Assembly: GCA_025351405.1 (NCBI GenBank)
Contig: JANXVZ010000043.1
Coordinates: forward strand, 1-37,382
Reading direction: 5' to 3'
DNA length: 37,382 bases
Source of the DNA: Sphingomonadales bacterium
GTDB lineage: Bacteria > Pseudomonadota > Alphaproteobacteria > Sphingomonadales > Sphingomonadaceae
The notes beneath the pieces are model-generated. The model did no database searches. It was not told where the DNA came from and saw nothing but the letters and a program-made list of their open reading frames with translations. The first letter of the stretch is position 1, and the number at the start of each line of letters is the position of its first letter. This document shows, in pieces, positions 1-37,382 of the stretch. The position numbers and the translations under genes are program-made.

Positions 1-1
1 G

Positions 2-3000
2 ATTCGCGAGATTCGCGAGGACCTGCCGCCGGGCTTCTATCGTAACCTGCCCAAGCTCGCCGATGGCCCCCTGCAGGGCTATCCTCGCGTCGTCGGCATT
101 GCCTGGGCGCTTGTCGCTCACACCGACAGTGCCTTCGAGACTGCCAAGCTGGTGCGCTTCGTTGCCGCCTATCAACGCGTCCAGCCGCTGACCATAGGCG
201 AATTATGGGCGCTCGCGATCACCTTGCGTATCACGCTCGTCGAGAACCTGCGACGGTTGGCGGAAACCATCGGTGCCCGCATGGTGGCGCGCCAGAATGC
301 CGACGATCTAGCCGATAGACTGCTGGGCACCACCTTCGTGACGGCCGAGCCGATGGCAGCCTTGCAGGCCGACCTGGAACGGGCGCCCTGGTCGACCGCG
401 TTTGCGGTGCAGTTGGCGCTGAGGTTGCGCGACCGCGACCCGGAAGCGACGCCGGTCCTTGAATGGCTCGACAACCGGCTTGCGGCCGAAGGGCTGTCAG
501 GTGATGAAATCCTGCGCGACGAAGTCCAGCGGCAAAGTTCAGCCAATGTCACGGTGCGCAATATCATCACCAGCATGAGGCTCGTTTCCCGAGTCAACTG
601 GGCGGAATTTTTCGAAAGCGTCAGCCCGGTAGACGCCATCATGCGCAAGGGCAGCAATTTTGCCGCGATGGATTTCCCGACTCGCGATTATTACCGGCGT
701 TCCATCGAGAAATTGGCGCTGCGTTCAAAGCGTACGGAAAGTGAGGTCGCGGCGCTGGCAGTGGCAGCCGCAGAACGGGCCAAGGCGCGTCTTGTCGCCC
801 ACCCTGACGATGCTTTGGCGCTGCGGGCGACGGACCCCGGCTATTACCTCATCGCGCAAGGTCGCCGGGCATTCGAGGTGGAACTTGGCTGCCGTGTGCC
901 GTTGAAAACGCGGATATATCGCCTCAACGCGGATATGGGCGTCCTCAGCTATGTCGGAATGATTGCGATCGTCACGGCAATCGTGCTGGCGGGAGCGGGC
1001 CTGGTTGCCGACCAATCCGGCGCCGGCGGGTGGCCATTGGCGCTGCTTGTGCTGGCCGGGCTGGTGCCGGCATCCGATGTCGCGGTTTCGCTGGTCAACC
1101 GCATCATTACCCAAAGGGTCGGTGCCGTGCGCTTGCCGGCGCTTGAATTCGCCAAGGGTGTGCCGGACGAATTCCGTACCATGGTGGTGGTGCCGGTACT
1201 CCTTACCAGCATCGCAAGTGTCGAGCAGCAAATCGAGCGATTGGAGGTTCACCATCTTTCCAGCCCGGGTGACGACCTGACCTTTGCGCTGCTGTCGGAC
1301 TGGACCGATGCCGACGCCGAAACGACACCGGCCGACGCCCCGCTCCTGGCTGCTGCGGCTAGCGGGATCGCAAGGCTCAATGCGCGCCATGGGCCTGTCG
1401 CTCGATATCCGCGATTTGTGCTGCTGCATCGCAAGCGGCTCTGGAATCCGGGTGAAGCAAGCTGGATCGGCTGGGAGCGAAAGCGCGGCAAGTTGGAGGA
1501 ACTCAATCGCCTGCTACGCGGTGCCACGGACACCACCTTCATGGCGATCGATGGCCAGCCGGCGCAATTGCCCCCCAATGTGCGGTTCGTCATCACTCTC
1601 GATGCCGACACACGCTTGCCGATCGGCGCAGCGCGGCATCTCATCGGCAAGCTGGCACATCCGCTCAACCGCCCGGTGTTCGACGCCAGGACCGGACTGG
1701 TCGTCGCGGGGCATGGCATCCTCCAGCCGCGCGTTACACCCTCGCTGCCGATCGGGGCGCAGGGGTCGCTATTCGAGAGAGTATTTTCGGGCCCCAACGG
1801 TCTTGACCCCTATGCGCTTGCTGTATCCGATGTTTACCAGGATCTGTTCGAACAGGGGTCGTATTCGGGCAAGGGCATATATGACGTCGATACCTTCATT
1901 GCGGCACTCGACGGCCGAATTCCTGAAAATGCCGTGCTCAGCCATGACCTGCTGGAGGGCATTTTCGCTCGCGCGGGACTGGCAACCGATGTCGAGGTCG
2001 TAGAGGAATTCCCATCCGATTACGACGTTGCCGCGGCCCGTCAGCATCGCTGGGCGCGGGGGGATTGGCAGTTGCTGCCGTGGATATTCGGGCTGCGACG
2101 CGCAAGCGCTGCGGGCGGGCACAGGGATAGCGTCCCGCTGATGGGACGCTGGAAGCTTCTTGATAACCTGCGCCGTTCCTTGTCTGCCCCCACCGCGCTG
2201 CTCGCCCTGATCTTGGCATGGTTGCAGCCGCCTCCCGTCGCCCAGATCTGGACGCTGTTCATTGTGGCGACCATCATGCTGCCGCCGATCTTGCCGGCGC
2301 TTGCCAGCCTGGTGCCGCACCGGTTCGGCGCATCGCTGCGCAATCATTTTCGGGGTGTTGCCGATGATCTTGCCCTCGGGCTGACGCAAAGCCTGTTTCT
2401 CCTCACCTTTCTTGCCCATCAGGCGTGGCTGATGGTCGATGCCGTGCTGCGCACCTTGCTGCGATTGGTGACGCGGCGGCGCCTGCTCGAATGGGTGACA
2501 TCGGCGCAGTCAGTCACTGCGTTCCGCGGTGATCGTCGCAGCCTCGTCGTGCAGATCGTCGCCAGCGCGGCCTTTGCCGGCGCGGTGGCCTTGGCGATGG
2601 TTCTCGCCCGCGCGCACAATTGGGCGCTTGCGGCACCCTTTGCTGTTGTGTGGGTATTCTCCCCCCTTATCGCGCGCTGGGCGAGCCGGCCGCCGCGGGA
2701 GCCCGGCTTTCTGCGGATTTCCGATGGTGATGCGACGGCGTTGCGGCTGATCGCGCGGCGAACATGGCGCTTTTTCGAGGATTATGTCGGTGTGGGGGAC
2801 AATTGCCTGCCGCCGGACAATTTCCAGGAAGATCCGGAGCCTGTTGTCGCCCACCGGACGTCGCCGACCAACATCGGACTTTACCTTCTGTCCGTGGTGA
2901 CGGCGCGGGATTTTCGCTGGCTCGGCAGCATCGACGCAATGGAGCGGCTGAAAGGCACCATGGCGACGCTGGGCAGGCTGGAGCTATGTCACGGCCATCT

Positions 3001-6000
3001 GTTCAATTGGTACGACACCCAGAGCCTTGCCGTACTGTCCCCCAAATATGTGTCGTCCGTCGACAGCGGCAACCTCGCCGGGCATCTGATCGCGCTGGCC
3101 AATGCCTGTGAGCAATTGGTCGCTGCCCCGGTCATCGAGCCCGGGTGGAGCATGGGCGTCCTCGACAATGTCGACGTGCTGCGCGAAGCCATGGCGCAAC
3201 AGGCCACAACCGATGGCGGCGTAGAAGCGGCGCTGGCCAGTGTTGCAGCGCTGCTGGATACGGAACCGACAGCACCTGCTGCCATCGCCCAGCGCCTTGC
3301 CGCCTTGGCGCACGCGGCTGCGACGCTTGTTGAGAACGCCCGTGGGGCCGGCGGGGAGGCAGGCGCGGTTCTGGGCTGGGCGCTAGCCGTCGAAGCCTGC
3401 ATCACATCGCAGCGGCGGGATCTCGAGCGTTTGGCGCCTTGGGCGGGGCTGATTGCCGAGATGGTACCAGACAGCATTCCGCCGGCACTGCGCGAAGGCA
3501 TGCCGACACTGGCAACCATGCCGACATGTTGCGATGCGGCCTTGGCAGTTCTGGAAGGTCGGGGCGGATGCGAGCCGCTGCGCGAGGCGTTGACACAGTC
3601 AGCCGATGCCTCCCGCCAGCTTGCGGCGCGGCTTCAGGCGTTATCCGCCGAAGCGATGGCGTTCTTCCATGCCATGGATTTCGGCTTTCTCTACGACGCC
3701 GAGCGGCAGTTGCTGTCGATCGGCTACCGCAGCGAAGACGATACCCATGATTCCGACTTTTACGACCTGTTGGCGTCCGAAGCGCGGCTGGCGAGCTTCA
3801 TCGCCATCGCCAAGGGCGACATACCCGCCAAGCACTGGTTCCGGCTTGGCCGCACGATGACGCCCATCGACACGAGTTCGGGGCTGATCTCGTGGTCTGG
3901 ATCGATGTTCGAATATCTGATGCCGTCGTTGGTTATGCGCGCTGCGGCGGGCAGCCTGCTGGAGCAGACCAACCGGTTGATCGTCTGGCGTCAGATTCAA
4001 TATGGTGCCGAATTCGATGTGCCTTGGGGCATTTCGGAATCGCAGTACAATGCCCGCGATCTCAACAGCAATTACCAATATTCCAGCTTTGGCGTGCCCG
4101 ATCTGGGCTACAAGCGCGGGCTGGGCGATACCATGGTCATCGCGCCCTATGCGACCGGCCTCGCTGCAATGGTCAGCCCGACGGCGGCGCTGAAGAACTT
4201 TCGTCGGATGGCCGCGTTGGGGGCGCAAGGTGCCTATGGCTGGTACGAAGCCATCGATTTTACCCCCGCAAGGCTTCGTGAAGGCAGCAAGTATACCGTC
4301 ATCAAAGCCTATATGGCGCATCATCAGGCGATGACCCTGGTCGGCATCGCCAACGCCCTCACCGGTGGGCGGATGCGCGCTCGTTTTCATGCCGAACCAA
4401 TCATACAGGCGGCGGAATTGCTCCTGCAGGAGCGCATGCCGCGTGATACCGCGCTGGCGCGACCGCAATCGGAACAGGCAGCGGCGGTGGAAGACGTCGG
4501 CCGGGCCGTTGATCCGACCCGTCGCTACACATCCATCCATTCGCCAGTGCCGCGCGTCCAGATCCTGTCGAACGGCCGCTATTCAACGATGGTGACGACC
4601 GCTGGATCGGGCTACAGCCGTTGGGGCGAGGTCGCTGTGACGCGCTGGCGCGAGGATGTCACCTGCGACGGTTGGGGCAGCTACATATTCCTTCGCGATG
4701 TCCGCAGCGGGGCAAGCTGGTCGGCGGCCTACCAGCCCAGCGGCATCGAGCCCGACGACTATCGAGTCAGTTTTTCGGAAGATCGCGCCGAGATCGTGCG
4801 ACGTGACGGCACGCTGTCATCCGGGCTCGATATCATGGTCTCGCCCGAAGACGACGCCGACGTGCGGCGGCTTTCGATCACAAATAATGGCACCCGAACG
4901 CGTGAAATCGACGTAACATCCTATTCGGAACTGGCACTGGCGCGACCGGCTGATGATCTTGCGCATCCGGTGTTCGCCAAGTTGTTCGTGCAGACGCATT
5001 TCGTGCCGGAGCTTGGCGCCCTGCTGGCAACGCGTCGCCAACGCTCGACGGCGGACCCGTTGGTCTGGGCGGCGCACCTCGCCGTCGTCGAGGGCGACTG
5101 GTCGAATGATGTCCAGTATGAAACCGACCGCGCGCAGTTTCTGGGTCGTGGCCGCACTATCCGCACCGCCGCCGGCATCGTCGATGGCTGGCCGCTTTCC
5201 AATACGTCGGGCACCGTTCTGGATCCCATTTTCAGCATGCGCCGCCGTGTGCGGATTGCCCCCGGGGCGACCGCGCGCATCGCCTTTTGGACCGTGGTGG
5301 CGGAAACGCGGGAAGCGGTGATCGATCTTGCTGACAAGCATCGCGACGCAACCGCCTTCGATCGGGCGCGCGCGCTGGCATGGACGCAGGCGCAAATGCA
5401 GATGCGTCACATCGGCATCAGTCCGGATGAAGCACATCTGTTTCAGCGGCTTGCCGGACAAATCCTGTACTCGTCGCCGGCGTTGCGGCCACCGGGCGAT
5501 GTCATCAAGGCTGGTTTGCGCAAGGTATCGACACTTTGGGCGCAGGGCATTTCCGGGGACCGGCCGATCGTTCTGGTACGCGTCGGCAGCGAGGATGATC
5601 TGGAGCTTGTCCGGCAGATGCTGCGGGGGCTGGAATATTGGCACCTCAAACGACTGGCCGTCGATCTTGTCGTGCTCAACGAACGCGCAACATCCTATGT
5701 CCAGGATCTGCAGAACGCCTTGGAAGCCATGGTGCGGATGCACCAGTCACTGTCGGGCATGGCGCGTGATCCGTCGTTGGGAACGGCCTTTGTCTTGCGC
5801 AGCGACATCGTTGGGGCAGAGGTTTCGGGCTTGCTTAATGCCGCGGCTCGGGTGGTCCTCCATGGCGACCGCGGCACGCTGGCGGAACAGCTCAATCGGT
5901 CGCGCGAAGTCGTTGTTGCGGCGCTGCCGTTGCCATGGCGGGTGTTGCCTCCCGCCGAAACCGAGGCACCATTGCCGCGCCCGGACCTTGAATATTTCAA

Positions 6001-8398
6001 TGGCCTCGGCGGATTTGGCGCCGGCGGGCGCGAGTATGTCACCATCCTGGAGGGCAACCAGCGCACCCCTGCACCGTGGATCAATGTCATTGCCAACCCG
6101 GACTTCGGATTCCAGGTTTCAACCGATGGAAGCGGCTTCACCTGGTCGGTAAACAGCCAGCAGAACCAGTTGTCCCCCTGGTCGAACGATCCGGTCAGCG
6201 ATGGTCCTGGCGAAGTGCTGTACATCACCGATGAGGACACCGGCCGCGTCTGGGGCCCGACGGCGTTGCCGATCCGGGAGCCGGCGTCGGCCTATACCGT
6301 CAGCCATGGCCAGGGCTACAGCCGCTTTGCCCATACGGCGCATGGCATAGCGCTGGAATTGACCCAGTTCGTGCCGGTCGATGACCCCATCAAGATCATG
6401 CGACTGTCGATCGCCGACCAATCGGGGCGGGCACGCCGGCTTTCGGTGACGGCCTATGTGGAATGGGTACTCGGCAGCTCGCGCAGTGCAGCGGCGCCTT
6501 ACGTGGTTACCGAGCGCGACCCTCTCACGGGTGCAATTTTCGCGCAGAACATCTGGCATGATCGGTTTGGGCAACGCGTCGCCTTTGCCGATCTGTGCGG
6601 TCGCCAGACCGCGTGGACGTGTGATCGTCGCGAATTTCTCGGCCGCGATGGCTCGGTCGACCGTCCGCTTGGGTTGGCGCCCGGTGCGCAACTTTCCGGC
6701 AGCACTGGCGCCGGGCTTGACCCATGCGCCGCCTTGCAAACCCGGGTCGCGCTTGGCCCGGGCGGCCGCACCGAGATCACCTTTCTCCTCGGCCAGACGG
6801 CAGATCACGCTGCGGCATCCGCGCTTGTTGCCAAATATCGCGCCGCCGATCTGGACGCGGTATTCGCTGCGGTCACCGGCCAGTGGGACGAGACCTTGGG
6901 CAAAGTCGAGGTCCGTACCCCGGATCGTGCGCTCGACATCATGCTCAACCGCTGGCTGCCGTATCAGACGCTGGCATGCCGGGTATGGGCACGCGCCGGC
7001 TTTTACCAGGCCAGCGGGGCCTATGGCTTTCGCGACCAGTTGCAGGATGTAATGGCCCTGTGTCTGCTGCGCCCCGAGCTTGCACGCGAACACCTGTTGC
7101 GCGCTGCCGGGCGCCAGTTTGTCGAGGGCGATGTCCAGCATTGGTGGCTGCCGGAATCGGGCAGTGGCATCCGCACCCGGATCACCGACGATCGCAACTG
7201 GCTGGCATATGTTGTCGCACATTATGTCGAAGTGACCGGCGACCGTGCGGTTCTTGACGAAATGGTGCCATTCCTCGACGGGCCGGTTCTGGCACCCGAT
7301 CAGCACGATGCCTTCTTCGAACCCGGTGTTTCGCCACAATCTGCGACGTTGTTCGATCATTGCGCACTGGCGCTCGATGCCAGCCGCGGCATCGGAGCCC
7401 ACGGCCTGCCGCTGATGGGCAGCGGCGACTGGAACGACGGGATGGACCGGGTCGGCGGCGGCGGGCAGGGCGAGAGCATTTGGCTCGGCTGGTTCCAGCA
7501 CCGTGCCATGACGAGCTTTGCCACGCTGGCCGAAGCCTATGGTCGGCCCGAGCGCGCCATCGTCTGGCGCGAACATTGCGCGCGCCTTCAAAGGGCGCTC
7601 GAGGCCGGTGGCTGGGATGGCGACTGGTATCGCCGAGCCTATTACGACGATGGCGAACCCTTGGGTTCGGTATCGAACAGCCAGTGCCGGATCGACTCGA
7701 TCGCCCAGACATGGGCAACCATATCCGGCGCTGCGGATCCAAACCGCGCGGTTCGTGCCCTTGCCGCAGTCGAAAAATATCTCATTCGCCGGGATGACAA
7801 GCTGTCGCTGCTGTTCACGCCGCCGTTCGACAGTCCGGGGCACGACCCCGGCTATATCAAGGGCTATCCGCCCGGCCTGCGCGAGAATGGTGGCCAATAC
7901 ACCCATGCGGCGGTCTGGGCGGTTCTCGCCTTTGCGATGCAGGGCGATGGTGACAAGGCCGGCGAGTTGCTGGCCATGCTCAATCCGATCAACCATGCCA
8001 ATACCTCGGCGGGGATGCATCGCTACAAGGTCGAACCTTATGTGGCATGTGCCGACATCTATTCGGAGCAACCCAATGTCGGGCGCGGCGGCTGGACGTG
8101 GTACACAGGCTCGGCCGGCTGGACCTATCGCGTCGCGCTGGAGGCCGTTCTGGGGCTGCAGGTCAAAGGCGGTGCGTTATGCATCGACCCTTGCATCCCA
8201 CGCGGATGGCCGGGGTTCGAGATGATGTGGCGCCACGGGGCGACGCGGTATGAAATCAGTGTCCTGAACCCGCTCGGTGTCTGCCGCGGCGTACTTTCGG
8301 CCTCGCTCGACGGCCTGCCGATCCCCAAGGCAGCCCTGTTGTGCATCCCCCTCGTCGACGATGGTTTGCCCCATCGGGTGGAGGTCGTGCTCGGCTGA
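2..8398 (+). CDS. ndvB: Cyclic beta-1,2-glucan synthase (NdvB/ChvB type), 5'-partial
   Basis: An inner-membrane enzyme that builds cyclic beta-1,2-glucan from UDP-glucose, adjusts chain length by phosphorolysis and cyclises the product. The frame is open from base 2 and already reads typical NdvB sequence before the first GTG at 152, so the start lies upstream of the window. 2798 residues are visible; the family is about 2800-2850. Numbering from base 2: hydrophobic segments near 315-370; GT84 domain with the LDADTRLP acid motif (D534) and the QHRWARGDW motif near 680; several more membrane segments near 720-890; a glycoamylase-like PF10091 region near 1240-1460; two beta-sandwich domains; and a C-terminal GH94 phosphorylase barrel with the GDWNDGM motif, whose second Asp (D2479) is the expected catalytic acid. 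No frameshift is seen. The product normally sits in the periplasm and serves in osmoadaptation and host interaction. Confidence 0.96.
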   Translation: MREIREDLPPGFYRNLPKLADGPLQGYPRVVGIAWALVAHTDSAFETAKLVRFVAAYQRVQPLTIGELWALAITLRITLVENLRRLAETIGARMVARQNADDLADRLLGTTFVTAEPMAALQADLERAPWSTAFAVQLALRLRDRDPEATPVLEWLDNRLAAEGLSGDEILRDEVQRQSSANVTVRNIITSMRLVSRVNWAEFFESVSPVDAIMRKGSNFAAMDFPTRDYYRRSIEKLALRSKRTESEVAALAVAAAERAKARLVAHPDDALALRATDPGYYLIAQGRRAFEVELGCRVPLKTRIYRLNADMGVLSYVGMIAIVTAIVLAGAGLVADQSGAGGWPLALLVLAGLVPASDVAVSLVNRIITQRVGAVRLPALEFAKGVPDEFRTMVVVPVLLTSIASVEQQIERLEVHHLSSPGDDLTFALLSDWTDADAETTPADAPLLAAAASGIARLNARHGPVARYPRFVLLHRKRLWNPGEASWIGWERKRGKLEELNRLLRGATDTTFMAIDGQPAQLPPNVRFVITLDADTRLPIGAARHLIGKLAHPLNRPVFDARTGLVVAGHGILQPRVTPSLPIGAQGSLFERVFSGPNGLDPYALAVSDVYQDLFEQGSYSGKGIYDVDTFIAALDGRIPENAVLSHDLLEGIFARAGLATDVEVVEEFPSDYDVAAARQHRWARGDWQLLPWIFGLRRASAAGGHRDSVPLMGRWKLLDNLRRSLSAPTALLALILAWLQPPPVAQIWTLFIVATIMLPPILPALASLVPHRFGASLRNHFRGVADDLALGLTQSLFLLTFLAHQAWLMVDAVLRTLLRLVTRRRLLEWVTSAQSVTAFRGDRRSLVVQIVASAAFAGAVALAMVLARAHNWALAAPFAVVWVFSPLIARWASRPPREPGFLRISDGDATALRLIARRTWRFFEDYVGVGDNCLPPDNFQEDPEPVVAHRTSPTNIGLYLLSVVTARDFRWLGSIDAMERLKGTMATLGRLELCHGHLFNWYDTQSLAVLSPKYVSSVDSGNLAGHLIALANACEQLVAAPVIEPGWSMGVLDNVDVLREAMAQQATTDGGVEAALASVAALLDTEPTAPAAIAQRLAALAHAAATLVENARGAGGEAGAVLGWALAVEACITSQRRDLERLAPWAGLIAEMVPDSIPPALREGMPTLATMPTCCDAALAVLEGRGGCEPLREALTQSADASRQLAARLQALSAEAMAFFHAMDFGFLYDAERQLLSIGYRSEDDTHDSDFYDLLASEARLASFIAIAKGDIPAKHWFRLGRTMTPIDTSSGLISWSGSMFEYLMPSLVMRAAAGSLLEQTNRLIVWRQIQYGAEFDVPWGISESQYNARDLNSNYQYSSFGVPDLGYKRGLGDTMVIAPYATGLAAMVSPTAALKNFRRMAALGAQGAYGWYEAIDFTPARLREGSKYTVIKAYMAHHQAMTLVGIANALTGGRMRARFHAEPIIQAAELLLQERMPRDTALARPQSEQAAAVEDVGRAVDPTRRYTSIHSPVPRVQILSNGRYSTMVTTAGSGYSRWGEVAVTRWREDVTCDGWGSYIFLRDVRSGASWSAAYQPSGIEPDDYRVSFSEDRAEIVRRDGTLSSGLDIMVSPEDDADVRRLSITNNGTRTREIDVTSYSELALARPADDLAHPVFAKLFVQTHFVPELGALLATRRQRSTADPLVWAAHLAVVEGDWSNDVQYETDRAQFLGRGRTIRTAAGIVDGWPLSNTSGTVLDPIFSMRRRVRIAPGATARIAFWTVVAETREAVIDLADKHRDATAFDRARALAWTQAQMQMRHIGISPDEAHLFQRLAGQILYSSPALRPPGDVIKAGLRKVSTLWAQGISGDRPIVLVRVGSEDDLELVRQMLRGLEYWHLKRLAVDLVVLNERATSYVQDLQNALEAMVRMHQSLSGMARDPSLGTAFVLRSDIVGAEVSGLLNAAARVVLHGDRGTLAEQLNRSREVVVAALPLPWRVLPPAETEAPLPRPDLEYFNGLGGFGAGGREYVTILEGNQRTPAPWINVIANPDFGFQVSTDGSGFTWSVNSQQNQLSPWSNDPVSDGPGEVLYITDEDTGRVWGPTALPIREPASAYTVSHGQGYSRFAHTAHGIALELTQFVPVDDPIKIMRLSIADQSGRARRLSVTAYVEWVLGSSRSAAAPYVVTERDPLTGAIFAQNIWHDRFGQRVAFADLCGRQTAWTCDRREFLGRDGSVDRPLGLAPGAQLSGSTGAGLDPCAALQTRVALGPGGRTEITFLLGQTADHAAASALVAKYRAADLDAVFAAVTGQWDETLGKVEVRTPDRALDIMLNRWLPYQTLACRVWARAGFYQASGAYGFRDQLQDVMALCLLRPELAREHLLRAAGRQFVEGDVQHWWLPESGSGIRTRITDDRNWLAYVVAHYVEVTGDRAVLDEMVPFLDGPVLAPDQHDAFFEPGVSPQSATLFDHCALALDASRGIGAHGLPLMGSGDWNDGMDRVGGGGQGESIWLGWFQHRAMTSFATLAEAYGRPERAIVWREHCARLQRALEAGGWDGDWYRRAYYDDGEPLGSVSNSQCRIDSIAQTWATISGAADPNRAVRALAAVEKYLIRRDDKLSLLFTPPFDSPGHDPGYIKGYPPGLRENGGQYTHAAVWAVLAFAMQGDGDKAGELLAMLNPINHANTSAGMHRYKVEPYVACADIYSEQPNVGRGGWTWYTGSAGWTYRVALEAVLGLQVKGGALCIDPCIPRGWPGFEMMWRHGATRYEISVLNPLGVCRGVLSASLDGLPIPKAALLCIPLVDDGLPHRVEVVLG

Positions 8399-8460
8399 CA
8401 CGAAGCTGTCATGCACAACATATAGTAGCTTGTCATCTCAGGCAGTTGGAAGCCCCGGGC

Positions 8461-9387
8461 ATGGCTACACTACCCTTTGTTGCTCTGGCGGAATATCGAG
8501 ACGCGGAGGCGCGCGACGCGAACGACTTTCCTGTCCGCCCGCTGCCTCCGCGCCACTGGCAGGATGACGACGACCTGACGCCGCGTGGCAAATTGAAATT
8601 CCGCACGGTGTGGATCAGCGACACCCACCTTGGAACATCCGGTTGCAACGCCGAATTGCTCCACGACTTTCTGCACTCCATCAAGCCGGAGACACTGTAT
8701 CTCGTTGGCGACATCATTGACGGCTGGCGCCTGAAGCGCGGCTGGTATTGGCCGCCCCGCCACAACGACATCATCCGCAGGGTCTTGAAGCTGGCAAACA
8801 AGGGCACCCGCGTCGTCTATATCCCGGGCAATCATGACGAAGCGCTACGGGATTATACCGGGCTGGCGTTCGGCGGGGTCGAGGTGCTCGCCGAGGCCAT
8901 CCACACGACTGCCGATGGGCGGCGCCTGCTGGTCCTGCACGGTGACGAATTCGACGGCGTCGTGCTCTATGCCCGCTGGCTCGCCTTCCTGGGGGACGTC
9001 GGCTATTCGGCACTCTTGCGGCTGAACGTCCACTTCAATGCCGTGCGCCGACGCCTTGGCCTGCCTTACTGGTCGCTGTCCGCGTATATAAAGCATCGCG
9101 TCAAGAACGCTGTTTCGTTCATTTCGCGCTTCGAGGAGGTCGTTGCTCATGCGGCACGCGAACGCGGCGTAGACGGTGTCGTCTGTGGTCATATCCATTC
9201 GGCAGAAATCCGCGAATTCGACGGCATCACTTATATGAACGACGGCGATTGGGTCGAAAGCTGCACCGCCCTGGTGGAACACGCCGATGGGAGGATCGAA
9301 ATTCTCGACTGGGCCGAGCGAACACGGATGCGGCGGCCCGAGCCGGTGGAAATTCCAGTTGCCGGCGCAGAACTGGCCCCTGCCTGA
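8461..9387 (+). CDS. LpxH-like metallophosphoesterase (UDP-2,3-diacylglucosamine diphosphatase family, COG2908)
   Basis: A 308-residue calcineurin-fold phosphoesterase with the full dinuclear-metal set: ISDTHLG (D54, H56), GDIIDGW (D84, D87), PGNHDE (N124, H125, D126), a later LHGDEFD motif and CGHIHSAE near residue 243. This pattern is that of the LpxH/COG2908 group, which cleaves UDP-diacylglucosamine in lipid A synthesis. Many alphaproteobacteria use the unrelated LpxI for that step, so this copy may act on another pyrophosphate or phospholipid; the substrate is not proven. The ATG at 8461 is chosen because GGAAG (8448-8452) precedes it by 8 bases and it lies after the stop of the glucan synthase; an open frame further upstream overlaps that gene. 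Its stop overlaps the start of the next gene (TGATG), so the two are probably translationally coupled. Confidence 0.87.
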   Translation: MATLPFVALAEYRDAEARDANDFPVRPLPPRHWQDDDDLTPRGKLKFRTVWISDTHLGTSGCNAELLHDFLHSIKPETLYLVGDIIDGWRLKRGWYWPPRHNDIIRRVLKLANKGTRVVYIPGNHDEALRDYTGLAFGGVEVLAEAIHTTADGRRLLVLHGDEFDGVVLYARWLAFLGDVGYSALLRLNVHFNAVRRRLGLPYWSLSAYIKHRVKNAVSFISRFEEVVAHAARERGVDGVVCGHIHSAEIREFDGITYMNDGDWVESCTALVEHADGRIEILDWAERTRMRRPEPVEIPVAGAELAPA

Positions 9388-10445
9388 TGCGAATTACGCT
9401 GGTATCCGACGCCTGGAGCCCGCAGGTCAACGGCGTCGTCCGGACGCTTTCGACAATCGTCGATATTGCCACGGCGCGCGGCCACGCAATCCAGACGATT
9501 ACCCCTGATCGCTTCATTTCGGTGCCTTGTCCCAGCTACCCGGAGATCCGGCTGGCGCTGACCACCCGGCGCCGCGTGGCGGCAACCATATCCGGTTTTG
9601 GCCCGGAAGCTGTCCACATTGCCACCGAAGGCCCGCTGGGCTGGCTGGCACGAAGCTGGTGCATTGCCAACGGCGTCCCGTTCACCACCAGCTTTCACAC
9701 GCGCTTTCCCGATTATGTCGCGGCGCGGACCGGCCTGTCGCCGGCACCATTCTGGCGCATGCTCGAGCGCTTTCACCGCCCGGCGCGGCATATCCTGGTG
9801 GCGACCCAGCGCCTTTCCGATGAACTCGCGGGGCATGGACTGACGCGGACCCGGCCGTGGACGCGCGGTGTCGATCTGGCGCTGTTCACCACCGATCGGC
9901 CCGAGCATCTGTTCGCTGCGCTGCCGGGACCGATCGCCCTTCACGTCGGTCGCGTCGCGGTTGAAAAGAACATCGAGGCCTTTCTGGCGGCCGACTGGCC
10001 GGGCAGCAAGGTTGTCGTCGGCGACGGACCGGCGCTGGCCGACCTGAAGGCGCGTTTTCCCGATGCGTTGTTCATGGGGGCGTTGCACGGCACGGCGCTG
10101 TCGATGGCCTATGCCGGCGCCGATGTGCTTGCCTTTCCCAGTCGGACCGACACCTTCGGGCTGGTCATCATAGAGGCGCTCGCCTGCGGGACGCCGGTGG
10201 CGGGGTATCCGGTGCCAGGGCCGCTCGACATCTTGGGCGAGGACGGTCGTGGGACGGAACCGGGCTTTTCGGCAAAAATCGGCGCGGTTGCCGAAGACCT
10301 TGGCATTGCAATGGCGGAAGCCCTGAAAGCCGGGCGAATGGATTGCGCGCGTTATGGCGCGCTGTTCAGTTGGGAACGCTCGTGCGACCAGTTCCTCGCG
10401 GCGCTTGCCGAGGTGGAGCCGACGGCGGCCAGCCTGGCCGCATAG
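9387..10445 (+). CDS. GT4-family glycosyltransferase (MgtA/SqdX-like)
   Basis: A 352-residue GT-B fold glycosyltransferase. The N-terminus MRITLVSDAWSPQVNGVVRT is typical of the branch containing alpha-mannosyltransferase MgtA and sulfoquinovosyl/glucosyl-diacylglycerol synthases, as is the FHTRFPDY segment near residue 105. The C-terminal half carries the EX7E-like nucleotide-sugar motif in a segment ending EALACGTPVAGYPVPG. It has no signal peptide or membrane helix, so it is likely a cytoplasmic or membrane-peripheral enzyme making a glycolipid. The ATG at 9387 shares its A with the TGA of the phosphoesterase gene, which sets the start and implies coupling. Pairing with an LpxH-like phosphoesterase suggests one lipid-linked pathway (inference). 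Donor and acceptor cannot be read from the sequence. Confidence 0.87.
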   Translation: MRITLVSDAWSPQVNGVVRTLSTIVDIATARGHAIQTITPDRFISVPCPSYPEIRLALTTRRRVAATISGFGPEAVHIATEGPLGWLARSWCIANGVPFTTSFHTRFPDYVAARTGLSPAPFWRMLERFHRPARHILVATQRLSDELAGHGLTRTRPWTRGVDLALFTTDRPEHLFAALPGPIALHVGRVAVEKNIEAFLAADWPGSKVVVGDGPALADLKARFPDALFMGALHGTALSMAYAGADVLAFPSRTDTFGLVIIEALACGTPVAGYPVPGPLDILGEDGRGTEPGFSAKIGAVAEDLGIAMAEALKAGRMDCARYGALFSWERSCDQFLAALAEVEPTAASLAA

Positions 10446-10465
10446 GCGGCGGCCAGGTCCTGACC

Positions 10466-11104
10466 CTAAAGCTGGCGCAAAGACTGCATTCGCGCATCCA
10501 TGGCCAGTTGCGTGCGGCTTTCGACGCCAAGCTTTGCATAGACATTGTGGAGGTGCATCTTGACCGTGCCCTCGGTAATCCCCAGCGCCCCTGCAATCTT
10601 GCGGTTGCGCTGCCCGGTCGCGACCAATGTCGCCACATCACGTTCACGCCGGGTCAGCTTCGCCGTATCGTCGATGGCGGTGCGAACACCTGTATTGACG
10701 ACGACATCGCGGTCCCTCCAATGGCCGCCGGCGGCCACCACGCCGATGCAGTGAAGAATGCTGGCCGGCGGATCGGTTTTCAGCACGACGCCTTCGGCTT
10801 TGCTGCCCAGAGCCGCGGCCAGCGCCGGATGCATCGCCGACGGCAACGTGATGATCATGGCGGTGGTCGTATCGCGCCGCCCAAGCATTGCCAGTGGTGC
10901 GGGGTCGACGAGATCGATATCGATCAGCGCGAGGTCGACATCGCCAGCAGAAAGCGCCGCGACGGCATCAGTAACATTGTTGGCGCGTTCGACGACGGCA
11001 TAGCCATGCGCCGCAAGAATCCACGCCAGCCCTTCGACAAGAATGGGATGTCGATCCGCGATAAGGAGGCGCGTGCGCAATTTCGGCGTAGCGTCCCGGC
11101 CCAT
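10466..11104 (-). CDS. LuxR/NarL-type response regulator (orphan)
   Basis: A 212-residue two-domain regulator. The N-terminal receiver has the expected phospho-acceptor Asp in LALIDID (D62) and the conserved Lys (K109), but the acidic pair that binds Mg is reduced: the usual ADDHP reads ADRHP, with Arg18 in the second position. The C-terminal LuxR helix-turn-helix spans about 146-200 (LTRRERDVATLVATGQ, then TVKMHLHNVYAKLGV). The ATG at 11104 is preferred over an upstream in-frame start at 11143 because GGGGAG lies 9 bases before it. No histidine kinase gene is next to it, so it is an orphan here. It is divergent from the amidohydrolase gene, with a 140-base gap that must hold both promoters, so control of that operon is possible but unproven. 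Confidence 0.85.
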   Translation of the reverse strand: MGRDATPKLRTRLLIADRHPILVEGLAWILAAHGYAVVERANNVTDAVAALSAGDVDLALIDIDLVDPAPLAMLGRRDTTTAMIITLPSAMHPALAAALGSKAEGVVLKTDPPASILHCIGVVAAGGHWRDRDVVVNTGVRTAIDDTAKLTRRERDVATLVATGQRNRKIAGALGITEGTVKMHLHNVYAKLGVESRTQLAMDARMQSLRQL

Positions 11105-11244
11105 GTTTCTGCTCTCCCCGAGGTGTGTCAAAAGATACGGCACATCGGCCGTTCGGGTTGCGCGGCCTGAACAGGATCCATCGGCGACCGTGGTTGCACC
11201 ACGGCGGAAGCGGCTTTAAGCCTGTCATCAAAGGGGATTTGCAG

Positions 11245-12522
11245 ATGCGCGTTCGAACAATGGCCCTCGCCGGCCTGGCTTTGCTGTTTGCAGTGCCAGC
11301 GACGGCTGAAACCGTGGCGATCACTGCCGCGAGGATGGTCGATGTCGTTGCCGGCACAGTGGTTTCAAATCCGGTGATTGTGGCGAGGGACGGCCGCATC
11401 ATTGCCGTGGGCAGTGCCGGCAATGTCGCTGTGCCGGCGGATGCGCGGCGCATCGACCTTGCCGGCATGACCCTTTTGCCGGGTCTCATCGATATGCACG
11501 TCCATCTCGACAGCGATCCGACGCTGGGCGGCTATCGCGGGCTCGAACACGTCCAGAGTTTTTACAGTGCCATCGGCGTGCGCAACGCCGCCGTGACGTT
11601 AAACGCCGGTTTCACCACTGTGCGCAACGTCGGCAGCAGCAACCTTGATGATGTTGGCCTCAAGCAGGCGATCGAGGCGGGATATATCAGGGGGCCGCGC
11701 ATCGTCCCGGCGACGTATGCGATCGGCGCGACCGGCGGACATTGCGACAGCACCGAACTCCCGCCCGAGATACATGTCGATACTCCCGGCGTGGTCAACG
11801 GCGCCGACGCCATTCGCGCCAAAGTGCGTGAACTGCGCAAATGGGGTGCGGAGGTCATCAAGTTCTGTGGAACCGGCGGCGTGTTTTCCAAGACCGACAG
11901 TGTCGGTGGCCAGCAATATTCGCAGGAGGAGATGAACGCGCTGGTCGCGGAGGCGCATATGCTGGGCATGCGTGTTGCCGTCCACGCGCATGGCAGCGCG
12001 GGCATCAATGCGGCGTTGCGCGCCGGCACCGATACCATCGAGCATGCCAGCCTTGCCGATGACGAAAGCTTTGCGCTGGCGAAGAAGATCGGTTCGTGGT
12101 TTTCGATGGATATCTACGACGATGACTATATTCTTGCCGAAGGTGCCAGGAACGGCGTCTTCCCGGAGTCGCTTGAAAAGGAGCGCTCGATCGGTCGCAA
12201 ACAGCGCGAAACCTTTCAACGGGCGGTTAAGGCTGGGGTCAAGATGGTGTTCGGCACCGATGCCGGCGTTTACCCGCACGGCGACAACGGCCGGCAGTTC
12301 GGCAAGATGGTCGAATGGGGCATGACGCCGATGCAGGCGATCCAGGCCGCGACCCGCAACGCCGGGGAGGCACTGGGGCGCACCGCGGACGTGGGGGCGA
12401 TCGCAGTAGGGCGCTATGCCGACATGATCGCGGTCAAGGATGATCCCATCGCCAACGTGAAGACACTGGAGGCGATTCCGGTCGTCATCAAGGGCGGCGA
12501 AATCGTCAAGGATGCGCGCTGA
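11245..12522 (+). CDS. Exported metal-dependent amidohydrolase (Xaa-Pro dipeptidase/imidazolonepropionase-like)
   Basis: A 425-residue amidohydrolase-superfamily enzyme with a signal peptide (about residues 1-21, ending ATA-E). The binuclear metal site is complete: DMHVHLD (H85, H87), the carbamylated Lys in EVIKFCG (K206), H247/H249 in AVHAHG, H267 in EHAS and D339 in GTDAGVYPHG. This layout matches the prolidase-like branch that hydrolyses Xaa-Pro or other N-capped dipeptides. Secretion implies a periplasmic substrate. ATG 11245 is chosen because AGGGG lies 8 bases upstream and the signal peptide starts there; an upstream start at 11125 would bury it. The acylase gene follows after 21 bases, so the two are probably co-transcribed. 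The exact substrate is unknown. Confidence 0.88.
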   Translation: MRVRTMALAGLALLFAVPATAETVAITAARMVDVVAGTVVSNPVIVARDGRIIAVGSAGNVAVPADARRIDLAGMTLLPGLIDMHVHLDSDPTLGGYRGLEHVQSFYSAIGVRNAAVTLNAGFTTVRNVGSSNLDDVGLKQAIEAGYIRGPRIVPATYAIGATGGHCDSTELPPEIHVDTPGVVNGADAIRAKVRELRKWGAEVIKFCGTGGVFSKTDSVGGQQYSQEEMNALVAEAHMLGMRVAVHAHGSAGINAALRAGTDTIEHASLADDESFALAKKIGSWFSMDIYDDDYILAEGARNGVFPESLEKERSIGRKQRETFQRAVKAGVKMVFGTDAGVYPHGDNGRQFGKMVEWGMTPMQAIQAATRNAGEALGRTADVGAIAVGRYADMIAVKDDPIANVKTLEAIPVVIKGGEIVKDAR

Positions 12523-12543
12523 GGCGCCGGGGGGGAGCGGGAA

Positions 12544-14637
12544 ATGCCTGGCTGGCTGAAGGCGCTGCTGTGGACAGGCGTGGTGCTGGCAACGGTGTTC
12601 GTCGGGCTTGCCAGCTGGGACAATTTGACGGCGCGCGGGTCGGCGGCAGACCCGGTCGTGCGCCACGATGTTCGTATCGTCCGTGACAGCTGGGGTGTGC
12701 CGCACATCTTTGGCCATACCGATGCCGATGTGTCCTATGGACTGGCGATTGCCCATGCGGAGGATGATTTTCCGACGCTCGAGGAAGTGCTCGCCGCCGT
12801 TCGGGGCAGGGCCGGTGCGATTTCGGGCGCAGAGGGCGCCAAGCTGGATTTTGCGCGCGCGTTCCTCGGCGCAAATGCGACGGCAGATGCGCACTATTCG
12901 GACCTGTCGCCCGCAACCCGCGCGCTCGTCGAGGCATATGCCGCCGGGCTCAACCAATACGCCACGCGCCACCCATCGGAGGTGCGGCTCCGTGGGCTTT
13001 TCCCGGTCAACGGCCGGGATGTCGTCGCCGGTTTCATGCTGCGCTCGCCGTTCTTCTTTGGTTTCGACCGGCCGCTCGGCGCGCTGATCGACAACAAACT
13101 GCCTCCACGTGATGCCGGTCCGCCGGACGAGCGCGGATCGAACGGGTTCGCGGTGGCCGGCAGGCGCTCGGCCGATGGCGTCACCCGGCTGGTCGTCAAC
13201 TCGCACCAACCTTGGGTGGGCGGCGTTACCTGGTGGGAAGCCGTTGTCCATAGCGACGAAGGCTGGGACTTCGCCGGCGCGCTGTTCCCTGGCGCTCCAT
13301 TCCCGCTGCTCGGCCACAACAAGACGCTGGGCTGGACCAATACCGTCAACCGGCCCGACCTCATCGACACCTACAAGCTCGTGCTTGACAAGGATGCCAC
13401 GCATTATCGCTTCGACGGCCGCTGGCTGCCGCTGGCAAAGGAGCGCGTGTGGTTGCGGGTCAAGTTCGGCCCGTTGACGCTGCCCGTTCCAAAAACGCTG
13501 TACCGATCGGTGCAGGGCCCGGTGGTCGTCAACACGCTGGGCGCGTTTGCGCTGCGCTATGCCGGCATCGGTGACGTTCGACAGGTCGAGCAATATTATC
13601 GGCTCAACAAGGCACGCAACTTTGCCGAATGGCAGTCAGCAATGGCGATGCAGGGTGTGTCCGGTACAAACTTCATCTATGGCGACGCCGCCGGCCATAT
13701 CGCCATGGTCTACAATGCCCGCTTCCCGGACCGGGCAAAGGGCTATGACTGGAAGGGCGTGCTGCCGGGAGATACATCCAAGACCCTGTGGACACGCTAT
13801 CTGCCCTGGCGAGCCGACCCGATGGTCATCGATCCTGCCTCGGGCTGGGTTGCCAACTCCAACAATACACCATTCAACGCAACCGCCGTGTCGGACCAGC
13901 TCGATGCCAGGGCCTATCCTGCCGAGATGGGCATCGAGAGCTACGTGACCAACCGTTCGTTGCGCTGGGCGTCGATGTTCGCCGGCATCAATGGCCCGAT
14001 CAGTCGCGAAGCGCTGCTGCGTATCAAGTTCGACAAGGGTTACGACAAGGCGAGTTGGGCAGGGGACTGGCTGGGCAAGATCGCTGCTGTCGATACGCGC
14101 CGTGCACCGGACCTGGCGGCGGCGCAAAAGCTGCTGGCAACCTGGAACTGGACGCTCGATGGCGACAACAGCGCCGATACCCTGGCGTCGATGCTGCTCG
14201 CCGAAGCCGGTCGACAGGCTTATTTCGGAGAACCGATGCCCGATGCGGCCGCTACGCTGCGCGACGTCACCGATTGGCTGCAATCACATTTCCACCGCCT
14301 CGACGTGCCATTCGCAGATTTCCAACGGCTGCGACGGGGAAAGACCGACCTACCGGTATTCGGCGGCCCAGATACCATCCGTGCAGTTTATGCAGCTCGC
14401 GCACCCGATGGCCGCCGAGTGGCCAACAATGGCGACGGCTTCATCATGCTGATCGAGTGGAGCCCGGACGGCGCGGTCCATTCGCAAAGCATCCACCAGT
14501 TCGGCGCTGCGACGGTGCGGACGCTTTCCCGCCATTACGCCGACCAGTCGCCGTTGTTCGCCGAGCAAAAATGGAAAGACGTATGGTTCAGCGATGCTCA
14601 ACTCGCCGGCCATGTCGAAAGTGACACGCGCCCCTGA
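12544..14637 (+). CDS. Penicillin-acylase-family N-terminal nucleophile amidase
   Basis: A 697-residue Ntn hydrolase of the penicillin G acylase / AHL acylase / aculeacin acylase family. These precursors cleave themselves just before a Ser, which becomes the nucleophile and the N-terminus of the beta chain. Here that is ERGSNGFAVAG, with Ser199 predicted to be the new N-terminus. The GWVANSNNTPF segment near 435-446 supplies the conserved Asn of the oxyanion hole. A hydrophobic N-terminal segment (about residues 5-25) is either a signal peptide or an anchor, so the enzyme is periplasmic. The ATG at 12544 has a GGGGGAG run just upstream. The neighbouring exported dipeptidase-like gene suggests sequential hydrolysis of N-acylated peptides or amino acids (inference). 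An N-acyl-homoserine lactone substrate is possible but nothing in the sequence settles it. Confidence 0.9.
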   Translation: MPGWLKALLWTGVVLATVFVGLASWDNLTARGSAADPVVRHDVRIVRDSWGVPHIFGHTDADVSYGLAIAHAEDDFPTLEEVLAAVRGRAGAISGAEGAKLDFARAFLGANATADAHYSDLSPATRALVEAYAAGLNQYATRHPSEVRLRGLFPVNGRDVVAGFMLRSPFFFGFDRPLGALIDNKLPPRDAGPPDERGSNGFAVAGRRSADGVTRLVVNSHQPWVGGVTWWEAVVHSDEGWDFAGALFPGAPFPLLGHNKTLGWTNTVNRPDLIDTYKLVLDKDATHYRFDGRWLPLAKERVWLRVKFGPLTLPVPKTLYRSVQGPVVVNTLGAFALRYAGIGDVRQVEQYYRLNKARNFAEWQSAMAMQGVSGTNFIYGDAAGHIAMVYNARFPDRAKGYDWKGVLPGDTSKTLWTRYLPWRADPMVIDPASGWVANSNNTPFNATAVSDQLDARAYPAEMGIESYVTNRSLRWASMFAGINGPISREALLRIKFDKGYDKASWAGDWLGKIAAVDTRRAPDLAAAQKLLATWNWTLDGDNSADTLASMLLAEAGRQAYFGEPMPDAAATLRDVTDWLQSHFHRLDVPFADFQRLRRGKTDLPVFGGPDTIRAVYAARAPDGRRVANNGDGFIMLIEWSPDGAVHSQSIHQFGAATVRTLSRHYADQSPLFAEQKWKDVWFSDAQLAGHVESDTRP

Positions 14638-14666
14638 CCGGTGCCGGCCTTCCGCCGCTGCCCGGG

Positions 14667-14688
14667 CCATGTTAGCCAAGCAACATGG
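14667..14688. promoter_or_regulatory. Inverted repeat over the start codon of the RpiR-type regulator gene
   Basis: A perfect 7-bp inverted repeat, CCATGTT-N8-AACATGG, lies across the initiating ATG (14685-14687). It could be an autoregulatory operator or an RNA hairpin that hides the start codon. Only one copy was found, so this is tentative; a chance repeat of this size is not very unlikely. Confidence 0.35.
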
Positions 14689-15557
14689 ACGGTAACATTG
14701 CCAGCGGCCGGGTCGCGCGCCTGTTGCGAGAACGCTATGACGGCTTCACCGTTTCAGAACGGATGATTGCCGGCTGGCTGCTCGAAAACATGGGGGTCAT
14801 CCCGTTCGAGACAGCGGCCTCAATCGGCAACCGTGTCGGCGTCAGCGCCATGACGGTCGGACGATTCCTGAAATCGCTTGGGTATGCGCGCCTGTCGGCA
14901 TTGAAGGACGATCTGCGCGGGGAACTGGGCGACGCGCCGTGGCTGCTCGCGCCCGCAAACAGTTCGGGTGCCGATTCGCGGCTGAAGGCTGAAACGGCGG
15001 CGATCGCCGATGTCTATCGGCTTGCAGAAACCGCCGAATGGGCAGCGGTCGTGGCGTTGCTGGCCGGTGCAAGGACCGTGCTGGTTGCCGGTTTCCAGAC
15101 AGAGCGCGGGTTGGCGGCGGGATTTGCGCATCACCTTGGTTATGTGCGTCCCGGCGTGCGCAGCATCGATGCCGGAACCGGACTTTATGCGGAACTGGAG
15201 GAAATCGGCCCCGGGGATGCGTTGGTGCTGGTCGACCTGCGGCGGTATTCGAGGCACTTCCGGCTGCTTGCCGAACGCGGCGTGGCGAGCGGCGGCGCCG
15301 TGGTGGTCGTCACCGATCCCTATTGTCCCTGGGCGCGCGACCTGACCCCGCATATTCTTGCCGCCGAAGTCAGCCTGGGGCATTTTTGGGACATGAACAC
15401 CGCGCTGGCATCGCTGCTCAACCTGCTTGTCGATGATGTGGTGCGCATCATCGGCGCCGAACAGGTGCATGCGCGACTGGCGCTGCTGTCTGAATCCTAT
15501 GACGAATTCGTCGGCTTCCAGCAGCGCGGCGCCAGCGGTGTCCAGCGCGCCCGATAA
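14685..15557 (+). CDS. MurR/RpiR-family transcriptional regulator
   Basis: A 290-residue regulator with an N-terminal HTH_6 domain (about 1-80; the core ETAASIGNRVGVSAMTVGRF is the recognition region) and a C-terminal SIS-like sugar-phosphate domain (about 120-255, starting at VLVAGFQTERGLAAGFAHHLG). Proteins of this type sense phosphosugars and control sugar, amino-sugar or amino-acid catabolism. It follows the acylase by 47 bases on the same strand and may be the last gene of the amidohydrolase-acylase operon or have its own promoter. No strong Shine-Dalgarno sequence precedes the ATG at 14685, but an inverted repeat covers it. The convergent HerA-like gene ends only 9 bases away. Confidence 0.86.
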   Translation: MDGNIASGRVARLLRERYDGFTVSERMIAGWLLENMGVIPFETAASIGNRVGVSAMTVGRFLKSLGYARLSALKDDLRGELGDAPWLLAPANSSGADSRLKAETAAIADVYRLAETAEWAAVVALLAGARTVLVAGFQTERGLAAGFAHHLGYVRPGVRSIDAGTGLYAELEEIGPGDALVLVDLRRYSRHFRLLAERGVASGGAVVVVTDPYCPWARDLTPHILAAEVSLGHFWDMNTALASLLNLLVDDVVRIIGAEQVHARLALLSESYDEFVGFQQRGASGVQRAR

Positions 15558-15566
15558 CGCGCCGGA

Positions 15567-17276
15567 TCAGGCATATTGATACACTGTGCCCCCCGACGGG
15601 CGCAGCAGCAGCGATACCGTCGGCATGTCGAATTCATTGGTATCGACCAGATTGTCCGATTGGTTGCGCCAGCGCTGGATGGTGCGGTCGAGCGCATCAC
15701 TGTCTGCAGCGGCCTCGCTCCACAACTGGCTGAAGACAGGATCGTCCGACCGCGGGCGCAAGTGCGGCGCAAGTATGTCGATGCTTACGCGCATCGGGAT
15801 GGTGACACCCTCGCCGCAAATGACACACTCGCCCTTGCGGAGTGCCGGGATCGAATCGAGGAAGCTGCGGCCACCGTCGGGCATGGCGTTGCGTACGCAC
15901 GCCTGGTCGCGATCGTTGTTGAGCCGCATCGTAATGATGGTACCGCACTGCGACAGCGCGCCTTCGGCGAGATCCGATGGCCGTTGGGTGACCAGCGCCA
16001 GCGAAACACCGTATTTGCGCCCCTCCTTGGCGATGCGTTCCAGCACCTTGCGCACCGTGGTGCCGCTGGCGACGCGCTCGGCAGGAACATAACGGTGCGC
16101 TTCCTCGCAAACCAGCAGGATCGGCCGTTGACGTTCCGCGCGCGCCCAGATGGCATAATCCATGACGATACGGGACAGCAACGCCACGACAACGGAGACG
16201 ATGTCCGCGGGCACGCCGGAAAGATCGATGACCGAGACCGGACGACCGTCGCCATCGAGGCGCAGGATCCGCGTCAGGAAATCCTTCATCGAGTCGCTCG
16301 ACAGGCTGCGGTTGAACATGAACGAATAGCGGGAATCGCGCAGGATCTCGTCGATGCGGTTCTTCAGCCGGACATAGCGTGAAATCTCGCTGGCATGGTC
16401 AAGCTTGCCCATCTTGGCCTGGAGGCATTCCAGCAGTTCGGCGAACGGATAAGGCACCGGGCTGTCGACCGTCAGGTCGGCAAAGGTCTTTGCAAGCGCA
16501 CTCTTGGAGCGCGCTTGCAGCAGGCAGCCTGCCAGGATGGCCTTGTCGAGCTCGCGTTCAACACCTTCGCTGGTGATGAAAACTTCGCAATGTTCCTCGA
16601 AATTCATCAGCCAATAGGGCAGTTCCAGGTTGTCGACATTGAAGATCTTGCCGGTCGTGGCGAAGGCTGCGCCATATTCGCCATGCGGATCGAGCACGAC
16701 GATATGGCCCTTGGGCGCCCTTTCGATGATGCGATGGAGGATGAGCGCGGTTGCCGTCGACTTGCCCGAACCGGTCGACCCCAACAGGGCGAAATGCTTG
16801 CCGAGCAACTGGTCGATCAGCAGCGTCGCGCGCACGTCGCTTGTGGGATAGACCGTGCCAATCTCGATGTTGGCGGCGTTGCCGGGGCCAAAAAGCTCGA
16901 CCAGATCGGCGTGGGTGACGGCATAGACCGCGTCGCCGGCGCGCGGATAGCGGGTGATGCCGCGGCGGAACTTGGTGATCGAACCATCGGCCGCCTCATC
17001 GCCCTCACCCAGAAAATCGACGCTGAGATGGATCGCGCCTGCGCCGCCATCTTCGGCATTGGTGTCGCGGACATTGGCGATCAGCCACATGGCGCCGGCC
17101 TTTATCTTGACCTGGCCGCCAACCGCGCCGGCCAGCGCCACTGCGGGGTCATCGTTGCGCTTCAGCAATTCGAATGCTGCACGATCGAAAATGACCTTCG
17201 CGCCGGCGAAGGAGACATTTTCCACATTGCCCACGACAAATTGTTTCCGCACCGTACCCCCGGTATGCAATCGCAT
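15567..17276 (-). CDS. HerA-like ATPase/translocase (DUF87)
   Basis: A 569-residue AAA-class ATPase of the HerA/FtsK superfamily. The N-terminal beta-rich part (about 10-140, starting VGNVENVSFAGAKV) resembles a HAS-barrel. The DUF87 core has a Walker A GSTGSGKST near 166-174, Walker B ILLVCEEAHRYVP, a following sensor region (ALVTQRPSDLAEGALSQCGT) and an arginine-rich C-terminal part. HerA proteins form hexamers that move DNA and often work with the nuclease NurA; no nurA-like gene lies nearby, which is common for bacterial copies. The start is uncertain: ATG 17276 is used, but no clear ribosome binding site precedes it. A TTG at 17288 or a GTG about 24 bases inside (preceded by GGGGGT) are alternatives. 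It lies 65 bases after the pseudouridine synthase gene and could share its transcript. Confidence 0.85.
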   Translation of the reverse strand: MRLHTGGTVRKQFVVGNVENVSFAGAKVIFDRAAFELLKRNDDPAVALAGAVGGQVKIKAGAMWLIANVRDTNAEDGGAGAIHLSVDFLGEGDEAADGSITKFRRGITRYPRAGDAVYAVTHADLVELFGPGNAANIEIGTVYPTSDVRATLLIDQLLGKHFALLGSTGSGKSTATALILHRIIERAPKGHIVVLDPHGEYGAAFATTGKIFNVDNLELPYWLMNFEEHCEVFITSEGVERELDKAILAGCLLQARSKSALAKTFADLTVDSPVPYPFAELLECLQAKMGKLDHASEISRYVRLKNRIDEILRDSRYSFMFNRSLSSDSMKDFLTRILRLDGDGRPVSVIDLSGVPADIVSVVVALLSRIVMDYAIWARAERQRPILLVCEEAHRYVPAERVASGTTVRKVLERIAKEGRKYGVSLALVTQRPSDLAEGALSQCGTIITMRLNNDRDQACVRNAMPDGGRSFLDSIPALRKGECVICGEGVTIPMRVSIDILAPHLRPRSDDPVFSQLWSEAAADSDALDRTIQRWRNQSDNLVDTNEFDMPTVSLLLRPSGGTVYQYA

Positions 17277-17341
17277 GTGAAGTCGCAAGACTACATGATT
17301 ACGGCAACTTGCGGTTGGCGTTTAATGCACATGATGAAGTT

Positions 17342-18040
17342 TTAATGTGGCAGTGCGTTTTCGGCTCCCACGGCGGCTGAAAACAGCGCGCGCGATGGCC
17401 AATCACCGGGCAACGGCGCCGTAACCGTAAGCGGCGCATTTTCATCATAGGGCAGGGTGATGGAACGGGCGTGAAGCCGCATCGGGCCCTTGCCGTCGCC
17501 ATAGACAGGGTCGCCGATGATGGCACAGCCGATGGAGGCGGCATGGACGCGCAGCTGGTGCGTGCGACCGGTTTCGGGCCGGAATTCGACAAGGCGTGCA
17601 CCGCGGTCGAGGACCTGCCAATGCGTGACGGCACGCTTGCCGCGCTTGTCGATGATCATCCGCCAGCCGGCTTCCGCGCTTGAAATCTTGTGGAGAGGGG
17701 CGTCGATGGTGCCGCTGTCGTCTTCGGGCAGGCTATCGAGCACCGCCCAATAGACCTTCTTGATGCGTGCAGCCTCGAACAGCGCCGATACGCGTTTCAC
17801 CGCCTTGGGGTGCCGCGCGAGGATAAGACACCCCGATGTGTTCCGGTCGAGACGATGCGCCAGCACGGGCAAGGTGCGATTACCAAGTGCAAGGATGTCG
17901 AGAAAGCGCTCGAGGCTGTCGGGAGTCTGCGGGCCAGGGTGCACGGCAAGCCCGGCCGGTTTATCGATGACCAGCAGGTGGGTGTCGTGGTGCAGCACGC
18001 GAAAGGGCAGCCCCGCCGGGGTTTCGTAGTTGATATCCAT
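17342..18040 (-). CDS. RluA-family pseudouridine synthase
   Basis: A 232-residue RNA pseudouridine synthase that isomerises uridine in rRNA or tRNA. The catalytic motif HRLDRNTSG is present (D65), preceded by the family motif VIDKPAGLAVHPG (25-37) and followed by RPETGRTHQLRVHAASIG. No S4 domain precedes the catalytic domain, as in the shorter RluA/TruC-like enzymes; the target site cannot be named. The ATG at 18040 has AAGGAAG close upstream; a longer frame starts 27 bases earlier but lacks such a signal. It is divergent from the flagellin gene. Confidence 0.9.
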   Translation of the reverse strand: MDINYETPAGLPFRVLHHDTHLLVIDKPAGLAVHPGPQTPDSLERFLDILALGNRTLPVLAHRLDRNTSGCLILARHPKAVKRVSALFEAARIKKVYWAVLDSLPEDDSGTIDAPLHKISSAEAGWRMIIDKRGKRAVTHWQVLDRGARLVEFRPETGRTHQLRVHAASIGCAIIGDPVYGDGKGPMRLHARSITLPYDENAPLTVTAPLPGDWPSRALFSAAVGAENALPH

Positions 18041-18075
18041 GCGCTTCCTTACGCGGTGTTTGGGCAAGACGGAAA

Positions 18076-18139
18076 CAGGCGCGCCGCGTGGCGCCTGCCG
18101 GATGCGATCGCAGCGTTGTTAGTTAATCAAATCGCAGCG
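18076..18139. promoter_or_regulatory. Leader region between pseudouridine synthase and flagellin: hairpin and direct repeat
   Basis: The 173-base gap before the flagellin gene holds an inverted repeat CAGGCGC-N8-GCGCCTG (18076-18097) and a 9-bp direct repeat ATCGCAGCG at 18107-18115 and 18131-18139, 24 bases apart and flanking an AT-rich stretch. I could not identify a convincing sigma-28 or sigma-54 promoter. The role of these repeats is unknown. Confidence 0.35.
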
Positions 18140-18213
18140 CCGCCGCTTTTAGGGCCACGGCGCCCCGCAGACCCTTGCGGCAGCCGGGGAACCGAACCGG
18201 GAGAATTTCAGCC

Positions 18214-20400
18214 ATGACTGTTATCAACACCAATGTCTCTGCCCTCACCGCCCAGTCCGGCCAGCGCATTGCGCAGTCCAGCCTTGCCATGGCGATGGAG
18301 CGGCTTTCGACCGGCCAGCGCATCAATTCGGCCAAGGACGATGCCGCCGGCCTCGCCATTTCGCAGCGCATGACTGCCGATGTGCGTGGTATCGCCGTCG
18401 CCATGCGCAATGCCAACGACGGAATAAGCCTTGCGCAGACGGCGGAAAGCGCGATGGGCGAAGTCACCAACAACCTGCAGCGGATGCGCGAACTTGCGGT
18501 CCAGGCAAGCAACGGCACCATTACAGGCGATGACAGGAAGGCGCTGCAAGCCGAAGTCAAGCAGCTCAGCAGCGAAATCGACAACATCGGCAAGCAGACA
18601 AACTTCAACGGCATCAAGCTGCTCGACGGGTCGGCGAAATCGGTGATGCTGCAAACCGGCAGCCGCGCTGGCCAGACCGTCAGCTTCGGCATCGGCTCGG
18701 CGAAGGCCACCGACCTCGGCACCGGCCGTACCGCCGCCCTCACCGCCACCGGCAGCTTTGAGGCCACGACCACCAACCTTACCGCCAACCAGTCGCTGAC
18801 ATCGGGCGATCTTGTCATCAACGGCGTTACAATCGGCTCGGGTTCGGCAGACGATGACAGTGTCTCGTCAGACCAGAAGGCCGCTTCTGCCCTCGCAAAG
18901 GCGGCTGCGATCAACCGGTCTTCGGTCGAGACCGGCGTTCACGCCGTTGTCGGCAAGACCGTGATGACCGGATCGGCGATGACCGCCGCGGCGTTGACGG
19001 GTACCATCACAATCAACGGCAAGACGACGGATTCGATCAGCACGACGACCGATGCCGCGCAAAGCCGCAAGAATGTGCTCGATGCCATCAATGCCATCAG
19101 CGGCCAGACCGGCGTGACAGCCATCGACAGCGGCGACAACAACGCCGGTATCCGCCTCGAAGCCGCCGATGGGCGCAACGTCGTCGTCGCCCTGACAACG
19201 CTCACCGCAGCCGCTACCGGTGTCAAGGCGGGCGCGCAGTCGGGGACCTACTCGCTGGTATCCGACAACGGCCAGCCGATCGTCGTCGCGTCGACAAGCT
19301 CGGGCAAGCTCAGCCGGTCAGGTCTCGCAGCCGGCAGTTTCGAGCGCGGCGTCTCGACGGCGGCCACCGATGCCCGTTCGGTCGCCACTTCGGCGGCAAC
19401 GGCAGTTACCCTCAACACCGGCGACTTGAAGATCAACGGCAAGGCCATCCGGGCGGCCACAACGGCCGATGATACCATCTCCGATGCCAGTGCGGCATCA
19501 TCGAGCAAGTCGGGCAGCGCCATCGCGGTCGCCAATGCGATCAATGCCACGAGCGCCGAAACGGGGGTCACCGCCAAAGCCAATGCACTGACCTTGAGCA
19601 GCACGACCACGACTGCCATCGCCGCTACTGCCACGGCAACGCTGGCCATCAACGGCGTCAGCATGGACATCACCCTCGATCAAAATGACTCGGCCCAGGC
19701 AACTCGTGACAATGTCGCCAAGGAGATCAACAAATATACCGGTCTGACCGGTGTGGCGGCCAGCGACAACGGCCGCGGCGGCCTCGACTTGACCGCTGCC
19801 GATGGGCGCAACGTCAGCGTCTATTTCGACACGGCAGAAGCTACGGCCGCAAACTTCGGCCTCGCGGGAACAACGGTGAAGGGCAGTGGCACAGCCTATA
19901 CGGCGGTCGGGGTCGCCGATCCGACCAGCATCGCCGGCGACGCCGTGCAGACCGCCTATTCGACCGTGTCGCTGCAATCCGCCAAAGGTATCGACGTCGC
20001 CGCCGGAAGCCTTGCCTATGGCACCGCATCGAACTTCACGAAGCTGGGCTTTGAAGAAAACAGCTACGGCACGGACAAAGGTGGGCTGAAGATCAGCGAC
20101 ATCGATGTCTCGACCCAGGACGGTGCGACGGCGGCGCTGGGTGCAATCGACGAGGCTCTCGGTTCGGTCAACCTCGATCGCGCCAACTTGGGTGCGGTGC
20201 AGAACCGGCTCGAAGCCACGGTCAACAACCTGTCGTCGAATTCGACGAACCTGGTTTCGTCACGTTCACGCATCCAGGATGCCGATTTCTCGGCGGAAAC
20301 CACCAACCTTGCCAAGTCGCAGGTGTTGAGCCAGGCCGCCCAGGCCATGCTGGCCCAGGCCAACCAGGCCCAGCAGCAGGTTCTGCAGTTGCTGCGGTAA
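18214..20400 (+). CDS. fliC: Flagellin with enlarged, duplicated central region
   Basis: A 728-residue filament protein; classical alphaproteobacterial flagellins are about 270-500 residues. The N-terminal D0/D1 region (1 to about 170) is canonical: [14 protein letters not shown], then [20 protein letters not shown]. The C-terminal D1/D0 region (about 620-728) ends in a Gln-rich helix, [10 protein letters not shown]. Between them is a Thr/Ala-rich region with four segments built round an ING turn: I202, I267, I407 and I479. The second and fourth look like Flagellin_IN repeats and end in ADGRNV; the order A-B-A-B means one module of about 205-212 residues has been duplicated. There is no signal peptide, as expected for type III export. 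The ATG at 18214 follows GGGAG. No other flagellar gene is nearby. Function is clear; the role of the extra surface domains is not. Confidence 0.95.
18811..19833 (+). repeat. Tandem-duplicated flagellin module (A-B-A-B)
   Basis: Within the flagellin gene the segment from about residue 200 to about 330 is echoed from about 405 to about 540. At DNA level an identical 18-base stretch encoding ADGRNV occurs at 19165-19182 and 19798-19815, exactly 633 bases (211 codons) apart. Other parts have diverged, so this is an old duplication rather than a recent slippage product. Confidence 0.75.
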
Positions 20401-20424
20401 TTTCCTCGAGTGGCGTCGAAACGG

Positions 20425-20455
20425 AAAGGGCGGCCCCGGATGGGGCTGCCCTTTT
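20425..20455 (+). terminator. Rho-independent terminator of the flagellin gene
   Basis: A 13-bp stem (20425-20437 with 20442-20454, one G-T wobble) with a GGAT loop, followed by a short T run, begins 24 bases after the flagellin stop. It is the clearest terminator in the window and isolates the flagellin as a single-gene transcript. Confidence 0.9.
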
Positions 20456-20541
20456 CATGCGTGTCGTTTAAGGCGATGGCCAGAAGTCCATGACAGTGAT
20501 GGACGGCGCGCCCGCAGCTTGCTATCGCCGCGCCTCCGGAT

Positions 20542-20628
20542 GGATCGGTGGCCGAGTGGTCGAAGGCGCACGCCTGGAAAGTGTGTAGGGGTTAATCGCC
20601 CCTCGAGGGTTCGAATCCCTCTCGATCC
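20542..20628 (+). tRNA. tRNA-Ser (anticodon GGA)
   Basis: A complete class II tRNA: acceptor GGATCGG paired with TCGATCC (last pair G-T), D arm with GGCCGAGTGGTCGAAGGC, anticodon stem CACGC/GTGTG with loop CTGGAAA (anticodon GGA, reading UCC/UCU), a long variable arm with a GGGG/CCCC stem, and T arm GAGGG-TTCGAAT-CCCTC. The base after the acceptor stem is T (20629) and is followed by CCG, so CCA is not encoded. The discriminator would be U73, whereas bacterial tRNA-Ser normally has G73. CCGGA at 20536-20540 is complementary to TCCGG at 20629-20633, which would extend the precursor's acceptor helix past a bulged T41. Confidence 0.93.
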
Positions 20629-20658
20629 TCCGGCCGCCCATGGCTTTGCAGGCGACGT

Positions 20659-20682
20659 TGCGAACGGCGCCGCGCGTTCGCA
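20659..20682. other. Hairpin downstream of tRNA-Ser
   Basis: TGCGAACG-N8-CGTTCGCA forms a perfect 8-bp stem 26 bases past the tRNA. It lacks a T tract, so it may be a processing or Rho-assisted end of the tRNA precursor rather than a classical terminator. Confidence 0.4.
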
Positions 20683-20704
20683 GTGAAGAAGCTACGCCTT
20701 CGGA

Positions 20705-20795
20705 ACATTGTTTATTCCCAATGTAGCGCACAATTACCCAATTGAATCAGTGGTGAAATCCCATGGCCACTCTGGCGTCACATCGTCGGTAATAT
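20705..20795 (+). promoter_or_regulatory. Candidate regulatory region upstream of the TonB-dependent receptor
   Basis: The gap between tRNA-Ser and the receptor (20630-20851) contains the inverted repeat ACATTG-N8-CAATGT (20705-20724) and a TAATAT hexamer at 20790-20795 that could be a -10 box; no good -35 box is seen at the right distance. An open frame continues upstream through this region, but the receptor's own ribosome binding site at 20840-20846 shows that translation starts later. Confidence 0.3.
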
Positions 20796-20851
20796 CGCTG
20801 TCACACACGCTGCCTAGCGCCGGACAACTGATTTTGTTCGGGGAGGTCTGC

Positions 20852-23395
20852 ATGTTCAGCAAGTGCATTATCCAGGCGACACTGCTCGCCTCTGGCAGCT
20901 TTTATATCCTGCCAGCCTATGCCGAAACGGTCGAGGAGGCGTCCGCAGCTGCCGACGCGATCGTGGTGACGGGGACGCGCAGCAGCAACACGGCGCGCTC
21001 CGAACAGCTTGCGGCGCCAAACCTCGTCAATATCCAGGCGGCGGAGGACATCATCAAATATCCGGACTTCAACGCGGCGGAATCGCTCGGCCGAATCCCG
21101 GGTGTCTCGTTGGCTTCGGACACCGCCGAGGGCCGCTTCGTCAATATCCGCGGCATCGACGGCAATTTGAACGGCACGACCTTTGGCGGTGTCACACTGC
21201 TCAATACGCAGCCGGGGGGCACATATTTCGGCGGCGGCGGTCGCGCCGTCGAGCTCGACACCATCCCGATCGGCGCCGTCGATCGCCTTATCGTCCGCAA
21301 GACCGGCACGCCAGACCAGGAGGCGGAGGGGTTGGGCGGCTCGGTCGAGCTGACGCCTCGGACGGCGGCAGGACTGAAGGGGCCGTTCGTCGAAGCCACC
21401 ATCGGCGGGGGTTATCAAAGCGCCCGCAAAAGCGGGAAGGTTTTTCGCGGCGATATCGCCACCGGCACACGGTTCGGCGGTGCCGACAAGCCGTTCGGCA
21501 TTGTCGTTTACGGTTCATACCATGAAGACCGCCGCGGATTTGACGATCTCGAGGCTGGCTACGTCGATGGCCAGGCCGATGGCGTGCCCGACAAAGTCTT
21601 CGATGCGGTCGACCTGCGCCGCTACAACTATAATCGCCGTCGCTTCGGATTTGGTGGCGAGCTCAGCTATGATCCGACGCAGCAAAGCCATTACTACCTG
21701 CGCGCCACCGATGCAGGCTATACGGAATCGGTCAATCGCCAGTTGCTCAACTATCGCAACCTCGGCGACGGCACGATCATCGACCCCGCCAATGCCAATG
21801 GCTTTGTCGCACCCGCCGTCTCGGCGCGCCTGACGCAGCGCGACGAACAGGAAACCCATCTCAACTTCGTGGTGGCAGCCGGCGGACGCAACGACCTCGA
21901 CAAGGTTATCGTCGACTATCAAATTGCCTATACTGCTTCTACCTATCACCGCGACTACGACTACAACAGCACCTTCAAGACGCCGTCATCGAGCATTTTC
22001 ACGGTGGCATATGACAATATAAGCAATCCGGACTATCCCAAGATCACGCCAATCGGCTTCAATCCGAACGACCCTACCCAATTCACGCTGACAGGCCTTC
22101 GCAGCGCCACCGAGCGCGCAAAGGACCGCGAATATTCGGGCGTCCTCAATATTACCGTGCCGGTTACGCTGTTCGGAAGTGACGAGACGATCAAGTTCGG
22201 CGGAAAGGCAAGGCTTCGTGACAAGATCGACGAACCTTACAATATCGGCTTCAGTCCGCCACGGACGCCGCTGACCGCGCTTCTCGGGGCAGGGCCTTTC
22301 ACCGACTTTTATGCCGGCAATTATTCGGTGGGCTATAATGCCGACCCGGCAGCCGTTCGCAAGCTTGCCACGGGTGGCGCCACAACGCTCAATACCGGCG
22401 GATACTTCAACGATACCGAGAATATCTATGCCGGCTACGCGCAATATCAGGGCAAAATCGGCAATCTGAACGTTCTCGCCGGCGTCCGGGTCGAACATAC
22501 CCAGGGCACCTACCGCGGCATCGTCGTGACCACCGATGCCGATGGCAACGACAGTTTGGCGCCGACTGCTCGCAAGAGCAATTACACCAATGTCTTCCCG
22601 ACGGTGCAGTTGCGGTACGACATCATGCCGGATCTCGTGGCGCGCGCGACCTATTCCACCGGCATCGGCCGCCCTGGCTTCCTGCAGTTGCAATCGGGTG
22701 CAAGCGTCGATCAGGGGGCGTTGGCCGTTTCGGTCGGCAATCCCGAGCTGAAGCCGACCACCGTCAACGCCTTTGACGCCGCGCTGGAATATTATCTTCC
22801 CAATGCCGGTATTCTGGCAGTCGGCGTTTTCGACAAGGAGTTCAAGAACTACGTCCTTGGCAGGGTGCAGCGCAGTGTCGATTATCTCGGCGACGGCAAC
22901 CTCTACACTGTCAACAGCTACAGCAACGTCGGCAGTTCGCATGCTCGCGGCTTTGAAGCGCAGTATAGCCAGAAGTTCGCAATGCTGCCGGCGCCGTTCG
23001 ACGGGTTCGGCGTGCTCGGCAATGTCACCTACGTCAACTCCAGGGTCGAAATCCGGCCGGGCGAATTTTCGCTCCTGCCTGGCACATCGAAGTGGACCTG
23101 GAATGCCGCTGCCTTTTATGAGGCGCATGGCTTGCAGTTGCGCGTGGCAGCGCAACGGGTCAGCGCGGCAATCTTCGGCGTAGGCGGGGCGACGGGTCTG
23201 GATGTTTTCCAGGATGCCCGCACGACTCTGGATGTGACATCAAGCTACGCCATCAGCGACCGGATCGGCGTGTATTTCAACGCGCGCAACCTGCTCAACA
23301 CGCCGCTTCGCTACTACGAAGGCTCGGTCAACCGCCCGATACAGCGGGAATTTTACCAGGTCAGCTATGAGGCTGGCGTACGTTTCAAGTTTTAG
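20852..23395 (+). CDS. TonB-dependent outer-membrane receptor
   Basis: An 847-residue outer-membrane transporter powered by TonB-ExbBD. Signal peptide about 1-24 (cleavage after AYA), a TonB-box-like ADAIVVTGTR at about 35-44, a plug domain (IIKYPDFNAAESLGRIPGVSL; VNIRGIDGNLN), and a 22-strand barrel ending in the aromatic C-terminus VRFKF. The segment YSTGIGRPGFLQLQ followed by GNPELKPTTVNAFDAALEYYL is typical of the large Caulobacter/Xanthomonas receptor class, which mostly imports oligosaccharides and other plant- or polymer-derived compounds. The substrate is not evident. ATG 20852 is chosen for GGGGAGG 5-6 bases upstream and the signal peptide that follows. It is followed after 21 bases by a YncE-like propeller gene, so the two are very likely one operon. 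Confidence 0.93.
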   Translation: MFSKCIIQATLLASGSFYILPAYAETVEEASAAADAIVVTGTRSSNTARSEQLAAPNLVNIQAAEDIIKYPDFNAAESLGRIPGVSLASDTAEGRFVNIRGIDGNLNGTTFGGVTLLNTQPGGTYFGGGGRAVELDTIPIGAVDRLIVRKTGTPDQEAEGLGGSVELTPRTAAGLKGPFVEATIGGGYQSARKSGKVFRGDIATGTRFGGADKPFGIVVYGSYHEDRRGFDDLEAGYVDGQADGVPDKVFDAVDLRRYNYNRRRFGFGGELSYDPTQQSHYYLRATDAGYTESVNRQLLNYRNLGDGTIIDPANANGFVAPAVSARLTQRDEQETHLNFVVAAGGRNDLDKVIVDYQIAYTASTYHRDYDYNSTFKTPSSSIFTVAYDNISNPDYPKITPIGFNPNDPTQFTLTGLRSATERAKDREYSGVLNITVPVTLFGSDETIKFGGKARLRDKIDEPYNIGFSPPRTPLTALLGAGPFTDFYAGNYSVGYNADPAAVRKLATGGATTLNTGGYFNDTENIYAGYAQYQGKIGNLNVLAGVRVEHTQGTYRGIVVTTDADGNDSLAPTARKSNYTNVFPTVQLRYDIMPDLVARATYSTGIGRPGFLQLQSGASVDQGALAVSVGNPELKPTTVNAFDAALEYYLPNAGILAVGVFDKEFKNYVLGRVQRSVDYLGDGNLYTVNSYSNVGSSHARGFEAQYSQKFAMLPAPFDGFGVLGNVTYVNSRVEIRPGEFSLLPGTSKWTWNAAAFYEAHGLQLRVAAQRVSAAIFGVGGATGLDVFQDARTTLDVTSSYAISDRIGVYFNARNLLNTPLRYYEGSVNRPIQREFYQVSYEAGVRFKF

Positions 23396-23416
23396 AGCCC
23401 TCGGAGGTACTGGCTG

Positions 23417-24433
23417 ATGTATTCCAAGATTTTCGCCGCGGTTGCGCTCTCGGTCGCGATCGCAGCGCCCGTGATGGCCATTGAAAAACCACTGGCGGTT
23501 TCACAGCGTATCGCCGGCCCGGATGGCGGCTGGGACTATTCCAGCGTCGACGCGGGCAGCAATCGGCTGTTCGTGGCGCGATCGAACGGCGTGATGACGG
23601 TCGACCTGACAACCGGGCGGGTTGTTCCGCAACTCGTCACCGCCACGCGAACCCATGCGGCCTTCGCCATTGCCGGAACGAGGCTCGGGGCCGTCACCAG
23701 CACTGCATCCGGCGGTGTGCTTATCTTCGATGCGACGACCGGAGCGGTCCTGGCGGATATCAAGACCGGGCCGAAGCCGGACGCCGCAGTCTATGATGTG
23801 AACCGCAAAACACTGTACGTGATGGACAATGCCAACGGTACGGTCACCATGGTCGATCCGAAAGCGGCCAAGGTAATTGCAACCATCACCGTCGGCGGGG
23901 CACTCGAATTCGCTGCGCTCGATGGGCGGGGCCATCTGTTCGTCAATGTCGAAGACAAGCACCAGCTGGCGATGATCGATCTTGGTCGCCGCACGGTGGC
24001 CCGACGCACGGACCTGGCCGGATGCGAGGAGCCGAGCGGCCTCGCCTACACCAGCCAGGGCATTCTCATTGCAGCCTGTGGCAATGGCGTCGCCAAGGCG
24101 ATCGAGGCGAAGTCTGGCAAGCTGCTGGCCGATGTCACGATCGGCGCGCGGCCCGATGCCGTCCTCTACGATGCCCAGCGAAACCGTGCCTATGTTCCGT
24201 CCGGCGGCGACGGCACGCTGACGATCATCGACACGTCAGCAGGTGCCAGGGCCATCGGCCAACTTGTGACCCAGCGCGGCGCTCGCAATGGCGCCGTGGA
24301 CCCTGCGACCGGCAATGTCTATCTGCCCGCTGTCCGCTATACAGAAGGCGAGGCGGGCAAGCCCAAACCACTTCCCGGCAGTTTCGAAATCCTGGTTGTG
24401 ACGCCAATGGGCAGGCCGCCTATCGCAAAATAG
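23417..24433 (+). CDS. Periplasmic YncE-like beta-propeller protein
   Basis: A 338-residue secreted protein: signal peptide about 1-21 (PVMA-IE), then about seven repeats of the YncE/40-residue beta-propeller type, seen as recurring phrases such as NRLFVARSNGVMTVDLTTGRV, TLYVMDNANGTVTMVDPKAAKV and RAYVPSGGDGTLTIIDTSAGA. No catalytic motif is visible. In E. coli yncE lies beside the TonB-dependent receptor gene yncD, and here too the propeller follows a receptor, so it may bind or hand over the imported ligand (inference). The ATG at 23417 has GGAGG 9 bases upstream. No terminator with a T tract was found in the 106-base convergent gap that follows. Confidence 0.85.
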   Translation: MYSKIFAAVALSVAIAAPVMAIEKPLAVSQRIAGPDGGWDYSSVDAGSNRLFVARSNGVMTVDLTTGRVVPQLVTATRTHAAFAIAGTRLGAVTSTASGGVLIFDATTGAVLADIKTGPKPDAAVYDVNRKTLYVMDNANGTVTMVDPKAAKVIATITVGGALEFAALDGRGHLFVNVEDKHQLAMIDLGRRTVARRTDLAGCEEPSGLAYTSQGILIAACGNGVAKAIEAKSGKLLADVTIGARPDAVLYDAQRNRAYVPSGGDGTLTIIDTSAGARAIGQLVTQRGARNGAVDPATGNVYLPAVRYTEGEAGKPKPLPGSFEILVVTPMGRPPIAK

Positions 24434-24539
24434 TCGCGAGGCCTATGCCATTGGCTGCAGCGGCAGACGCGATCACGCAGTTGCTGCCGGGGCGCAAGCT
24501 TGGCTTAAAGCTGGTCCCGGTCGCCACATGGTCGGTTGC

Positions 24540-25004
24540 TTAAAAGCCGAGGTCGCCGAGCTCGGGATGATCGTCCGGCCGTCGACCAAGGGGCCAGTGA
24601 AACCTGCGATCGCCGTCGCTGATCGGATGTTCATTGATACTGGCGAGGCGGCGACGCATGAGGCCGTCGCTATCGAATTCCCAGTTTTCGTTGCCATAGG
24701 CGCGGAACCATTGGTGGCTGTCATCATGGTATTCGTATGCAAAACGCACAGCGATACGATCGCCCTGGTATGCCCACAACGACTTGATCAGGCGGTAGTC
24801 TAGCTCCCGGGCCCATTTGCGCGTCAGCAGGGCCTCAATTGCGGCGCGACCAGCCACAAATTCAACCCGATTTCGCCAGATGCAATCTGCCGTGTAGGCA
24901 AGCGCCACCTTTGCGGGATCACGACTGTTCCAGCCATCCTCCGCAAGGCGCACCTTTTCTGCGGCGGTCGCAGCTGAAAAGGGCGGTAGTGGGGGACGGG
25001 ACAT
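24540..25004 (-). CDS. NTF2-like protein, DUF1348 family
   Basis: A 154-residue single-domain protein of the nuclear transport factor 2-like (SnoaL) fold. The DUF1348 hallmarks are an N-terminal helix region [35 protein letters not shown], a central [43 protein letters not shown] and a C-terminal RRLASINE(H). The cone fold commonly binds or isomerises small hydrophobic molecules; the activity of this family is not established. The ATG at 25004 has GGAG close upstream and is preferred over a start 42 bases earlier. It follows the AhpD-like gene by 72 bases on the same strand with a strong hairpin between them, and has no operator copy of its own, so it is probably the second gene of that transcript. 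Confidence 0.83.
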
Positions 25005-25032
25005 ACAATTCTCCAGTACCAGGGTCGTGAGG

Positions 25033-25065
25033 GGCAGGGCGATCATAGCGCGTGATCGCCCTGCC
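25033..25065 (-). other. Strong intercistronic hairpin between the AhpD-like and NTF2-like genes
   Basis: A perfect 13-bp inverted repeat (25033-25045 with 25053-25065) and a 7-base loop. There is no T tract on the minus strand, so it is more likely an mRNA stabiliser or a partial attenuator that sets the ratio of the two genes than a full terminator. Confidence 0.6.
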
Positions 25066-25076
25066 TGGCGACCAGG

Positions 25077-25625
25077 TCAGGCCGCCAGTGCCTCGACGAC
25101 GGGAAAGTCGATCTCGGTGCCAAGCACTTCATTGACATAGTTGGTCAGCGTATTGAGCGCGACATGCGCGATGATTTCGACAATTTCCGCGTCGGAATAT
25201 CCGGCGTTGCGGACTGCAGTGATGTCGGCGGGTGCAACAGCGCCGCGGCTGCGGGCGATGCCGGCGGCGAAGCGAACGGCGACAGCGGCCTTGGCGTCCG
25301 TCGAAGTGCCATGGCGATTGGCGGTGATTTCGATGGCATCGAGCTTGGCAAGGCTTTTTCCGAACTGGCTGTGTGCGGCGAGGCAATAGTTGCAACCGTT
25401 GACCTCGGCGATCGCAAGGGCAATGCGTTCGCGGGTGGCAGCGGGCAACACGCCTTTGCCGAGTGCGCCGCTGAGCCCGAGGTAGCCTTCAAGAGCTGCC
25501 GGACTGTTGGCAAAGATGCGAAACATGTTCGGAACGCTGCCGATTTGCTTTTTCACAGCTTCGAGCAATGGGCGCGAGGCTGCGGGGGCGGTCTCGATCG
25601 ACGGCGGGGTTGGAATGCGTGACAT
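25077..25625 (-). CDS. Carboxymuconolactone decarboxylase-family (AhpD-like) protein
   Basis: A 182-residue all-alpha protein of the CMD/AhpD superfamily. The redox motif is intact: EVNGCNYCLAAHS, with Cys78, Cys81 and His85, the CxxC-x3-H pattern of AhpD, where the thiols reduce peroxides or regenerate peroxiredoxin. The N-terminal PNMFRIFANSPAALEGYL is typical of the peroxidase-related branch. The ATG at 25625 has AGGAGA 5 bases upstream. A copy of the operator-like element shared with the cytochrome P460 and PPOX genes lies about 100 bp upstream, which ties it to the LysR regulon proposed here. Its physiological oxidant is unknown; thiol-based peroxide or quinone reduction is the likely role (inference). 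Confidence 0.88.
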   Translation of the reverse strand: MSRIPTPPSIETAPAASRPLLEAVKKQIGSVPNMFRIFANSPAALEGYLGLSGALGKGVLPAATRERIALAIAEVNGCNYCLAAHSQFGKSLAKLDAIEITANRHGTSTDAKAAVAVRFAAGIARSRGAVAPADITAVRNAGYSDAEIVEIIAHVALNTLTNYVNEVLGTEIDFPVVEALAA

Positions 25626-25702
25626 GGGATTCTCCTGCTACCGTTAGGCGTAGAGCGAAATGCTGTCCGGCTTCGCCTTGTTGAACTGTCCACTCGAACG
25701 AA

Positions 25703-25746
25703 AGAATGCCTGTATTTGGCAATTCATTGTACCATCCAGCGGAATT
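25703..25746 (-). promoter_or_regulatory. Operator-like element, copy 1 (upstream of AhpD-like gene)
   Basis: The core TGTACC-N7-GGAATT (25728-25746, plus strand) is the most degenerate copy of a motif also found at 26464-26482 and 27182-27200. On the minus strand, in the gene's direction, conservation extends as GGTACAATGAATTGC and onward to ATTC. The start codon is 121 bases from the outer edge. It lies in the 142-base gap between this gene and the P460 gene. Confidence 0.55.
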
Positions 25747-25767
25747 GTTTACCCCGCTCCGACGGTT

Positions 25768-26367
25768 CTATTTGCCGGCGTCAAAAACGCCCGCTTTCAC
25801 CGCAATCGGCTTGGCCGTCGGGTAGAATTGGACGAATGTGGTATCCACCGCTCCGTGAGCCAGGTGGCAGGCGTAGCAGCTCGCCGTTGCCGGCAGCGGT
25901 CGTGCCGGCTTGTCGCCAGTGTTGACGAAAAATCCCCACCCACCCTTGAAACGTTTGCTGTCACGGACGTGGACTTCAAGGTCGAAGCGTTGCTCGGTCT
26001 GGAAAATGCCCGACTTGTTGATCGACCCTTTGCTCGAACCGACCCGGCCTTCCTTTACGATCACGGTTCCATCCGGCCAACGCCCGCTGGCCTTGAACTT
26101 ATGCCACGATGCCGGATCGACAAACACGTTGTCGACCATTTCGTGGCCCATGTTCATTGGTTGATCGCTGTAGTTCATGTTGACGCCCGAGGTCAGAAAC
26201 ACCCAGTCGCGATAGTCGATCGGCGCCAGCAGCTTACCATCAACCGTGTACTGGGCGGCCGGCAATTGCGTTGCTGTTACCTGAAGGTTCGAGCCGCAAG
26301 ATACCAGCACCAGTGCCGCCGCAGCGACCGGCAACCATCGCCGCGCTTCCACTGCATTCAACCGCAT
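25768..26367 (-). CDS. Cytochrome P460-family lipoprotein
   Basis: A 199-residue exported haem protein. The N-terminal signal ends in a lipobox, LVSC (Cys24), so it should be a lipoprotein on a membrane facing the periplasm. The cytochrome P460 domain runs about 45-190: YRDWVFLTSG, then WPDGTVIVKEGR, WGFFVN, and the c-type haem site CYACH (C164, C167, H168) followed by VDTTFVQFYP. Known P460 enzymes oxidise hydroxylamine or bind and detoxify NO, using a haem-lysine cross-link; which Lys would serve here is not certain. The ATG at 26367 has AGGAGG 5 bases upstream and is preferred to a start 45 bases earlier. A perfect copy of the shared operator-like element lies about 100 bp upstream. Confidence 0.88.
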   Translation of the reverse strand: MRLNAVEARRWLPVAAAALVLVSCGSNLQVTATQLPAAQYTVDGKLLAPIDYRDWVFLTSGVNMNYSDQPMNMGHEMVDNVFVDPASWHKFKASGRWPDGTVIVKEGRVGSSKGSINKSGIFQTEQRFDLEVHVRDSKRFKGGWGFFVNTGDKPARPLPATASCYACHLAHGAVDTTFVQFYPTAKPIAVKAGVFDAGK

Positions 26368-26422
26368 GCCATCCTCCTGTTGCGACTGGCAGCCAATGCC
26401 ATGCCCGCACACTGCAATGCTC

Positions 26423-26441
26423 TCCGCCGCCGTGCGGCGGA
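26423..26441. other. GC-rich hairpin in the P460 leader
   Basis: TCCGCCGC-CGT-GCGGCGGA, an 8-bp perfect stem with a 3-base loop, lies between the operator-like element and the P460 start, 51 bases past the PPOX stop on the minus strand. It may end PPOX transcription or structure the P460 leader RNA; no T tract is seen. Confidence 0.45.
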
Positions 26442-26482
26442 ATTGTATTAGTCTGAAATAGATTGTTCCGAAATGTGGAACA
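26439..26482 (-). promoter_or_regulatory. Operator-like element, copy 2 (upstream of cytochrome P460 gene)
   Basis: A perfect palindrome TGTTCC-N7-GGAACA (26464-26482) containing a T-N11-A LysR-type core. On the minus strand it continues as GGAACAATCTATTTCAG and then TAATACAATTCC, where TACAAT could serve as a -10 box. The outer edge is 115 bases from the start codon. Aligned by eye with copies 1 and 3, 21 of 44 positions are identical in all three. Confidence 0.7.
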
Positions 26483-26491
26483 GTAAATGTG

Positions 26492-27094
26492 TTACGTCAG
26501 CCTCAAGGCCGCCAACTCTGCCTCCAGCTTCGCAATACGGCTATCCCGCGCCGCCAGTGCTGCGGTCACGTCGCTTGCCGCGATCTTCTGGGGGATATGC
26601 TGCGCGCAATTTGCGTCCCAGGCTGCAATTTCGAAGATCATCGCCTGGTCGGCGTGCGCGCGGTAACCTTGCGGAACCAGGCGCTGGATGAGCGCCGGGT
26701 CGTCGTCGACAATGTGCACGCGGCCCCACAGCTTAACCCGGCGGCGATGGGCATAATCCATCAGAAAGATGAATGCCTTCGGATTTTCGCTGAAGTTGCC
26801 CGTCGAGATAAACTGGCGGTTGCCCCGAAAATCGGCAAAGGCCAGCGTCCGGTCATCGATCACATGGAGAAACCCCGCCGGACCACCGCGGTGCTGGATA
26901 TAGGGCTGGCCATCGCTGCTGGCGCTGCCGAGGTAAAAGCTGTCGCGTTCGGCAATGAAGGCTGAAAGCCGCTCATCGACACGATCGCCCATCTCGAGCC
27001 GCGCGCAAAAGTCACGCGAACCCTTGCGTGCCTGTACGGCCCTCACGGCCGGCGTGAAGGCGACATCAGCGGGACGAACGAACGTTTCCATCAT
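26492..27094 (-). CDS. PPOX-class (pyridoxamine 5'-phosphate oxidase-like) flavoprotein
   Basis: A 200-residue split-barrel flavin-binding protein. The core reads RLSAFIAERDSFYLGSASSDGQPYIQHRGGPAGFLHVIDDRTLAFADFRGNRQFISTGN in successive pieces, the usual FMN-binding split-barrel pattern of the PPOX group, with a C-terminal predicted coiled coil (AALAARDSRIAKLEAELAALR). These proteins reduce or bind small electrophiles, haem products or cofactors; no exact substrate can be given. Start choice: an in-frame ATG exists at 27151, but the conserved operator block reaches to 27157, no Shine-Dalgarno sequence precedes it, and the other two regulated genes begin 115-121 bases from the operator edge. 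ATG 27094 (or 27091) fits at about 106 bases, so it is used. Divergent from lysR. Confidence 0.82.
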   Translation of the reverse strand: MMETFVRPADVAFTPAVRAVQARKGSRDFCARLEMGDRVDERLSAFIAERDSFYLGSASSDGQPYIQHRGGPAGFLHVIDDRTLAFADFRGNRQFISTGNFSENPKAFIFLMDYAHRRRVKLWGRVHIVDDDPALIQRLVPQGYRAHADQAMIFEIAAWDANCAQHIPQKIAASDVTAALAARDSRIAKLEAELAALRLT

Positions 27095-27156
27095 CACGGC
27101 GACCCTGCGCAGCCCGACCGGCCACGGGGTCAAGTTGGTGAAGTTTGTCATCAGGA

Positions 27157-27200
27157 GGAATAGCGATAAACTGCAATGGATTGTTCCATAAAAGGGAATA
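27157..27200 (-). promoter_or_regulatory. Operator-like element, copy 3 (lysR/PPOX divergent region)
   Basis: The core TGTTCC-N7-GGAATA (27182-27200) carries the T-N11-A signature. On the minus strand it extends as GGAACAATCCATTGCAG to CTATTCC, closely matching copy 2. The core ends 4 bases before the lysR start codon and contains that gene's AAGGGA ribosome binding site, so bound regulator would also block lysR expression (inference). Confidence 0.7.
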
Positions 27201-27204
27201 AAAA

Positions 27205-28101
27205 ATGGCTCGGCTGCAAGCGATGCAGGTCTTTGTGAAGGTCGCGGAAGCGGGGGGCTTTGCCGGTGCGGCGCGACTGCTCAACATGAGCCCGCCGGCG
27301 GTGACACGCGCGATCGCAATGCTCGAGGATTTGATTGGCACCCGGCTTTTCGTCCGGACAACGCGGACGGTGAAGCTTACCGAGGCCGGCGGGCGCTACC
27401 TTGAAGATTGCCGCCGGATCCTTGCAGAGATCGACGAAGCGGAAAAGGCAGCCGCCGGTTCCTACGCCACCCCGACCGGCACCCTTACGGTCACGTCCTC
27501 GGTAATTTTCGGCCAGATCTATGTCCTGCCGATTGTCACCGAATATCTCGACAGGAACCCCGCGGTGACGGGGCGAGCGCTCTTTCTGGACCGGGTAACC
27601 AATATCGTCGACGAGGGCATCGACGTCGCGATCCGGATCGGCAACCTTCCCGATTCAAGTTATGCCGCGATCCGTGTCGGGACGGTTCGGCGCGTCGTCT
27701 GCGGCGCCCCGGCGTATTTCGAAACCCATGGCATCCCGGCAACCCCTGCGGACCTGGTGCGGCACCGGGTCATTGCTGCAACCAGCGCATTTGCCTCGCT
27801 GGATTGGCGATTTGGCCGCGACGAAAAGACCATGATCACCGTAAATCCGCGGCTGTATTGCAGCACCTACGAAGCAGTCGTTGCCGCCTCGGTGCAGGGT
27901 TGGGGCATCGCACGGCCGCTGTCGTACCAGATCGGCCCGGCGCTCGCTGCGGGCCAACTGCTGACCGTACTCACCGAATATGAGCCTGAACCGCTCCCCA
28001 TCCATGTCATCCACCCCGAAGGTCGCCGCGCCTCGGCCAAGGTCCGCGCCTTTGTCGACCTGGCCGTCGATCGATTGCGTGCCAATCGGATGATCAACTG
28101 A
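27205..28101 (+). CDS. LysR-family transcriptional regulator
   Basis: A 298-residue regulator of the subgroup with close similarity to DsdC/CrgA-like proteins. The N-terminal winged helix-turn-helix is clear (MARLQAMQVFVKVAEAGGFA, SPPAVTRAIAMLEDLIGTRLF, RTTRTVKLTEAGGRYLEDCR; residues 1-65), followed by a substrate-binding domain from about 90 with TLTVTSSVIFGQIYVLPIV and GIDVAIRIGNLPDSS. It is divergent from the PPOX gene, the standard LysR arrangement. Operator-like copies upstream of the PPOX, P460 and AhpD-like genes make these its likely targets. The ATG at 27205 has AAGGGA upstream, which overlaps operator copy 3 and suggests negative autoregulation. The effector is unknown. Confidence 0.92.
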   Translation: MARLQAMQVFVKVAEAGGFAGAARLLNMSPPAVTRAIAMLEDLIGTRLFVRTTRTVKLTEAGGRYLEDCRRILAEIDEAEKAAAGSYATPTGTLTVTSSVIFGQIYVLPIVTEYLDRNPAVTGRALFLDRVTNIVDEGIDVAIRIGNLPDSSYAAIRVGTVRRVVCGAPAYFETHGIPATPADLVRHRVIAATSAFASLDWRFGRDEKTMITVNPRLYCSTYEAVVAASVQGWGIARPLSYQIGPALAAGQLLTVLTEYEPEPLPIHVIHPEGRRASAKVRAFVDLAVDRLRANRMIN

Positions 28102-28216
28102 AGAAGCACGGCTAGGACGTCCCAGTTCGATCCCGGATGGGCAATCTGTCGGCCGTGCCCGGCGTGGGTGTCGGCACCGCCCCAAACGCGGCTCGCGCAC
28201 GGGTGTCCCGGGAAAC

Positions 28217-28816
28217 TCAATAGATACCGGGTACCAGACGATATCGCACCGCCCCGGCGAATTCGCGATAGCGCTCGTCCTGCAGCAGGAAGGCTTCCTC
28301 CTCGCGGATGCGCAGCACCTGCGCCACCCAGGCGGCGATATAGACCGCAACATTCATCGCCGAGAAGTTGAGCACGAGAAAGCCGATCTGGGTCAGCATA
28401 TACCCCGTGTACATCGGGTGGCGGACAAGCTGGTACGGCCCCCCGCGCTTGACGCCGCGATTGGCGGCAATGATTCCAAAGCTGCGATTGAGATAAAGCT
28501 TGGCGGCAAAGCTGAGCAACAGCCCGAGGTTCATCAAGGCCAGCCCAAGCCCGACCGGGATGATGTGACGGTCATACTGGGACACCATGAGCGGTAGCCC
28601 GGTGCCAAGAAAACCGATGATGATCTGCCATATGCTGAGTGTCGCCGGACCTGATTTGCGTACCAGGATAAGGATGACAGTGGCCATTTCGACGACGACC
28701 AGTGGAATATTGCTCGGGTGTCCGGCCAGCGTCGGCATGATCCGCAACAGGAAATATGCCGACAGCATCAGGATCGCCATCCGCTCGGTGATATCGACGA
28801 ACGTTTCAATCTTCAC
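28217..28816 (-). CDS. Isoprenylcysteine carboxyl methyltransferase-like (PEMT/ICMT) membrane protein
   Basis: A 199-residue polytopic membrane protein with about five hydrophobic segments. The C-terminal part has the methyltransferase signature GPYQLVRHPMYTGYML (RHP motif binding S-adenosylmethionine) and a following RIREEEAFLL...YREFAGAVRYRLVPGIY tail, as in bacterial ICMT/NnrU-like and phospholipid methyltransferase families. The methyl acceptor is unknown. The start is uncertain: GTG 28816 is used, with GGGAC upstream; ATG 28780 would begin right at the first membrane segment, and the frame stays open to 28987. It is convergent with lysR (115-base gap, no clear terminator) and divergent from the efflux operon. 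Confidence 0.78.
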   Translation of the reverse strand: MKIETFVDITERMAILMLSAYFLLRIMPTLAGHPSNIPLVVVEMATVILILVRKSGPATLSIWQIIIGFLGTGLPLMVSQYDRHIIPVGLGLALMNLGLLLSFAAKLYLNRSFGIIAANRGVKRGGPYQLVRHPMYTGYMLTQIGFLVLNFSAMNVAVYIAAWVAQVLRIREEEAFLLQDERYREFAGAVRYRLVPGIY

Positions 28817-29138
28817 GGCGTCGGTGTCCCGCACGGATCGGCGATATCGGCGGTGGGATGGATGCTGGGCATGACCGGGGCGGTTATGCCCGATTGCGAA
28901 TCGCGTGCAACCCGGGTTGCGCCTTTGTAATCGTTTCGGCGGAACAACCCGTGTGGCGGGGCGTTGGCGAGGCACGCCACCGGTCATAGCGCGCCAAATT
29001 TCTTGGCGAGCGAGGTATTGCCCGGCCGGCCGGCGTATCGCAGTTCAGGCCTGCGAGGAGCAACCGGGTTTTCCCGGCGTGCTATCCTTGTACGTGCCGG
29101 ATCAGGTCGTGTCGGCGAAAGCCAGAGTTGGGAGCCGC
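28817..29138. promoter_or_regulatory. Divergent intergenic region between ICMT-like gene and efflux operon
   Basis: A 322-base stretch with no supported gene. It contains an 11-bp inverted repeat with one G-T pair and a GGG loop (28867-28891), a perfect 14-bp palindrome GCAACCCGGGTTGC (28907-28920), a spaced repeat GTGGCG-N16-CGCCAC (28953-28980) and a small CCGGG-TTTT-CCCGG hairpin (29064-29077). The palindrome and repeats are plausible operators for the efflux operon, but no regulator gene adjoins it and no promoter was confidently placed. Confidence 0.4.
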
Positions 29139-30380
29139 ATGAACGAGCATCGCGCCATTTCCGTCACTGCCGAAGCGGCGCAACCAGCCGCAGCAGGGCG
29201 GTCGTGGCGCAGTTGGTTGTGGGTTGCACTGGGCATTGCATTGGCCGGCGGGGTCGCGTGGTGGCTGGTGCAACGCGCCGGCGGGTCCGCCGCCAATGGC
29301 CAGCGCGGTCGCCCGCCGACGACGGTCGGCTTGGCGACGGCGAAAACCGCCGACGTTCCCATAAGTATCGACGCGCTCGGGACCGTAACGCCGCTGGTGA
29401 CCGCCACCGTGCGGCCACAGGTATCGGGGGTGCTCCAGCGTATCGCCTTTACCGAGGGACAGTTGGTCACAAAGGGCCAGTTGCTGGCGGTCATCGATCC
29501 GCGTCCGTTCGAAGCCCTGGTCGGCCAGGCGCGGGGCACGCTGGCGCGTGACACGGCGTTGCTGGCCGACGCCAGGCTGTCGCTCTCGCGCTACCAGACG
29601 TTGCTCAAGCAGGATTCGATTGCCCGTCAGCAGGTCGATACGCAGGCCGCGCTGGTGCGCCAGCTGCAGGGCACGATTGCTACCGACGAGGCCGCTGTGC
29701 GCGCCGCGCAGCTCAATGTCACCTACAGCCGGATCACGGCGCCGGTTGCCGGGCGCGTGGGGCTGCGGCAGGTCGATGCCGGCAACTATATCACCCCCGG
29801 CGATGCCAACGGGCTGGTCGTGGTAACCCAGGTGCAGCCGATCGACGTCGCCTTCACCTTGCCCGAGGCGCAGATCAATTTGGTCCGGAAGCGTCAGGCG
29901 ACGGGCGCCCGGCTGCCTGTGTCGGCGTTCGACAGGGCGCGCACGGCAACAATCGGCAAAGGCGTGTTTTCAACGCTCGACAATAGTGTCGATGTCACGA
30001 CCGGAACGGTCAAGGCGAAGGCGCGCTTTGCCAATGCTGACAACGCGCTGTTTCCCAACCAGTTCGTCAACGTCAGGCTCGTCGCGGACGTCCTCGCTGA
30101 TGCGGTGACCATTCCATCGTCGGCGCTGCGCAAGGGACCCAAGGGCGATTTCGTCTTTGTCGTCACCCCGGATCGCACCGCCCAGCTGCGCGTCGTCACC
30201 CTGGGGCCGTCGATGGGGCAGGACAACGCCGTGCTCGCTGGGCTCAAGTCCGGGGAAAGGGTCGTGACCGAAGGGGCCGACCGTCTCACAGATGGCGGAA
30301 AGGTCATGCTCGCGGGTGACAAGCGGCCGGCCGGCGGCGCGCAAGCCAACGGTCGCCGCCGCCGGGGCAGCGCTGCGTGA
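29139..30380 (+). CDS. mdtA: RND efflux periplasmic adaptor (MdtA-like)
   Basis: A 413-residue membrane fusion protein. One N-terminal anchor (about 24-46, WLWVALGIALAGGVAWWLV), a beta-barrel start, a lipoyl half-motif (VRPQVSGVLQRIAFTEGQLVTKG), a long alpha-hairpin (about 135-200), the second lipoyl half (YSRITAPVAGRVGLRQVDAGN), then beta-barrel and membrane-proximal domains ending in a basic RRRRG tail. It joins the inner-membrane pump to the outer-membrane channel. ATG 29139 is chosen for GGGAG just upstream and the anchor that follows; the open frame continues to 28905 without family sequence. Its stop overlaps the next gene's GTG by four bases (GTGA). Confidence 0.92.
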   Translation: MNEHRAISVTAEAAQPAAAGRSWRSWLWVALGIALAGGVAWWLVQRAGGSAANGQRGRPPTTVGLATAKTADVPISIDALGTVTPLVTATVRPQVSGVLQRIAFTEGQLVTKGQLLAVIDPRPFEALVGQARGTLARDTALLADARLSLSRYQTLLKQDSIARQQVDTQAALVRQLQGTIATDEAAVRAAQLNVTYSRITAPVAGRVGLRQVDAGNYITPGDANGLVVVTQVQPIDVAFTLPEAQINLVRKRQATGARLPVSAFDRARTATIGKGVFSTLDNSVDVTTGTVKAKARFANADNALFPNQFVNVRLVADVLADAVTIPSSALRKGPKGDFVFVVTPDRTAQLRVVTLGPSMGQDNAVLAGLKSGERVVTEGADRLTDGGKVMLAGDKRPAGGAQANGRRRRGSAA

Positions 30381-33300
30381 CGGCGGTTTCCGAGCCGGAG
30401 GTCGTTCCGGAATCGACCCGCGTCAATCCATCCAGGCCCTTCATCGAGCGGCCGGTGGCGACATCATTGCTGATGCTGGCGATCGTTCTGGCGGGGATCA
30501 TCGGCTTTCGCTTCCTGGCGCTGTCGGCGCTGCCGCAGGTCGACTACCCGACCATTCAGGTGACGACGCTGTACCCCGGTGCCAGTCCTGATGTGATGAC
30601 CGCGACGGTAACGGCACCACTCGAACGCCAGTTCGGCCAGATGGCAGGGTTGAAGCGGATGTCGTCGGTCAGCTCATCAGGGTCCGCGGTGGTGACGCTG
30701 CAATTCAGCCTCGATGAAAAGCTCGATGTGGCTGTTCAGGACGTGCAGGCGGCGATCAACGCCGCCAATTCGCTGCTGCCCGCCGATCTGCCGCAGCCGC
30801 CGGTCTATGCCAAGGTCAACCCCGCCGATGCTCCCGTGCTGACCTTGGCGGTGACATCGGATACCTTGCCGCTGACCCAGGTGCAGAACATCGCCGATGA
30901 ACGCCTGGCACAAAAGATTTCGCAGGTTGCAGGGGTCGGCCAGGTAACGCTTGGTGGTGGCCAGCGGCCGGCGGTGCGTATCCAGGTCAACACCCAGGCA
31001 TTGGCGTCGTACAACATCACGCTCGAAACCCTGCGCAGTGCCATCGCCGCCGCCAACGCCAATGGTGCCAAGGGCAGCTTCGACGGGCCGGCGCGCACCT
31101 ATGCGATCAATGCAAACGACCAGCTGGTGACCGCGGCCGATTACGCCAACCTGGTCGTGGCGTACCGCAACAACGCCCCGGTGCGGCTGAGCGATGTCTC
31201 GCAGATCGTGGACAGTGCCGAGAACGTCCGCCTCGGCGCGACGATGAACCTGGTGCCGGCGATCATCCTCAACGTCCAGCGTCAGCCCGGTGCCAACGTC
31301 ATCGGAACCGTCGATGCTATCAAGGCGGCGCTGCCCGATCTCGAGGCAGCGCTGCCGGCTGGCGTAAAGGTGACGCTTTTGACCGATCGCACCACCGGCA
31401 TCCGCGCGTCCGTGCACGATACCGAAGTCGAGCTGCTGTTCGCGGTGTTCCTCGTCGTGGTGGTGATCTTCCTGTTTCTGGGCAGCCCGCAGGCGACATT
31501 GATCGCAAGCCTGTCGGTGCCGGTGTCGATTATCGGCACCTTCGGCGTCATGTACATGCTCGGCTACAGCCTCAACAATCTGACCTTGATGGCGCTTGTG
31601 ATTGCCACCGGGTTCGTCGTCGACGATGCCATTGTCGTCATCGAGAACATCGCGCGCCGGCTGGAGGATGGGGAAACGCCGATGCAGGCCGCCTTCAACG
31701 GCGCAGCGCAGATCGGCTTCACCATCATTTCGCTGACCGTATCGCTTATCGCCGTGCTGATCCCGCTGCTCTTCATGGGCGATGTCGTCGGTCGGTTGTT
31801 TCGCGAATTCGCGGTAACGCTGGCCGTGACCATCGTCATTTCGGCCATCGTGTCGCTGACGCTTGTGCCGATGCTGTCGGCGCGATGGCTGAAGCCTGAA
31901 GCCCAGGTGCGTGAAAACGCGGTCAGCCGTGTCTCCCGGCAGACATTCGACAAGGTTTCGGCCCGCTATGATGCGGCGCTCGGTTGGGTGCTGGCGCGGC
32001 AGGGGCTGACGCTGGTGGTCTTCGCCATCACGCTGGCGATCACGGCGCTGCTTTACGTCGTGATTCCCAAGGGGCTGTTTCCGGTCCAGGACACCGGGCA
32101 GATCCTCGCAACGACACGCGTTGCGCAATCCGTCTCCTATGTCCGCATGGCGGGATTGCAGCGCGATACCGCGGCGGCATTGCTCGCCGATCCCGATGTC
32201 GCGTCGCTAAGCTCGTATATCGGTGTCGATGGCACCAACAATACCCTCAATGCCGGGCGCATGCTGATCAACCTCAAGCCCAAGAACGATCGTACCGGCA
32301 ACAAGGACGCCCTCATCACCCGCCTGCGCGAACGCGCTGCAAACGTCGCCGGCGTTTCGCTTTATCTCCAGCCGGTGCAGGACCTTACCGTCGATGCCGA
32401 AAGCGGTCCGACGCAATATCGCTTCTCGCTGGAAGGCGCCGACATTGCCGAGGTCACCGCCTGGGCCGCAAGGTTGACGGCACGGCTGCAGGGCGTTGCG
32501 AAGGTGCGCAACATCGTCTCCGATGTGCAGAATTCGGGGCTTGCGGTGATGGTCGATATCGACCGCGAGACCGCTGGGCGGCTCGGGGTCAACGCCGCCG
32601 CTGTCGATGCGGCGCTGTACAATGCCTTTGGCCAGCGCATCATCTCGACGATCTTTACCCAGACCAACCAGTACCGCGTCATCCTTGAAGCGGCGCCGGG
32701 GTCGATCGACACGCCCGAACTTCTCGGCAACCTCCACGTCCAGTCGAGTGCCGGCAACCAGACGCCATTATCGACCTTTGCGACCATCCGCGAGATCAGC
32801 GTGCCGCTGCAGGTCAACCATGTCGCGCAGTTCCCGGCGACGACAATCGGCTTCGACCTCGCGGCTGGAAGCTCGTTGGGAGGAGCCGTCGATGCGATCA
32901 GCGCGGCGGCACGGGACATCAGCATGCCGAGCAGCGTCAGCCTAAACTTCCTTGGCGCCGCCGACGCGTTTCGCGCGTCGCTCGGCAACACGCTGTGGCT
33001 CATCCTCGCCGCCATTGTCACCGTCTATATCGTGCTGGGCGTGCTTTATGAGAGCTACATCCACCCGCTCACCATCCTGTCGACGCTGCCCTCGGCGGGG
33101 ATAGGCGCGCTGCTGGCGCTTATCGTCACCGGCAATTCGCTTGGCGTCATCGGCATCATCGGCATCGTGCTGCTGATCGGCATCGTCAAGAAAAACGCCA
33201 TCATGATGATCGATTTCGCCATCGATGCCGAGCGCAACCACGGGCTTTCGCCAGTCGAAGCCATCACCCAGGCTGCGTCGTTGCGATTTCGCCCGATCAT

Positions 33301-33520
33301 GATGACGACGCTGGCCGCGTTGTTCGCGGCGCTGCCGCTGATCTTCGGGTCGGGCGAGGGATCGGAACTGCGCCAGCCTCTGGGCCTCGCCATCGCCGGC
33401 GGGTTGATCGTCAGCCAGGCCCTGACGTTGTTCACCACGCCGGTGATCTACCTCGCCTTCGACCGCATCGTCGTCCGTCGGCGCGGTCAGGCGAAGCTGC
33501 TGCCGGTGCCGGCCGAGTGA
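30377..33520 (+). CDS. mdtB: RND multidrug efflux permease (MdtB-like)
   Basis: A 1047-residue inner-membrane proton-driven pump of the HAE1 RND family, with the usual 12 helices and two large periplasmic loops. The N-terminus FIERPVATSLLMLAIVLAGIIGF and helix 4 motif GFVVDDAIVVIENI, with the proton-relay pair D416/D417, are clear, as is the late GIVKKNAIMMIDFAI segment. GTG 30377 overlaps the adaptor stop (GTGA), supporting coupled translation. It resembles the MdtB/MdtC pair of E. coli, which form a mixed trimer; the following gene is the partner. The substrates cannot be predicted from sequence. Confidence 0.93.
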   Translation: MTAVSEPEVVPESTRVNPSRPFIERPVATSLLMLAIVLAGIIGFRFLALSALPQVDYPTIQVTTLYPGASPDVMTATVTAPLERQFGQMAGLKRMSSVSSSGSAVVTLQFSLDEKLDVAVQDVQAAINAANSLLPADLPQPPVYAKVNPADAPVLTLAVTSDTLPLTQVQNIADERLAQKISQVAGVGQVTLGGGQRPAVRIQVNTQALASYNITLETLRSAIAAANANGAKGSFDGPARTYAINANDQLVTAADYANLVVAYRNNAPVRLSDVSQIVDSAENVRLGATMNLVPAIILNVQRQPGANVIGTVDAIKAALPDLEAALPAGVKVTLLTDRTTGIRASVHDTEVELLFAVFLVVVVIFLFLGSPQATLIASLSVPVSIIGTFGVMYMLGYSLNNLTLMALVIATGFVVDDAIVVIENIARRLEDGETPMQAAFNGAAQIGFTIISLTVSLIAVLIPLLFMGDVVGRLFREFAVTLAVTIVISAIVSLTLVPMLSARWLKPEAQVRENAVSRVSRQTFDKVSARYDAALGWVLARQGLTLVVFAITLAITALLYVVIPKGLFPVQDTGQILATTRVAQSVSYVRMAGLQRDTAAALLADPDVASLSSYIGVDGTNNTLNAGRMLINLKPKNDRTGNKDALITRLRERAANVAGVSLYLQPVQDLTVDAESGPTQYRFSLEGADIAEVTAWAARLTARLQGVAKVRNIVSDVQNSGLAVMVDIDRETAGRLGVNAAAVDAALYNAFGQRIISTIFTQTNQYRVILEAAPGSIDTPELLGNLHVQSSAGNQTPLSTFATIREISVPLQVNHVAQFPATTIGFDLAAGSSLGGAVDAISAAARDISMPSSVSLNFLGAADAFRASLGNTLWLILAAIVTVYIVLGVLYESYIHPLTILSTLPSAGIGALLALIVTGNSLGVIGIIGIVLLIGIVKKNAIMMIDFAIDAERNHGLSPVEAITQAASLRFRPIMMTTLAALFAALPLIFGSGEGSELRQPLGLAIAGGLIVSQALTLFTTPVIYLAFDRIVVRRRGQAKLLPVPAE

Positions 33521-36500
33521 GCCTTTCGTCGCCTTTTGTGCGCCGGCCAGTCGGTACCCTGCTGCTGACAATCGGCATTGCGCTGGCCGGGATCACCGCG
33601 TTCTTCGCGCTGCCGGTGGCGCCGCTGCCACAGGTCGATTTCCCGACCGTGTCGATCCAGGCGCCGTTGCCGGGCGGCAGCCCGACGACGATGGCGACCA
33701 GCGTGGCCAGCCCGCTGGAGCGCCGCCTTGGCACCATCGCCGATGTTTCGGAGATGACCTCGCAGAGCGGCACCGGATCGACCCGCGTGACGCTGCAGTT
33801 CAACCTTGGCCGCGACATCAACGGCGCCGCGCGCGATGTGCAGGGGGCGATCAATGCGGCGCGGGCCGACCTGCCGTCGACGCTGAAAAACAATCCGACC
33901 TATCGCAAGGTCAACCCGGCCGATGCGCCGATCATGATCCTGGCGCTGACATCGAGGACCCGCACTCCGGCGCAGGTCTATGATGCCGTCTCGAGCATCG
34001 TCCAGCAGAAGCTGGCGCAGGTTTCCGGGGTGGGGGACGTCGAACTTGGCGGCGGCTCGCTTCCGGCGGTGCGGGTCGAGCTCAACATGTTCGCGCTCAA
34101 CCGGCTGGGGATCAGCCTCGACAGCGTTCGCCAGACCATCACCGCGTCGAACGGCAACCGGCCCAAGGGCGCACTCGACGACGGATCCCGGCGCTACCAG
34201 ATCTATACAAATCCGCAGGACCGCGTGGCATCGGCCTACAGCAATCTCGTCATCGCCTATCGCAATGGCGCCGCCGTGCACCTGAGCGACGTGGCGCGGG
34301 TGTATGACGGGCCGGAAGACCGCCGCACATTGGGGTTGTTCAACGGCAGGCCGGCGGTGGTGGCCAGTATCAGCCGCCAGCCCGATGCCAACATCATCGC
34401 CACCGCCGATGGGGTGACCGCGTTGCTGCCGGAACTGCGGGCGCAATTGCCCGCCGATATCGAAATGGCGGTCGCGATCGACCGCACCCGCACGATACGC
34501 GCCTCGCTTCACGAGGTCGAGATCACGCTGCTTGTCTCGACCCTGCTGGTGGTGCTCGTGGTCAGCATTTTCCTGCGATCGCTGCGCGCCACCATCGTGC
34601 CTGCAGTCGCGGTCACCGTGTCGTTGCTCGGCACCTTTGCTATCATGTATGCGCTGGGCTTCAGCCTCAATAACCTGTCGCTCATGGCGCTGACGGTGGC
34701 GACGGGCTTTGTCGTCGACGACGCCATCGTCGTGCTGGAAAACATCACCCGCCACATCGAAAAGGGCAAGGGCCGAATGGAGGCAGCGCTGCTCGGTGCG
34801 CGCGAAGTCGGCTTCACGGTGTTGACGATCAGCCTGTCGCTGATCGCCGTGTTCATACCGTTGCTCTTCATGGGCGGCATCGTCGGCCGCCTGTTTCGCG
34901 AATTCGCCATCACGCTTTCGGCGTCGGTGCTGATTTCGCTGGTGATCTCGCTGACCACGACGCCGATGATATGTGCGTGGCTGCTCGATGACGGCAAGGT
35001 CGAGACGCAACCCGGTCGGATCTCGCGGTGGCTGGAAGCCAGCTTCGACCGCATCCAGGATCGCTATGCGCGCAGCCTCGACTGGGCGCTTGGCCATGCA
35101 ACGCTGGTGATGGTCATCCTTGCGGCGACAGTGGCCTTCAACGTCTATCTGTTCGTCAAGATTCCCAAGGGCTTTTTCCCACAGCAGGAAACTGGGCAAT
35201 TGCAGGGTGGTCTGCGCGCCGACCAGAGTGTCTCGTTCCAGGCGATGCAAGGTAAGCTGCAGCAGATCATCGATATCGTCCGCAAGGATCCGGCCGTCGA
35301 CTCGGTGGTCGGCTTTACCGGCGGCGCCCGGGCCGGTGGCGGATTCCTGTCAGCCAGCCTGAAGCGGGACACCAAGGACAAAAGCGCCGACGTCTTGAAG
35401 CGCCTTCGCCCCAAGCTGTCCCGCATCACCGGCGTCGGCACGTTCCTCACGCCCGCGCAGGACATCCGGGTTGGCGGACGCCAATCCAATTCGGCGTATC
35501 AATACACGTTGAAAAGCGACGACACCGCGTTGCTGACGAAATCGGCACAGGCTCTGACCGCTGCGCTCAAGGCCGATCCGACGCTGACCGACGTCGATTC
35601 GGACAGCGTCGAAAACGCCGTGGAGGCATTCGTGACGGTCGATCGCGATGCGGCGTCGCGGCTGGGGGTGACTTCGGCTTCGGTCGATGCTGCGCTGTAC
35701 AATGCCTTTGGCCAGCGACAGGTGGCAACAATCTACAGCGCGCTCAACCAGTACAAGGTCATCATGGAAGTGGCGCCAGCGGACGCGCAGGGGCCGGACG
35801 CATTGCGCGATATCTATGTGCCCTCGACGATCGCGCCGACGGGTGCCGCTGCAGATGGCTTCGGCACCGGCAACGTCGCCGCATCGGGGCTGGCGGCGGC
35901 GACCGGCAGCGCGGCTGCGGCGCCGGTCACCGCGGTCAGCGCGGCGGCAGTGACGATGGTGCCGCTGTCCGCGCTTGCAAGCGTGTCGATGGCGTCCAGC
36001 CCGAGCTCGGTCAACCATCAGGACGGCGCCCCGGCGACGACCATCTCCTTCAACCTCGCGCCGGGAAGGTCGCTCAGTGACGCCAAGGTGGCCATCGCCG
36101 ATGCGCAGGCCCGGCTGGCGATTCCCGCCAATGTTCGCGGCAGTTTCCAGGGCACCGCAAAGGTGTTCGAAGATTCGCTGGCAGCGACGCCCTGGCTGGT
36201 GCTGGCCGCGATCATCGTCATCTACCTGCTGCTGGGGGTTTTGTATGAAAGCCTGATCCACCCGCTGACGGTGCTGTCGACCTTGCCGTCGGCCGGAGTG
36301 GGTGCCGTGCTGGCGCTGCTGCTGTTCAAGACCGAATTCAGCATCATCGCGCTGATCGGGGTTATCCTGCTCATCGGCATCGTCAAGAAAAATGCCATCC
36401 TTATCATCGACTTCGCCCTGGAGGCGGAACGAACACGCGGTCTTTCCCCGCACGAAGCAATCCGCGAGGCCTCGTTGTTGCGTTTCAGGCCGATCCTGAT

Positions 36501-36714
36501 GACGACGCTCGCCGCCTTGCTCGGTGCGGTGCCGCTCGCGATCGGCTTCGGCGAAGGATCGGAACTGCGGCAACCGCTGGGCATTGCCATCATCGGGGGG
36601 TTGATTGTCAGCCAGATGCTGACGCTGCTCACGACCCCGGTGGTCTATTTGCTGCTCGACCGCTTCCGCAGCCGGCGCCCAAATCCCGCCGCCGCAGCGC
36701 TGCAACCCGCCTGA
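33517..36714 (+). CDS. mdtC: RND multidrug efflux permease (MdtC-like) with Ala-rich periplasmic insertion
   Basis: A 1065-residue second RND pump subunit. It begins at GTG 33517, sharing GTGA with the previous stop. The N-terminus SLSSPFVRRPVGTLLLTIGI, helix 4 GFVVDDAIVVLENI (D401/D402) and GIVKKNAILIIDFAL confirm the family. The oddity is in the second periplasmic loop: between DIYV (about 765-768) and VPLSALA (from 815) there are 46 residues rich in Ala, Gly, Thr and Val, where family members usually have roughly ten. This low-complexity insert lies near the docking face. With the preceding pump it should form a heterotrimer as MdtBC does. Confidence 0.93.
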   Translation: MSLSSPFVRRPVGTLLLTIGIALAGITAFFALPVAPLPQVDFPTVSIQAPLPGGSPTTMATSVASPLERRLGTIADVSEMTSQSGTGSTRVTLQFNLGRDINGAARDVQGAINAARADLPSTLKNNPTYRKVNPADAPIMILALTSRTRTPAQVYDAVSSIVQQKLAQVSGVGDVELGGGSLPAVRVELNMFALNRLGISLDSVRQTITASNGNRPKGALDDGSRRYQIYTNPQDRVASAYSNLVIAYRNGAAVHLSDVARVYDGPEDRRTLGLFNGRPAVVASISRQPDANIIATADGVTALLPELRAQLPADIEMAVAIDRTRTIRASLHEVEITLLVSTLLVVLVVSIFLRSLRATIVPAVAVTVSLLGTFAIMYALGFSLNNLSLMALTVATGFVVDDAIVVLENITRHIEKGKGRMEAALLGAREVGFTVLTISLSLIAVFIPLLFMGGIVGRLFREFAITLSASVLISLVISLTTTPMICAWLLDDGKVETQPGRISRWLEASFDRIQDRYARSLDWALGHATLVMVILAATVAFNVYLFVKIPKGFFPQQETGQLQGGLRADQSVSFQAMQGKLQQIIDIVRKDPAVDSVVGFTGGARAGGGFLSASLKRDTKDKSADVLKRLRPKLSRITGVGTFLTPAQDIRVGGRQSNSAYQYTLKSDDTALLTKSAQALTAALKADPTLTDVDSDSVENAVEAFVTVDRDAASRLGVTSASVDAALYNAFGQRQVATIYSALNQYKVIMEVAPADAQGPDALRDIYVPSTIAPTGAAADGFGTGNVAASGLAAATGSAAAAPVTAVSAAAVTMVPLSALASVSMASSPSSVNHQDGAPATTISFNLAPGRSLSDAKVAIADAQARLAIPANVRGSFQGTAKVFEDSLAATPWLVLAAIIVIYLLLGVLYESLIHPLTVLSTLPSAGVGAVLALLLFKTEFSIIALIGVILLIGIVKKNAILIIDFALEAERTRGLSPHEAIREASLLRFRPILMTTLAALLGAVPLAIGFGEGSELRQPLGIAIIGGLIVSQMLTLLTTPVVYLLLDRFRSRRPNPAAAALQPA

Positions 36715-36725
36715 AGGAACCCGGA

Positions 36726-37382
36726 TTGACCCGTTCTCGTCCGCTATTTGCAATCCTGCTTGCGTCGGCGCTGACAGCTTGTGCCGTTGGACCGAATTAT
36801 GTTCGGCCTAGCGCCGCGACGCCGCCAGCCTTCAAGGAAGGACAAGGCTGGACGCTTGCCATACCAGCCGACGATCGGCCGCGCGGCCCATGGTGGTCGC
36901 TGTTCAACGACCCGGTGCTCGACGGACTGATGGCCAGGGTCGAAGTATCCAACCAGAACCTGGCGGCGGCCATCGCTGCCTATGATCAGGCGCGTGCCGT
37001 CATCAACGAGCAGCGCACTGCCTATTTCCCCACCGTCCAAGCGACACTGGGGGCGACCAGAACCAAGAACAGTTCCAGCCAGACCATCGCCACCACCGAT
37101 GCCAACGGCGTGCCGGTGACTCGGTCGGTCGGCGGTCGGGCGGTCAACCAGCTTCGCGCCAATGCCAGCGCCAGCTGGGCGCCCGACGTCTGGGGCAGCG
37201 TGCGGCGCAGCGTGGAGGGCGCGCGCGCGACGGCGCAGGCCAGTGCCGCAACCCTCGCCAACGCCCGGCTGTCAGCGCAGGGGGAGCTTGCGACAGCCTA
37301 CTTTGAGTTGCGCGCCCTCGACGCGCAGGGTGACCTCGTCGCCGCCAGCATCGCCGCCTATGACAAGGCCTTCAAAATCACC
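36726..37382 (+). CDS. Outer-membrane efflux lipoprotein (NodT/OprM-like), 3'-partial
   Basis: The outer-membrane channel of the pump; 219 residues are visible and the gene runs off the window end. The TTG start at 36726 is supported by AAGGAA 6 bases upstream and by an immediate lipoprotein signal ending in LTAC (Cys19), then the hallmark AVGPNYVRP. The WWSLFNDPVLDGLMARV segment and the long coiled helices with NQNLAAAIAAYDQARA are typical of TolC-like subunits. It follows the MdtC-like gene by 11 bases, completing a full tripartite efflux operon. Confidence 0.92.
   Translation, partial: MTRSRPLFAILLASALTACAVGPNYVRPSAATPPAFKEGQGWTLAIPADDRPRGPWWSLFNDPVLDGLMARVEVSNQNLAAAIAAYDQARAVINEQRTAYFPTVQATLGATRTKNSSSQTIATTDANGVPVTRSVGGRAVNQLRANASASWAPDVWGSVRRSVEGARATAQASAATLANARLSAQGELATAYFELRALDAQGDLVAASIAAYDKAFKIT

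Follow-up and report, generated by a model that had tools for sequence, protein, structure and literature searches.

A recurring, probable LysR operator in front of PPOX, cytochrome P460 and AhpD-like genes of a sphingomonad points to a small detoxification-type regulon

In a stretch of 37,382 nucleotides from a Sphingomonadales bacterium (contig JANXVZ010000043.1 of assembly GCA_025351405.1), referred to here as the window, a gene for a LysR-type regulator lies beside genes for a PPOX-type flavoprotein, a cytochrome P460 and an AhpD-like protein, and similar blocks of sequence stand in front of the latter three. The question that this locus raises is whether these blocks are operators of the adjacent LysR protein, and whether this protein governs a regulon of its own. 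The original prediction held that three copies of the motif directly define a small regulon around one LysR protein. Our comparisons make it very probable, as judged from sequence, that the adjacent LysR protein uses all three sites as operators and that they serve a detoxification-type regulon. The regulon part of the prediction is thereby supported, while "directly defines" is too strong, since LysR binding is something that we infer.

Three sites in the window and the genes behind them

A pattern scan of the window located TTCCNNNNNNNGGWA at 25730-25744, on the minus strand only and in the form TTCC..GGTA, and at 26466-26480 and 27184-27198, where it matches both strands. The motif had been predicted at these three places and is present at all of them, in intervals that had each been drawn 2 bases too wide per end. 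Aligned on the minus strand, the three copies share 21 identical positions across 41 bases, from TTCC through ATTC; the predicted list of shared elements (TTCC, GG, ACAAT, ATT, C, TA, ATTC) is exact. Outside this block identity drops, to 1 of 30 upstream positions and 11 of the last 83 downstream positions. Sites 2 and 3 are full T-N11-A interrupted palindromes; site 1, in which one half-site is imperfect (GGTA), keeps the outer pair only, the inner one being broken, and it is the weakest of the three under model R1, a sequence-only model of 46 operator positions (Table 1). From the near edge of the 15-mer to the start codon we count 105 bases for the AhpD-like gene, 99 for the P460 gene and 90 for the PPOX gene, and the predicted distances of 106-121 bases are reproduced when they are taken from the far edge of the wider intervals to starts at 25625, 26367 and 27094. 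The third copy does lie in the lysR divergent region, its core ending 6 bases short of the lysR ATG at 27205.

On both strands of the window TTCCNNNNNNNGGWA has 8 matches against a shuffle mean of 1.21, a number that none of 100 shuffles reached. Counted per strand, the three operator sites account for five of the eight; the rest are a match at 22797-22811 (+) and, scored once for each strand, a palindrome at 35176-35190. The longer pattern ATTGTWCCN7GGAA occurs exactly three times in the organism's own genome (3,024,303 bases), each time at these promoters, and model R1, run on the same genome at E<=10, finds the three window sites only. With one mismatch allowed, the pattern gave 14 counted matches, 10 of them elsewhere in the genome; these 10 were rejected as sites, since 14 against 9 for the reversed pattern looks like background, and the model at E<=10 recovers none of them.

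Table 1. Operator sites and neighbouring genes, in window coordinates
Feature	Coordinates	Strand	Remarks
LysR-type regulator, presumed binder	27205..28101	+	298 aa, HTH_1 and LysR_substrate
Operator 3	27157..27202	-	46-position directional site, pointing to PPOX; model R1 34.0 bits
Operator 3, TTCC	27198-27195	-	
Operator 3, GGAA	27187-27184	-	
Operator 3, ATTnC box	27177-27173	-	
Operator 3, ATTC box	27161-27157	-	
PPOX-type flavoprotein (PNPOx_N)	26492..27094	-	start 27094 or 27091
Operator 2	26439..26484	-	pointing to P460 gene; model R1 29.4 bits
Operator 2, core palindrome TTCCACATTTCGGAA	26466-26480	-	
Cytochrome P460	25768..26367	-	signal-like N-terminus (by eye)
Operator 1	25703..25748	-	pointing to AhpD-like gene; core 25730-25744; model R1 26.2 bits
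AhpD-like / peroxidase-related enzyme	25077..25625	-	Pfam CMD; CNYCLAAH motif
DUF1348 (SnoaL-like) gene	24540..25046	-	directly downstream of AhpD-like gene

The domains of the LysR protein score above their cut-offs, with HTH_1 at 78.2 bits (cut-off 26.6) and LysR_substrate at 105.2 bits (cut-off 28). The longest PPOX reading frame starts at 27151, and the start given in Table 1 is preferred because the reading frame of the orthologue in Novosphingobium hassiacum DSM 14552 (locus L016) starts at the place equivalent to 27091; a query over 26492-27097, one codon longer than the gene, gave no PDB sequence match at E<=0.001. Membership in the P460 family is indicated by the Pfam domain (78.9 bits, cut-off 27) and by a CxxCH haem motif, present as CYACH. 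Lys105 of this protein aligns with Lys106, the cross-linking lysine of chain 6e17, and Glu131 aligns with residue 131, the distal carboxylate position, which is Glu in the 6e17 sequence shown. With these two residues in place, the P460 protein looks catalytically competent, judging by its sequence. The roles of these two positions are treated in a portion of PMC11928373, where the native protein of 6e17 is given as having Ala131. The AhpD-like protein scores above both relevant cut-offs, for TIGR01926 (83.9 bits, cut-off 81.8) and TIGR00778 (43.7 bits, cut-off 27.8). The DUF1348 gene, which adjoins AhpD also in Sphingobium sp. CECT 9361 (L015), in L016 and in a further family genome (L097), probably shares a transcription unit with the AhpD-like gene.

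Two other genes of the window deserve mention in their own right. A 2748-aa protein at 152-8398 (+) combines GH94 supersandwich and catalytic domains with a putative glucoamylase domain, and we take it to be of the cyclic beta-glucan synthase type. At 18175-20400 (+) lies a 741-aa flagellin, in which about 500 residues separate the N- and C-terminal flagellin domains, a distance that seems long.

A directional site, probably an operator

An operator profile was built from 22 of 28 aligned sites, with orientation set by the neighbouring gene. Three sites that nearly repeat another one or come from one and the same locus (L054, L099 and the lysR site of L020) were set aside, and so were three sites 3' of lysR whose target is unclear (L017 5893, L018 5917 and L100 7183). 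Two of the latter, those of L018 and L100, carry the gene-side boxes by eye when they are read in the lysR-sense orientation, and the model scores them at 27.0 bits (L018 5918-5961, +) and 24.9 bits, respectively.

The consensus of the 22 oriented sites is attATTCC-N7-GGAAtAaT-nn-aTTnC-N11-ATTcT; the two T of box 1 and the two T of box 4 never vary among them. The ATTnC and ATTC boxes follow the palindrome on the target-gene side only; on that side the flank is informative as far as the ATTC box, and on the other side there is very little information. The TTCC-N7-GGWA core that had been predicted is thus present in a site that is directional and longer than the palindrome. Boxes 1-3 are spaced 11 bases apart, as would be expected of adjacent LysR subunits bound along the same face of the DNA, and the ATTC box may be either a further LysR contact or part of the core promoter. 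Readings of the boxes as ECF-sigma or -35/-10 elements were rejected on spacing, judged by eye. An additional short block of conservation, about 2.7 bits over the 22 sites, was unexpected; it lies on the gene side, beyond the ATTC box and 41-45 bases past the 23-base operator.

In RBS/ABS operators of the OxyR/BenM type, a palindromic recognition site is accompanied by less symmetric boxes towards the target promoter, and the arrangement found here is of the same general kind. It differs in its fourth box, which is ATTC in direct orientation, 16 bases on, rather than an inverted partner.

Occurrence at related loci and across the family

A contig scan for LysR relatives gave 51 loci, 49 of which were taken into site inspection, L064 and L065 being partial matches only. 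A lack of the motif in front of orthologous genes would have told against the original prediction, and this is not what the loci closest in architecture show: in L015, L016 and L097, lysR/PPOX and AhpD are each preceded by sites. We found no P460 gene in L015. Among the three other loci that bear P460, a site precedes this gene in L016, at a place equivalent to operator 2, and in neither L097 nor L019, the last of which carries P460 in a different gene arrangement.

When a match is defined as 12 or more of 16 positions with at least 6 of 8 in the core, the 16-position consensus has 76 matches in all 51 loci against 15 on reversed sequence. The corresponding counts are 62 and 10 in a chosen set of 30 distinct loci, which included 12 picked partly for sites already observed; a count of 73 against 10 holds two contigs double (L098 = L020, L099 = L017) and becomes 62 against 10 without L098 and L099. 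Model R1 has a match at E<=0.05 in 20 of the 51 loci, and 12 remain after the seven that gave training sequence and the near-duplicate L054 are set aside. Rhizobial and Pseudomonas loci (L022, L033, L036 and L040), in which the site precedes a GST gene, are among the model matches; the 31 loci without a match at this threshold include all four Paraburkholderia loci.

We also searched 298 genomes from the family, 51 of which have a homologue of the LysR protein at E<=1e-60, in 69 copies. The exact pattern ATTRTTCCN7GGAA has 118 matches in the 298 genomes, and 14 of these lie within 6 kb of a homologue against about 0.11 expected, an expectation that assumes 3.25 Mb per genome and independence and ignores relatedness; without the organism's own genome, 12 of 116 matches are near a lysR homologue. 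Since it is 14 matches that lie within 6 kb, most of the 118 are background. At E<=0.01, model R1 yields 38 matches in 23 genomes, and 32 of them have a lysR homologue within 6 kb. A homologue is present in 22 of these 23 genomes, compared with 51 of 298 overall. Fifteen of the 32 near-lysR matches, in 14 genomes, are at loci that contributed no training sequence. At E<=0.01 the site is conserved in 22 of the 51 lysR-bearing family genomes and has no model match in the other 29, under stricter filters with which weak matches are lost. Genome-wide, sites cluster at lysR homologues, in line with the proposal of a small regulon around one LysR protein.

Six model matches lie far from any lysR homologue. 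One (L120), on a different contig of a fragmented assembly, precedes an AhpD-like gene. Another (L123, 1501-1544) precedes an alpha/beta hydrolase gene 4.4 Mb from the lysR homologue; this hydrolase is 49-64% identical to hydrolases found near lysR elsewhere, and it is a possible unlinked member of the regulon. The remaining weak matches, at G164 C1:2664737, G274 C1:612022, G195 C3:52785 and G195 C1:541811, are unlinked to a homologue and possibly due to chance.

The genes that start beside the scanned sites mostly encode GST, PPOX, AhpD-like and DUF1348 proteins, alpha/beta hydrolases and small outer-membrane barrels, with a YHS-domain protein (L017) and a DAO-type oxidoreductase (L018) as single cases. 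Held-out model matches, including two away from lysR, precede genes of the same kinds (GST, abhydrolase, small OMP, PPOX, CMD and DUF1348). The three genes originally proposed keep their place in the putative regulon; related loci show further members, and for P460 the site recurs in one of three other loci. In L046 (2017-4149), L017 (1864-3930) and L036 (2048-4144), a fusion of a PPOX domain with an FAD/NAD/2Fe-2S reductase follows GST beside the LysR gene, and the reductase part of the L046 fusion best matches flavohaemoprotein, below the cut-off. Sites also stand before a gene for a small OmpA-like outer-membrane barrel (L100 7183, L102 6367, L103 5635, L105 6802 and L020 6993), just 3' of lysR in four of the five loci.

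The candidate binder and the probable function of the regulon

The best PDB match of the LysR protein is another LysR protein, 3mz1 (133.5 bits), and similarity extends to CrgA of Neisseria meningitidis (3hhg, 120.9 bits). Its best NCBIfam match is YafC (NF040888, 184.4 bits against a cut-off of 470), and AaeR comes second among the best (NF007917, 136.9 bits against 425); because these scores are far below the curated cut-offs, the protein falls outside both equivalogs, and its best reading is as a YafC/AaeR/CrgA-like regulator. Divergent promoters with T-N11-A sites are familiar from many LysR proteins, and the operator and gene set described here are probably a new example of such regulation, with good comparative support. 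Among the matches listed, as titles and the starts of abstracts, in literature on the regulator, the motif, the gene set, CrgA and P460, no description of the operator or the regulon was found. A portion of PMC6422896 gives the CrgA site at the crgA/mdaB promoter as T-N11-A and describes CrgA as an octamer; the system here has the T-N11-A site in common with CrgA and differs from it in operator sequence and targets. With the Nitrosomonas P460 proteins (2je2, 6amg), the P460 protein shares its sequence family, CxxCH, the aligned cross-link lysine and Glu at the distal carboxylate position. Its setting is different: the host is an alphaproteobacterium from the sphingomonad group, and the P460 gene has a LysR gene as its neighbour and is preceded by a LysR-type site.

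The sites might be bound mainly by a LysR protein other than the adjacent one, for example by a 45% paralogue that the same genome encodes on contig C32. In five family genomes (G042, G224, G122, G074 and G168), the genes of homologues with only 44-45% identity have this exact core no more than 25 bases away, and L051, a locus with sites, has a regulator with 37 of 66 winged-helix residues in common, so operator specificity may be broadly shared. In the recognition stretch the L051 protein has 9 of 20 residues in common, which makes it as divergent as the C32 paralogue (also 9 of 20) and leaves the paralogue a possible binder by this comparison. However, the 9.5 kb around the paralogue gene hold no consensus match, over the winged-helix region the paralogue reaches 29 of 66 against 46-54 of 66 for the five close orthologues of L015-L018 and L020, whose loci carry sites, and in orthologous loci the sites are found at lysR's own promoter. 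We consider the C32 paralogue unlikely as the binder, and binding mainly by any LysR protein other than the adjacent one distinctly improbable.

A similar weighing applies to the nature of the block and to its range of targets. One could instead read the repeated block chiefly as a core promoter that the genes have in common, or as a weak terminator hairpin. On the gene side conservation continues for about 23 bases beyond the operator, a stretch that could contain a -10 element, and the site-2 palindrome has a terminator-like score. Yet a motif found three times in the genome is far too rare for a core promoter; the genes behind it vary in their context, and from genome to genome its occurrence follows that of lysR. 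This reading is very improbable. A sigma-70 scan gave one promoter-like site against 0.6 in shuffles, and this one faces lysR. Finally, the LysR regulon may be real and P460 no regular member of it, site 2 being a local gain in this lineage, as would fit the presence of the P460 site in L016 and its absence in L097 and L019. We find this fairly unlikely, as site 2, perfect in its core and complete with directional boxes, scores 29.4 bits and has a copy at the equivalent place in L016.

For the adjacent LysR protein as the binder, the counter-evidence consists of the 29 lysR-bearing family genomes and the 31 loci that gave no model match, the P460 genes of L097 and L019 with no site before them, the broken inner T-N11-A of site 1, the existence of the C32 paralogue together with the recognition-stretch comparison, and the four stray model matches. 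What the comparisons show is the sites themselves, how rare they are in the genome, their conservation and direction, and their linkage to lysR; from these we infer LysR binding, the tetramer contacts, an inducer, the sign of regulation and autorepression, as follows. A LysR dimer would bind the TTCC-N7-GGAA palindrome, and the second dimer of a tetramer would probably contact the two boxes, ATTnC and ATTC, that lie towards the target gene. The bound protein would then control transcription of the PPOX, P460 and AhpD-like(-DUF1348) genes in response to a small molecule. At site 3, beside the lysR start codon, the LysR protein probably represses itself, a possibility suggested by the 6 bases between the end of the site and that codon. 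The enzyme set looks like protection against a peroxide, an electrophile or an N-oxide type compound, and the adjacent LysR protein probably controls a detoxification regulon of the peroxide/electrophile type together with its own gene.

More tentatively, and with slightly more doubt than confidence, we speculate that this LysR subfamily uses the directional four-box operator to run a widely distributed detoxification regulon, one for which no description was found among the literature matches listed and the members of which would be GST, PPOX proteins and PPOX-reductase fusions, AhpD-like and DUF1348 proteins, alpha/beta hydrolases, the small outer-membrane protein and P460, with P460 switched on by the same signal in this lineage. 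If this is true, P460 would be tied to a stress response in bacteria other than nitrifiers. The main reading would by itself bring together, in one regulon with a defined operator, a LysR protein so far uncharacterised and genes of unclear role, namely PPOX, DUF1348, AhpD-like and P460 outside nitrifiers, and this operator could be used to read regulon membership in other genomes.
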